Assembly (NCBI GenBank): GCA_028684915.1
Contig: JAQUEZ010000025.1
Location: 1 to 50,986, forward strand
Length of the DNA stretch: 50,986 nt
Origin: Desulfobulbus sp.
Lineage (GTDB): Bacteria; Desulfobacterota; Desulfobulbia; Desulfobulbales; Desulfobulbaceae
Direction of reading: 5' to 3'
Made by a program: the position numbers and the translations under genes. Below the pieces are notes generated by a model that had not been told where the DNA came from, ran no database searches, and saw only the letters and a program-made list of their open reading frames with translations. Below are positions 1 through 50,986 of this stretch, one piece after another. The stretch's first letter is position 1. The number at the start of each line of letters is the position of its first letter.

Positions 1-124
1 AACCCGCACGTCCGGTTCGACGAGGGGGCGCTGATGCCACCAGGAAATCTTCTGATATGGAATAGCCGCGTGCGGCAAAACATAATCGTTGGCTCTTGGT
101 GCTCTCATCAGCGCTCTACTCTAC
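1..124 (+). mobile_element. 3' end of a group II intron (domains V-VI)
   Basis: The window opens inside what looks like the 3' strand of a domain V hairpin (CCGCACGTCCGGTTC at 4-18, the usual bacterial group II signature). A domain VI-like stem follows: GCGCTGATG at 28-36 pairs perfectly with CATCAGCGC at 106-114, and CACC at 38-41 pairs with GGTG at 98-101. Just after the stem comes CTCTACTCTAC, typical of the 3' terminus of bacterial group II introns. The reverse transcriptase/maturase and the rest of the ribozyme would lie outside the window. The splice junction is placed near 124 by analogy only. The distal part of domain VI (42-97) is longer than usual and holds its own small hairpin at 65-76. 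Confidence 0.6.
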
Positions 125-298
125 ACAAAGGAAGAACTCGAGGCGTTTGAGGAGAAATGGCATCAGCTTAAGGGTAAGGCATCGCGAATAGCAGATGATG
201 CCATCGATACCACCGAGGAGTGTATCGACAAGGCAAAGATAATCGGGGAAGAGTTGAAGGAGACCTGCAAGCGCATTGCCGAAAGGCTCTCCGAATAA
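125..298 (+). CDS. C-terminal part of an unrecognised helical protein
   Basis: An open frame runs from the presumed intron junction to a TAA at 296-298 (about 57 residues). The frame can be extended back to a TTG at 89, but that part lies inside the intron domain VI stem, so it is probably not the true N-terminus. The peptide is charged, rich in Glu and Lys, and predicted to be almost wholly helical (for example TKEELEAFEEKWHQL), with no motif I recognise. It is either the 3' exon of a gene interrupted by the intron or a chance frame. Deciding needs the sequence left of the window. Confidence 0.35.
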   Translation, partial: TKEELEAFEEKWHQLKGKASRIADDAIDTTEECIDKAKIIGEELKETCKRIAERLSE

Positions 299-626
299 CA
301 GGGAGGCATTGAACGCTGGTCCCGCTGAAACGGCGTCGGCGGCTACCTGGAGAAAAATCGGAAAGCCGTCCGGCTCACTTGCGCACGAGCAATGCCGTCG
401 CAGGTCCACCGCCGATCCACCAAGCCCACGAAGTCAACCTGAGCTGAGCTTTGGACCGCCTCAGGCCGATGCATTGAGTGGGATACATCATTCCTCGTCA
501 ATGAAATTGAGATGGAAGGGGCGGCAGATGAAGACTGCTGGAGAAGATGGGGTAGGAGGCTTGCGCCTGTGATCCCGGTGATGGCAAGGCCTCTCGCGTG
601 CGGACCGGAGGGCGACCGGAGAAAAC
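299..626. other. Gene-free stretch
   Basis: No convincing gene. The overlapping open frames here lack ribosome binding sites and recognisable motifs. The stretch lies between the presumed intron exon and the terminator of the displaced tRNA end. Confidence 0.5.
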
Positions 627-660
627 AAAAAAGGGTTTAGAGGAAAACCTCTAAACCCTT
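627..660 (-). terminator. Original tRNA-Arg terminator, now displaced
   Basis: A perfect 13-bp stem (631-643 with 648-660, loop AAAA) reads on the minus strand as a hairpin followed by a T-run. It sits just beyond the duplicated tRNA 3' end, so before the element integrated it would have terminated the tRNA transcript. The first bases of the stem (AAGGGTTTA) match the terminator carried by the element at 9221-9262. Confidence 0.75.
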
Positions 661-668
661 GAATGTTT

Positions 669-716
669 TGGTGCGCCTGGAGAGATTCGAACTCCCGACC
701 TACGGATTCGTAGTCC
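669..716 (-). repeat. Left attachment site (48-bp tRNA-Arg 3' half)
   Basis: These 48 bases are identical to 9268-9315, the 3' half of the intact tRNA-Arg from the CCA to the 5' strand of the anticodon stem. Beyond base 716 the sequence no longer matches the tRNA. This is the remnant pushed away by integration and marks the distal end of the element. Confidence 0.9.
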
Positions 717-797
717 TGACTAATCATCAACCATCTTGACTGATTATTCAGTATATCCAGCACTTTAGAGTCTATCCTGATTTCTCATTTGGTGCGA

Positions 798-815
798 TGA
801 AACTATAATGAAACT
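798..815 (+). promoter_or_regulatory. Left arm-type integrase site (paired TGAAACT)
   Basis: TGAAACT occurs twice, 11 bases apart (798-804 and 809-815, spacer ATAA). The same pair with the same spacing occurs at 9138-9155 at the other end (spacer TCAA). Short direct repeats near both ends of an element with a two-domain-binding tyrosine integrase are typical of arm sites. The assignment is by position and repetition only. Confidence 0.55.
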
Positions 816-1095
816 TTGGTCCAAATCCAAGTCATTATCATCAGCACCCGATATGCACAATTTACCCCACCCTGCACGGTGTTGGCAAGTGGGTAAATCT
901 GGAAATATTCAGGATATTGAATTGTCCAAATAGGGTGCTGTCCCTACTCCCCTTGAAAAACGCTCTATTTGCCCCTGTGTTGAAATAATTTAGCTGCACA
1001 TCTATTCGTATGGATTGCCCAATAAAACTACTTGAGCGCTCATTTTAAAGCGTTTAACAGTTTGTAATCACATTGGTAATATCATTGCAATTTAC

Positions 1096-1141
1096 AGTGA
1101 AGTGTTTTTAACACGAATGAATATATTCGTAACACTTCACT
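1096..1141. repeat. Long imperfect palindrome
   Basis: AGTGAAGTGTT (1096-1106) pairs perfectly with AACACTTCACT (1131-1141); inside lies a second small inverted repeat, CGAAT / ATTCG. No T-run follows, so it is not a simple terminator. It could be an operator, an origin hairpin or a packaging site. Confidence 0.6.
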
Positions 1142-1544
1142 TTAATTCCACGCTATTACTTGGATTGAGGAAATCGCTATAGGAAGGGTAAATGTGGTGA
1201 GAAAAAGGTCGATAGGGGGCTGAGATAAACGGGTGGGGTGCTTCCGCTTTGCCTCACTTTTGTCTAATATTTCAAGTTGAAAAATTTTGGGAAATGTTAT
1301 CAATGATAATAATTGAAAAATATAGATGAATTTAAATTGGAATAGTTACAATATGGAAGCAATTATCGTTTTCTGCGCAAAAATAGGGGAACCCTTTTTT
1401 TGACTGACTTTATAAATTTTATTGATGGTGGAAAATGATTTGGAATACTTTGGCTGATGCTTTAGCGAGTATTTTTTAAGAGGTTAAGATAGAGTCATTT
1501 CAAATGACGGTATATCGATATATAGCCAATCAGACCAATTTTCT

Positions 1545-2516
1545 TTATAGCGTAGTTTTAGTTTTGTATTTTTGTTCAAATTCATTATTTTCTCTGTTTA
1601 ATCCGTAAGATGTATATATAGAGACATAGCGTTTACTATTGGTAGCTTTTGCAAAAAAGCATAATATGTCACCAATTTTCCAACTTGCTTCAAAAGAAGA
1701 AAATTTAGCACCAAATCCATTTACCAATTTAACATCTCTATAGGAATTTGGTTTCCCCCACTTTTTTATTAAAGCAGATAGAGCATCTTGCTCATATTTG
1801 CGACCATCCAAATAAAATCTAAACCCTTCAACATTCCCATCATATATACGTACATACAAGCTATCTACAAAAATTGGACAACGATAAAGTTCAACTTTTA
1901 TGTAACCATTAACTAAGTCAGTTCTAGTTACTGGGTCGGGACGATAACAAGTAGTGGTTGGAATTTCTCCATAAGGGCATTGTGGAATCTGATTAATAAA
2001 TGACTCACCTATATCGATTCCAAAAACTGTCTTATCGTAGTTCAAATCAACGCTATGATCATTTTGATTATTTGCATTTATTTCATACTCTTTTTCAGTT
2101 TTGTTATTTTGAGCAATACCAGATGAGCTATTAAAAATACTAACAATTGATGGAATTGAAAACAAAATAACTATTATCAATAAACCAACTGAAGAAAAAA
2201 TTAAAATATTTTTTGATTTTTTATTTTTACTCTGTGATTCACCAACATCATTACTATGCTTGCTTTCATATATCTCTTTTTTATTATATTTTCCAAATAC
2301 AATGCCGCATTCCGTGCATTCTTTATTATTAGAACTAATTCCTCCACACTTTGGGCAAGTAATAGTTTTAGAATCGTCAATCTCTATATTCGATGATTTT
2401 CTTTTTATAGTTATGACTTCACCACATACCTTACAAGATGTACGCACATCATGATTTGGTATCTTTTCGTCTGGAATATTATATATTTTTTCACACTTTG
2501 GGCATTTTATTTTCAT
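1545..2516 (-). CDS. Zinc-ribbon membrane protein of unknown function
   Basis: A 323-residue protein. The N-terminus has the MJ0042-type zinc ribbon (CPKC at 5-8, then IPDEKIP, then C28/C31), followed by a second ribbon (C54/C57, C67/C70). A single hydrophobic segment at about 103-126 should span the inner membrane, leaving the ribbons in the cytoplasm and a C-terminal domain of ~190 residues outside. That domain begins with a FGIDIGES motif and has several Cys (for example QCPYGE, YRCPIF). I recognise the ribbon but not the C-terminal domain. The gene stands alone, reading outward to the left end of the element, with long non-coding sequence on both sides, and is the clearest cargo-gene candidate. 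A role in host interaction or defence is possible but not shown. Confidence 0.75.
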   Translation of the reverse strand: MKIKCPKCEKIYNIPDEKIPNHDVRTSCKVCGEVITIKRKSSNIEIDDSKTITCPKCGGISSNNKECTECGIVFGKYNKKEIYESKHSNDVGESQSKNKKSKNILIFSSVGLLIIVILFSIPSIVSIFNSSSGIAQNNKTEKEYEINANNQNDHSVDLNYDKTVFGIDIGESFINQIPQCPYGEIPTTTCYRPDPVTRTDLVNGYIKVELYRCPIFVDSLYVRIYDGNVEGFRFYLDGRKYEQDALSALIKKWGKPNSYRDVKLVNGFGAKFSSFEASWKIGDILCFFAKATNSKRYVSIYTSYGLNRENNEFEQKYKTKTTL

Positions 2517-2826
2517 AGCAATCTGTATTGATTACGAAAAATTAACAGTTATAAAAAATCTGTGAACAGAAAAATTTTTTTAAATAACCGATAAAAGGCA
2601 AAAAAATACAACTGGAATATATACAACTATATGGAATTTCTAACTTTTATTTACCAATATTAACACCTATCATACCGTCAAGGGCATGTCAATGCACAAA
2701 GAGAGTGGATGGGGCAATTTGTCACATCTGGCTATTCATCCAATAGTGACCAAAATTCAATTGATCACAAGGTCATACAGGGCTAGCGTACCTCAATAGA
2801 CAGTCAACCCTGATTCGCAGTAAAAA
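2517..2826. other. AT-rich intergenic region
   Basis: No gene seen. It separates the minus-strand zinc-ribbon gene from plus-strand antirepressor remnants and presumably holds the zinc-ribbon gene promoter; no convincing -10/-35 pair could be singled out in such AT-rich sequence. Confidence 0.4.
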
Positions 2827-2901
2827 GATGAAGTGGCAATGCTTGGATATGCAAATACACAAAATACAGTAACAGTCACTACAACTTGGTGCAATATGTA
2901 G
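2827..2901 (+). pseudogene. Remnant of a BRO-N antirepressor domain
   Basis: The frame reads DEVAMLGYANTQNTV and then decays to a TAG at 2899-2901. This matches the helix of the BRO-N domain (usual form: KD-A--LGY-NT--AIR) and parallels KDAAIMLGYKDTTQAIR of the next gene. It stops exactly where the first palindrome begins, which suggests a duplicated domain broken by palindrome insertion. Only about 25 residues are visible. Confidence 0.5.
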
Positions 2902-2928
2902 TGGGGTAACGAAACGTTACCCCCTACA
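2897..2928. repeat. TGTAG...CTACA palindrome, copy 1
   Basis: Stem GGGGTAACG (2903-2911) with CGTTACCCC (2915-2923), loop AAA, extended by TGTAG (2897-2901) with CTACA (2924-2928) and one bulged T. The outer bases resemble copy 2 at 3152-3183, though the inner stem differs. This outline (TGTAGGGG...CCCCTACA) is a known kind of dispersed small palindrome in bacterial genomes. Confidence 0.7.
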
Positions 2929-3047
2929 ATGTAGTACAAAAACTCAAAAATACCGAAACGCTATTTCTGGATATCCCATCAAGAAAAAATCCACTACCTG
3001 GAACAGTTATTCCGTTTGACTTTGGAGGAAAAACTCTTCGCTCACTC

Positions 3048-3437
3048 ATGGCAAATAACGAAGTTTACTTTGTAGCAAAAGACGCAGCAATTATGCTCGG
3101 ATATAAAGACACTACACAAGCTATACGCAAAAATTGTAAGAAGGCACAACCTGTAGGGGGGCGTCTAGTAGACGCCCCCCACAAAGTGGTACTTGATCCG
3201 CAAACAAATATCATTCCTGAATCAGACTTGTGGCGATTGATCATAAAATCAAATCTACCAGAAGCTCAGAAGATTGAAGAGTGGGTTATGGAAGAGGTAT
3301 TGCCTGGGATTCGTAAGAATGGAGGATACATTTCTCCGAATGCTAATGCAGATCAGATTAAAACTCTTTCATGCCCTTGCACGGTCTGTTTTTATCGTCA
3401 CACTGATCTATTGCATTTTTTATTACTTGATTTCTGA
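3048..3437 (+). CDS. Truncated BRO-N antirepressor-like protein with an in-frame palindrome
   Basis: A 129-residue product with the BRO-N fold: NNEVYFVAKDAAIMLGY at the N-terminus, then TTQAIRKNC, NIIPESDLWRLIIKS and AQKIEEWVMEEVLPGIRKNGG, all family signatures. BRO-N proteins are DNA-binding antirepressors of phages and related elements, usually with a second C-terminal domain; here the similarity ends after about 110 residues and an unrelated tail follows, so the gene is probably broken. The domain seems to start before this ATG: the frame stays open back to 2910 and reads TVIPFDFGGKTLRSL just upstream. A 30-bp palindrome (3152-3183) lies in frame and adds about 10 residues between QAIRKNC and the DPQTNIIPES segment. 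Confidence 0.6.
   Translation: MANNEVYFVAKDAAIMLGYKDTTQAIRKNCKKAQPVGGRLVDAPHKVVLDPQTNIIPESDLWRLIIKSNLPEAQKIEEWVMEEVLPGIRKNGGYISPNANADQIKTLSCPCTVCFYRHTDLLHFLLLDF
3152..3183. repeat. TGTAG-type palindrome, copy 2, inside a coding frame
   Basis: A perfect 11-bp stem (3156-3166 with 3170-3180, loop AGT) extended by TGT / ACA. It lies within the BRO-N coding frame, keeps it open, and falls where family members normally run on without an insert. Confidence 0.75.
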
Positions 3438-3491
3438 TGAACAATATCATATATTATATTTATCTTTACTGTTCATATATAGTTCTTGAAT

Positions 3492-3530
3492 ATCCCCTGT
3501 CAAACAATGCAACTCTGACAGGGGATTTTG
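3492..3530 (+). terminator. Terminator between convergent genes
   Basis: A perfect 11-bp stem (3492-3502 with 3516-3526) followed by TTTTGTTTT on the plus strand. It closes the antirepressor region and lies 8 bases beyond the stop of the minus-strand GIY-YIG-like gene, so it may act in both directions. Confidence 0.75.
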
Positions 3531-3533
3531 TTT

Positions 3534-4466
3534 TCAATTTATTTGGTCAAGTTCAACTAAACGAATCCAGTCATTCAAATATCTCATTTTTTCAAATTGG
3601 CGAAAATTTGAAATAATTGTATCGTTTTTATCTAAATCAATATATTTTTTAAAACTACCAAATTTTACCCATGTATACTTGTCTAATTCAAATTTATCCT
3701 TCTCTATTGAATAGGCAATGACATATGGATGAAAAATATTTTCAATTTCAATATTAGCATCTGAAAAATACAAATTTATAAATTCATTAAGTTTTTTATC
3801 GACTTCTAAATTATGTAATTCTGTTTTAATTTTCAATTTCTTTAAATGATCAAAATCAATATATTTGCAACATTCACTTAATCCGCTAAAATCTGTATAT
3901 TTTTGTTTTAAACATTGGTTGAAAACTGAATTGCTATGAATAGCATTTTCTAGCATTTTGCAGTTGAATAGACTAGATTTTACTATAAATATCGGTTCTA
4001 TTGAAATAGTTCCATTTCCTTTATTGTTAAAGTTCCTCTCAGTCCATCCAATACGCTCTTTGATAAGTCCAATATCTGACTTGTCTTTAGCATGTCTTGT
4101 AGCGGTAATTCCAATCTTGTAAAAAATATCTCCTTTATCTGTGATAATTTTACAACAGTATAGAGCACATGGTGTATTTCTTGCCTCATCTTCATAAATA
4201 ACTATATTTCTAATATTAAAGTATTTTTCATCAGACCTATCACCATCATGTTTTTTATTTGGAATCAAAAAGCATCTTTTTGATGTTTTATACTTTTTAG
4301 ATGATTCGATTTTAGTTTTAAAATCATTTTTACTTAATTTTATTAACTTTTTACCAATTACACTGTTTGCATATCTACCATTATTCAATGAATTATTTAT
4401 CAATAACTGCATATACAGATCATTTTCTGAATCAATAGACGTGTCGTAATTACCTGTATCACTCAT
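3534..4466 (-). CDS. GIY-YIG / T5orf172-like protein
   Basis: A 310-residue protein. The central part resembles the GIY-YIG-like group found in phages: ALYCCKIITDKGDIFYKIG (a strand pair ending in FYKIGIT), a later KERIGW, then MLENAIH and FSGLSEC, where the family has a conserved Glu and an F-G--ECF motif. If the match holds, the protein may be a nuclease or nuclease-derived DNA-binding factor. Residues 1-80 and the last 100 are not recognised. The coding sequence is extremely AT-rich. It overlaps the 3' end of the RepA-like gene by 8 bases and is probably translated from the same transcript. Confidence 0.55.
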   Translation of the reverse strand: MSDTGNYDTSIDSENDLYMQLLINNSLNNGRYANSVIGKKLIKLSKNDFKTKIESSKKYKTSKRCFLIPNKKHDGDRSDEKYFNIRNIVIYEDEARNTPCALYCCKIITDKGDIFYKIGITATRHAKDKSDIGLIKERIGWTERNFNNKGNGTISIEPIFIVKSSLFNCKMLENAIHSNSVFNQCLKQKYTDFSGLSECCKYIDFDHLKKLKIKTELHNLEVDKKLNEFINLYFSDANIEIENIFHPYVIAYSIEKDKFELDKYTWVKFGSFKKYIDLDKNDTIISNFRQFEKMRYLNDWIRLVELDQIN

Positions 4467-5982
4467 TAGGCTTCACCTTAAAAATTTCAAAATCATCAAT
4501 TCTAGTGAAGTAATAAATTTTCCTGCCAATTTTTTCCATGCATATGTACCCTTCCTTAACTGCCTTGCTCATGCTGTCCTTGGCACTCCTATCCTTGATA
4601 TCAAAATTCTCCATAATGAGCTTTGTAAATTCCTCTGACCCCAACACCTTGCCATCAAGGATGTCTCTGATTTTCTGAAATTTTTCGTTTTTCTTAGCTT
4701 CTGGTGTTTTCCCTTCATCGCCTAGCGCTTGCCCAACGGTTTTGAAAATCATGTTGTTGCAAACGTAGGTGAGATTGAAATTTCCATACAGGTCATTTGC
4801 CTTGGGACGCTCAATCCTGTTCAGGTGTACCGTGTCACCAATGTTTAAATCGCTGAAAACCTTATCTGCTTTGTCACCGCCAACAGAACGCAGCGTATAA
4901 TGACAACGAACGCTTTCAACTATTGCCGAACTACCACGATATTTATTTTCCTTGCCATGGTGGTGAATAATGATTGGTGTCATTCTATACTTGGCGCACA
5001 ATGAGAACAGCTTGCCTGTTACTGCACGCATGGACGTTGAGTCATTTTCTGAGCAACCAGCAAATATTGACAACGAATCCAGGACTAACAAGTCTGGGAT
5101 TTCCTCACCACTTATGTACAAATTTTTCAAATTTGTGGTGATGTATTCCACCAATGAACCATCACCATCAGCGCTCAGTGATTTATTGGTGACTTTGAAT
5201 GAATTACCAAGGAAAAATAGGGAGTTGATTCCGCTCCTTAAACTTGAATCCTTGCACATCAACCTCAGTCGTTCGGTTATCGTGTGTTCAGAGTCCTCTT
5301 GCTGCACGATTAATGAGGTGTACCTGGATTTCCCTTTCTGGAATCCCAACCATTTGTCAGTGTCTTGTGACCCCAAAGCGAGTGCCATATTCAACACCAA
5401 TGCACTCTTTCCCGTTCCACCACTGGCGGTGATGAGTGTTGGTGCATCCTTGTTTAAAAATCCCTCAAGGATGGACTCTGACTTCCTCTCGCTTTCCAAT
5501 GACTCCAGTGAAATTCTTTGCGGAATAACGCATTCTTGCGTTATCTTATTTTCAAATTTTCTGCTAAACTCTATTTTGCGTTTTTCCTTAACCTCTTGAT
5601 TTTCGTCAGCAAACACTCTATTTCGTGCGTAGGCATCAAAATCATCTAAGGTGAAGCAGGACTCGTATTTCTCATTAATCCCCCTCAGAAACGATTCTAC
5701 AGCTTCCTTGGATGAATCCTGTGGGTCAATGTCCAGCAAGACCGACTTCGCCAAATTCCTCAACATTCTGTTGATTTTGGAATCCTTGGAAAATTGCTCG
5801 TAAATTATTCCGTATGATTCCGTTGGAATATCGTGACCAAGTGAATTGAGTCTCTTGGTGACACTTTCCCTTTCTTTTAATAGAAACGATGTCCATATCT
5901 CTCTGATATCACTTTTTAAAAGGTTATTTTTTACTGCTGCGAGCTGGTTATTCTCCCTGGATTTGTCAAATTGAATTTCCAA
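4459..5982 (-). CDS. RepA-like AAA ATPase / replicative helicase
   Basis: A 507-residue protein of the RepA / AAA_25 hexameric-helicase type. Walker A is ASGGTGKSALV (about 187-196), Walker B is LLVLDSL (about 298-304), and the H-loop region reads IIIHHHGK (about 337-344) followed by YRGSSAI, the usual order in RSF1010 RepA and satellite primase-helicases. Residues 1-165 are an unrecognised leader region; the last ~90 residues look like a winged-helix tail. The start is a TTG: an in-frame stop lies two codons upstream and the next ATG is 70 codons in. It lies beside an iteron-like cluster at 6262-6562, which fits a role in replicating the excised element. Confidence 0.75.
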   Translation of the reverse strand: MEIQFDKSRENNQLAAVKNNLLKSDIREIWTSFLLKERESVTKRLNSLGHDIPTESYGIIYEQFSKDSKINRMLRNLAKSVLLDIDPQDSSKEAVESFLRGINEKYESCFTLDDFDAYARNRVFADENQEVKEKRKIEFSRKFENKITQECVIPQRISLESLESERKSESILEGFLNKDAPTLITASGGTGKSALVLNMALALGSQDTDKWLGFQKGKSRYTSLIVQQEDSEHTITERLRLMCKDSSLRSGINSLFFLGNSFKVTNKSLSADGDGSLVEYITTNLKNLYISGEEIPDLLVLDSLSIFAGCSENDSTSMRAVTGKLFSLCAKYRMTPIIIHHHGKENKYRGSSAIVESVRCHYTLRSVGGDKADKVFSDLNIGDTVHLNRIERPKANDLYGNFNLTYVCNNMIFKTVGQALGDEGKTPEAKKNEKFQKIRDILDGKVLGSEEFTKLIMENFDIKDRSAKDSMSKAVKEGYICMEKIGRKIYYFTRIDDFEIFKVKPNE

Positions 5983-6195
5983 GCGTTAAATGATGGTCCC
6001 TTGTTCCAAGGGTCTTTCGTCCCAAATATCTTCATTACTTATGTTCATATATAGTGCTCCTGTATTACCTGAAATACCTTTAGGTAAATATTATTTATAA
6101 ATTGTATCAAAATAACTGATATCGCCTTTTTTTTTCCCTTTCTCTTCCGCCTTTTTCAACCTTCTGCAAAAAACGCTATAGAGTACACCCCTTAC

Positions 6196-6235
6196 CATGT
6201 ATAACTCACCCCACCTTTAGGTGGGTGATTACATG
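6196..6235. repeat. Long palindrome upstream of the RepA-like gene
   Basis: Core stem CCCACCT / AGGTGGG with a TT loop, extended by TCA / TGA and by CATGTA (6196-6201) / TACATG (6230-6235). It lies in the presumed origin region between the iteron-like repeats and repA and could be a hairpin origin element or an operator. Confidence 0.6.
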
Positions 6236-6261
6236 TCAGTGGGTGTCTATATAGGGGTCTT

Positions 6262-6562
6262 TGCATCTATGCATGTATTATTTATTATGTATTATCAACC
6301 ACTTAACCAATAATCTAGCAATTCCATTAAATTCAAATTCTCCACAACGCTTGCATGTAATATTTTTACGTAAAAACAGTTATTTATGATTCTGGGTCAC
6401 AAATAGATGCACCATATTTGGTCAAAATCATGCCCAATGCTGCATGTATTGAAAAATCCATCCGTGCATCTATTAATTTTGTGTAAATACAGTGTTTTAT
6501 ATACTTCATCGTTCATTTCTTGCATGCGTTGTATCTATGCATGCATTGGCAATTGCATCTAT
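6262..6562. repeat. Iteron-like cluster, candidate replication origin
   Basis: TGCATCTAT occurs exactly at 6262-6270, 6465-6473 and 6554-6562, in inverse orientation at 6403-6411, and with one mismatch at 6530-6538. A related TGCATGTA(T/A) occurs at 6270-6278, 6352-6360 and 6441-6449. The whole lies in a gene-free AT-rich region (5983-6692) directly upstream of the RepA-like gene. Repeats of this sort upstream of a rep gene are the hallmark of iteron origins. The spacing is irregular, so they could instead be regulatory binding sites. Confidence 0.5.
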
Positions 6563-6591
6563 TAAACCCTGCCTTTTCGCCACATATACAG

Positions 6592-6620
6592 TTGAGGATC
6601 ATCCTTACTTATGGTATGAT
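6592..6620 (+). promoter_or_regulatory. Sigma70-like promoter for a short transcript
   Basis: TTGAGG (6592-6597), a 17-base spacer, then TATGAT (6615-6620). It points at the short segment ending in the strong terminator at 6664-6694, with no reading frame in between. Confidence 0.5.
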
Positions 6621-6626
6621 ATATGC

Positions 6627-6694
6627 ATAGCTTCATAGGGAAGCAGGTACTGTATACCATGTTCAAGGTGCTCATTTCTGAGCACCTTGTTTTT
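6627..6694 (+). ncRNA. Candidate small RNA of ~70 nt, antisense to the rep-proximal leader
   Basis: A promoter-like pair with ideal 17-base spacing is followed ~45 bases later by a perfect terminator, giving a predicted transcript of about 65-70 nucleotides that ends at the 3' edge of the minus-strand operon. It would be complementary to any transcript running from that operon toward repA. Plasmid copy number is often set by such short antisense RNAs, so a role in controlling repA is plausible but unproven. Confidence 0.4.
6664..6694 (+). terminator. Strong intrinsic terminator
   Basis: CAAGGTGCTCA (6664-6674) pairs perfectly with TGAGCACCTTG (6679-6689), loop TTTC, followed by TTTTT. The T-run is only on the plus strand. 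Confidence 0.8.
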
Positions 6695-6872
6695 ATGCGT
6701 CTTGGTTTGCATCCTTCTTAAAATAAAATCCGTTTTCCAGGACAATTTTTCCACCCGCTTTAATCATCTCATTTAGGATTTCGATTTCCTTGGTTTTCAG
6801 TGTGGATTTTCCTATCTTTCTGCCAGCGTTGAACTGCTCCAAAATGGTGTAGGTGAATCTCATATTTTCCAT
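6693..6872 (-). CDS. Small hypothetical protein, last gene of a three-gene operon
   Basis: A 59-residue product if started at the ATG at 6872, which has GGAGG eight bases upstream; an earlier ATG at 6890 (65 residues) overlaps the preceding stop by four bases and would be translationally coupled. The sequence is basic (KIGKSTLKTKEIEIL) with a helical core followed by a strand-like GGKIVLENGFYF end, suggesting a small winged-helix-like fold. I do not recognise a family. Confidence 0.55.
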   Translation of the reverse strand: MENMRFTYTILEQFNAGRKIGKSTLKTKEIEILNEMIKAGGKIVLENGFYFKKDANQDA

Positions 6873-6886
6873 GGCATTTGCCTCCA

Positions 6887-7426
6887 TCATTGGTAGGCAC
6901 CAACCGACCTAGAGAGGCGGTGTATGTCCATTGCAGAATATTTGCCAATTTTTCTTTTCTGTATTGCCCTTGGTGTGTAATCAACTTTTTGTAGCTCTGA
7001 AAATGCTTTTCTTAATGATTTCTTTTGGTTGTCGTTAAGATTTAAGATTTGCCCGTTTTCGATTCCTTGAAGGATGTCGATTACGTGATGCTCTGACAGA
7101 GGTATCGTTTCTTCCTTGGCGGTATCAGCATCGAGGTCAACCGGTTTAAAATAACTTGGCAAATTTTCTTTCAATTTCTCAATCAGTTTCTCGCTTCTGA
7201 CGATATCCCCATTTTGATCTCTGACAATCGCTCTATTCTCACCACGGTATTCAATAACGTCAAATGATACCCTGGATAATGCGTCCTCCAGCGCATAGTC
7301 ATTGGCAATGCCAGCAATTTGTAAATCCTTTTCAAAACTGCTTCTTGCCTCTCTTTTTAAAAGTTCTACCATAACCTCTTTCGCAATTTTATTGGTTTGC
7401 TCACCATTATTCTCCATATTTTCCAT
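6887..7426 (-). CDS. Hypothetical protein of the element operon
   Basis: A 179-residue, mainly helical, acidic protein with no motif I recognise. Its ATG overlaps the stop of the upstream HTH gene by one base (TAATG), a coupling arrangement, and its own stop overlaps the long form of the next gene. A middle segment (VIEYRGENRAIVRDQNG) looks like a short beta hairpin; the C-terminus is basic. Probably a DNA-handling or regulatory partner of the HTH protein, by position only. Confidence 0.6.
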   Translation of the reverse strand: MENMENNGEQTNKIAKEVMVELLKREARSSFEKDLQIAGIANDYALEDALSRVSFDVIEYRGENRAIVRDQNGDIVRSEKLIEKLKENLPSYFKPVDLDADTAKEETIPLSEHHVIDILQGIENGQILNLNDNQKKSLRKAFSELQKVDYTPRAIQKRKIGKYSAMDIHRLSRSVGAYQ

Positions 7427-7776
7427 TAATTACCTCCATTTCTTAATTCTTCCACCATGCTCTGTAAATCCTGCATGCTTTTACTTGGTTGGTGTTTTTC
7501 GCCATATAATTCTTGGTATAAAACGTATACGTTTCCAAGATGGTTGACATATTGCTCAATCTGACTTTTTCTGTTTGTTAATTCAATGTGTTCTTGCTGG
7601 AGTAGTTGCAGAACATCCCATAATGGCACACGTTCATATTTCTCTCCTGCAATTTTAACTCTTCTCATTCGACTATCTTTTACTATACGGTCAAGATTTG
7701 ATTGCTTAACATTTAATACCTGACTCACGTATGATAGTTTTAGAGTATTTCCAAGTGTCCACTCCTCATCAATCAT
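7426..7776 (-). CDS. Putative HTH DNA-binding protein
   Basis: A 116-residue product. The start at 7776 is chosen because GAGGAG lies seven bases upstream; an earlier ATG at 7797 would add seven residues and has no such site. The N-terminal half (KLSYVSQVLNVKQSNLDRIV, then MRRVKIAGEKYERVPLWDV) looks like an excisionase or MerR-type helix-turn-helix followed by a wing. The C-terminal half is a helix of Gln/Glu-rich sequence. As the first gene of the operon near the integrase it may be a regulator or recombination directionality factor, but this is not certain. Confidence 0.5.
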   Translation of the reverse strand: MIDEEWTLGNTLKLSYVSQVLNVKQSNLDRIVKDSRMRRVKIAGEKYERVPLWDVLQLLQQEHIELTNRKSQIEQYVNHLGNVYVLYQELYGEKHQPSKSMQDLQSMVEELRNGGN

Positions 7777-8073
7777 AAATTTACTCCTCATAAGCATAAT
7801 TATCTAAAATAACAATTTGTTTTATGTAATATAAATTATCACATTATACATGAGTAACATATTGCAGTTTTAAAAATCAAGCTATTTTAGCCATACCTAA
7901 TATTTTTAAAACAAGATAATTTGGGATGGGATTACCGGGAAATACTGACATGAATATGTCAGTCTCAATGCTGTGAATAATGAGGGGATTTAAAGCAGGA
8001 AGGAAATTTTCGGGGGAAAACTCGTGTGGGTGCATGAACAACACCCACACATACAGAAGGGTAGGGGGCAATT
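7777..8073. other. Gene-free stretch with two hairpins
   Basis: Two inverted repeats lie here: ACTGACAT / ATGTCAGT (7944-7963) and GTGTGGGTG / CACCCACAC (8024-8050). The second, read on the minus strand, follows the integrase stop and is succeeded by GAGTTTTCC, so it may be the integrase terminator. An open frame on the minus strand at 7877-8071 runs through both hairpins and lacks support as a gene. Confidence 0.5.
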
Positions 8074-9117
8074 TTAAAATATTTCGTCAATCACACAGGT
8101 TGCCTGTTTAACTGCCTTGTCTGTCAGATGGGCATATCGCATGGTAAGAGCTACGTCTTGATGCCCAAGAAGAGTTTTGAGCGTGTAGATGTCCACTTTG
8201 CCACTGCTGGCGAGATGGGAAGCATACGTATGACGTAAATCATGGAATCGGTATGTTAACCCAAGTCGTTTTTTCAGTCTGCCCCACGAAAGACTGAATC
8301 CAACATTATAATGGTTGCCATTCGAGGCACAGAAAACATAATTGGATATCTCTTCCCTTTTTGCTGCCTGAATGACCTCAAACGCTTTTTCATTCAATGG
8401 AAAGGATAATGTCCTGCCATTCTTGGTCTGTCTGCAGGTTATAATTCTTTCCTGCAGGTCAACATCCTTCCATTCGAGATTCAGAATCTCAGATTTTCTT
8501 CTGCCGGTGTATGCTGCAAACTTAATCACATTGGATGCTCTGGTGTTGCCCCCGTTATCCAAGTACTCAAAGAGGTCGTTCAACTGCTCTGTGGTAAGGT
8601 AGTTGGTCACTCTGTTGTCATATTTGGGCGCTTGCATACCTTGGCAAGGGTTAACCTTGGAATACAGACCGTTCTGAATATGCCAGTTATAGACTCGTTT
8701 AATGAGCTTGTAAACGTGGTCAACTGTGGCAGGGGCATTACCATTCTCTTTCATGGTGGCAAGAATCTTGGTCACTCCTGCTTGGGTTGAATGGTTGTTA
8801 CCATTCACATGATTGGTCCATCTGCTGTAATCATCCTTCCAAGACTTCTTATGGACCTTGGCATGTTCGAGGTAGAGGTTAAAATCGATTTTTCCTGTTT
8901 GCTTCTTGTCGAATAATTTCCCCTCGATTGATTCCGTTTTAAATTTGGATTCAATATTCTTTGCCAATTTGAGGTTGGGAACGGTCTTGGTTCTCCACTT
9001 ACCTGTGTCGGTATCCTTTACCCTCACTACATACTTAGTGAAACTCTTCCCGCAAATCTCACATTGTTTGGCAGTGCTCTTGTGGTCCTTTGTACAGCAT
9101 CTTGCATAGATAGACAT
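8074..9117 (-). CDS. int: Tyrosine recombinase (integrase)
   Basis: A 347-residue site-specific recombinase. Catalytic residues are visible in the expected order: Arg207 in YTGRRKSEIL, Lys232 in the beta hairpin (RQTKNGRT), HDLR with His292 and Arg295, His319 in LLGHQDV, and the nucleophile Tyr328 in TMRYAHL. The SAM-like core-binding domain spans about 75-165. The N-terminus has CEIC and an arm-binding-type region, with two more Cys (C7/C8), so a small zinc-binding arm domain is possible. It starts ~150 bases from the tRNA-Arg it presumably targets and reads inward. The enzyme would integrate and excise the element at the anticodon-loop region of the tRNA. Confidence 0.95.
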   Translation of the reverse strand: MSIYARCCTKDHKSTAKQCEICGKSFTKYVVRVKDTDTGKWRTKTVPNLKLAKNIESKFKTESIEGKLFDKKQTGKIDFNLYLEHAKVHKKSWKDDYSRWTNHVNGNNHSTQAGVTKILATMKENGNAPATVDHVYKLIKRVYNWHIQNGLYSKVNPCQGMQAPKYDNRVTNYLTTEQLNDLFEYLDNGGNTRASNVIKFAAYTGRRKSEILNLEWKDVDLQERIITCRQTKNGRTLSFPLNEKAFEVIQAAKREEISNYVFCASNGNHYNVGFSLSWGRLKKRLGLTYRFHDLRHTYASHLASSGKVDIYTLKTLLGHQDVALTMRYAHLTDKAVKQATCVIDEIF

Positions 9118-9137
9118 GATTCATTCTCCAAATTCAG

Positions 9138-9155
9138 TGAAACTTCAATGAAACT
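9138..9155 (+). promoter_or_regulatory. Right arm-type integrase site (paired TGAAACT)
   Basis: TGAAACT at 9138-9144 and 9149-9155, spacer TCAA, matching in orientation and spacing the pair at 798-815. It lies directly upstream of the integrase ATG, so integrase binding here could also repress its own gene. Confidence 0.55.
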
Positions 9156-9220
9156 TTTTGGAGAAATCAAAAGGAATATGAGGTTATTTCCTCATATGGT
9201 GACTCGTGCAGAAGGCATAA

Positions 9221-9262
9221 AAAAAGGGTTTATAAGCTTAAAATCACTTATAAACCCTTTTT
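9221..9262 (-). terminator. Terminator brought in by the element for tRNA-Arg
   Basis: A perfect 16-bp stem (9221-9236 with 9247-9262) reading on the minus strand as a hairpin ending in a T-run, six bases after the tRNA CCA. It differs in loop and upper stem from the displaced terminator at 627-660 but shares AAGGGTTTA in the same position. Confidence 0.85.
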
Positions 9263-9267
9263 AAAAA

Positions 9268-9315
9268 TGGTGCGCCTGGAGAGATTCGAACTCCCGACCT
9301 ACGGATTCGTAGTCC
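9268..9315 (-). repeat. Right attachment site (tRNA-Arg 3' half)
   Basis: Identical over 48 bases to 669-716. It lies within the intact tRNA and ends in the 5' strand of the anticodon stem, so crossover probably takes place at or near the anticodon loop, a common integrase target. Confidence 0.9.
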
Positions 9316-9344
9316 GACGCTCTATCCAGCTGAGCTACAGGCGC
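9268..9344 (-). tRNA. tRNA-Arg(ACG)
   Basis: A 77-base gene including an encoded CCA (9268-9270). The acceptor stem GCGCCTG pairs with CAGGCGC, the D arm reads AGCTCAGCTGGATAGAGC, the anticodon loop is CTACGAA (anticodon ACG, bases 9308-9310), and the T arm has GTTCGAATC. The 3' half is supplied by the integrated element and restores a functional gene. ACG needs adenosine deamination by TadA to read CGU/CGC/CGA. Confidence 0.95.
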
Positions 9345-9438
9345 AATGACGGTCACTCATATACTCTGGAAAAAAAAAATAAGCAAGTCCTTTCTTCGCG
9401 TTGATTCCTTTTTGAGCAATTTTTCTGGTTTTTATGGA

Positions 9439-11730
9439 TCAGTTGTTGGGGTCCGCTTCGAGGAAATCGATCTGGCTTTCCGCGGGCTTCATTTCGTTTC
9501 GAGGAATGATATCGACCTTGGCCTGGTGTTTGGCCTCGAGATCGCTCAGCTCCGCCCGTTTTTTATTGAGCAGGTATTGGGCTACATCCAGCGGCAGACG
9601 GCACTCGACCCGGGCGACTTTTTTGCGGGTGATTCCGGTCTGGATCCGGCGCAGATAATAGAGCGCCAGAGTTTCCACGGAACGAACTACCCCGCGTCCC
9701 TGGCAGTATTCACAGGTGCGGTAGCTGCCTTTTTCAATGGGGGCGCCCATTTTCTGTCGGGAGATCTGCATCAGGCCAAAACGAGAGATCTTGCTGATGT
9801 CGACTTTGGCCTTGTCCCGTTTCATGCTCACCTTGACCTGGCGTTCTACATCGCGGATATGCTTTTTGTTGCGCATATCAATGAAGTCGACCACGATCAG
9901 GCCACCGAGGTCGCGTAGCCGCAACTGGCGAGCCAGTTCTGCCGCGGCCTCCATATTGGCCAGAAAGATGGTTTCGTCGAAATCGGAGTTCTTGGAGGTC
10001 CGGCCGGAGTTGACGTCGATAGCCACCAGTGCTTCGGTGGGATTGATGACGATAGAACCACCGGAAGGCAGGGGCACCTGGGGCTTGAAAATCGATTCGA
10101 TCTGTTCTTCAACGTTATACTGGTTGAAGATCGGTTTGCTGCCGCGATGGAGGCGTACCTTGACCTGCCGCTGCTTAGAAGGCAGCTGTTCGATAAAGGC
10201 ATTGACATTGTCCATGGATTCCTGGGTATCGACCAGAATTTCCTGGATTTCGGGGATGAAGTGGTCGCGCAGGAAGCGGACGACCGTATCCTGCTCCTCA
10301 TAGACCAGGGCTGGGGCATCCTTGGTCTGGCCGCGCCGTTTGATGTCCTCCCAGAGAGTAAGCAGAGACCGGAGGTCTTTTTCCAGGGCGTTATGGGTGA
10401 TGTCAACCGAGGCGGTGCGAATGATGAAGCCAATGCCCTCGGGGATCTCAAACTCGCTCATGATCTCGCGTAGTGAGGCGCGCCGTTCCTCGCCAACGAT
10501 CTTACGCGAAATGCCGGAGCTGTCGCTTCCGGGCATCAAGACCAGGAACCGGCCCGGCAGTGAGAGGTAGGTAGTCATGTTGGCCCCTTTGTTGCCCGTG
10601 ACTTCCTTGACCACCTGAACCAGGACTTCCTGGCCTCGTTGCATCACCTCTTCAATCTTGAGCTTCTTCCACTGCTGCTGGGCAATGATTGTCCGCACCC
10701 GGTCGTTCACATCCTGCCGATAGTATTCGGGATGGATTTCGTTGAAGGGCAGAAAACCGTTGCGTCCGGTGCCGATATCAACGAAGGCCGCCTGGAGATT
10801 CGCCTCGATGGAGACGATCCGGCCTTTGTAGATATTATTTTTAGTGGGCTCGCGGTCGACGGTGGTCACATGGAAGGACTCAAGGCGTCCGTCTTCGACC
10901 ATGGCAATACGGCACTCCTCAGGCTCCTCGGCATTGATGAGCAGCTTGTAGATAACCGGTTTCCCTGAATCCGTTCCCAGTTCGTCCGGGACTACGTCGT
11001 TTTCCTCGTCATCATCCGTGTCCGATTCCAGCGTAGTGGTAATCGGCTGCTCCTCTTCCTCGCCCGTTAGTTCCGTCGGCGTGGCCTCAGCCGGTTTACT
11101 CCGTTTTTTGCCGCCGCGACGGGAGCGCCGTTTTTTTACCGGCGGTGGTTCCGGGGACTCTTCAGTTACGGTTTCTTCCGCTTGCTGTTCCTCGCCGGTG
11201 GTGACTTCTCCGGTTTCGACGCTGTCCTTGGCCGAAGGCTCCTCAGGCTGCAGATCAGCGTGGTGTGGTTGGGGTTCCTGCGGGACAGCGATTGCCTCTG
11301 TCGAGGCGGGAAGAGTGGCTTCTTCAGCCTGGGCCTCAACGGGTGCGGCTGTCTCCTCCTGCTCGGGCGGCTGTGCTTCGATGGCGGGCACGGGTGTAGG
11401 CTCCGTCACAGCTTCGATAACCACAGCTTCGATTTCCACCGGTTCGTTTGGCCCCGGTGCGGCCACTTCCTGTTCCACGAGGGGTTCAGGGCTCGTTGCC
11501 ACCGAATGGATCGGTACCTCAGGATCGGTTCTCTCGGTCGGCGGCTCAGTGACTGCTGCGGCTACAACAGGTGTCGGCGCAGCGGTGATATCTTCTCCGA
11601 CAGGTTGGTGACTGGCCTCCTGGAGTTGGGCTTCGGCCTCAGGGCTGAGACTTTTCCACCATGCACCTTTTTTAGCCTTGCGCACCGGGGGGGCTTTGTC
11701 TTCTTTTTCTTTGGAATTGTTCTTGGTCAT
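9439..11730 (-). CDS. rne: Ribonuclease E/G family protein with N-terminal extension
   Basis: A 763-residue endoribonuclease for mRNA turnover and rRNA/tRNA maturation. Residues 1-255 are a low-complexity acidic, Pro/Ala/Thr/Glu-rich extension with a basic patch around 199-212 (KKRRSRRGGKKR). The catalytic part follows: an S1 RNA-binding domain about 295-385, the 5' sensor/RNase H-like region, metal ligands Asp572 (VAIDVNSGR) and Asp615 (VVDFIDM), and a Zn-link at CEYC (673-676). E. coli RNase E carries its disordered scaffold at the C-terminus; here the C-terminus ends ~70 residues after the Zn-link and the disordered part is at the front. It lies just downstream of a radical SAM gene (92-base gap) on the same strand. 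Confidence 0.92.
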   Translation of the reverse strand: MTKNNSKEKEDKAPPVRKAKKGAWWKSLSPEAEAQLQEASHQPVGEDITAAPTPVVAAAVTEPPTERTDPEVPIHSVATSPEPLVEQEVAAPGPNEPVEIEAVVIEAVTEPTPVPAIEAQPPEQEETAAPVEAQAEEATLPASTEAIAVPQEPQPHHADLQPEEPSAKDSVETGEVTTGEEQQAEETVTEESPEPPPVKKRRSRRGGKKRSKPAEATPTELTGEEEEQPITTTLESDTDDDEENDVVPDELGTDSGKPVIYKLLINAEEPEECRIAMVEDGRLESFHVTTVDREPTKNNIYKGRIVSIEANLQAAFVDIGTGRNGFLPFNEIHPEYYRQDVNDRVRTIIAQQQWKKLKIEEVMQRGQEVLVQVVKEVTGNKGANMTTYLSLPGRFLVLMPGSDSSGISRKIVGEERRASLREIMSEFEIPEGIGFIIRTASVDITHNALEKDLRSLLTLWEDIKRRGQTKDAPALVYEEQDTVVRFLRDHFIPEIQEILVDTQESMDNVNAFIEQLPSKQRQVKVRLHRGSKPIFNQYNVEEQIESIFKPQVPLPSGGSIVINPTEALVAIDVNSGRTSKNSDFDETIFLANMEAAAELARQLRLRDLGGLIVVDFIDMRNKKHIRDVERQVKVSMKRDKAKVDISKISRFGLMQISRQKMGAPIEKGSYRTCEYCQGRGVVRSVETLALYYLRRIQTGITRKKVARVECRLPLDVAQYLLNKKRAELSDLEAKHQAKVDIIPRNEMKPAESQIDFLEADPNN

Positions 11731-11821
11731 TCGTGTCCTTTCGGTAATTTGTTACAAGCAACCGAACCGTCGCGCTGGTGGGGAGCGTGCTGTTGACAGA
11801 AAACGTTTGCACGTTTGGTCC

Positions 11822-12808
11822 TCACGAAGCGATTTGATAAAAACGTTTACCGCCGTGCTCTTGCATGTGCAGGGCTCCGGATCGGATCAACGGTTCAAGC
11901 AGGTGCTCAACTTTGTCCGAACCATTCAAATGAAAAGTCCGGTCTATATCAGCAGCGGTACAAGGGCGCCGCTGCAACATCTTGACAATTTCCCGGATAA
12001 CCGTCTCTGCAGCCGCCACAGGATGCAAAGCGGCCTCAGCGAACGGTTGTTCGGGAAGAATAGGTTTTGTCGCCGGTACAAAGGGTAGATCGACCGGCAG
12101 GGCCAAGGCGTGCTGGAAACGCTCGGCAATGGCGGAGAGTTCCCGGGCGGAGACAGCCAGGGCAAACGTTTCGGCTGGAGGGCGGACAACGGTGTTGAGC
12201 TGAATTCGGTCAATACGCATCGGGCAGATCGCAGCGATCAAGGCGTCAATATCTTCAGGTGCGTCGTTTATCCCTTGAGCCAGTAAAATTTCCAGCCAAA
12301 GTTTTCCTTCGTACTGATGGGAGAATGTCTGCAAACCGGTAATGATGTCAGCCAGTTTCATTCCGGACATGGGCCGATCAATCTTGCGGAAACTTTCTTC
12401 CCGGGCAGCGTCGAGCGAGGGGGTGACGATATCGGCCAGCAGAAGATCTGCCCGGACCTGCGGATCGCTCAAAGTTGTACCGTTGGTCAGCACCGCCAAC
12501 GGTTTGTTCGTCCTCGCTTTCAAATGGCGGAGGATTTTCCCTAGGTCGAGGTGCAGTGTCGGTTCCCCTTTGGCGGTCACCGTTACCACATCCACCTCGG
12601 CAAGCCGGGTAATATCGGCACAAAACAGATCAATTTCGGCCAGGATATCGTTGGTGTCCGAATACACCTCTCGTCTGCCGAACGGAATGTCGGTACGGCC
12701 GACTTCACAGTAAATGCAGTTGAGATTACAGATCTTATTCGGAAAGAGATCGATACCCAGAGACCGGCCGAGCCGCCTGGAATTCACCGGGCCGAAGATA
12801 CAATTCAT
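11822..12808 (-). CDS. Radical SAM protein (COG0731-like)
   Basis: A 328-residue protein. The Fe-S/SAM motif is CNLNCIYC (Cys27, Cys31, Cys34), followed by VTVTAKGEPTLH, the conserved second strand with GEPTLH, and later PSLDAA and DRP. This arrangement, with MNCIFGPVNSRRLGRSLGI at the start, belongs to the COG0731 group of radical SAM enzymes related to the wyosine-forming protein, whose bacterial substrates are mostly unknown. The C-terminal ~90 residues (TAADIDRTFHLNGSDKVEHL) look like an added winged-helix domain. It reads toward rne and may share its transcript. Confidence 0.82.
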   Translation of the reverse strand: MNCIFGPVNSRRLGRSLGIDLFPNKICNLNCIYCEVGRTDIPFGRREVYSDTNDILAEIDLFCADITRLAEVDVVTVTAKGEPTLHLDLGKILRHLKARTNKPLAVLTNGTTLSDPQVRADLLLADIVTPSLDAAREESFRKIDRPMSGMKLADIITGLQTFSHQYEGKLWLEILLAQGINDAPEDIDALIAAICPMRIDRIQLNTVVRPPAETFALAVSARELSAIAERFQHALALPVDLPFVPATKPILPEQPFAEAALHPVAAAETVIREIVKMLQRRPCTAADIDRTFHLNGSDKVEHLLEPLIRSGALHMQEHGGKRFYQIAS

Positions 12809-12957
12809 GCAGGGTTGTGACCGGTTTATGCCGCTATGAAAAGCGTATATAAGTGGGAAGATGCAAGCCTTGGAAAATCAAGTTATTAGGCAATATTATG
12901 ACTGCCGATTTGTAAACCAATTTCCACGCTCACGCAAGGCAAATCTACGCTTTTAAC

Positions 12958-12986
12958 TTGACACGATTTAGGGTGGCTCGTACATT
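12958..12986 (+). promoter_or_regulatory. Sigma70-type promoter for lptD
   Basis: TTGACA (12958-12963), exactly 17 bases, then TACATT (12981-12986). It lies 140 bases before the lptD start in the divergent gap with the radical SAM gene. Confidence 0.6.
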
Positions 12987-13126
12987 CGGGCCAGTTATCG
13001 GTGGTTATTGATTTTCCGTTTCTTTAATCGCTCCAGCCGGTTGGGTGCACGCCTGTACGTCGTTGATGTTCAATCGATGTGCCCGTTTTCCTGCCTTCCT
13101 TTCTCTAGCACAAGGAGCCCGTCGAG

Positions 13127-15412
13127 GTGAAGTATCCCTCTTTTTTTCGTCCCCAGCCCATATCGCTCCTGTTTCCGGTGCTGCTCGGTTTGTTCGCTAC
13201 CCCTGTTTGGGCAGCCATTTCTATTGACGCCAAACAGTGGAATATCACCGCCGACAGAATGGTTCGAGAGGAAAACCCCCCGCTCTTGGTGGCTGAGGGC
13301 AATGTTCTTCTCGAAAAAAAAGAGCCAGTGGAGTCCGAGCCGCAAATAACCGGCCCAACTTCGCGGCCGGAGGATCGTGCTGTCGGCGAGAGTGACCAGG
13401 CTCTGAAAACGGTCACCACTGTCAAGGCCGATCGGGTTGCTTACGATTTTACCAAAGGAACCCTGGAAGCCACCGGCAATCTGCAGATCGCCGTGGGTGG
13501 TGACATCCTCACCGCAGATTCGGGCCTTATCGATCTGGAAAAGACCTCAGGTAGTTTTAAGGACGCTACGTTTGTCCGCCATGAAAACGATCTCCACTTT
13601 GAAGGTCGGTTGATCGAGAAAACCGGAGAGTTGACTTATCATATTGAGGACGGCTGGGTGGTTACCTGCAAGTTGCAGCCGGGCGAGGTCCCGCCCTGGA
13701 GCTTTGCCGCCGCCGACACCGAGATTACCGACGGCGGATACGCCTTTCTTAAACATGCCACCTTCCGCATCAAAGATGTGCCGGTCTTTTATTCACCGGT
13801 CATGCTCCTGCCGGTGAAGCATAAACGGCAGACCGGCTTGCTCTTTCCGTCGATGTCGACGTCGAGTCGCGATGGCGTCAGTATTGAAACACCTTTGTTT
13901 ATCAACCTGTCGTCAAACAGCGATCTGACCCTGTACCCCCGCTATTTTGCCGAGCGGGGTATCATGTTAGGGGCAGAATATCGCTATGTGATTGATGACG
14001 AAAGCAAGGGGATGATCGTCGCCCATTACCTGGACGATAATTTATCCGATCCCTCCGAAGTCGGGTATTACAACGACAGCGGCTTCACCCATACCAACCC
14101 CGACCGTTACTGGATTCGCGGCAAGGCGGATCAGGACATCGGCCCGTGGACAACCCGACTTGATCTGGATATTGTTTCCGATCTCGACTACCTAAGCGAA
14201 TTTAGCAGCGGCTCCACCAGTTTTTCCTCCAACCAGCCCCGTTTTCTCGATGTTTTCGGTCGCGGCTTCACCGATAAATCCAATCGCTACCGCGAAAATA
14301 CCTTTGGTGCCCTGCGCACCTGGGATAACGGCACCGCCCTTTTGGCCGAGTTATCTGCCATCAACGATGTGAGCGAGACGGTGTATACGCCTGATAACCC
14401 CTCCCAGGCCTGGAAACTTCCTTCACTGACCTACTCCGGTTTGTTGCCCTTTGGGACTGCCAGCGGCCCCGATTTTTCCTGGGATGCCAACTATACCTCT
14501 TTTTGGCGGGAGGAGGGCGTTGAGGGGCAGCGTTTTGACCTGATGCCCACCATCACCACTGGTATTCCCCTGTCGCCGTATCTTGAAAGTTATGTCAGTG
14601 GTGGGGTGCGTAACACCTCCTATCTGATCGATGATAATGGAGCTTCGGAATGGGAGGACAGCGATTCCAAAAAACGTTTCCTGTATAATCTGAATGCTGA
14701 GATCGGCACGACCCTGGCTCGAGATTTTTCCGTTGCCTTCGGCGAGGTCACCGGCCTGACCCACACCCTGCGGCCTTATGTCGCCTACGGTTACACCGAA
14801 ATTCCCGAGGAAAAGGTCATGCCGCAGTTTGACTGGGTGGATGAGCTAGAGGAGCAAAATACGGTCTATCTCGGGGTCAATAACTTTTTTTCCATCTCGG
14901 GTATGCATAATGGTCGAGGCTTTGATCGTGAGTACGCCTATTTCAAGATCAAACAGGGCTATGATCTGCGATCCATCGAGGAAGATACCCCTCTGACGCC
15001 GATCGAGACGGAAACCGGTTGGTACCCGGTTGAGCGGATGCGGATCAAGTATACCTCCAAGTTCGATGTCTATGGCGACGGTGCCTTTTTTCACTCCATT
15101 GACAGTGATTATCTTAGCAGTCGGGGAGACATGTTCTCCCTTGATTATCGGTACAATGAACTGACCGATGTCAACTCGGTGAAGGGGACTGTCTGGTATT
15201 TTCTCCCCTATAACCTAGCGGCAGGCTACTCTCTGGAGCGGAACATCGAAGATAGTGATACTATTGAGGAAACCATCCGATTTCGCTACATTCAGCCCTG
15301 CTGGTCAGTGGAGCTCTCCTCCCACTCCGAATCCGGGGACCAGGCTTTTTTGATCACCTTCCGCTTGGCAAATATCGGCAGTCCGTTCGGTTTTGATTTT
15401 TCAGGACAATAA
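13127..15412 (+). CDS. lptD: LPS-assembly outer membrane protein LptD
   Basis: A 761-residue outer-membrane protein that inserts lipopolysaccharide into the outer leaflet as the beta barrel of the LptDE translocon. It starts at a GTG with AAGGAG nine bases upstream. A signal peptide ends near residue 29 (LFATPVWA). An OstA/LptA-like jellyroll covers about 32-165, with the typical ITADRM and VAEGNVLL strands; the barrel fills the remainder, with the family signature FYSPVMLLPV and KRQTGLLFP. There are only two Cys, C181 in the N-terminal domain and C725 near the C-terminus, against four in E. coli. No lptE or surA lies nearby. Confidence 0.95.
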   Translation: MKYPSFFRPQPISLLFPVLLGLFATPVWAAISIDAKQWNITADRMVREENPPLLVAEGNVLLEKKEPVESEPQITGPTSRPEDRAVGESDQALKTVTTVKADRVAYDFTKGTLEATGNLQIAVGGDILTADSGLIDLEKTSGSFKDATFVRHENDLHFEGRLIEKTGELTYHIEDGWVVTCKLQPGEVPPWSFAAADTEITDGGYAFLKHATFRIKDVPVFYSPVMLLPVKHKRQTGLLFPSMSTSSRDGVSIETPLFINLSSNSDLTLYPRYFAERGIMLGAEYRYVIDDESKGMIVAHYLDDNLSDPSEVGYYNDSGFTHTNPDRYWIRGKADQDIGPWTTRLDLDIVSDLDYLSEFSSGSTSFSSNQPRFLDVFGRGFTDKSNRYRENTFGALRTWDNGTALLAELSAINDVSETVYTPDNPSQAWKLPSLTYSGLLPFGTASGPDFSWDANYTSFWREEGVEGQRFDLMPTITTGIPLSPYLESYVSGGVRNTSYLIDDNGASEWEDSDSKKRFLYNLNAEIGTTLARDFSVAFGEVTGLTHTLRPYVAYGYTEIPEEKVMPQFDWVDELEEQNTVYLGVNNFFSISGMHNGRGFDREYAYFKIKQGYDLRSIEEDTPLTPIETETGWYPVERMRIKYTSKFDVYGDGAFFHSIDSDYLSSRGDMFSLDYRYNELTDVNSVKGTVWYFLPYNLAAGYSLERNIEDSDTIEETIRFRYIQPCWSVELSSHSESGDQAFLITFRLANIGSPFGFDFSGQ

Positions 15413-15500
15413 TTGAGCAAGCAGCCAGGAACCGCAAGAGGACTTCGAAAAACGTAACCGATCCCAGGGGAACCCCAAAGGCCCCGTTTTCAACGGACCT

Positions 15501-15590
15501 GTAAGCGATTGCAGGGTGCCGGAGGTACAGGCCGATAACACCGCAGATTCGGTGCCCCGTGATCGCTTACCGAAAAACAGTATGTTTTTC
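15501..15590 (+). promoter_or_regulatory. Structured leader before the DHH gene
   Basis: GTAAGCGAT (15501-15509) pairs perfectly with ATCGCTTAC (15562-15570) across a 52-base GC-rich interior, and GAAAAACA (15572-15579) with TGTTTTTC (15583-15590) directly before the start codon. No ribosome binding site is apparent. I matched it to no riboswitch class; the second hairpin could hinder initiation. Confidence 0.35.
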
Positions 15591-15595
15591 TGCTT

Positions 15596-16627
15596 ATGAC
15601 GACTAACAACCCGGTAATGACTATGCCTATCTCTGCTTTTTTTCCTACAACGTCCGCGCACAATATCGACGTCTTTAACGGCGATGCCGACGGTATCTGT
15701 GCCCTGCACCAATTGCGTCTGCATGCACCTTGCCCGCAAGCGCGTCTGGTGACCGGGGTGAAGCGGGATATTGCCTTGCTTTCCCGCCTGTTGGAAGAGC
15801 GGCAGAGCCGGATCACCGTGCTTGATATCTCCCTGGATCGTAACCGTGAGGCGCTGACGCAACTGCTTGATCAGGGCAACCAGGTCTTTTATGCCGATCA
15901 CCATTACAGTGGCAACATTCCCGTTGCCCAGGCTCTGGAAACCCATATCGATCCCTCGCCTTTGGTTTGTACCTCACTGATCATTGATGGATTGCTTGCG
16001 GGAAAGTATCGGCCTTGGGCTATTGTCGGTGCCTTTGGTGATAATATTGACGATGTGGCCACAAACTTGGCTGCCTCGCTTGAGTTGACTGATCAGGAGA
16101 TTGCCTCGTTGCGGGAGATCGGGCGATTGCTTAACTATAACGGCTACGGCATGGCCGAGTCCGATCTGCTTTTTTCTCCGGCTGAGCTTTTTCGGGAGGT
16201 GAGCCGATTTGCCGATCCGTTGGCAATGGAGCTGGGTTCAGCTGTACTTGCCCGCCTCCGTCAGGGGTATGGTGAGGATATGACTCGGGCGGCAGCCCTC
16301 ACCCCCTGTCACAGCTCCGCTTCCGGGCGGGTCTATTGTCTGCCCGAGGCCACCTGGGCCAAGCGGGTAGTTGGAGTTTTTGCCAATCAACTGGCTCGCG
16401 AACAGCCGGACATGGCCCATGCCACCCTTATTCCGCGAGTCGATGGCAGCTATCTGGTCAGTGTGCGTGCACCGCTGGCCACCCGTCAAGGGGCGGACGC
16501 CCTCTGTCGCCGTTTCGTCACCGGTGGTGGTCGAGCCGCTGCAGCTGGGATCAACGCCCTGCCGTCACAGCAGTTGGACGATTTTCTTGCCGCCTTTACC
16601 GCGCATTTTGCCGAACCCTTGCCCTAA
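15596..16627 (+). CDS. DHH-family phosphoesterase
   Basis: A 343-residue cytoplasmic protein. The metal-binding motifs of the DHH superfamily are present: FNGDADGICALH (Asp30, Asp32), VLDISLDRN, YADHHYSG (the DHH at 101-103) and GAFGDN. The C-terminal DHHA1-like part has the GGGRAAAAGIN glycine-rich motif. Relatives include RecJ, NrnA and inorganic pyrophosphatases; at this length an oligoribonuclease or cyclic-dinucleotide phosphodiesterase is most likely, though the substrate is unclear. The start is uncertain because ATG 15596 has no ribosome binding site; in-frame ATG codons follow at 15617 and 15623. The MltA-like gene starts one base after its stop. Confidence 0.85.
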   Translation: MTTNNPVMTMPISAFFPTTSAHNIDVFNGDADGICALHQLRLHAPCPQARLVTGVKRDIALLSRLLEERQSRITVLDISLDRNREALTQLLDQGNQVFYADHHYSGNIPVAQALETHIDPSPLVCTSLIIDGLLAGKYRPWAIVGAFGDNIDDVATNLAASLELTDQEIASLREIGRLLNYNGYGMAESDLLFSPAELFREVSRFADPLAMELGSAVLARLRQGYGEDMTRAAALTPCHSSASGRVYCLPEATWAKRVVGVFANQLAREQPDMAHATLIPRVDGSYLVSVRAPLATRQGADALCRRFVTGGGRAAAAGINALPSQQLDDFLAAFTAHFAEPLP

Positions 16628-16628
16628 A

Positions 16629-17843
16629 GTGGTTCTGGGCGCTGCTTCCTTCTTCCGCAGGCATGTAAGGCACGATGGCCCGGCGCAATTCGGGGCATCG
16701 TGCCGCCTCCTGGCTCAGGTGCTGCTCTGGGGCCTGGTGGTTCTCCTCATAGGGCTGCGTCCGGTTCAAGCTGCAGCGCCGCCTGTCGATGATCTGGATC
16801 GTCAGAGCCTGGTGCGAGCACTTGCCCGCAGTCTCAGCTACCTCGAATCGCGACCTTCGAAGACCAGGTACCACCTCGGCCCCAATGTCATGCCTGTGTC
16901 CCGCCTCCTTGACACCGTTCGTCATCTACATTATCTGGCCGCCTCCCGGCTCGATCCCGATGCCTTCCAGCAGCGGATTAGCGAAGATTTTGACCGGATC
17001 AGCCTGCTTACCCCGGAACGTCGTCTTTTGCTCACTGGCTATTATCAGCCCGTTTTCCATGGCAGTACGCATCAAGGGGCTCCTTTTCTCTATCCCCTGT
17101 ATCGCCTCCCCCAAGATATGGTGGTCAAGCCACAACCCGGAAAAAAGCCGATTATCGGCCGCTTGCACGAGGGGAGGTTGCATCCGTACTGGAGCCGACA
17201 GGAGATTGAGCAGAGGGCGCTCTTGCAGGGAGAGGAACTGGTCTGGTTGCGGGATCCCTTTGACGCCTTTACCCTGCATGTTCAGGGTTCCGGGATTCTT
17301 CGCTTGACCGACGGCAGTTTACGCGGGGTGCATTATGCCCAGAGCAACGGCCGAACCTACACCAGTGTGGGGAAATTCCTGGTGGCGACCGGGAGGATGC
17401 AACTGGCAGAGGTGACCATGGACAGTATTCGCCGCTACCTTGAACAGCATCCGCACGAGTTGGCGTTGATTCTGCACCAAAACGATTCGTTTATCTTTTT
17501 TGACTGGTGCCCACCCGGAGCCGCTGTCGGCAGTCTTCAACAGCCGTTGACGCCAGGCCGTTCGGTCGCTGCCGATCAGCGCATTTATCCACCGGGGTCG
17601 ATTTTGTGGGTGAAGAGCCGCAGGCCGACGGTGGCTCAAGGGGAGGTGGCCGCGTGGACGCCCATGCAGCGTTTGCTCACCGTCCAGGACACCGGATCAG
17701 CCATTCAAGGACCTGGGCGGTTGGATATCTTCTGGGGTACCGGTGAGCAGGCAGGGCTCGAGGCCGGACAGATGAAGGAAGCGGGTGAAGTTGTCCTGCT
17801 CCTGCTAAAAGAGTCGGTTGCTCCCTGTTCAGCCAGACGATGA
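16629..17843 (+). CDS. mltA: Membrane-bound lytic murein transglycosylase A-like protein
   Basis: A peptidoglycan lytic transglycosylase. I start it at GTG 16629, one base after the DHH stop; longer frames reaching back to 16371 overlap the DHH gene and are unlikely. The N-terminus then has a hydrophobic segment (LLWGLVVLLIGL) and a cleavage-like PVQA. The MltA core follows (LTGYYQPVF, RLPQDMV, RQEIEQRALL, VHVQGSG-type LHVQGSG), and the C-terminal 3D domain ends with VQDTGSAI and RLDIFWGTGEQA, which carry the three Asp that name it. No lipobox Cys is seen after the hydrophobic stretch, so it may be a soluble or signal-anchored form and not a lipoprotein. It ends overlapping the convergent kinase gene by 15 bases. 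Confidence 0.88.
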   Translation: MVLGAASFFRRHVRHDGPAQFGASCRLLAQVLLWGLVVLLIGLRPVQAAAPPVDDLDRQSLVRALARSLSYLESRPSKTRYHLGPNVMPVSRLLDTVRHLHYLAASRLDPDAFQQRISEDFDRISLLTPERRLLLTGYYQPVFHGSTHQGAPFLYPLYRLPQDMVVKPQPGKKPIIGRLHEGRLHPYWSRQEIEQRALLQGEELVWLRDPFDAFTLHVQGSGILRLTDGSLRGVHYAQSNGRTYTSVGKFLVATGRMQLAEVTMDSIRRYLEQHPHELALILHQNDSFIFFDWCPPGAAVGSLQQPLTPGRSVAADQRIYPPGSILWVKSRRPTVAQGEVAAWTPMQRLLTVQDTGSAIQGPGRLDIFWGTGEQAGLEAGQMKEAGEVVLLLLKESVAPCSARR

Positions 17844-20800
17844 TTCCGTCAGCACTTCTTGTAATTTTGCGGCCAAATCCCGTTTGGAAAAAGGCTTTTG
17901 CAGGAAGTGTACCCCCTGGTCGAGCACGCCATGATGGGCAATGACGTTGGCAGTGTAGCCGGACATGAAGACCTGGTGTATGTGGGGTACAAGGGGTTCC
18001 AATTTCTTGGCAAGTTCCTGCCCATTCATCCCCGGCATTACGACATCGGTGAGTAGAATGTCGATTTGATCGGGGTGCCTGGATGCCAACAGAATTGCCT
18101 CGTCAGGGGTGGTCGCCGCGAGCACGGAATAGCCCAGGCCCAGAAGAATCCGTTCGTTGAGTTCTAGCAGTGCCTGCTCGTCCTCGACCAGCAACACGGT
18201 AATGCCGGAGACCGGAAGGATGTCTGCCTGGGGATTTTCCGACTCGGTTTGCAACTCGCCGCCATAACGTGGCAGATAAATCTTAAAGGTCGAGCCCTGT
18301 CCGGGTTCGCTGTACACATGAATGAATCCGTTGTTCTGGCGAACAATGCCGTACACGGTTGCCAGGCCAAGGCCGGTACCTTCCCCCATCCTTTTTGTGG
18401 TAAAAAAAGGCTCAAAAATCTTATCCCGGGTTGCTCGATCCATGCCGCAACCGTTGTCGCTCACTGCAAGCAGGACATACTCGCCGGGAACGCACTCCAG
18501 GTGTTTGGCGCAGTAGTAGGCATCAAAGACGGCATTCTCGGTTTCAATGGTCAGTTTGCCTGTGCCCTCAATGGCATCACGGGCGTTGATGCAGAGATTG
18601 GCCAGCAGCTGATCCACCTGGGAAGGATCCATATTCACCGGCCAGAGTTGCCCGGCAGGTGACCAGGCTAAATCAATATCTTCACCGATAAGGCGCCGAA
18701 GCATCTTCAACAGCCCTTCCACCGTGGCGTTCATATCAAGAACCTTGGGTGAAATCGTTTGCTTGCGGGCAAAGGCCAACAATTGGCGGGTGAGATCCAC
18801 TGAGCGCTCGGCTGCTTTTTTGATATCCTGGAGATCTTTGCCTAGGGGCGCCTCTGGTTCGAGCTGATCTTCCATCAGATCAATACCGCCAAGGATAACG
18901 CTGAGCATATTATTGAAATCGTGGGCAATGCCGCCGGCAAGTCGGCCCACCGACTCCATTTTCTGCGCCTGATTCAGTTGTTCCTGCAGAGTTTTTTGCG
19001 CCTCTTCCGCCTGTTTACGCGGGGTTATATCACGATAAATGGTTTGATTGATGAGTTGCAGCCCGAGCTTGGCCATACTGCCGGTGACCTCGACCCAGCG
19101 CATCTCGCCATCCTTGCGCAGGACGCGAAATTCATAGCGAACAGTGTTGATCCGCCCGTCCATTCGGTCTTTAAGACTGGCCTGAACGATGGGGCGATCC
19201 TCGGGGAAAATCATCTTCCACACCTGGTCGCCGGTCATGGCTCTCGTTTCTGCCTCGGTATAGCCGAACAGCTCGACAAAGGCTTGATTGACAGTGCGAA
19301 TTTGGGGCGGAAAACCCTCCATGATGGCGATGGCATCCATGGATTGGTTAAAGAGCGTTCGATATCGCATCTCCGAGTCACGCAGGGTCTCTTCTGTCTT
19401 TTTGCGTTCAGTGATATCCTGCACCGTACCGATCAGGCTGTGCACGGTCCCATCCTTACCGGGGAGAGCCTCTCCCCGTATCGTCACCCAACGATGGCTG
19501 CCATCGGTTCGGATCACCTCGGCATCACAGATGTAACTTTTTCCTGTCTGCAGGCATCGTTGTACAGCCTTATTGAGGGAAATCCAGCTATCGCCTGAAA
19601 AGTACTGCTCTTCCTCAGGATATCGAGCCGGCGGCAGATGGGGATCGCGGCCGTAGATGCGATAGACCTCCTCGGACCATGTATGGATATCTTCCAGGAC
19701 CTGCCACCGCCAGTTCCCGATTTCGGCCAATCGTTGCGCCTCTTTGAGTGCCTGTTCGCTGGCCCGGAGGGCCTCTTCGGCCGCTTTCCGTTCGGTAATG
19801 TCCTGGAGCGCGCCGTAAAGGTAAATAATTTTCCCATTCTCTACGACCGGCTCGCACTGGGTTCGTACCCATTTGCGTACCTCCTTGGCCGTAATCATCT
19901 CCAGTTCCAAATCATAAGGCTGCCCGTGGTTGACAGCTGCCTGGAGAGCCTGCTCAATGCGCCGGCGGTGTTCTCCTTGGAAATAGGTGAGTCCCTGTAA
20001 AGCACTGATCTCCTCATCCGGGGCAAGATCGTGGATGCGGGCACATTCTTCGGTCCAGGAACCTTTCAGGGTTTGCGGATCAAATTCCCAACCGCCGACT
20101 TTGGCCAGGCGGCTTGTGCGTTGGAGCATAAGGCGGTTGTGATGCAGCTGCTCTTCGTCACGTCGCTGTTGGGTGATGTCACGGGAGATCCCAAATAATC
20201 CGTTCACCTGGCCGTTGCGGTCACGCAGTACCCCTTTGGCCACCAGGAAGTAGAGGGTGTCCCCCTTGAGGGTGATCAAGTTTTCCTCATGGTGGCTGGT
20301 CAGGCCTGAGTCCATGATGGCCCGATCACGCTCGATCAACTCCTGAGCCACAGCCTCGGGAAAGACCTGAGAGTCGTCGTGGCCGAGTATTTCCGAATTT
20401 TTTTTGCCCAAAAACTGACGAGCCGCCTGATTGCAGAAGAGGTAGCGCCCGGCCCGATCTTTGACAAAAATGGCGTCGCTGGTGGAGTCGAGCAGTGCAT
20501 GGATCAGTTGTTCCTGCTGGGATTGGGCATTATCGATACGAGCCGTCCGATAGAGGAGAAAAAAAGCAGCAAGCAGGAAAAAAAACCAGAATGCCAGGCC
20601 GACCTGTTGTTCCAATTTCGCTTTGGCAACGACCTGGGCTAGGGTGCGGGCGAGCTCGGTTTCGAGGGTGTCGCCGATCTGGCTCAATTCGTGGAATTTT
20701 TTGCGTTGCTCGATCTGGAGTGCATTGCGATTGTTGTTCGCATCCATCAGGGCGCGGACCGTTTGATCCAGGCGGTGCAAGGACTCGGCATAGGATTGGA

Positions 20801-21161
20801 GGAGCAAGCGAATAGATCCGGAGGGCGGGACGGCAGGGATTCCCACCAGGGTGCTGCGTCCTTCGAGACAATCCCTGAGCTTGAGCATGGCAGTATTCAG
20901 GGCCACAGTGATGTCCTGATCGGGGACCACTTCTCCGGCCAGGTGCCGATTGAGCCGCAGGAGGGCGATGTTGATCGACTGTCGAGCCTGCTGCAAATTA
21001 TCGTTCAGGGCGATGTGTTGGGGATAGGCTGTACGACTGAGATGTCCGGTCCACCAGAGCATCAGCGAGGAGATCAGGGCGATGGCTCCAAGAAAGAGCA
21101 TGGCGCGTTCGCTGCGAAACATGGAGGCCTGGGTGCCGGGCTGTACGGGTGAAGACGTCAT
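17829..21161 (-). CDS. Multi-PAS hybrid sensor histidine kinase
   Basis: A 1110-residue inner-membrane kinase. Two membrane segments (about 20-40 and 187-205) enclose a helical periplasmic sensor of ~150 residues. Four PAS domains follow, near 215-335, 345-460, 470-590 and 597-715, each ended by an ITxRK-type PAC motif (for example [12 protein letters not shown]). The phosphoacceptor is His747 in [11 protein letters not shown], followed by an HATPase with DNGCGMD and [16 protein letters not shown]-terminal receiver domain has its Asp near 1039 in [12 protein letters not shown] and the Lys in FLQKPF. Its ATG overlaps the stop of the upstream substrate-binding gene by one base (TAATG), so the two are coupled and probably form one sensory unit. 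No dedicated response regulator is adjacent. Confidence 0.92.
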
Positions 21162-22084
21162 TAATGGTTCCCCCGTTGACGAAGGTCGCTTGCTCCAGGA
21201 AGATCCTCTGGGTCTAGTCCCAGGGATTGGAGTAGCAGCACGTGTTGATGCGAACCTAGAAAGATGTGTAGTGCCTGGTCAAATTGCAAACGGAGTTTAT
21301 TATCCTGCTTGCGAAAGGCAAAGGCCCCGCAACCCGGTGGCGAATAGGCTGCTGCAAAGGGGAGTACTCGTTGCAGATCGGGGTTGGCGGCTGCCAAGCG
21401 GCGAATAGTCGGCGCACTGAGGGACAAGCCGTCGGCTAAACCGGAACGTATAGCCTGGAGCGCCAGTTCCATATTTGGATAGGCAATAATGCGTTCTGCG
21501 GGGACTCCCGCATGTTGGGCCTCGTTCTGTTCTACGGCCCCGTGTATAACGGCCAGGCGAACGCCTTCGTGCAGGGCAATGTCTCGGTAGCTGTGCAAAT
21601 CCAAGGGGTTGCCCCGGCGAACCAGGAGCGCCGGTTCCACGCAAAGTGATGGGGAGGTGAAGGAAACCTGCTTTTGCCGATCCGGTCGGATAAACAGACC
21701 GCTGGCAATCTGGTCGAAACGGCCGGCGCAGAGTTGGGGGATGAGGGAGGCAAAGTCGGTCCGCACCCATTCAATGTGCTGGATTCCCAGCTGTTGCCAC
21801 ACCGCCCTAGCCACTTCCGGTGACTCTCCACCGACGCGGCCTTGTGTCTCTTCAAAGGCAAAAGGGGGCTCCACCGCATACCCAATGCGGACCACCCCGG
21901 TACGGGCGATACGAGCCGCCGTTGATTGGTTGGTATCAATTAAAGAACCTATACCGGTCAATATTGCCAAGATGAGTAGGGCAATGGCAAGGCGAACCGG
22001 CCAATGGGTTAGGATCGACTCTTGAGCGGAAAGCCATTGTGTGCCGATGTGCTTTTCCTTGGCGCGTTTTTTCGGGACCATCAT
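21161..22084 (-). CDS. Membrane-anchored family 3 substrate-binding protein
   Basis: A 307-residue protein of the SBP_bac_3 family that binds amino acids or similar small solutes. A single hydrophobic segment near 30-48 (LAIALLILAILTGIGSLI) lacks a clear cleavage site, so it is likely a signal anchor holding the binding domain in the periplasm. Family motifs: VVRIGYAVEPPFAFE, ESPEVARAV, RFDQIASGLFIRPDRQKQVSFTSP and the later QAIRSGLADGLSL. No ABC permease or ATPase lies nearby; its stop overlaps the kinase start, which suggests it is the sensory partner of the kinase rather than part of a transporter. Confidence 0.85.
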   Translation of the reverse strand: MMVPKKRAKEKHIGTQWLSAQESILTHWPVRLAIALLILAILTGIGSLIDTNQSTAARIARTGVVRIGYAVEPPFAFEETQGRVGGESPEVARAVWQQLGIQHIEWVRTDFASLIPQLCAGRFDQIASGLFIRPDRQKQVSFTSPSLCVEPALLVRRGNPLDLHSYRDIALHEGVRLAVIHGAVEQNEAQHAGVPAERIIAYPNMELALQAIRSGLADGLSLSAPTIRRLAAANPDLQRVLPFAAAYSPPGCGAFAFRKQDNKLRLQFDQALHIFLGSHQHVLLLQSLGLDPEDLPGASDLRQRGNH

Positions 22085-22107
22085 TCTTTCCTTTGGCTGT
22101 CAATGAG

Positions 22108-22143
22108 GATGGCCTGGTAAAAAAAAATCAAAATCCAAGAAGT
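22108..22143 (+). repeat. Fragment of dispersed repeat type 2
   Basis: GATGGCCTGGTAAAAA followed by TCAAAATCCAAGAAGTTACG resembles the beginning of the repeats at 27207-27301 and 50689-50791. Beyond about 22145 similarity fades. Confidence 0.45.
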
Positions 22144-22256
22144 TACGTGTCGTTAAGCGCGTACGTTTTGAAGATGAAAACGTCTAGCTCGTGCTTGGCT
22201 GTTTTAGGCAAAATCAGGCGAGTACAGCGGGCTCTATCCGCCTTGTCAGGTGCTGG

Positions 22257-22610
22257 TTATCGGGCCAGGGGCTCTGATTTAGGAGGGAGAGTCTTTGGGT
22301 CTGGTTGGTCGAAATGGCCCAGTGGTCGTTTGAAGGTGTAGGAGGCGGGCGCGGCCACCAGGTTGTTCCAGGCCTCTCCGGCATTGCCTCCGAGGAGCGA
22401 GAAAGGCGAGGAGACCAGGAATAGGGCAAACCCTGTGACGGTTGCCGCAGCGCCCACCGGCCGGGCGAGTGCCAGGTCGGTGGTCATCATTAATCCGGGA
22501 TCGTTGGGCAGGGTGGGGTCTTTTTCTTGGGCAAATCCGTAGCAGGGGAAGCTGCCCAGGGCGATCAGGGTTGCAGCCAGTAAGGGCAATAGTGGACGAT
22601 TCCTGTTCAT
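22257..22610 (-). CDS. Small exported protein next to the RND pump
   Basis: A 117-residue protein with a signal-like N-terminus (LLPLLAATLIALGSFPCYGF), a second hydrophobic stretch (VGAAATVTGFALFLVSSPF), then a conserved-looking GGNAGEAWNNLVAAP and TFKRPLG. I associate this pattern with small proteins often labelled multidrug transporter in proteobacteria, though no activity is known for them. It has a GGAGG-like site before the ATG and lies 118 bases downstream of the RND gene on the same strand, beyond a terminator-like palindrome. Confidence 0.6.
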   Translation of the reverse strand: MNRNRPLLPLLAATLIALGSFPCYGFAQEKDPTLPNDPGLMMTTDLALARPVGAAATVTGFALFLVSSPFSLLGGNAGEAWNNLVAAPASYTFKRPLGHFDQPDPKTLPPKSEPLAR

Positions 22611-22664
22611 ACGACCTCCCGTAATTTTGCTTGGTTAGCGTATTTTACCATCTGAGCCATAAAA

Positions 22665-22687
22665 GATGGACTCTTTACGAGTCCATC
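22665..22687 (-). terminator. Palindromic repeat end acting as terminator
   Basis: GATGGACT and AGTCCATC enclose seven bases; on the minus strand it is followed by TTTTA. It is the end hairpin of dispersed repeat type 1, here lying after the RND gene and probably serving as its terminator. Confidence 0.5.
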
Positions 22688-22728
22688 AGGCCTGGTTTGA
22701 GCTGAAAAATGTTGCCTTCACTGCTTGG

Positions 22729-25700
22729 TTATACGCGCTGTTTGTGTTTTCGCCCCTCGGCATGATCCTTGGCGACCAGCATGTAGATCGAGGGAATGAC
22801 AAACAGGGTGAACAGCGAGCCGATGGCCATACCGCCCACTAGGACCAGACCGATTGAATTTCGTGCGGCTGCACCGGCTCCGGTGACCAGGGTCAGCGGA
22901 AAATGTCCGGCAATAGTGGCGCCGGTGGTCATCAGGATCGGGCGTAGTCGGGTCATAGCTGCCTCGAGCACTGCTTCGCGTTTGCTCAAACCCTGCAACT
23001 GCAGTTTGTTGGCAAATTCAACGATGAGGATGCCATTTTTGGAGACCAGTCCTACGAGGGTCACCAGTCCTACCTGGGAGTAGATGTTGAGCGAGGTGGT
23101 CCAGCCGGTGGTGAAGAAAGGGACATTGGGATCCGGCATCTTGAGGAAGGTGAAGACCAATGCACCGAACATGGCCAGGGGCACGGAGCCCGCCAGGATA
23201 ACGAATGGATCGCGGAAGCTGTTGAACTGTGCAGCCAGGACGAGGAAAATCAGCACGATTGCCAGACCAAAGGCCTGGATAAAGGTATTGCCCTCCACTC
23301 GCAACTGGCGGGATTCACCGGTGTAGTCGAGAGTATACCCCTGGGGGAGAATCTTGGCGGCCTCATCCTCCAGAAACCGCAGGGCCTCATCCAGCGGCCG
23401 TACCGGATAACTGCTGAGGGTAACCGCATTGAGTTGCTGAAAGCGGTTGAGCGAACGGGCCACGGTGGAGTCCTTGATGGTGGCAATGGTGGAGAGTGGC
23501 ACCAGTTGTCCGGCGGGACCGGAGACGTACATTTTGCCCAACTGCTCCGGGTTGAGCCGGTCGACTCGCATTACCTGTGGTACCACCTTATAGCTGCGCC
23601 CAGCAATGTTGAACCGGTTAACGTAGTTGCCGCCGAGCATGGTCCCCAGGTCACCGCCTACCTGTTGCAGGTTGAGGCCGAGGTCGGCCACCTTGTCGCG
23701 GTCCAACACCAACTCCGACTGGGGCTGGTCGATCTTGACGTCGATCAGCGGCGGAAAGGCAAACATTTTACTTTTAATTGCCGCCAATTGAATCTGTTTG
23801 GCAAAGCCAAGAATTTGGTCCAAATCGGCGGTGGAGGCGATGACGAACTCCACCGGGAACTGACCGCCGCCAGGAAGGGCTGGGGGGGTGACCGGCAACA
23901 CCCTGATACCCGGAATGGCGTGCAGCTTCATCGCCACCTCGGGCATGATCTCGAAGATGGTCCGTTCCCGCTGTTGCCAGGGCTTGACCACCATGCCGCT
24001 GAAGCCGGAGTTTGGCTGGGTGAGTTGGAAAACGAAGTCGGTTTCCTTCACGCTTTGGAAGACTTTGTTCACAGCTGCGGTGTAAAAACTATTTTGATCC
24101 AGGGTGGAGTTGGCAGCGGAATCGATGATGCCGAAAATAACCCCCTGGTCCTCGGTGGGGGCCAACTCTTTGGCAGACATCGTGAACATTGGCACCGTCA
24201 GTAGGCCAAGGACAATCCAGACCAGGTAGACCGCAGGCCGGTTATCAAGGGTACGGTTGAGCCAGCGACCGTAGGCGCTGCGGAGACGTTTGAAGTCACG
24301 CTCGATCCGTCCGGCCAAGCCCTGCTCGGTCATGCCAGCCTTGAGCAAGCGTGAGGACATCATCGGCGACAGGGTTAAGGCGACTACGCCGGAGATAGTG
24401 ACCGCTCCGGCGAGGGTAAAGGCGAACTCGCGAAAAAGAGCACCGGTCAGGCCGCCCTGGAGACCGATTGGGGCATAGACCGCTGCTAAGGTGATGGTCA
24501 TCGAGATCAACGGGCTGACCAGTTCTCGACCGCTAAGCAGGGCCGCATCCATGGGAGATTTGCCCTCGCTGAGGTGGCGTTCGACGTTCTCCACCACCAC
24601 GATGGCATCATCGACCACCAGTCCCACCGAGAGGACGATGGCCAGCAGGGTGAGCAGATTGATCGTGAAGCCGAAGACCTGCATTAAGAAGAGGGCGCCG
24701 ATCAGCGACATGGGGATAGTCACCACCGGGATGAGTGCCGAGCGCAGGGAGCCGAGGAAAAGGAAGATAATGATCGCCACGATCAGCAGCGTCTCGCTCA
24801 GCGTCTTGACCACCTCTTTGATGGCATTGTTGATGTAGTCGGTGCCGTCATAGGCAACCCGCGCGGTCAACCCGTTGGGTAGCTGTTGGTTGATTGCGGC
24901 CATCTCTTTGCGCACCAGCTTGATCACATCGAGCGAGTTGGCGTTGGGCAGAGGCCAGATTCCCATAAATACGGCAGTCTGGCCGGAGAACTGGACCTCG
25001 GTGTCATAATCTTCAGCCCCGAGCGACACCCGGGCCACGTCCTCGATGCGGACAAGGGCGCCCCCATCTTCACGAATGACCAGTCGCTTGAAATCCTCAA
25101 TCGAACGCATGTCGGTGTTGGCAGTCAGGTTGACTTCGACCAGCGACCCCTTGGTCTTGCCGACCGCGGCGAGGAAGTTGTTACTCGTCAAGGCCTGGCG
25201 AATCTGGGCAGGGCTAACGTTAAACGCTGCCATCCGGGCAGGGTCGAGCCAGATGCGCATGGCAAAGGTTCGGCCGCCGAGCACATCCGCCCGCTGCACG
25301 CCCGCAAGGGCGGAGAGCCGTGGTTGGATCACCCGCACCAGATAATCGGTGATCTCGTTTTGTTTGAGTTTATCCGAGGTGAAGCTGAGGTAGGCTGAGG
25401 CAAATTCGGAATCCGCCGACTCCACGTTGATCACCGGAATTTCAGCCTCAGGCGGCATGTCGCCACGCACCTGATCTACCTTGGAGCTGATCTCGGAGAG
25501 CGCCTTGATCGGATCGTAGTTGAGGCGCAGGCGAGCGGTAATCACCGATACTCCCAGGGAACTCTTCGATTGGAGGTAATCGATGCCGTCGGCAGCTGCA
25601 ATGGCGCGTTCCAGCGGGGTGGTGATGAAGCCGCGCACCAGGTCGGCGCTGGCACCGGTATAGACTGTGGTGATCGTGACTGCCGCGTTGTCACTGCGCG

Positions 25701-25812
25701 GATACTGGCGGACGCTGAGCGAGCCGATAGCCTGGAGTCCGGCAATAAGGATCAGCAGACTGGTGACTAGGGCCAGAACCGGCCGCTCGACAAAGAGATC
25801 GGTAAATTTCAT
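22729..25812 (-). CDS. RND efflux pump inner-membrane transporter (HAE1/AcrB type)
   Basis: A 1027-residue proton-driven transporter. It has the expected HAE1 layout: TM1 at the start (FVERPVLALVTSLLILIAG), a large periplasmic domain, TM2-6 (with SVGLVVDDAIVVVENVERHL, TM4, including the Asp pair of the proton relay), a second periplasmic domain after TM7, and TM8-12 (LVGLVSKNGILIVEFAN at TM10, with the conserved Lys). Length matches the family. The adaptor gene ends three bases upstream; no TolC-like gene is in the window, so the outer-membrane channel must come from elsewhere. The substrate is unknown. Confidence 0.95.
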   Translation of the reverse strand: MKFTDLFVERPVLALVTSLLILIAGLQAIGSLSVRQYPRSDNAAVTITTVYTGASADLVRGFITTPLERAIAAADGIDYLQSKSSLGVSVITARLRLNYDPIKALSEISSKVDQVRGDMPPEAEIPVINVESADSEFASAYLSFTSDKLKQNEITDYLVRVIQPRLSALAGVQRADVLGGRTFAMRIWLDPARMAAFNVSPAQIRQALTSNNFLAAVGKTKGSLVEVNLTANTDMRSIEDFKRLVIREDGGALVRIEDVARVSLGAEDYDTEVQFSGQTAVFMGIWPLPNANSLDVIKLVRKEMAAINQQLPNGLTARVAYDGTDYINNAIKEVVKTLSETLLIVAIIIFLFLGSLRSALIPVVTIPMSLIGALFLMQVFGFTINLLTLLAIVLSVGLVVDDAIVVVENVERHLSEGKSPMDAALLSGRELVSPLISMTITLAAVYAPIGLQGGLTGALFREFAFTLAGAVTISGVVALTLSPMMSSRLLKAGMTEQGLAGRIERDFKRLRSAYGRWLNRTLDNRPAVYLVWIVLGLLTVPMFTMSAKELAPTEDQGVIFGIIDSAANSTLDQNSFYTAAVNKVFQSVKETDFVFQLTQPNSGFSGMVVKPWQQRERTIFEIMPEVAMKLHAIPGIRVLPVTPPALPGGGQFPVEFVIASTADLDQILGFAKQIQLAAIKSKMFAFPPLIDVKIDQPQSELVLDRDKVADLGLNLQQVGGDLGTMLGGNYVNRFNIAGRSYKVVPQVMRVDRLNPEQLGKMYVSGPAGQLVPLSTIATIKDSTVARSLNRFQQLNAVTLSSYPVRPLDEALRFLEDEAAKILPQGYTLDYTGESRQLRVEGNTFIQAFGLAIVLIFLVLAAQFNSFRDPFVILAGSVPLAMFGALVFTFLKMPDPNVPFFTTGWTTSLNIYSQVGLVTLVGLVSKNGILIVEFANKLQLQGLSKREAVLEAAMTRLRPILMTTGATIAGHFPLTLVTGAGAAARNSIGLVLVGGMAIGSLFTLFVIPSIYMLVAKDHAEGRKHKQRV

Positions 25813-25815
25813 GGC

Positions 25816-26943
25816 TCAACTGTCCTTGGGCTCTGGAGCCAGTTTGAATTCCGGAGAGAGGGTATTGTCGATAATAACGCTTTGGCCGTTGCGCAGTTTG
25901 AATACGCCGGTGCTGATAACGGTCTGCGCGGGCTCGAGCCCGGAGGTGATCGCGACAAAATCACCGCGCCGTTCGCCCAAGCGGACAAATTGTTGGTGCA
26001 CTACCTTGCCGCCAGCGCCTTCCTTGGTCTCTTCAAGCAGAAAAACCGAGTCGCTGTAGGGGGCGTAGAGAACAGCTGTGGCCGGGACGGTGAGAAAGGG
26101 TTTGCTTGCCGGTAAGACCACTGCCACCTGGACAAACATACCAGGACGGAGTTCTTCTTTGGTGTTGGTGACCGTGGCTTGGATGCGGATATTGCGGCTA
26201 GCGACATCGACATCCGGGTTGAGGGCAGTAACCGTGCCCTCGACTACCCGGCCCGGCGGCAGGCCGTCGGAAGTGAGCCGTACCGGATAGCCAATACGGA
26301 TCAGGGGCAGTTGTTGTTGGGGGATGAGGAAGTTGGCATAGATGGGGTCAGGCGCTTGCAGCGAGACAATCGCCTGGCCCTCCTTGATGATCTGGCCGAG
26401 GTTGATCTGGCGAATACCGAGGCGGCCACTGAAGGGGGCGCGGATAGTTTTCTTGCTTATGGCGGCGCGGATGTTGTCGGCTTGGGCCAGGGCCTGTTTG
26501 AGGGTGGCTTCGGCGTTATCGTAGTTGGATTCGGCCACGACCTTGGTCGCGAGCATCTTTTTTGAGCGGGCCAAGGTGAGTCGGGCCAACTCGACCGCAG
26601 CCTCTGCCGAGCGCAGTTGGGCGGTCTCAGCGGCAATGTCCTGCTGTACTAACAGGTCGCCGACTTTGACTTTGGTGCCCGGTTCAAAGGCAATGGCTGT
26701 GACCTTGCCGGTTACCTCGGCGGTGATGGTCACGCCTTGAACCGCATCCAGCGAGCCCACGGCGGTGATCAGCGATTCCCACTGCTGTTCCTTGGCCTGG
26801 AAGGTGGTCACTACCTCTGGCGGCAGGGTGGCTGTCTTCTTCTGTTTGATCAGGGTTGATATCTGCAGGACCTTTGTCCCAGCCAGCAGGCCAATCACCC
26901 CAATAATACCTATAAGACTGAAAATAACCGCTTTGAGTTTCAT
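25816..26943 (-). CDS. RND efflux periplasmic adaptor (membrane fusion protein)
   Basis: A 375-residue adaptor linking the RND pump to an outer-membrane channel. The ATG at 26943 is preferred over an upstream in-frame ATG at 27063 because GAGAGAGGA sits just before it and the product then starts with a membrane anchor (MKLKAVIFSLIGIIGVIG). Lipoyl-type halves are visible (TITAEVTGKVTAIAFEPGTK and KKTIRAPFSGRLGIRQINLG) on either side of a short alpha hairpin, followed by the beta barrel (FLIPQQQLPLIRIGYPVRL) and membrane-proximal domain. Cotranscribed with the pump. Confidence 0.93.
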   Translation of the reverse strand: MKLKAVIFSLIGIIGVIGLLAGTKVLQISTLIKQKKTATLPPEVVTTFQAKEQQWESLITAVGSLDAVQGVTITAEVTGKVTAIAFEPGTKVKVGDLLVQQDIAAETAQLRSAEAAVELARLTLARSKKMLATKVVAESNYDNAEATLKQALAQADNIRAAISKKTIRAPFSGRLGIRQINLGQIIKEGQAIVSLQAPDPIYANFLIPQQQLPLIRIGYPVRLTSDGLPPGRVVEGTVTALNPDVDVASRNIRIQATVTNTKEELRPGMFVQVAVVLPASKPFLTVPATAVLYAPYSDSVFLLEETKEGAGGKVVHQQFVRLGERRGDFVAITSGLEPAQTVISTGVFKLRNGQSVIIDNTLSPEFKLAPEPKDS

Positions 26944-27038
26944 TATCCTCTCTCCGCACAAAGGAAAAGCGCTCCGGGCTTTGCTCGGAAGCCGCCAACG
27001 TTGATGGATTTGCCAAGAAAGATGGCCTCGTGAAAATT

Positions 27039-27199
27039 GATGGGCTCGTAAAAAGTCCATCACACGCTAAAAGATGGCTTAGTAAAAACACAGATAGACA
27101 AGGAGGAGCGTTTGTATCGGCGCGAAGGCATACATCAGGTATGTCGAGTGCCCGGAAAAACGCTGCGACGCAGGAGATCGAAGTTTTTACGACACCATC
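27039..27199 (+). repeat. Dispersed repeat type 1, full copy A
   Basis: 161 bases with imperfect inverted ends of the form GATGGNNTCGTAAAAA; the left end itself forms a GATGGnCT / AGTCCATC hairpin. Closely similar, in inverse orientation, to 28240-28398. No coding capacity. MITE-like. Confidence 0.75.
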
Positions 27200-27206
27200 A
27201 AAATTC

Positions 27207-27301
27207 AAAATCCGAGAAGTTGCGTATCGTCAATACAGTCTGTTCCGTAGCTTGGAACGTCGTTCTCGAAATGTTTTCAAGAGGGACAACTTCTCGATTT
27301 T
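27207..27301. repeat. Dispersed repeat type 2, full copy
   Basis: AAAATCCGAGAAGTTG (27207-27222) is mirrored by CAACTTCTCGATTTT (27287-27301). The interior has CGTATCGT...TACAG and CGTTCTCGAAAT, matched in inverse orientation at 50689-50791. Confidence 0.6.
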
Positions 27302-27566
27302 ACGCAGGGTAACATCCAGATAGAGGTTGGTCAACAGGGAGCGCCGGTCGTGACCGAATCAAAATGCTCAGGCCAAGCAATAGCCGGATACTCAAGCTGA
27401 ATAGGAATGATTTTTGAATTGCGTTTATGCCCCCGAAAGATTTACCAAAAGCTTACTGGATTTCTTGGCGGTCGATTGTAATTTATGGGAGAACAACAAG
27501 AAAAAGGAGCAGGCAATGGGTTCCCGAGGAAGTAGGAAAGCTGGGTGACTAAAAACGGAGGGAATT

Positions 27567-27965
27567 ATGCAACTTTTTAACGCCATTGACGAAAGCGGGC
27601 AACGGCTTGAAATTCAGGTGGCCGGACGCATTGGGGCGGAAAATGCTTGTGGTATTATTCAACACGCCATTGTGGAGGCTTACGGCAATACCTACCGGGA
27701 GTTGGTGTTGGATCTGCGCCGGGCCTGGTTTGATTCGACTGATCAGATCTTTCGCCTGCATTCGCTGTTGCAGATGTTTAAAAAAGTTATCCTGCAGAGG
27801 GAGTTACGGATCACGGTCCTGTTTTACCAGGATGAGGGGGAACAATGGATGCATTTGGACAAGGCAGAAGACTTTGACGGCATTACTCTGCGCTATTTCA
27901 CCAACCGCGAGGCTGCGCTCCTTTTTTTAGGGAGGTCAAGTCCACGTCCGGCCGCAGTCCATTGA
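27567..27965 (+). CDS. STAS-like hypothetical protein
   Basis: A 132-residue cytoplasmic protein with CGGAGGG before the ATG. Alternating strands and helices (RLEIQVAGRIGAENACG, then YRELVLDLRRAWFDSTDQIF and ELRITVLFYQDE) suggest a STAS or SpoIIAA-like fold, where a Ser/Asp-containing loop after the second strand is often a phosphorylation site. The match is by pattern only. It is convergent with the HMA gene and shares its terminator region; the gene pair is flanked by inverted copies of repeat type 1. Confidence 0.5.
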   Translation: MQLFNAIDESGQRLEIQVAGRIGAENACGIIQHAIVEAYGNTYRELVLDLRRAWFDSTDQIFRLHSLLQMFKKVILQRELRITVLFYQDEGEQWMHLDKAEDFDGITLRYFTNREAALLFLGRSSPRPAAVH

Positions 27966-27968
27966 AAA

Positions 27969-28002
27969 AGCCGACTTCCCCCGAAAATGGGGCAAGTCGG
28001 CT
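27969..28002 (-). terminator. Terminator of the HMA gene
   Basis: AGCCGACTT with AAGTCGGCT (9 bp) plus an inner CCCC/GGGG pair; on the minus strand a TTTTT run follows. It lies between two convergent genes and probably serves both. Confidence 0.8.
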
Positions 28003-28027
28003 GTGGTCTTCTTGTTGATGGGCAGAT

Positions 28028-28219
28028 TTAGTCGACCAGGGTAAACCCCTTGTCGGACACCGCCTTGCGCACCGCTTCTTTATCCAGTGATCCCTGATAG
28101 CTGGCCTCACATTTGCCCAGATCGATTTCCACCGCAGTGGCACCCAGATCTTCCAGGGCTTTTTTCGCCGTCTTGACACAATGCTGACATTTCATGCCGT
28201 CGATTCGTACGGTAGTCAT
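28028..28219 (-). CDS. HMA-domain metal-binding protein (copper-chaperone-like)
   Basis: A 63-residue protein consisting of one heavy-metal-associated domain. The metal site is MKCQHC (residues 8-13, M-C-x-x-C), followed by the usual helix (VKTAKKALEDL) and a strand with VEIDLGKCEA. GGAGG five bases upstream of the ATG decides the start; a longer frame reaching 28291 runs into dispersed repeat B and adds an Arg-rich artefact. CopZ-type proteins deliver Cu(I) to exporters, but no exporter lies here. Confidence 0.82.
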   Translation of the reverse strand: MTTVRIDGMKCQHCVKTAKKALEDLGATAVEIDLGKCEASYQGSLDKEAVRKAVSDKGFTLVD

Positions 28220-28239
28220 CTTGACCTCCATAAAAAAAT

Positions 28240-28398
28240 GATGGCGGCGTAAAAACTTTGATCTCCTGCGTCGCAGCATTTTTATTGACACTCGACCTAC
28301 CTGAGGTGTGTCTTCGCGCCGATAAAATACTCCTCCCTGTCTATCTGTGTTTTTACTTAGCCATTTCTTTGAGTGTGATGGACTTTTTACGAGTCCGT
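28240..28398 (-). repeat. Dispersed repeat type 1, full copy B
   Basis: 159 bases, the inverse of copy A at 27039-27199, with the same ends (GATGGCGGCGTAAAAA and the GATGGACT hairpin end). It begins 20 bases upstream of the HMA start codon. Confidence 0.75.
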
Positions 28399-28525
28399 TA
28401 AAAATAGGGAATCCAACTCTACTCCCATGGGTTCATCATTTGTTTTTCTTCCCGTTGTTTCGCCTTTTTGATTTTGACATTACCCCGCAACCTAATCTGC
28501 CGGATTTCGATTTTTTATCAGTCCG

Positions 28526-29662
28526 TCAACGTGCAGCCAGGACGTCCGGTCGGATGGCTGCGATCAATTGCTCAGGCGTTTTTTCATGAAACAGGACTAC
28601 GTAGTCGACGCAGCCAAGGGCGGCCAGAACCCGCGCCCGGTCGGCTTCATTGTTGACCGGTTGGCGTGTCGCGTTTTGTTCTTGTGCCGTGGTCTTACTT
28701 TTCAGTCCGACCACCAGGCAGTCTGCACTGCGCCGAGCCTCTTCCAGGGCGTTGACATGCGCGGTATTGAGGATGTCGAAATCACCATAAGTGAAGGCAA
28801 CTCGGCTGCCGTGGCGGCGTATGAGGCTGAGTTCTGACGTCAGTTGCTCTAAGCTGACTATTTTGTCTTTATCCACGCTCAGCCAGGGGCGGTCACCGGC
28901 GGGAAAGAAACGACGGCGTTGCTCATCGACGATTTCGGGATGAAGAGGCATCGTTATCAGGTCTGCCTCAAGCCCTGCCTGCTGGAGAACTTGCCCGTCG
29001 GGGGCGATAATCATTGAATGCCCAGCCATTTCCAGGCTGCCGGTCAGGCCGCAGCCGTTACAGGCGGCAATATAACATTGGTTTTCGATTGCCCGGGCCC
29101 GCACGAGAGTTTGCCAATGATCCAGTCGACTCAGCGGCCACTGTGCAGAGATCACCAATAGACGACCACCGGCAAAAGCCTGGCGCTTGGCGACCTCGGG
29201 AAAACGGAGGTCGTAGCAGATCAAACCGCCTAAGGGACCATGGGATGTGGAAATCAATGGCGCGGCCTGCCCACCTTGGTAGTGCTGGTCTTCCTGCCAA
29301 AAGCGAAAGAGGTGCTGCTTGGAAATCGACCCTGCCACGCCATCGGGACCGACCAAAAAAAGCGTGTTACGGGGCAGGGCGTCGGTCGCATCCGGGGCCG
29401 TCAAGGAGCCGACGAGATAAAATTGTCCGGCGCTGGCCAGTTCTTGCATTGTCGCGAGGATTTTCGGGGTTCGTTGACCAAGCTCCAGGGTACGGGGATA
29501 GTCAAAACCCGTAGCCCAAATTTCCGGCAACACCACCAAAGTGTGGGGGGACGGCGGCTCTGCCATGAGCAAGTGGCGCACCTGGCTCAGGTTGCGCTCC
29601 ACCTCGCCCAGGACAATGGGAAACTGGAGGCAGGCAACTGCGGGAAAGAGACCATCCGCCAT
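28526..29662 (-). CDS. Nitrilase-family amidohydrolase fused to a degenerate HldE2-like domain
   Basis: A 378-residue two-domain protein. Residues 1-262 form a carbon-nitrogen hydrolase with the whole catalytic triad: Glu47 (LPEIWATG), Lys115 (SISKQHLF) and Cys149 (LICYDLRFPE). That pattern is closest to the omega-amidase / Nit group, which hydrolyses 2-oxoglutaramate-like amides. Residues 267-375 match the cytidylyltransferase domain of HldE/RfaE2 (KIVSLEQL, then VNNEADRARVLAALGCVDYV), but the nucleotide-binding HxGH is changed to NTAH (299-302) and the end of the domain is missing, so it is probably not a transferase. The HEAT-like gene ends three bases upstream. Confidence 0.82.
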   Translation of the reverse strand: MADGLFPAVACLQFPIVLGEVERNLSQVRHLLMAEPPSPHTLVVLPEIWATGFDYPRTLELGQRTPKILATMQELASAGQFYLVGSLTAPDATDALPRNTLFLVGPDGVAGSISKQHLFRFWQEDQHYQGGQAAPLISTSHGPLGGLICYDLRFPEVAKRQAFAGGRLLVISAQWPLSRLDHWQTLVRARAIENQCYIAACNGCGLTGSLEMAGHSMIIAPDGQVLQQAGLEADLITMPLHPEIVDEQRRRFFPAGDRPWLSVDKDKIVSLEQLTSELSLIRRHGSRVAFTYGDFDILNTAHVNALEEARRSADCLVVGLKSKTTAQEQNATRQPVNNEADRARVLAALGCVDYVVLFHEKTPEQLIAAIRPDVLAAR

Positions 29663-29665
29663 TGT

Positions 29666-30367
29666 TTACCCCATGGCCTCTAGTGCCTGCTTGGCCAGTT
29701 GGCCTACGCTCAGTCTGGAAAAGGTTCCTTCGTTATAGAGTTGGAATGACTCGGTATCGTCAATAAGTTGTTGCAGCTCGGTTTCGGCGGCCTTCACACC
29801 CAAGCGGCCACAGGCAAGGGCCGCAAGGCCACGCACCTCGCCGTCTTGCGAGTGGAGAAACGGCGGGATGTCAGTGGCCGCTCCCTTTTGCCGCAGCAAC
29901 TCCGGGCGGCATCCACTCAAACGGGCCACGCCCCAGAGCAGGCCACGCTGCAGCAAGGGATGCTCTATGAAGTTGCCGTCCTGGTGGAGTTCTTCCCCAT
30001 CCTCACGCATATAGGAGATAAGCATGTGCACATACTCCACAGCTAAGGCTTCATGGCAACACATGGCCTCGGCCATGGATTCCGGAGCCCCCCAGCCGAT
30101 ACCGCCGGATTCGTCGTTGAGACTCCAGAGAAAACGCCGCATCATGATTCGCGCCTCCTCTAGTTTCTGATCTGCCAGGCGCGCCAGGGTAACACCCATG
30201 CAGGTGATGGCTGGCCAGCGTAGAGCCGGATCCTCCCGGCAGATCAAGGAGAAAAGCGCGTTACCGGCATCTTTTGCCGGGATGGCGGCAAGTTCGGCCT
30301 GAATTTGACCAAGGTCCTGGCCTTTGAAGAGCTCCAAGACCTTGGTCTTTATTGCACGACTACTCAC
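29666..30367 (-). CDS. HEAT-repeat-like protein (DVU0298-like)
   Basis: A 233-residue all-helical protein with two features of HEAT-type repeats (DPALRWPAITCMGVTLARL and DGEVRGLAALACGRLG). Between them is a segment with WGAPESMAEAMCCHEALA and DGNFIEHPLLQRGLLWGVARL, which I associate with a conserved family in sulfate reducers (DVU0298); that name is from memory. The role is unknown. It lies between ferritin (14-base gap) and the nitrilase fusion (3-base gap), so all three are likely cotranscribed. Confidence 0.65.
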   Translation of the reverse strand: MSSRAIKTKVLELFKGQDLGQIQAELAAIPAKDAGNALFSLICREDPALRWPAITCMGVTLARLADQKLEEARIMMRRFLWSLNDESGGIGWGAPESMAEAMCCHEALAVEYVHMLISYMREDGEELHQDGNFIEHPLLQRGLLWGVARLSGCRPELLRQKGAATDIPPFLHSQDGEVRGLAALACGRLGVKAAETELQQLIDDTESFQLYNEGTFSRLSVGQLAKQALEAMG

Positions 30368-30381
30368 GGGACGAAAAATAA

Positions 30382-30894
30382 TTAAGCCGGGGTGGTGGGC
30401 ATAACAAAGACCCGTTTGCCCAGTTCCGCATCCATCATGAACAGACCCGATGGGTTGTCCTTGATCAGCTTCATCTTCTCGACAACTTCGCCAACTGAGG
30501 CTTCTTCCTCAACCTGCTCGGAAACGAACCACTGGAGGAAATTGTTGGAGGCATGATCTTTTTCAGTGATAGCCAGGTCCACCAGCGCATTGATCAGGCT
30601 GGTGACATGCTCCTCGTGTTTTTGGATTGCCTCAAAGGCGGCCAGGGGGGTCTCCCAGGTCGATTCTGGCTTGGCTATGGCCTCCAACGTCACCTTGCCG
30701 CCGCGTTCATTGACAAAATCATAAAATTTCATCCCGTGCATCAGTTCTTCCTGTACTTGCACCCGCATCCAGGCTGCAAAACCAGTCAGGCTGATCGATT
30801 GGAAATAGGATTCCATTGACAGGTAAAGGTAGGATGAAAACATTTCGGCATTGATTTGATCGTTGAGCGCCTTGAGCATCTTCTTTTTCAGCAT
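30382..30894 (-). CDS. ftnA: Bacterial ferritin
   Basis: A 170-residue non-haem ferritin that oxidises and stores iron as a 24-subunit shell. The four-helix bundle carries the ferroxidase ligands: Glu in INAEMFSSYLYL, Glu and His in QEELMHGMKF, Glu and Glu further on (KHEEHVT, WFVSEQVEEEASV). Length and sequence fit the FtnA group. GGAG precedes the ATG. It is the first gene of a likely operon with the HEAT-like and nitrilase genes and diverges from the SDR-fabB pair. Confidence 0.92.
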   Translation of the reverse strand: MLKKKMLKALNDQINAEMFSSYLYLSMESYFQSISLTGFAAWMRVQVQEELMHGMKFYDFVNERGGKVTLEAIAKPESTWETPLAAFEAIQKHEEHVTSLINALVDLAITEKDHASNNFLQWFVSEQVEEEASVGEVVEKMKLIKDNPSGLFMMDAELGKRVFVMPTTPA

Positions 30895-31011
30895 GGTGTT
30901 CTCCTTTGGAGTAAGGTCGGTTAGGTGGTGAACTATTTAAAGAACAGTGGGAGGACTATAACCACAACCATGAGGAATTCCAGGGCGTTCTGGAAAATTG
31001 TTGTCTTTTGT

Positions 31012-31029
31012 AGGGAAACCTGTTTCCCT
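31012..31029. repeat. Small hairpin in the ftnA / SDR divergent gap
   Basis: AGGGAAA / TTTCCCT with a CCTG loop, just ahead of the AAGGAG site of the SDR gene. It may be an operator or a leader hairpin; it is not followed by a T-run. Confidence 0.35.
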
Positions 31030-31052
31030 TAGGGAACTATAAGGAGAGAACT

Positions 31053-31808
31053 ATGCAGAAAACCATTTGTATCACCGGAGCTACCTCGGGTTTTGGCAAG
31101 GCCTGTGCCGAACGTTTTGCCGCCGAAGGGTGGCAACTGATCCTCAGCGGCCGCCGGGTTGATCGGCTGCACGCCCTGCAGCAGGCGCTTGGCTCGGTGC
31201 CCGTCCATACCGTTGAACTTGATGTGCGCGATTATACAGCTGTGGAGGCCATGGTCAGTAATTTGCCAGAAAAGTTCAAGAATATCGACGTCCTGGTTAA
31301 CAACGCCGGGCTGGCCCTGGGGTTGGAAGGGGCGGATAAGACCGATATTCACGACTGGGACACCATGATCGACACCAACATCAAGGGGCTTTGCTATCTC
31401 ACCCGGTGTATCCTGCCGGGTATGGTGGATCGCAATCAGGGACACATCATCAATATGGGTTCCATCGCCGGCAATTACCCCTATCCGGGCGGCAATGTCT
31501 ACGGCGCCACCAAGGCCTTTGTTAAACAGTTTTCCCGCAATCTTTTGACTGACCTCAATCACACCAAGGTGCGGGTGACCAATATCGAGCCCGGTCTGTC
31601 GGAGAGTGAGTTTTCCATAGTTCGTTTTCACGGCGACAAGGACAAGGCGGGTGCGGTTTATAAAGGTACCGAGCCGATCCGTCCGGTGGATATTGCCGAG
31701 ATTGTCCATTGGGTAACCAGTGTGCCACCGCATGTCAACATCAACACCGTGGAGGTCATGCCGGTCTGCCAGAGCTGCGGTCCCTTGGCCATTCATCGAG
31801 ACGTATAA
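31053..31808 (+). CDS. Short-chain dehydrogenase/reductase (YdfG-like)
   Basis: A 251-residue NADP-type classical SDR. Visible are the cofactor motif [15 protein letters not shown] (residues 6-20), NNAG near 86-89, and the catalytic Ser ([15 protein letters not shown]), Tyr and Lys of the YGATKAF motif. The pattern is close to YdfG, an NADP-dependent 3-hydroxy acid / malonic semialdehyde reductase. AAGGAG is nine bases from the ATG. fabB starts 11 bases after its stop; although a ketoreductase beside fabB suggests a lipid role, the sequence is nearer to YdfG than to FabG. Confidence 0.88.
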
Positions 31809-31819
31809 GGACGAGGCCG

Positions 31820-33028
31820 ATGCGACGAGTTGTAATTACAGGCATGGGGATTGTCTCGCCGCTGGGGGATTCACCTGCCGAGGTGCTGTTATCCCTGCAG
31901 CAAGGCCGTTCCGGTGTTCGTTTCCATCAGCCTTACCAGGAGATTGGCCTGCGGGCTCAGATCGGCAGTTTCACCCGGATCGATGTTAAAGAACATCTGG
32001 ATAAGAAAAACCTGCGTTTCATGGGCAACGCCGCAGCCTACGCCTCGATTGCCTTGTCCCAGGCCATTGCCGATGCCGGGCTCTTTGAGGACGAGGTCTC
32101 CCATCCCCGGACCGGGCTAATCATTGGCTCCGGCGGCACCTCGGCCGAAAACGTGGTTGCAACCGCCGACACCATGCGGGCCAAGGGCCTCAAACGGCTC
32201 AGTCCGTTCATGGTTCCGCGAACCATGAGCAGTACGGTCTCTGCCTGCCTCACCAGTACCCATGGTATCAAAGGGATCTGTTATTCGATCTCTTCCGCCT
32301 GTGCCACGGGTTCCCACTGTATCGGTGCGGCCATGGAGCAGATTCAGCTGGGGAAGCAGGATATCGTTTTCGCTGGCGGCTCCGATGAGGAGCATTGGAC
32401 CCAGACCGCCATGTTCGACGCCATGGGGGCCTTGTCGACCAAGTACAACGATACCCCGCAGCGAGCTTCACGCCCTTATGATCGCAACCGTGACGGTTTT
32501 GTGGTCGCCAATGGCGCGGGTCTGGTGGTGTTGGAGGAGTACGAACGGGCCAGGAAGCGCGGTGCCCGGATATATGGCGAGGTGGTCGGCTACGGCGCCA
32601 CCGCTGACGGCGCGGACATGGTCCAGCCTACGGGTGAGGGCGCGGTGCGTTGTATTCAGCTGGCCTTGGAAACCGCAGGGGCTCAGGTTGATTACATCAA
32701 TGCTCACGGCACCTCCACTCCCATCGGCGACCTGATCGAGTTGCGCGCCATTCGCGATGTTTTTGGTCCGACCAACCCGCCGATCAGCTCTACCAAATCG
32801 CTCTCCGGCCACAGTCTGGGCGCTGCCGGCGTGCACGAGGCCATTTACAGCCTGCTGATGCTCAACCACAACTTCATCTGCGGTACGGCCAACATCGAGG
32901 AGATGGACCCGGAAGCCGAAGGAATGCACATTGTCGCGGCCAACCGTGACGCCGTCCTCACCAAGGTGATGAGTAACAGTTACGGCTTTGGCGGCACCAA
33001 TGCCTGCTTGATTTTCGGGAAAGTTTAG
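31820..33028 (+). CDS. fabB: 3-oxoacyl-ACP synthase I (FabB type)
   Basis: A 402-residue condensing enzyme for fatty-acid elongation. The ATG at 31820 begins the conserved [18 protein letters not shown]; a longer frame from 31709 overlaps the SDR gene. Catalytic residues: the Cys in [12 protein letters not shown], His in [11 protein letters not shown], and His in [11 protein letters not shown]. Several stretches are nearly those of E. coli FabB ([40 protein letters not shown]), so FabB and not FabF. FabB is the synthase needed for unsaturated fatty acids in the FabA pathway; fabA is not in this window. The IS remnant starts about 12 bases beyond the stop. Confidence 0.93.
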
Positions 33029-33039
33029 GTCGGTAAGGT

Positions 33040-33833
33040 TATAGAGGTGGGCGCGGACGAGGCGAAATCTGTTGGCGCAAACGCAAGGGTAAATTCGTCA
33101 CCTTGGTCTATCAACTTGACCAAGGAAAAAGGCGATTGCTTTGGATTGGTCCCGACCGTACAGCCAAGACCTTCCGGGAATTTTTCGATTGGCTCGGACC
33201 GGGAAGATGTGGGCAATTACGGTATATTTGCAGCGATATGTGGAAGCCCTATCTCTCCATTATTGCTGAAAAGGCTACGGGGGATGTCAATGTTCTTGAT
33301 CGCTTTCACCTCATGAGTCACATGGGCAAGGCTATCGACGAAGTCAGGGTAAATGAGGTTAAAGCCCTGAAAAACCAAGAAAAAGAGCCTCTCTTAACTA
33401 AAAGTCGCTGGTGCTTATTGAAAAAAAAACGATGACCGACAAACAAGTGGACAGGCTGAAGGATCTGCGCGCCTGCAACCTCAGAACCGTCCGTGCCTAT
33501 TTGCTCAAGGAAGATTATCAACGATTCTGGACATACACTTCTCCGGCTTGGGCAGGAAAGTTCCTTGATGCCTGGTGCACGAGAACCATGCGATCTAAGC
33601 TCAAACCGATGAAGAAGGTTGTTCGAATGTTGAGGTCTCATCGCCCCCTTCTGCTCAACTGGTTTCGCGCAAAAAATGCAATTGCCCTGGGCTGTGTGGA
33701 GGGTTTTAACAACAAGGCAAAGGTGGTCACCAAGTGATCCTATGGCTTCCGCACCTATGGCGGGCTAAAAATAGCCTTGTATCATGGGCTTGGTGACTTG
33801 CCCGCCCCTAAGGCTACTCACAGATTCTGCTGA
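33040..33833 (+). pseudogene. Decayed ISL3-family transposase
   Basis: Fragments in shifting frames match the DDE transposase of ISL3 elements: LLWIGPDRTAKTFREFFDWLG, ICSDMWKPYLSIIAEKA, NVLDRFHLMSHMGKAIDEVR, then AGKFLDAWCTRTMRS, LLLNWFRAKNAI and EGFNNKAK, ending THRFC. Lesions: the N-terminal third is missing, a frameshift near 33065 (GADEA, then WRKRKGKF), a frameshift in a run of nine A at 33421-33429, and an in-frame TGA at 33735-33737 where the family has TRK/TTRK-YGFRTY. No inverted ends were found. Confidence 0.85.
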
Positions 33834-33895
33834 GGAGCCGGAAAAAGAAGGGGTTGTTGCTTTCTTTGTCCCACTGCTACCGTGGGAGATAACAA

Positions 33896-33925
33896 AAAAG
33901 GGCAACGGAATACCGGTGCCCTTTT
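33896..33925 (-). terminator. secB terminator
   Basis: AAAAGGGCA (33896-33904) with TGCCCTTTT (33917-33925), reading on the minus strand into a T-run, 30 bases past the secB stop. Confidence 0.8.
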
Positions 33926-33954
33926 CATTTCACTGCAATAGCCGCGCCCTTTGC

Positions 33955-34419
33955 TCACGCATCCTGTTGCTGATTCTTGGAGTTGTCATACAGGGCGATA
34001 AAGTTGATCGGCTCCATTAAGAAAGGCATGAAGCCGCCATCTACAGCTGCCTGGCAGACAACCTGGCGGGTGAAGGGGAACAGCATCAGCGGGCAGTCGA
34101 CTGCGAGTACACGATCGTGGTGCTCTTCGGGAATATTCTTCATCATAAACACAGCGGCATGTTCGATCTCCACGATGAACATCACTGCGTCGTCGTTGTT
34201 TTTGTCCAGGACCTTGGCGGTGATGGCGATAGATACCTCGTTGTGGTCGTCATCGAGCTTTGCGTTTTTCAGCTGGAGGTTGAAATCCACCTTGGGGTTC
34301 TGATTTTTCGCAAGAAAGACCTTGGGAGCATTGGGGCTCTCGAAGGAAAAATCCTTGATGTACATCTTCTGCATGCGAAAGATCGGGATCTCCTGCTGGT
34401 CGGGGGTCTGGTCTGCCAT
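33955..34419 (-). CDS. secB: Protein-export chaperone SecB
   Basis: A 154-residue tetrameric cytoplasmic chaperone that keeps preproteins unfolded and hands them to SecA. Family features: FRMQKMYIKDFSFESPNAP at the N-terminus, a central beta sheet, FIVEIEHAAVFMM, LFPFTRQVVCQAAVDGGFMP and the LMEPINFIALY strand. The length is normal. GGACA precedes the ATG weakly. It is a single gene between the IS remnant and uvrA, on the minus strand. Confidence 0.95.
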   Translation of the reverse strand: MADQTPDQQEIPIFRMQKMYIKDFSFESPNAPKVFLAKNQNPKVDFNLQLKNAKLDDDHNEVSIAITAKVLDKNNDDAVMFIVEIEHAAVFMMKNIPEEHHDRVLAVDCPLMLFPFTRQVVCQAAVDGGFMPFLMEPINFIALYDNSKNQQQDA

Positions 34420-34538
34420 GTTCTGTCCTTGTGGTCGAAGTCAATGAAAACCGGCAACTCCTGGGTTGCCGACAGGTTTAGTCCGGGGCATGGTAACAGG
34501 GGCGCCCGGGGTACGCCAAGCAAAAACAATGAAAAAGC

Positions 34539-37379
34539 CTACTCGTCACCGTTTAGATACTGTTTAAGAAACATACCGGTATAGGATTGAGGTACGCGGG
34601 CTACGTCTTCCGGGGTACCGGATGCAATCACCTTGCCGCCACCGTTGCCGCCCTCGGGCCCGATATCGATTACCCAATCAGCAGTCTTGATCACATCCAG
34701 GTTATGCTCGATTACCACCACGGTATTGCCGCCGTCGACCAGGCGGCCAAGGACCCGCAGTAGGTGCTGGATATCTGCCGGATGAAGACCGGTCGTCGGC
34801 TCATCAAGGATGTAAAGGGTCTTGCCGGTGGAACGTCGGCTCAGCTCTTTGGCCAGCTTGACCCGCTGGGCCTCGCCGCCGGAAAGGGTTACAGAGCTTT
34901 GCCCGAGGCTGAGATAGCCAAGGCCGACATCGACAATGGTCTGCAGGCGGCCGGAGATCGGCGGCACGTTCTGGAAAAATTCGAGGGCCTCTTCCACGGT
35001 CATCTGTAGGATTTCAGCGATATTCTTGCCCTTGTAATGGATGTCAAGGGTCTCCTGGTTGTAGCGTTTGCCCAAACAGCGTTCGCAAGTGACGTAGATA
35101 TCGGGGAGGAAGTGCATGGCGATGCGGATGACGCCGTCGCCCTCACAGGTCTCGCAGCGGCCACCCTTGAGGTTAAAGCTGAATCGACCGGGTTGATAGC
35201 CACGCGCCCTTGACTCGGGCAGGCGGGCCAGCAGCTCACGGATCGGCGTCATGACCCCGGTGTAGGTGGCCGGGTTCGAGCGCGGCGTGCGACCGATAGG
35301 GCTCTGGTCGATATCGATCACTTTGTCGAGCCGGTCAAGGCCCTTGAGCAGGCTCGGCCCCCGCAGATATCCCTTGTGGTCGGTGAAATAGCGTTGGGCC
35401 TCGTTGAACAGGGTCTCGATCACCAGTGAGCTCTTGCCCGAGCCGGAGACGCCGGTAACACAGGTCATGACTCCCAAGGGAAAGCGAACCGTGAGGTTTT
35501 GCAGATTGTTGATTGTTGCGCCCTGGACCTCGATGAAATGGTCCTCGTCGAGGTGCAAGGGGCGCCGCTGCTCCGGAACCTCGATTTTGAGTCGTCCGGA
35601 AAGATAGCCGCCGGTCAGAGAGGGCTCACAGTCGAGCAGGCCGGGGACCGGGCCGGAGTAGAGGACCTCACCACCGTGGACACCAGCACCGGGGCCGATG
35701 TCGAGCACGTGGTCGGCGTTGGCAATGGTGTCCGAATCGTGCTCGACCACGATTACCGTGTTACCGAGGTCGCGGAGGTTGATCAGGGTCTTGATCAGTT
35801 TGTTGTTGTCGCGCTGATGGAGACCGATGCTGGGTTCGTCCAAGATATAGAGCACCCCGGCCAGGCCGGAGCCAATCTGCGAAGCCAGACGGATGCGCTG
35901 GGCCTCGCCACCGGAGAGGGTGCCAGCACGGCGATCTAGGGCAAGATAGCCCAGGCCAACCCCCTGAAGGAAAAAGAGCCGTTCGCGGATCTCCTTGAGG
36001 ATTGGCTGAGCAATGATCCCCTGGCGCGGTTCAAAGCTGAGTGTCTCCAGTTCCTTGATCAGCTGTTCGATGGCCATACGGCACAGCTCGGTAATCGACC
36101 AGGGGCCGACGCGCACCGCCAGGGCCTCGGGTTTAAGCCGTGCCCCCTGGCAGGCTGGACAACCTTGCTCGGTCATGAAGCCTTCGATTTCCTCGCGCAT
36201 CCTGGAGGACGTGGTTTCGCGAAAGAGGCGGTTGAGGCGGGGCACGACGCCTTCAAAGGGCAGTTGCGACACCAGGCTGCGTTTACCCCGGGTGTGGATA
36301 AACTCCAGTTTCTCGCGGCCGGTACCGTGAAGCAATCCTTTCTTGACCTTGTCGGGCAGGTCGGCAAAGGGGGTGGCCGGGTCGAAGCGGTAGTGGCGGG
36401 CAAAGGCCTCGATCCAGTTGTCGGCCTGGGTAGAGAGCCGCCGTCGGGTCCAGGGGACGATGGCCCCTTCTAAGAGGGAGAGCGAGGTGTCGGGGAGGAT
36501 AAGGTGCTCGTTGATGGACTGATTGATCCCCAGACCGCTGCAGGACGGGCAGGCCCCCTGAGGGTTATTGAAGGAAAATAACTGGGTGGAGAGTTCAGGC
36601 ACCGAAATACCGCATTGATGGCAGGCCGCGGATTCGCTAAACAGTAGTTCCTCGCCGGAGTCGGGAAAGTGGACAAGCATGGTGCCGCTGCCCAAGGCCA
36701 CGGCTGTGCTCACCGACTCATCCAGGCGCCTACGGATGGCGGGTTTGATCACCACACGATCGATTACGGCCTCGATATAGTGATGTTTGTTTTTCTCCAG
36801 TACGATCTCCTCGCTCAACGGACGGATCTCGCCGTCAACCCGCACCCGCACAAATCCCTCCTTGCGCAGCCGCGCAAAGACCTGCTCGTGCTGTCCTTTT
36901 TTCTGGGTTACCAGGGGCGCGAGCAGAATCACCTTTTCACCTTCCTGGCGGTTTAAGAGTGATTCGATCATGTCGTGGATCGACTGGGAGCGGATCGGCT
37001 GGTCGCATTTGGGGCAGTAGGGCTGGCCAGCACGGGCGAAGAGCAGGCGGAGGTGGTCGTAAATTTCGGTGACCGTGCCTACGGTGGAGCGGGGATTGCG
37101 GCTGGTGGTCTTCTGTTCGATGGAGACCGCCGGTGACAGCCCTTCCAGCAGGTCGACATCGGGTTTGTCCATCTGGCCGAGGAACTGGCGGGCATAGGTG
37201 GAGAGCGATTCCACATAGCGGCGCTGCCCCTCGGCGTAGAGGGTGTCAAAGGCGAGGGTCGATTTGCCGGACCCGGATAGGCCGGTGAAAACGATCAGTT
37301 TGTTGCGTGGCAGGTCAACCGAGATATTCTTCAGGTTGTGCATGCGCGCGCCGCGGATGCGGAGGTATTGCGGTTCCAT
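34539..37379 (-). CDS. uvrA: Excinuclease ABC subunit A
   Basis: A 946-residue DNA-damage recognition ATPase of nucleotide excision repair. The ATG at 37379 gives the standard start ([19 protein letters not shown]); a frame reaching 37520 is unlikely. Both ABC modules are complete: Walker [17 protein letters not shown] and [13 protein letters not shown], signatures [14 protein letters not shown] and [12 protein letters not shown], Walker B LYILDEPS and LYILDEPT. Zinc modules at [13 protein letters not shown] / CPSCSG, CPACQG, and CETCEGDG...CERCLGKRY. Stand-alone gene; uvrB and uvrC are not in the window. Confidence 0.96.
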
Positions 37380-37595
37380 GGGGTGTCCGTAGTCTATGCA
37401 AACAGGCGCGATCAGTACACGGCTGTCGATTATATCATGGCGGCGTTTGGTGGCTGAGCAGGGTTGTATGTGCGCAGCAAAGCACCATGTGCGCCCTGGA
37501 GGGACAAATTCGTTTACCATGGCGTACGCCTATGGTAGATTGCCGCATAATTGTAGCCATGATCCTTTAACAATCAATACCACAAAGATTTCGCC

Positions 37596-38471
37596 ATGTA
37601 TTTTCAGGACATCATTGCCACCTTGAACAGCTATTGGGCATCCGCAGGTTGTGTTGTCATGCAACCCTATGACATGGAAGTCGGTGCCGGCACCTTTCAT
37701 CCCGCCACCTTGCTGCGCGCACTGGGGCCCGAGCCGTGGAAGGCGGCCTATGTTCAGCCCTCGCGTCGTCCTACCGACGGCCGCTATGGCGAAAATCCCA
37801 ACCGGTTACAGCATTATTACCAATATCAGGTGGTGATCAAGCCCTCGCCCAAGGATGTGCAGGCCATGTATCTGGAAAGCCTGCAGCGGTTTGGCCTCAA
37901 TCTGCTTGAGCACGATATCCGTTTTGTCGAGGACGACTGGGAGTCACCCACCCTCGGCGCCTGGGGACTGGGTTGGGAAGTTTGGCTCGACGGCATGGAA
38001 ATCACCCAGTTCACCTACTTCCAGCAGGCGGGTTCGGTGGACCTCAAGCCGATCACCGTGGAGATAACCTACGGCCTGGAGCGGATCGCCATGTATTTGC
38101 AGAAGGTCGATTCAGTCTATGATATCGCCTGGAACGAGCATGTGACCTACGGCGAGATTTTTCACCAGGCCGAAAAAGAGTTCTCTGCCTTTAACTTTGA
38201 AGAGGCCAATGTCGGCGATCTCACCGTGGCCTTTGACAACTACGAGCGTGAGGCACTGAAGCTGGTGGAGAAAGGGCTTATTCTCCCTGGTTACGACTAT
38301 TGCCTCAAGTGTTCCCACACCTTCAACCTGCTTGACGCACGCAAGGCCATCTCCGTCGCCGAGCGTACCCGCTACATTGGCCGGATTCGCAATATCGCGC
38401 GTCAGGTGGCTCAGCGCTATGTGGAACAGCGGGCTGCCATGGGCCATCCTTTACTCAAAGTAAAAGCCTGA
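37596..38471 (+). CDS. glyQ: Glycyl-tRNA synthetase alpha subunit
   Basis: A 291-residue class II synthetase subunit that, with GlyS, charges tRNA-Gly. Family signatures: [72 protein letters not shown] and [12 protein letters not shown]. The length is normal. glyS is normally the next gene; here a terminator-like hairpin and ~700 bases of non-coding sequence follow, and glyS is nowhere in the window, so the beta subunit must be encoded elsewhere. Confidence 0.96.
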
Positions 38472-38564
38472 GACGGACGCGCCGAACGCGGTCTGGTTGA
38501 AGAGCTTGGTAAATGCGTAAATAGGTGAAAATTTTCTAGCGTTTTAAACTGTTTTGCGGTAAGG

Positions 38565-38600
38565 AAGGGGTGGTTCGCACTTGTACGTCATCCCCTTTTT
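38565..38600 (+). terminator. Likely glyQ terminator
   Basis: AAGGGG (38565-38570) with CCCCTT (38592-38597) then TTTTT. The stem is short and its loop is 21 bases, so it is a modest candidate. Confidence 0.5.
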
Positions 38601-39187
38601 ACTCCTGAAATTGGCAAAATAGTTCGAGTATCTGTGGTACACCTGCACTTGAAATTCTCTCCACACTTTATTCTGTTCGAACATCCATACTGCGCCTGCC
38701 GTTTTCATTGTCTTCAAGGTGTGTTTGCTGAATGAAAGGGCGCAACGGTTGCATCGCTTTTCTTTTGCAACCCGTTTCGGGCGATGCTCGTTTGCCCTCT
38801 GTTCTGCGTTCCTCCAATTGCTCCTCTCCCTGCTGTTCCCCCCAATTGTCTGCTGTCCGGCGGTTGCTTTCGCGGTGCCGGTTTTGCGCTCGTATTTTCT
38901 GTTGCTCTCTCAAGCAAGAATTCGGCGCCCATCAGGGAGTGGTCTCTCGTTTATTCTGTTCTTCTCCACCCTTTAGGCTGTTTTGGCCTGTATTCATCCC
39001 TTTGATGAGGGAGAAGAACGGTTATGGTCGTGATTTGTGATTTTTTCGGGTTTGAGCACATGGTCTCGTTCCGCTCTTTTATGCAAATGGGAGAGTGGAA
39101 AAAGGGGCGGTACTGCGAAAAACCCATGTGGAAAAGGCCGCTAACAGGCCGGTTTTGTATGGTTGTGAAACACAAGGAGGAACGGCA
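38601..39187. other. Gene-free region with the cold-shock gene leader
   Basis: No supported gene. Several open frames here are Ser/Cys/Phe-rich chance frames with no ribosome binding site. The last ~170 bases (from about 39016) are likely the long 5' leader of the cold-shock gene, as is usual for cspA-type mRNAs; they contain a GGCC / GGCC stem near 39136-39153. Confidence 0.5.
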
Positions 39188-39388
39188 ATGGCAGAGGGGA
39201 CAGTAAAGTGGTTTAACGATTCCAAGGGATTCGGCTTTATTGAGCAGGATGGCGGCAAAGATGTCTTTGTCCACTATTCCGCGATTCAGGATCAGGGATT
39301 TAAATCTCTGAAGGAAGGTGAACGGGTGCGGTTTGAAGTGGTCAGCGGTGCCAAAGGCCCGGCTGCCGAAAAAGTGACCAAGATCTAA
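39188..39388 (+). CDS. cspA: Cold-shock protein
   Basis: A 66-residue single cold-shock domain that binds single-stranded RNA and DNA as an RNA chaperone. RNP1 is KGFGFIEQ and RNP2 is [14 protein letters not shown] at the start and the length are standard. The start is set by AAGGAGG ten bases upstream; longer upstream frames are ignored. A long leader and its own terminator mark a monocistronic gene. Confidence 0.95.
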
Positions 39389-39405
39389 AACATTTTGCAC
39401 GCATC

Positions 39406-39448
39406 AACGCCCGTTCTTCCTGTTTGGGGAAAGCGGGCGTTTTTTTGC
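39406..39448 (+). terminator. cspA terminator
   Basis: AACGCCCG (39406-39413) with CGGGCGTT (39434-39441) followed by a run of T. Confidence 0.85.
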
Positions 39449-39512
39449 AAAAATCTTTTCTTTTCAGAGGCCCGGTTCCGCGCCTTCTTTTCCTGATTCG
39501 GCAGTGGGGTGT

Positions 39513-39601
39513 GATGGACTCATAAAAAGTCCATCACCTTCTAAGCACTGGCTAGGTGAAAACGCTGCGACGCGGTAGCTCGAAGTTTTTACGACGCCAT
39601 C
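39513..39601 (+). repeat. Dispersed repeat type 1, internally deleted copy C
   Basis: 89 bases with both ends of the type 1 repeat (GATGGACT hairpin and the GAAGTTTTTACGACGCCATC end) but without the central ~70 bases found in A and B. Confidence 0.7.
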
Positions 39602-39678
39602 AAAATCAAGCTGCATGGGGGACGACGCCCCTGAGCGGCTGTGCCAAAATTCGGCTGGGCTCGGGAGCCGGAGATGTT

Positions 39679-39711
39679 GTACCGCTGTTCTTTTACCAAG
39701 AACAGCGGTAC
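39679..39711. repeat. 14-bp perfect hairpin after ilvD
   Basis: GTACCGCTGTTCTT (39679-39692) with AAGAACAGCGGTAC (39698-39711), loop TTACC. It lies 9 bases past the ilvD stop. Neither strand has a clear T-run, so it may stabilise the ilvD transcript or be a weak terminator. Confidence 0.65.
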
Positions 39712-39719
39712 AAAAGAGA

Positions 39720-41546
39720 TCAGTCGAGAATCCGTACCGCGCCTTGATCGGCTGAGGCGGCAAAGCGAGCGTAAATCTGCAGCGCTTTGGAGATCACTCG
39801 GTCACGGTTCGGGGTGAAGGCTTCCGTGCCCCGGGCAGCCTCTTCGACCCGTCGGGCGGCCATTTCCTCGTCGCTGATCATCAGCGAAATGGAGCGCTCG
39901 GGAATATTGATATCGATTTTGTCCCCCTCGCGCACCAGGGCGATGGCTCCCCCGCTGGCCGCTTCCGGAGAAACATGGCCGATGGAAAGGCCGGAGGTGC
40001 CACCGGAGAAACGGCCATCGGTCACTAGAGCGCATTCTGCACCGAGATGGCGTGATTTGAGGTAGGACGTCGGATAGAGCATTTCCTGCATACCCGGCCC
40101 GCCTTTGGGGCCTTCGTAGAGGATAAAGACCACGTCGCCAGCTTTAATCGAACCGTCGAGAATAGCCGCGCAGGCTTCTTCCTGGGAGTGGTAGACCTTG
40201 GCCTTGCCGGCAAAGTGGAGAATAGAGGCGTCAACCCCGGCGGTTTTAACGATACAGCCTTTCTTGGCAATGTTGCCGTAAAGCACTGCCAGCCCGCCGT
40301 CCTTGGAATAGGCGTGGTCAAGGTCTCGGATGCACCCGGTCTGGCGATCGGTGTCGAGTTCGGAGTAGAGTGTTTTTTGCGATCCCATCTGCAAGTTGCG
40401 TACCCCGGCAGGAGCGCTGCGATAGAGCGTTTTTGCCGCCTCTGTGGCGCTGGGACGCATGACGTCGTATTGTTCCAGAGCCTGGGCCAGCGTCAGTCCA
40501 TCGGCGCGCAAAACACTGGCGTCGACCAGCCCGGCCCGGTCAAGTTCGCCGAGGATGGCCAGAATGCCACCGGCCCGGTTGACGTCTTCCACGTGATGGG
40601 AAGAACTCGGTGCCACTTTGCACAGGTTGGGTACCCGGCGCGAAAGTGCATCGATGTCCTTCATCGTGAAGTCGACTCCGGCCTCATGAGCCACGGCGAG
40701 GATATGGAGCACCGTATTGGTTGAGCCGCCCATGGCAATATCCAGGGCCATGGCATTGTTGAAGGAGGCCTTGCTGGCAATGGCGCGTGGGAGAACGCTG
40801 GCATCGCCTTTGCCGTACCAGGCCTCGCACATGGCAACAATGCGTTCGGCAGCCTTGGCAAACAGTTCAAGACGGGCGGTGTGGGTGGCAACCACGGTAC
40901 CGTTACCCGGAAGGGCTAGGCCGATGGCTTCATTGAGACAGTTCATCGAGTTGGCGGTGAACATGCCCGAGCAGGAGCCGCAGGTGGGGCAGGCGGAACG
41001 CTCAATTTCAGCCACCTCGGCGTCGCTGACGCTCTCGTCGCCAGCCATGATCATCGCATCGATCAGGTCCAGGGGTTTGTTGCCCACCCGTCCAGCCTCC
41101 ATCGGGCCGCCGGAAACAAAAATTGCGGGGATGTTGAGGCGCATTGCCGCCATCAGCATGCCGGGGGTGATCTTGTCGCAGTTGGAGATGCAGACCATGG
41201 CATCGGCCTTGTGGGCATTGCACATGTACTCCACCGAGTCGGCGATCAGGTCGCGGGAGGGCAGGGAATAGAGCATGCCGTCGTGACCCATGGCAATGCC
41301 GTCGTCGATGGCGATGGTGTTGAATTCGGCGGCAAAGCAACCCAGACTTTCAATCTTTGCCTTCACTTGTTGGCCGATCTCGTGCAAATGGACATGGCCG
41401 GGAACAAATTGGGTAAAGGAGTTGACGACGGCAATCACCGGTTTGCCGATCTGTTCCTCCCGCATGCCGTTGGCGCGCCAGAGCGCACGAGCACCCGCCA
41501 TTCTTCTTCCTTCTGTAGTTGCCGCGCTTCGCAGTGGATTCGCCAT
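39720..41546 (-). CDS. ilvD: Dihydroxy-acid dehydratase
   Basis: A 608-residue Fe-S enzyme that dehydrates dihydroxy-acids in isoleucine and valine synthesis. Cluster ligands: Cys in SNCDKITPG and the [16 protein letters not shown] motif; the active-site and Mg region reads [12 protein letters not shown] and, near the end, [23 protein letters not shown]. Length is standard. It stands alone on the minus strand, divergent from the PilT-like gene, with a fragment of repeat type 1 in between. No other branched-chain gene is adjacent. Confidence 0.96.
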
Positions 41547-41633
41547 CTCCTCACCTCTATGAACTTATTTGTTTTTTTTCTTGTTTTTTACCGACTAAGC
41601 GATAGAACCTATAGCAACGATTTTGTCAATCTT

Positions 41634-41690
41634 GATGGCGTCGTAAAAACTTCGAGCTCCTGCGTCGCAGCGTTTTTCTCGACACTCGGG
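41634..41690 (+). repeat. Dispersed repeat type 1, one-ended copy D
   Basis: GATGGCGTCGTAAAAACTTC followed by GAGCTCCTGCGTCGCAGCG and TCGACACTCGGG matches the end and first third of type 1 copies; the other end is absent. Confidence 0.65.
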
Positions 41691-41828
41691 ACGTCGTTTT
41701 TAAGCGTTTTCAGAGAACGACATTCTTGAATCCGTGACGCTGGAAGAGTGAGCGCAGTGTATTTGGTGTGTTTGCGCATCACGAATGAACACTCACAGAT
41801 TCAGGCCAATTCTATACTGGTGGGCGCT

Positions 41829-43004
41829 ATGAAACAACAGGAGATTAACTACTGGATCACGGCCATGCTCAATAAGCATGCACGGGTGTCCGATCTCAAT
41901 ATTACTGTAGGAAAAACACTGCAGGTGGAAAGCGACGGTGTGCTGGTTCCGGTGGATGTTGAGCCGCAGGTTTCCGAACTGACCCCCTTCCAAACCGAGG
42001 TCTTTGCCTTGAACCTGATTGGGGGGAACCGCCGACTCCTGCGTGACCTGGTCACCAAGGGCAGTTGCGACCTTTCCTACTCACTCGACGACAAGGTTCG
42101 GTTCAGGGTCAATATCTTTTCTCAGAAGGGTTATTATTCAACTGTGCTCAGGAAGTTGGAGACCAAGATTCCTTCGATCAAGGGGTTTAATTTTCCTGAG
42201 GCCTTTACCAAAATGGCTCAAGAGGTCAATGGCCTGATCCTCTTTACCGGTGCTACCGGTACCGGTAAGACCACCTCCATGGCTGCTATCCTTAATCGTA
42301 TCAACGAGGAACGTGCAGTTCATGTCGTCACCCTGGAAGATCCGATCGAGTACGTCCACCCCCATAAAAAAGCCACCTTTAACCAGCGGGAGATGGGCGA
42401 TGATTTCGACTCTTTTGCCGGCGGCCTGCGGGCGGCTCTGCGTCAGGCGCCCAAGGTCATTCTCGTGGGTGAGATCCGTGACCGTGAGACCCTGGAGATC
42501 GCCCTGACCGCAGCGGAAACCGGCCACGTGGTCTTCTCCACTCTGCACACTATTGATACCGGGCAGACGGTGAACCGTATCCTTGGTATGTTTGAGCAGG
42601 ATGAGCAACCGCAGGTGCGTAACCGACTGGCCGACACTATCCGTTGGATCGTCAGTCAACGCTTACCACCTCGTATCGGTGGCGGTCGGGTGGCTGCCCT
42701 GGAAATTCTCTGCACCAGTCTACGGGTTCGCGATCTGATTATCAACGGGGAAACCGAAGAAAAGACGTTCTACAGTGTGGTGAAAGAAGGCTCGACCCGG
42801 GATATGCGTACCTTTGATCAACATCTGCTCGAACTCTTCGAGACTGGTTTGATCACTGAAGAGTCGGCCATGCTTTTTGCTTCGCATCGCAGTGAAATCA
42901 AACGCGGTATGGATACGGTTAAAGCTGCCCGCGGCGAACGGACCTCAAGCATAGACGACCTGCAGATGGAGCAGGAGGAGGAAGATCCTTATCGTCGATG
43001 GTAA
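41829..43004 (+). CDS. Type IV pilus retraction ATPase (PilT/PilU-like)
   Basis: A 391-residue hexameric ATPase that depolymerises type IV pili. The ATG at 41829 (MKQQEINYWITAML) is preferred to a GTG at 41748 that would prepend unrelated sequence. Motifs in order: Walker A FTGATGTGKTTSMAAIL, Asp box (THVVTLEDPIEYVH-like VVTLEDPIEYVH), Walker B APKVILVGEIRDRETLEIAL, and the His box GHVVFSTLHTIDTGQTVNRIL. The C-terminal AIRAS helix of PilT is not evident, and the acidic tail (MEQEEEDPYRRW) points to PilU or a PilT2 paralogue. No other pilus gene is adjacent. Confidence 0.9.
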   Translation: MKQQEINYWITAMLNKHARVSDLNITVGKTLQVESDGVLVPVDVEPQVSELTPFQTEVFALNLIGGNRRLLRDLVTKGSCDLSYSLDDKVRFRVNIFSQKGYYSTVLRKLETKIPSIKGFNFPEAFTKMAQEVNGLILFTGATGTGKTTSMAAILNRINEERAVHVVTLEDPIEYVHPHKKATFNQREMGDDFDSFAGGLRAALRQAPKVILVGEIRDRETLEIALTAAETGHVVFSTLHTIDTGQTVNRILGMFEQDEQPQVRNRLADTIRWIVSQRLPPRIGGGRVAALEILCTSLRVRDLIINGETEEKTFYSVVKEGSTRDMRTFDQHLLELFETGLITEESAMLFASHRSEIKRGMDTVKAARGERTSSIDDLQMEQEEEDPYRRW

Positions 43005-43084
43005 GTCGTCTGTGAAGTCAAAAAAATGTATGCAATCAGCATAAGTTAGTATCTGGCCATGAATCTGCCCTGCAAGGAGTTACC

Positions 43085-43768
43085 ATGTTGACCCAATGCC
43101 CCTTTTGTCAGCAACCACTGCGTTTTTCTCAAGAGCAGAGCTCTCGCCTGGAGCACGCTCTTTCCCAGTTGGCACCGGGAAAACTGCTCAACCTGAAATG
43201 CCCCCTCTGTCGGGAAACGATCGGACTGGAGCGGTCCGGTCTGCCACCGCAACCCTCTGTCAAGCACATTGCCCCTCCGCCACCGCCCACTCTTGATTGG
43301 TTGCACACTGGGTTGTACCAGGGAGAGGAAAAGGTGGAGGACGTCCCCATGGCCTTGGTCCTTCATCACGCCGATGAACAGCGGATACGGATCGTCGAGG
43401 CGTTGGAGGCTGTCGGTTACCAGGTATTCGTGAGCGAGACCACGGCAAATGCCCTGGAGCGGATGCGGTTTGTTAATTTTTCTTGCATCGTCTTTCATAT
43501 CGACATGGAGGGCGGAATAGGGCAATCGTCTTTTCACGACCATATGCGCAGATTGTCGATGGATCGGCGGCGGTATGTTTTTTACATTCTTATGGGCAGT
43601 TCGCTCTCGACCCTTTACGACCTGGAGGCCATAGCCTACAGTGCCAACCTAACGGTCAATACCAAAGATCTGCGCCATCTCGACGTCATCCTCCGTAAGG
43701 CGATCCCCGCCTACGAGGAACTTTTCGGAGCCTTTCTCGAGGAACTGGAAGCCTATGGAAGACGCTGA
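43085..43768 (+). CDS. Zinc-ribbon protein with receiver-like domain
   Basis: A 227-residue protein. A short N-terminal zinc ribbon (CPFC at 5-8 and CPLC near 39-42) is followed by a Pro-rich linker and a domain of alternating strands (MALVLHHADEQRIRIVEALEAVGY, CIVFHIDMEGG, YVFYILMGSS, SANLTVNTKDL) that resembles a CheY-like receiver. The acidic pocket and phospho-Asp are not preserved in usual form (HH at the first strand, HID at the second), so phosphorylation is doubtful. It lies 80 bases after the PilT-like gene and may be cotranscribed with it. Function unknown. Confidence 0.65.
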   Translation: MLTQCPFCQQPLRFSQEQSSRLEHALSQLAPGKLLNLKCPLCRETIGLERSGLPPQPSVKHIAPPPPPTLDWLHTGLYQGEEKVEDVPMALVLHHADEQRIRIVEALEAVGYQVFVSETTANALERMRFVNFSCIVFHIDMEGGIGQSSFHDHMRRLSMDRRRYVFYILMGSSLSTLYDLEAIAYSANLTVNTKDLRHLDVILRKAIPAYEELFGAFLEELEAYGRR

Positions 43769-43870
43769 TTTCTTTTGAACTGCCGGAGTTGCCTCCTTTC
43801 AGTCGGATGACACCCGCTTTGGCCGGGAAGTCTCGAAGGCGAAGAAATACCTTTTTTCAGGAGGAAACAG

Positions 43871-43996
43871 TTGTTTTTCGATAAGAACTTTGGTAAATAT
43901 ACTTTTCTTACTAATCTAAGCGAAGAAGATTCCCTTATTCGCCGTATCAACCACTTATCAAAGACCACTACCGGTCACCACAGGAATATTCCATGA
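43871..43996 (+). CDS. Short leader ORF overlapping rpsA
   Basis: A 41-codon frame beginning at a TTG with AGGAGG six bases upstream, the strongest ribosome binding site in the area. It reads LFFDKNFGKYTFLTNLSEED..., ends at TGA 43994-43996, and overlaps the rpsA ATG (43993-43995) as ATGA. rpsA itself has only a weak site (AGGA). The arrangement suggests translational coupling: ribosomes finishing the short peptide reinitiate at rpsA. S1 represses its own synthesis in E. coli by acting on its leader; a coupled leader peptide would be a different way to do it. I do not recognise the peptide. Confidence 0.45.
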   Translation: MFFDKNFGKYTFLTNLSEEDSLIRRINHLSKTTTGHHRNIP

Positions 43997-45726
43997 CAAA
44001 TAACGGAACTCAACCCGCTTTTGCGGCAGATGACACCAGCTTTGAAGACCTGAGTTTTGCTGAACTGTTTGAACAGGAGGACAACAACACCGTTATCAAT
44101 GTAGGTGAGGTTGCCCTTGGAACAGTCGTTGGGCTGAACAATGATGCTGTATTGATCGACGTCGGTGACAAGGCAGAAAGCTACATTTCGCTTGCTGAAT
44201 TCCGCCACGAAGATCCGGAACGGGAAATTAAGATCGGCGATCAATTTGAAGTTTTCATCGAGAAACGTAAAGATGAAGGCGGATTGCTCCTCTCCCGTGA
44301 AAAAGCCATCGCGATCAAAGTTTGGGAGCAGATTGCCACGATTCAGGAAGAAGATGGGACTATCGAGGGCCGTATTGAGAACCGGGTCAAGGGTGGTATG
44401 TCGGTTGATATCGGTGTTCCTGCCTTCCTGCCGTACTCGCAGATCGATCTGCGGCCGGTTAAGGATTTGGATGGTCTCATTGGCGAGACCTTCGAATTCA
44501 AGATCCTCAAGTTTAACCGCAAACGCAACAACGTGGTTATCTCTCGTCGTGCGATCCTCGAAAGCCAGCGGAGTGCCCTGCGCGAGCAGATGCGGACTTC
44601 CCTGGAAGAGGGCCAGATCATCCGTGGTGCCATTACCAATATCACCGATTATGGTTTGTTCATCGACTTGGGCGGTATGGACGGTCTTTGTCACATCACC
44701 GACCTGTCCTGGGGCCGTGTTTCCCACCCATCCAAGCTCTACAGTGTGGGCGAGGAAATTGAGGTCAAAATCCTCAAGTACGACAAGAACTCCGACCGTG
44801 TTTCCTTGGGTGTCAAGCAGCTCAAGACCGATCCTTGGGAGCGGGTACCGGAGCAGTATGCACCGGGTTCACGTGTAACCGGCAAGGTCGTGTCCATCAC
44901 CGATTACGGTGTGTTTGTTGAGTTGGAAGAGGGTGTGGAAGGTTTGGTTCATATTTCCGAGATGAGCTGGTCGAAAAAACCGCGCCATCCTTCCAAGATC
45001 GTTGGCGTGGGCGAGGAAATCGAGGTTCAGGTACTCAAGGTCGAAGCCGAGACCAAGCGTATCTCCCTGGGGATGAAACAGCTCCAGCCTAATCCTTGGG
45101 ATGTGGTCGAGGAAAGCTACCCCGTTGGTTCGGTTATCGAAGGCAAAATTAAGAACATCACCGACTTTGGTATTTTTATCGGTATCGAAGAGGGTATTGA
45201 TGGTCTGATTCACGTTTCTGATCTTTCCTGGACCGAGCGGATCAAGCATCCTTCCGAGAAGTATGCCAAGGGTGAGACCATCCAGGCAGTTGTTCTCAAA
45301 ATTGACAAAGAGAACGAGCGCTTCTCCCTGGGTGTAAAACAGCTTGAGCCGGATCCTTGGCAGGCAGCTGCCAGCAACTATCCGATCGGTTCCACCGTTG
45401 AGGGGACCATTACCAACGTGACCGACTTCGGTGTCTTTGTTCAATTGGAAGAAGGCATTGAGGGCTTGGTCCATGTTTCCGAGATTTCCAGGGATAAGGT
45501 GAAAACCCCGGTAGGCATGTTCAATGTAAACGACACCTTGAAAGCCATGGTGATCAATGTCTCTGCTGATGATCGTAAGATCGGATTGTCCGTCAAGGCT
45601 CTGCAGGAAAAGGACGATAATAACGGCGCCATTCCTGAAGAGTATCTCCAAGCTACCCAGAGCAGCGGCCCCTCCACCATTGGAGATTTGCTGAAAGCCG
45701 CTGCTGGTGAGGATCTGAATAAGTAA
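43993..45726 (+). CDS. rpsA: 30S ribosomal protein S1
   Basis: A 577-residue RNA-binding ribosomal protein that unfolds mRNA on the 30S subunit. Six S1 repeats follow each other; the last four carry the near-identical pattern FxITDYGVFVELEEGVEGLVHISEMSW (about residues 290-500), as in E. coli. The N-terminal two bind the ribosome. Length is normal. The start codon overlaps a short upstream frame. ihfB-like follows after a terminator, the same order as in E. coli. Confidence 0.95.
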   Translation: MTNNGTQPAFAADDTSFEDLSFAELFEQEDNNTVINVGEVALGTVVGLNNDAVLIDVGDKAESYISLAEFRHEDPEREIKIGDQFEVFIEKRKDEGGLLLSREKAIAIKVWEQIATIQEEDGTIEGRIENRVKGGMSVDIGVPAFLPYSQIDLRPVKDLDGLIGETFEFKILKFNRKRNNVVISRRAILESQRSALREQMRTSLEEGQIIRGAITNITDYGLFIDLGGMDGLCHITDLSWGRVSHPSKLYSVGEEIEVKILKYDKNSDRVSLGVKQLKTDPWERVPEQYAPGSRVTGKVVSITDYGVFVELEEGVEGLVHISEMSWSKKPRHPSKIVGVGEEIEVQVLKVEAETKRISLGMKQLQPNPWDVVEESYPVGSVIEGKIKNITDFGIFIGIEEGIDGLIHVSDLSWTERIKHPSEKYAKGETIQAVVLKIDKENERFSLGVKQLEPDPWQAAASNYPIGSTVEGTITNVTDFGVFVQLEEGIEGLVHVSEISRDKVKTPVGMFNVNDTLKAMVINVSADDRKIGLSVKALQEKDDNNGAIPEEYLQATQSSGPSTIGDLLKAAAGEDLNK

Positions 45727-45756
45727 TTAAACGTTTTATACTTATTGAAACGTAAC

Positions 45757-45805
45757 GGGTGTTTCATCGACCGGGTTCGCTCGAGTTGATGAAACGCCCT
45801 TTCTA
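45757..45805 (+). terminator. rpsA terminator
   Basis: GGGTGTTTCATCGA (45757-45770) pairs with TTGATGAAACGCCC (45786-45799), with two G-U pairs, then TTTCTATT. Confidence 0.7.
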
Positions 45806-45866
45806 TTGTCCGCTAGCGGTAACGTATTCGTCTGCCGAGGCGGTAGGTTAAAGAGGTAAGGTAATC

Positions 45867-46154
45867 ATGCTTAAGCGTGAACTGGTCAATCAAGTTTCCG
45901 AACAGCTTGGTGACTATTACAAGCAAGATATAGCACAAGCCGTCGAAATCATTCTCGAAGAGATATCGCAGGCGCTTGCTGAAGAGAGAAGGGTGGAGAT
46001 CCGGGGATTCGGGAGCTTTTCCGTGCGCACACGTAAACCGCGTACAACCAAAAATCCGAAAACCGGTAAAATGATGAATATTCCTGCCCGCAAGACCCTC
46101 CATTTCACCATGAGCAAATCGCTTAAGGAAGTGCTGATCGACGAAGTCGATTAA
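45867..46154 (+). CDS. ihfB: IHF/HU-family DNA-bending protein
   Basis: A 95-residue nucleoid protein. RIEIRGFGSFSV-type sequence (VEIRGFGSFSVRTRKPR), KNPKTGK and NIPARKTLHF form the DNA-binding arms, including the conserved Pro that intercalates. The position after rpsA and the slightly longer length favour IHF beta over HU, but the subunit assignment is by context. AAGAGGTAAGG lies nine bases before the ATG. Confidence 0.85.
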   Translation: MLKRELVNQVSEQLGDYYKQDIAQAVEIILEEISQALAEERRVEIRGFGSFSVRTRKPRTTKNPKTGKMMNIPARKTLHFTMSKSLKEVLIDEVD

Positions 46155-46176
46155 TAGGGTCTTTTTTTCAGGCACC

Positions 46177-46211
46177 AAGACCGGCCCCTTATGGGGTTCG
46201 GTCTTTTTTTA
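46177..46211 (+). terminator. ihfB terminator
   Basis: AAGACCG-GCCCC with GGGGTT-CGGTCTT and a following T-run. Confidence 0.8.
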
Positions 46212-46251
46212 TTCACTGGGCCGGAGGTAGAGAGTCCGGTGGGAGCTTTTC

Positions 46252-46872
46252 TTAGAGAAAGGCTTCTAGATTTCCTTTGCCGTGACGCAGGATTTCCGGT
46301 TGGTCGGTCAGTAACGAAATGACGGACGACGGTTCGGGAATAATCTCGCCGCTATCGATGATCAGATCGACCTGCTTGCCAAAAAGGCAATCAACATCAT
46401 CGGCGGTACAGACGCGTAGATCTTCATTGTCCTCCGCTTGAGCACTGGTGTTGAGGATCGGATTGCCGAGTGCTTCAATGATTGCCAGGCAAACCGGATG
46501 ATTGGGAACACGGATGCCTACGGTCTTTTGTTTGGTGAGCATAATCTTCGGTACCAATTTGGTGCCGGAGAGAACAAAGGTATATGGGCCGGGCAGGTTT
46601 TTGCGCATTTGGCGATAGGCCGTGTTGCCGACATGCCCGTATTGGCTGATGTCGGTGAGCGAGTCGCACATGAAACTGAACGGCTTGTCTTTGGGCCGTC
46701 GTTTGATCTGATAGACCCGTTTGATCGCCTTTTGGTTGAAGATATCGCAACCGATACCGTACATGGTGTCGGTGGGATAGCAGATGACGCCACCGTGCCT
46801 GAGAATCTCAGCCGCCTGAGCGATCAGGCGTGCTTGAGGGTTCTGGGGATTGATCGAGAGAATTTTAGCCAT
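46252..46872 (-). CDS. Sua5/YciO/YrdC-family protein
   Basis: A 206-residue protein of the threonylcarbamoyl-AMP synthase superfamily. The ATG at 46872 (MAKILSINPQNPQARLI) is used; a frame to 46977 adds no recognised sequence. Motifs: GGVICYPTDTMYGIGCDIFN, KRRPKDKPFSFMC, PGPYTFVL and VGIRVPNHP, then NTSAQAEDNE. The length and NTSA end fit the YciO branch, whose activity differs from TsaC, so the true reaction is uncertain. Confidence 0.85.
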   Translation of the reverse strand: MAKILSINPQNPQARLIAQAAEILRHGGVICYPTDTMYGIGCDIFNQKAIKRVYQIKRRPKDKPFSFMCDSLTDISQYGHVGNTAYRQMRKNLPGPYTFVLSGTKLVPKIMLTKQKTVGIRVPNHPVCLAIIEALGNPILNTSAQAEDNEDLRVCTADDVDCLFGKQVDLIIDSGEIIPEPSSVISLLTDQPEILRHGKGNLEAFL

Positions 46873-46977
46873 AAAACCGGATTCTATATTTGGAGTCGTT
46901 GGGTAGGGAATTGTTTGACGAAGCTGTGAATATTGAACCGTCACTGGAGAGGATTGTTTAGGTGAGGACAATCCCAT

Positions 46978-47336
46978 TACTAAAGCAGGAACAGGCCGGC
47001 TTTGCCACCGGTTTTTTTATCACTCTGTATTTCTTTTTAGGTGGCAACGTGATAGAGAATAACTATTCTTCTGTTCCAACACCCCCAACCCTCAGAATAC
47101 CTCACAAACCACAGGTCGGGTTTTGGCCCGGCTCGCAGTCTGTAAACCGGGCTCAACACGGCCTATTTTGTTTTTTTTGACCAATTTTTGATGGTTTTTT
47201 GAACAAAAATGCGGTGGTTCACCGACACGTTTGGTTGTTCCACCCCTTTTTTTTGAAAAACCACCGTCACTAATAAGACGCATTACCGGGATGATCAGCT
47301 TTCCCGTTTTTTTACTCCAGCAGAAGAGGAGAACAC
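46978..47336. other. Intergenic region with the guaB leader
   Basis: No gene seen. The last ~130 bases fold into a possible leader that ends in a terminator-like hairpin, listed separately. Earlier bases hold a GCCGG...CCGGT palindrome near 46995 with a T-run, of no clear purpose. Confidence 0.45.
47208..47313 (+). promoter_or_regulatory. guaB: Possible attenuator leader of guaB
   Basis: AATGCG (47208-47213) can pair with CGCATT (47279-47284), and CGGTGGTT (47212-47219) with AACCACCG (47259-47266). The same 5' strand can instead form a local hairpin CGGTG / CACCG. A CGGGA / TCCCG stem with seven T (47287-47313) follows, 24 bases before the guaB ATG. Mutually exclusive pairings before a terminator suggest transcription control of guaB. 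I matched it to no known riboswitch. Confidence 0.4.
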
Positions 47337-48800
47337 ATGCAGCAACAAACTATCCCCATGGCCCTGACTTTTGACGATGTCCTTCTGGTACCGGGGGCTT
47401 CCGAGGTGTTGCCTTCCGAGGTCTCCCTGAAGACTCGTTTGACCAATAATATCGAGCTTCAATCGCCCCTGCTCAGTGCAGCCATGGATACGGTCACCGA
47501 ACATCAAACCGCCATTGCCATGGCTCGGGAAGGTGGAATCGGTATTATCCACAAGAATATGAGTGTTAAACAGCAGGCCCGAGAGGTCGAACGGGTGAAA
47601 AAATCGGAATCCGGCATGATTGCCGACCCGATCACTGTTTCTCCCTATCAGAGTGTGGCTGAGGTACAGCAGATCATGCGCACCTATCGCGTCTCTGGAT
47701 TGCCGGTCATCGACGAAGGCAAACTGGTGGGTATCGTGACTAACCGTGACCTGCGCTTTGTCTCCGACGATGGCTTGCGGGTGAACGATGTTATGACCTC
47801 GAAAAATTTGGTCACTGCACCGGTTGGAATCGACCTGCCGCATTGCAAGGCCCTGCTCCATGAGCATCGGATCGAGAAACTGCTCATCGTCGATGAGAAT
47901 GGTCGTTTGAAAGGCCTCATCACCATTAAGGATATCGAGAAAATTAAGCAGTACCCCAAGGCCGCCAAAGATGGTTACGGCCGTTTATTGGCAGGTGCCG
48001 CCCTCGGTGTTGGCCCGGATATGCTGCCGCGTACCGAGGCCCTGGTGAAAGCAAAGGTTGATGTGGTGGTGCTCGACTCGGCCCACGGGCACTCTGCCGG
48101 TATTCTCCGGGCCCTGCAGGAAATCAAGGCCCACTATCCCGATCTGCCGGTGATTGCCGGTAATATTGCCACCGCCGAAGCCACCGAGGCCCTGATTAAG
48201 TCTGGGGTGAATGCGGTGAAAGTTGGTGTGGGGCCGGGCTCGATCTGTACCACACGTATCGTCGCCGGTGTGGGCGTACCCCAGTTGACCGCGCTGAAAA
48301 ACTGTGTAGAGGCTGCCTCCAAACACGGTATTCCGGTGATTGCCGATGGCGGTATCAAGTTCTCGGGTGACATCTGCAAGGCCCTTGGTATTGGTGCTGA
48401 TGCGGTAATGATTGGTTCGCTCTTTGCCGGTACCGATGAAACTCCGGGAGAAACCTTCCTCTATCAAGGACGGAAGTACAAGGGCTACCGCGGCATGGGC
48501 TCAATCGGCGCGATGAAGGAAGGCTCCAGTGATCGTTACTTCCAAGATCGGGAAAGCAGCAAGCTGGTCCCTGAGGGCATTGAGGGTAAGGTCCCTTATC
48601 GGGGACCGATCTCTGAGATGATCTATCAGTTGCTCGGCGGGCTGCGTTCCGGCATGGGGTATGTCGGGGCAGCCACCATTGAAGAGTTGCACCAGAAAGC
48701 CCGTTTTGTGCAGATTTCTACCGCAGGTCTGCGCGAATCCCATGTGCATGATGTCATCATCACCAAGGAAGCCCCGAACTATCGGACCGAAGGCCTGTAA
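47337..48800 (+). CDS. guaB: IMP dehydrogenase
   Basis: A 487-residue enzyme that oxidises IMP to XMP, the committed step to GMP. It has the TIM barrel start ([18 protein letters not shown]), two CBS domains between about 95 and 200, the catalytic Cys loop ([18 protein letters not shown]), the flap [19 protein letters not shown], and the C-terminal [21 protein letters not shown] is seven bases from the ATG. guaA follows after 206 bases, so the two probably share a transcript. Confidence 0.96.
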
Positions 48801-49006
48801 GCCGTTCTTGAATCCCTGACGGTGGATGAACCTGTTCACTCAGGTTCCCCGCCGCTTCATGGGACGTCCTCCACTCGCCATTTTCATTGTACGTGACTGT
48901 CCGCCAAGTGGTATGTTAAGTGAGAAGTTACGGGCAATGAAGCTGGTGCAAGGCTGGACACGTACGGATTCAGCTTTTATTTTGAACCATTATCGCATAG
49001 GTAGCC

Positions 49007-50557
49007 ATGTCCACGCATACTCAGAAAATCATCATTCTTGATTTCGGTTCGCAGACGACCCAGCTGATTGCCCGCCGTATTCGCGAGCAGAAGGTGTACA
49101 GCGAGATCCATCCTTATACTCTGGAGCTTGAACGGCTCAAGGCTCTGCAACCCACCGGAATTATCCTCTCCGGGGGGCCGGCAAGCGTTTATGACGAAGA
49201 TGCGCCGATCAGTGATCCTGGCGTTTATGAACTCGGTGTTCCGGTGCTTGGAATCTGCTACGGTGCCCAGTTGATGACCGTGCAACAGGGCGGGCGGGTT
49301 GAGCGGGCGGAAAAACGTGAATTCGGCAAAGCGCAACTCAATGTCGAATACACCGGAGGCCTGTTTGCCGGTATGGAGGTTGCCCCGGCCCATTATCAGG
49401 TCTGGATGAGCCACGGCGATAGGATCGAGGAGCTGGCACCGGGATTTGTGGTCTCTGCCACCAGCACTCATTCACCCTATGCCGCTATCCGCCACCCTGA
49501 CAAGCCCTTTGTCGGTGTGCAGTTCCACCCCGAGGTTGCCCATACCCTGATTGGGACCGACATTCTGCGCAACTTCATCTTTGGTCTGTGCGGTTGCAAA
49601 CCGGACTGGACCATGCACTCCTTTATCGATGCGACCGTGGCCGCTATCCGTGCCAAGGTTGGTTCCGATAAAGTTATCTGCGCACTTTCCGGCGGTGTCG
49701 ATTCCTCGGTGGTGGCGGCTATGGTCCATCGGGCTATTGGCAATCAATTGACCTGCATCTATGTTAACAACGGACTGATGCGAACCGGTGAATCGGAAAG
49801 CGTTCTCCGTTTTTTCCGCGAAAAAACTGACCTCAACGTTATCGATATCGATGCCAGTGCGTTTTTTCTCGGTGCCCTCGACGGGGTGGCTGATCCGGAA
49901 GCAAAACGCAAAAAAATCGGCTACGGCTTTATCGAGATTTTCGAGGCTGAAGCCAAAAAACTCGGTGCTGTTCATTATCTAGCTCAGGGGACTCTGTACC
50001 CGGATGTGATTGAATCGGTCGTTTTTCGAGGCAAGGCTCCGATCAAGTCCCACCACAATGTCGGTGGCCTACCTGAGCGGATGCAGCTGGAACTGATCGA
50101 GCCGCTTCGTGAGCTGTTCAAGGATGAGGTGCGTGCGCTTGGCCTTGAGCTTGGTCTGCCCGAAGAGGCTATCTATCGGCAACCGTTCCCGGGACCGGGG
50201 CTCGCTATTCGCATCATGGGCGCTATCAGTGCCGAGCGCCTGGATATCCTCCGTCAGGCCGACGTGATCGTTCTTGAGGAGATGAAGGATAGCGGCTGGT
50301 ACCGTAAGGTCTGGCAATCCTTTGCGGTGTTGTTGCCGATTCAGACCGTGGGTGTTATGGGCGACGGCCGGACGTATGAGCACGTTATCGCCCTGCGTTG
50401 CGTGGACAGCAGGGATGCGATGACCGCTGATTGGTCGCATGTGCCCTATGAGCTGCTCGGACAGATCTCCAACCGGATCATCAACGAGGTCCGCGGGGTG
50501 AATCGAGTGGTGTATGATATTTCCTCAAAACCGCCGTCGACCATTGAATGGGAATAA
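49007..50557 (+). CDS. guaA: GMP synthase, glutamine-hydrolysing
   Basis: A 516-residue enzyme that aminates XMP to GMP. The class I amidotransferase domain carries the nucleophile in [10 protein letters not shown] and the His/Glu in QFHPEVAH; the ATP pyrophosphatase domain starts with [14 protein letters not shown]; the C-terminal dimerisation domain ends in PPSTIEWE, the normal end. The ribosome binding site (GGTAG) is weak. It lies 206 bases after guaB. Confidence 0.96.
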
Positions 50558-50570
50558 AACCATCGGCTGC

Positions 50571-50594
50571 GCTTCGTAACTATTTTTACGAAGC
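50571..50594. repeat. Hairpin after guaA
   Basis: GCTTCGTAA with TTACGAAGC, nine pairs, loop of six bases. There is no T-run, so it is likely a first, weak stop or an mRNA-stabilising end. Confidence 0.5.
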
Positions 50595-50612
50595 CTGCAT
50601 TGTCAGTATTGA

Positions 50613-50647
50613 GCCGTTCTCGCATCGCATTGCGAGAACGGCGTTTT
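50613..50647 (+). terminator. guaA: guaA terminator
   Basis: GCCGTTCTCGCA (50613-50624) with TGCGAGAACGGC (50631-50642), 12 perfect pairs, followed by GTTTTG. Confidence 0.8.
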
Positions 50648-50688
50648 GTGTTATCTGGATTTTTTTTTAAATTTATGTTCTTCCCTTT

Positions 50689-50791
50689 GTCGTTCTTGCA
50701 ATAAATCTCGAGAATGACGTACTGAGCTTCCTAACATGCTGTAAGTACGATACGTAATTTTTTTTATTTTGACTTTTTACGAGGCCATCAC
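50689..50791 (-). repeat. Dispersed repeat type 2, copy E
   Basis: Read on the minus strand: GATGGCCTCGTAAAAAGTC, then a CAAAAT stretch, TTACGTATCGT, TACAG and CATTCTCGAGAT, in the same order as the repeat at 27207-27301. Confidence 0.55.
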
Positions 50792-50835
50792 GCTTTATTA
50801 ATCCACTTTTGTTTTTACAAATTTATTGAAAATTC

Positions 50836-50986
50836 ATGCTCAAAACAGCCATTTACGTTGACGCAGAAAATATTAAAATGAGCGGTGGCTACGGCATGCG
50901 CTACGATGTGCTTGTCGATCTGGCCAATAGCCATAATTCAGAGATGTTGCGGGCCAACTGTTACCTGGCCGAGGATCACGAACGGA
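50836..50986 (+). CDS. NYN-domain protein, cut by the window end
   Basis: Only the first 50 codons lie in the window. They read MLKTAIYVDAENIKMSGGYG, the opening of a NYN/LabA-type PIN-like nuclease domain with the acidic Asp in YVDAENI, then RYDVLVDLAN and ANCYLAED. NYN proteins are predicted RNases. The ribosome binding site is weak. What follows is unknown. Confidence 0.7.
   Translation, partial: MLKTAIYVDAENIKMSGGYGMRYDVLVDLANSHNSEMLRANCYLAEDHER

Follow-up and report, generated by a model that had tools for sequence, protein, structure and literature searches.

An integrative element of about 8.6 kb at tRNA-Arg in a Desulfobulbus-like bacterium and its collinear relative at tRNA-Phe

Elements without transfer genes are difficult to classify, and the window studied here, a stretch of 50,986 nucleotides from a Desulfobulbus-like bacterium, raises the question of what kind of element is inserted at its arginine tRNA gene. 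The foreign block has about 8.6 kb (8,599 bp). On its right, the tRNA-Arg(ACG) gene (9268..9344, minus strand) is intact, and its 3' 48 bp (9268-9315), the integrase-side att repeat, recur exactly at the other end (669-716, minus strand) as a displaced tRNA 3' end; sequence comparison within the window thus bears out the duplication claimed in the original prediction. In 500-bp windows the G+C content is 25-44% inside the element, 49-62% to its right and 55% to its left. Just past the tRNA gene lies an element-borne, terminator-like hairpin (9221..9262, minus strand) with perfect arms of 16 bp, a 10-nt loop and a T-run, and the original host terminator of the tRNA is now found beyond the displaced repeat (631..660, minus strand), a similar hairpin adjoining tRNA-Arg in Desulfobulbus sp. 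GS12 (L002). The tRNA 3' end and terminator would be replaced by the element-borne copies, and therefore the tRNA can stay functional.

The 48-bp repeat together with the flank carrying the terminator hairpin (592-716) matches L002 at 90.4% over 125 bp, in a stretch that runs straight out of the tRNA-Arg gene of that strain and contains no element, and the outer left flank by itself matches at 90% over 71 bp. Because 592-716 matches this uninterrupted site, the left repeat is a displaced att half. In a second genome, G056, the same tRNA-Arg site is empty as well; there just 49 bp (668-716) match, the outer flank does not, and a different hairpin follows the tRNA. The original prediction had named as its possible undoing that the left repeat is a chance tRNA fragment, with the block running unbroken through relatives that have no integrase, which is ruled out by the empty sites in both relatives. 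Thus, the block 669..9315 is an integrative element, and its tyrosine integrase, the direct repeats at a tRNA 3' end and the empty sites in relatives mark it as a site-specific tRNA integrative element.

G056 carries a collinear relative in a different gene, tRNA-Phe, between exact 58-bp repeats and with a 15-bp inverted repeat after the tRNA. The full-element comparison thus involves two elements, which have in common the integrase, four further proteins and a RepA-like ATPase of the AAA_25 family. For the shared genes dN/dS is 0.08-0.21, the first 270 integrase codons being not computable as synonymous sites are saturated there, and judged from the aligned sequences the shared backbone is under purifying selection. 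As the same backbone occupies two tRNA targets, the family has moved. As a pair, the two elements delimit a small family in which the ends are intact, the replicon can be tested and the cargo slot is mapped, and the relative suggests how such elements switch target and passenger gene.

The integrase (347 aa; 8074..9117, minus strand; Phage_integrase 1.3e-31) is 79% identical to that of the relative and mosaic. An all-site scan gives a maximum chi-square of 47.9, matched in none of 2000 permutations, with a breakpoint near 8281, and a third-position scan places the breakpoint at codon 262, not exactly at the all-site position; pS is 0.79 in the first 270 codons and 0.33 in the last 77. Tandem pairs of TGAAACT on the plus strand are candidate arm sites, one with 11-bp spacing on the tRNA side (9137..9155) and a matching one at the far end (797..815). 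Both elements have one pair per end, and at least two pairs occurred in none of 300 mononucleotide shuffles for each element, a null set against a pattern that was picked after inspection of the sequences. The integrase probably binds these pairs at both ends and would carry out recombination between attP and the 3' portion of tRNA-Arg(ACG), integration itself being evident from the empty sites. The divergent integrase part and both att arms make up one segment of 1.27 kb, which is contiguous in the circular form only and is likely a target-switching cassette. Because the integrase is mosaic, we infer a swap of attP and the 5' part of the integrase gene with the change of target tRNA; in the circle this segment could be exchanged as a unit, accompanying the new target. 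The same backbone at a different tRNA thereby locates the integrase part and the att arms that go with target choice.

Next to the integrase gene, a 123-aa protein (7426..7797, minus strand; 86% to the relative) is a weak candidate for an HTH regulator or excisionase and probably aids excision. The Pfam search at E<=1 matched it to no family, PF05930 (AlpA) included, and its 116-aa homologue in the relative matches HTH_17 only at E 0.17. It is followed by a 179-aa backbone protein (6887..7426, minus strand; dN/dS 0.17), for which the homologue search found three proteins including itself, and by a 65-aa backbone protein (6693..6890, minus strand; 89% to the relative), after which comes a hairpin at 6664-6689. 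The sequence of the 179-aa protein presumably resembles a capsid scaffold, a role which we do not claim: the model has a mean pLDDT of 63 (low confidence) and the PDB search was empty at E<=0.001.

The candidate replication origin or leader (6049..6692, minus strand) combines ATAGATGCA repeats with a strongly conserved non-coding block reaching to about 6293; the windows at 5998-6293 are 95-96% identical to the relative, their lowest part already belonging to the repA leader. Over 633 bp upstream of repA the repeat ATAGATGCA occurs four times, which 6 of 1000 shuffles equalled or surpassed; in the relative it occurs five times (1 of 1000). The iteron-like repeats of the original prediction have therefore moderate support, since this enrichment is seen in both elements but the commonest 7-mer is unremarkable in both. 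RepA itself (4459..5982, minus strand; AAA_25 1.9e-21; dN/dS 0.12) has a longest open part of 507 aa, in which 165 extra aa precede the ATPase domain and the C-terminus is extended. In relatives it starts about 25 or more codons further upstream, and the leader of the window copy has an in-frame stop, so that this copy may be impaired. PHROG primase or primase/helicase families match RepA over the ATPase core only (best 2.6e-11), and the matches in plasmid and phage records (three and 15, respectively) likewise cover just 37-38%, the ATPase core, none of the three plasmid records exceeding 80% of the query. A PADLOC match of RepA to mad8 (6.8e-4, 42 residues around the P-loop) was taken as a generic ATPase match. 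The circle would replicate from the iteron-bearing region, with the AAA_25 ATPase as helicase.

A 310-aa backbone protein (3534..4466, minus strand; dN/dS 0.21) overlaps the end of repA. Its middle part is possibly GIY-YIG-like, a lead only: we take a YKIG-like motif and a predicted strand-strand-helix-strand-helix order to fit that fold, and the fold search gave no match at E<=0.001 with a model of mean pLDDT 35. Beyond it lies the antirepressor remnant which the original prediction had recognised (Bro-N 4.4e-19; 3048..3437, plus strand), short here and frame-broken in the relative; being decayed in both copies, it may be irrelevant. The region 1368-3002 has no homology to the relative and the cargo of the two elements is unrelated, that of the window being a zinc-ribbon protein of 323 aa (1545..2516, minus strand; Zn_ribbon_4 5.9e-11) not found in the relative. 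A defence role was discarded for either cargo: the best PADLOC value was 0.022 for the zinc-ribbon protein and 0.021 for the 515-aa protein. A single slot from the Bro-N remnant to the far att arm carries exchangeable cargo, as seen in two elements. The far end (717-1544, about 0.8 kb) has no recognisable gene, its one 53-aa ORF being without match in Pfam and PHROGs, and includes a conserved, apparently non-coding block beside the att arm (957..1313, minus strand), 81% identical to the relative and matched in one of 257 genomes of the order. Bearing indirectly on a packaging site shared with a helper prophage, this block and the one upstream of repA matched in these 257 genomes only the G056 element and three short stretches (38-45 bp).

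Gene content was assessed in the 30 ORFs of at least 50 aa inside the element, ORF 488-763 crossing the left repeat being left out; eight main ORFs were listed to E 1 and the 22 others scanned with Pfam and PHROGs only, at E 1e-3. Among these 30, no relaxase, mobilization, packaging, terminase, capsid, capsid-remodelling, structural, lysis or AlpA gene and no primase domain was recognised, and among the eight main ORFs no partition or copy-control family. At E<=1e-3 PHROGs matched the main ORFs to integration, antirepressor, replication-type and unknown families only, and the 22 others to no head, tail, packaging or lysis gene. The predicted integrase and RepA-like ATPase are thus confirmed, and the predicted lack of structural, lysis and transfer genes agrees with these scans. 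Three viral_contigs scans, with RepA, a RepA alignment and the integrase, found no relative, a genome_contigs scan with RepA found no match, and in a sample of the phylum partial RepA matches were present in 5 of 395 genomes. Searches of open-licence papers that named Desulfobulbus or Desulfobacterota yielded work on other subjects only.

A standard prophage, P4, PICMI and relaxase IME are each ruled out by this gene content and, as the original prediction held, the element fits fully none of the definitions tested (P4-like, PICMI, Gram-negative PICI and relaxase IME). With Gram-negative PICIs, as portrayed in PMC10111431, it shares small size, frequent tRNA integration, an integrase at one end, a replication zone, Bro-N and variable regions, and Bro-N genes are a regular zone of these islands. 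In contrast to them, it has an AAA_25 ATPase, the only Pfam match of RepA, instead of a primase domain (D5, Prim-Pol or DUF5906), no AlpA match and no recognised late or capsid gene; it measures 8.6 kb as compared with 10-20 kb, and its Bro-N lies not between the integration and replication zones but beyond repA, on the opposite strand and decayed. PICMI (minimalist islands of Vibrionaceae) similarly consist of few genes, i.e., integrase, candidate regulator, replication protein and unknowns, and lack a capsid remodelling gene. However, their model, as given in PMC10803314, needs AlpA/HTH_17, a DUF3987/DUF5906 primase and a fis site, whereas the element has no such primase, targets tRNA-Arg and has only a candidate regulator. 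P4-like satellites also have an integrase and a replication protein, the helper dependence of the element being conjectural, but no match to psu, delta, alpA, epsilon or alpha (component list in PMC8628076) was obtained with Pfam at E<=1 in the eight main ORFs and E<=1e-3 in the 22 others, the Sid profile being left out. An IME with relaxase differs by that gene, none being recognised in the element.

How, then, might the element spread? As no gene that would take it out of the cell is recognisable, it must borrow the means of transfer, and we lean slightly towards an integrative, replicative, helper-dependent island, which would excise as a circle, replicate and, like a satellite, borrow a phage capsid, the phage step being the weakest. 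The empty sites, the tRNA-Phe relative, low dN/dS, the arm pairs, the conserved repA leader with its repeats, the non-homologous cargo, the mosaic integrase, the lack of a recognised transfer family and the regular presence of a Bro-N zone in Gram-negative PICIs argue for such an island; against it stand the decay of Bro-N in both copies, the interrupted repA leader, the lack of a terminase, of a gene for capsid remodelling, of a primase domain and of any match to AlpA, and the lack of a viral_contigs relative, with plasmid and phage RepA matches confined to the ATPase core. A bolder version, an undescribed family of primase-less Desulfobulbus phage satellites with an AAA_25 RepA/iteron replicon, one cargo slot and an integrase-5'/attP cassette swapped in the circle for a one-step tRNA change, is tentative and rather doubtful; should the satellite reading hold, sulfate reducers would be added to the hosts of such islands.

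An oriT-only IME, which would excise, replicate and depend for its transfer on a resident conjugative element that supplies relaxase and mating pore, seems unlikely. An integrase and a replication module without packaging gene are compatible with it, and an oriT could lie in the conserved non-coding sequence at 957-1313 or in that upstream of repA, but Bro-N suggests phage-type regulation, and no relaxase or mobilization family is found in the 30 ORFs, although such an element needs none; iOriT elements of this kind are covered in the review PMC11389934. The repA leader stop, the Bro-N decay and the gene-poor far end would also suit a reduced, stranded window copy that no longer excises and is kept by cargo selection or by nothing, a view overlapping with the other family readings. 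We consider it still less likely, as nothing interrupts the integrase frame, the repA core frame, the arm sites or either att repeat, the shared genes show low dN/dS and the family has moved between targets. Improbable, finally, is an integrative plasmid that needs no dedicated helper and spreads through vesicles or natural transformation: the replicon-like layout of repeats and helicase-type ATPase and the lack of recognisable helper-interaction genes speak for it, but the plasmid matches are limited to the RepA core and partition or copy-control families are missing among the main ORFs.

Like the RepA helicase of RSF1010 type (1g8y), the window RepA is a stand-alone ATPase of RecA-fold type and a replication protein beside repeats; their similarity is not significant (E 0.85), and the window protein differs by its N-terminal 165 aa and C-terminal extension. 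Four loci of the same order (L109 to L112) encode integrases 50-69% identical to that of the window, those of L109-L111 with a cysteine-rich N-terminus resembling it. Instead of the window RepA, L110 and L112 have primase-like proteins of 1003 and 977 aa nearby (phrog_16593) and L111 a 656-aa ORF; none of the other backbone genes was found in the examined stretches of 5-20 kb each. The integrase locus of L109 sits, as in the window, at a tRNA-Arg gene, in this case tRNA-Arg(TCG).

The element is bounded by an exact direct repeat of 48 bp (669-716 = 9268-9315), and the right copy makes up the 3' end of a complete tRNA-Arg(ACG) gene (9268-9344, minus strand). The G+C content per 500-bp window is 25-44% between the repeats, 55% on the left side, and 49-62% on the right as far as 14000. 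The tRNA is followed on its right by an ORF (9439-11730) which we take, from its sequence, to be rne (RNase E/G type); the remainder of the window was covered as an ORF list. Genome contigs were scanned with this neighbor and the best 80 of 165 matching relatives were taken as loci; the 13 best are 86-90% identical, and tRNA-Arg is matched in 55 of these 80 loci, at full length in 45. In Desulfobulbus sp. GS12 (locus L002), tRNA-Arg runs straight into a reversed match to window 592-716 (90.4%, 125 bp), which takes in the repeat and the terminator, the flank part alone being 90% identical over 71 bp; loci L005 and L003 show shorter matches to the left flank (40 and 49 bp, respectively). In genome G056 of the same order, rne is 93.75% identical, a different hairpin lies 3' of the same tRNA-Arg, the match to the left end of the window is limited to 49 bp, and no element is present there; none of the element proteins was found in the 15-kb stretch around this site (L113). 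As L002 and G056 both have tRNA-Arg sites without an element, the block is an insertion and its left repeat is a displaced tRNA end, not the chance tRNA fragment considered in the original prediction, and integration at tRNA-Arg is shown. This tRNA-Arg may be targeted repeatedly: of the 38 rne loci that include it with 1.2 kb or more past it, two have distant integrase-like frames immediately downstream, namely L031 (11802-12440, 26% identical) and L075 (11795-12688, 22%).

Counted inward from the tRNA, the main ORFs encode an integrase of 347 aa (PHROGs 2.4e-60), proteins of 123, 179, and 65 aa, an AAA_25 ATPase (RepA, 507 aa; 4459-5982, minus strand), a protein of 310 aa, a Bro-N protein of 129 aa on the opposite strand (PHROGs antirepressor 9.7e-28) and a zinc-ribbon protein of 323 aa. 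Integrase, RepA-like ATPase, and antirepressor remains, as proposed from sequence alone, are thus all recovered; the PHROGs matches of RepA (DNA polymerase/primase 2.6e-11, DnaB-like helicase 9.9e-7) are all confined to its ATPase core, and Bro-N is short in the window and frame-broken in G056. No convincing score for capsid, tail, terminase, lysis, relaxase, or AlpA families or for a primase domain was obtained with the eight main ORFs, nor with 22 further element ORFs of at least 50 aa (Pfam and PHROGs), in agreement with the predicted lack of structural, lysis, and transfer genes. In window 1-12000, the tRNA is the sole Rfam match at gathering scores. The Bro-N remnant contains a perfect 10-bp stem with a 5-nt loop (GGGGGGCGTC/GACGCCCCCC; 3156-3180).

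The search of the Desulfobacterota for the same integrase and RepA, suggested in the original prediction, led to a full relative in G056, but at tRNA-Phe and not at tRNA-Arg. It is bounded by an exact 58-bp repeat (10636-10693 = 19370-19427 of stretch L085) and measures 8,734 bp from repeat to repeat. Six backbone genes occur in the same order in both elements, with identities of 79% (integrase), 86% (123 aa), 80% (179 aa), 89% (65 aa), 90% (RepA), and 78% (310 aa). The dN/dS ratios are 0.155 (123 aa), 0.17 (179 aa), 0.20 (65 aa), 0.12 (open part of RepA), and 0.21 (310 aa); the integrase has 0.09 overall and 0.08 over the last 77 codons, its first 270 codons not being computable. The cargo region of the window (1368-3002) has no homology to the G056 element, whose own cargo is an ORF of 515 aa (L085 17237-18784) with no Pfam match at E ≤ 1 and no PHROG match at E ≤ 0.1. 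Towards the far end, a block that is apparently non-coding (957-1313) reaches 92% identity to the relative in a 100-column window and has no match to a known RNA family at gathering score.

Differing sites make up 29.5% of the integrase gene on the 5' side of about window position 8281 but 6.3% on the 3' side (maximum chi-square 47.9; 0 of 2000 permutations); third positions by themselves place the change at codon 262, with differences of 0.53 before it and 0.22 after it (0 of 2000 permutations), and pS is 0.79 in the first 270 codons vs 0.33 in the last 77. At the opposite end, homology to the relative is no longer detectable beyond 957. By arithmetic, the divergent pieces adjoin at attP in the circular form and together span about 1.27 kb (240 + 48 + ~987 bp); the integrase part of this segment is alignable at about 70%, and its arms are not alignable. 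The simplest reading, based on the sequences of two elements, would be that an attP/integrase-5' cassette was exchanged once while the DNA was circular, and that the target tRNA (Arg or Phe) changed with it. Residues 1-70 of the window integrase match the broken tRNA-Arg(TCG) integrase of G056 at 48/70 and the tRNA-Phe integrase at 47/70; residues 71-277 are nearer to the latter, as are the last 70 (69/70 vs 55/70). Each element has tandem AGTTT(C/A) pairs, spaced 11 bp, directly inside its two ends and nowhere else, the half-site also occurring singly elsewhere; two or more pairs were seen in 0 of 300 mononucleotide shuffles of either element, a test that is not independent because the pattern was picked after the sequences were seen.

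Among 257 genomes from the order, 12 have integrase matches at E ≤ 1e-40, at 16 places. Besides the element itself, four surroundings (L109-L112) in three of those 12 genomes were viewed. Primase-like proteins of 1003 aa (L110) and 977 aa (L112) are encoded near the integrase (phrog_16593, 9e-23 and 3.9e-23), and tblastn with the other backbone proteins found none in L109-L113; the integrase is therefore combined with different replication modules. The related integrase in L109 from G056 (10788-13986) adjoins tRNA-Arg(TCG) and is split by what, judged by eye, looks like the transposase of an insertion sequence; the 3' end of the tRNA recurs as a 46-bp copy (6475-6520) that is inverted, not direct. 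In L110 (10787-12189), tRNA-Arg(TCG) turns its 5' side, not its 3' side, to the related integrase, and this stretch showed no duplicate of the tRNA. Pairs similar to AGTTT(C/A) were seen by eye just upstream of both these integrases.

Iteron-like repeats had also been predicted. ATAGATGCA occurs four times in the 633-bp gap upstream of repA in the window and five times upstream of repA in the G056 relative (6 and 1 of 1000 shuffles as extreme, respectively, dinucleotide content being kept approximately), which favors this part of the claim, but a 7-mer test of the region was unremarkable in both elements. In the windows covering 5998-6293, identity to the relative is 95-96%, above most coding windows; positions below 6049 are repA leader and the remainder is non-coding. 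RepA of three relatives begins further upstream than the open frame taken for the window, whose leader is interrupted by an in-frame stop some 20 codons past this conserved start. The database relatives P0001 and P0002 are intact; the window copy may re-initiate, may be defective, or may hold a sequencing error.

For the element itself, we infer that excision, replication, and transfer may each occur. According to a general description from 2026, satellites have 7-20 kb, att repeats, an integrase, regulation, replication, and no structural genes (PMC13376191), which the element matches in outline. Gram-negative PICIs, described with integration, Bro, replication, and late zones (PMC10111431), come nearest in organization, although the element lacks their primase domain, differs in the position of Bro, and gave no convincing match to AlpA. 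It falls outside the definitions of PICMIs (PMC10803314) and P4-like satellites (PMC8628076), which, for the classes compared, upholds the expected lack of a full fit. It may instead be an oriT-only IME, a type listed among helper-dependent elements in a review (PMC11389934). Papers listed in searches naming Desulfobulbus or Desulfobacterota were on other subjects, and among those listed in general searches on satellites and integrative elements none dealt with this group.

RepA has at least three relatives in the protein database (89%, 62%, and 53% partial) among the 7,994 scored candidates with most words in common, a search that sees exact-word sharers only; by exact-word search, the 179-aa and 310-aa proteins are represented by three and two database proteins including themselves. 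RepA aligns in four of the 257 genomes of the order, near full length in G056 and over 80-186 positions of the ATPase region in the other three, and in an evenly drawn sample of the phylum its profile was matched in 5 of 395 genomes at E ≤ 1e-10, each over part of the profile. At 8,655 bp, the source contig of the 62% relative, P0002, is about as long as a single element (8,599 bp in the window, 8,734 bp in G056), which may point to a circular free form or may be chance.
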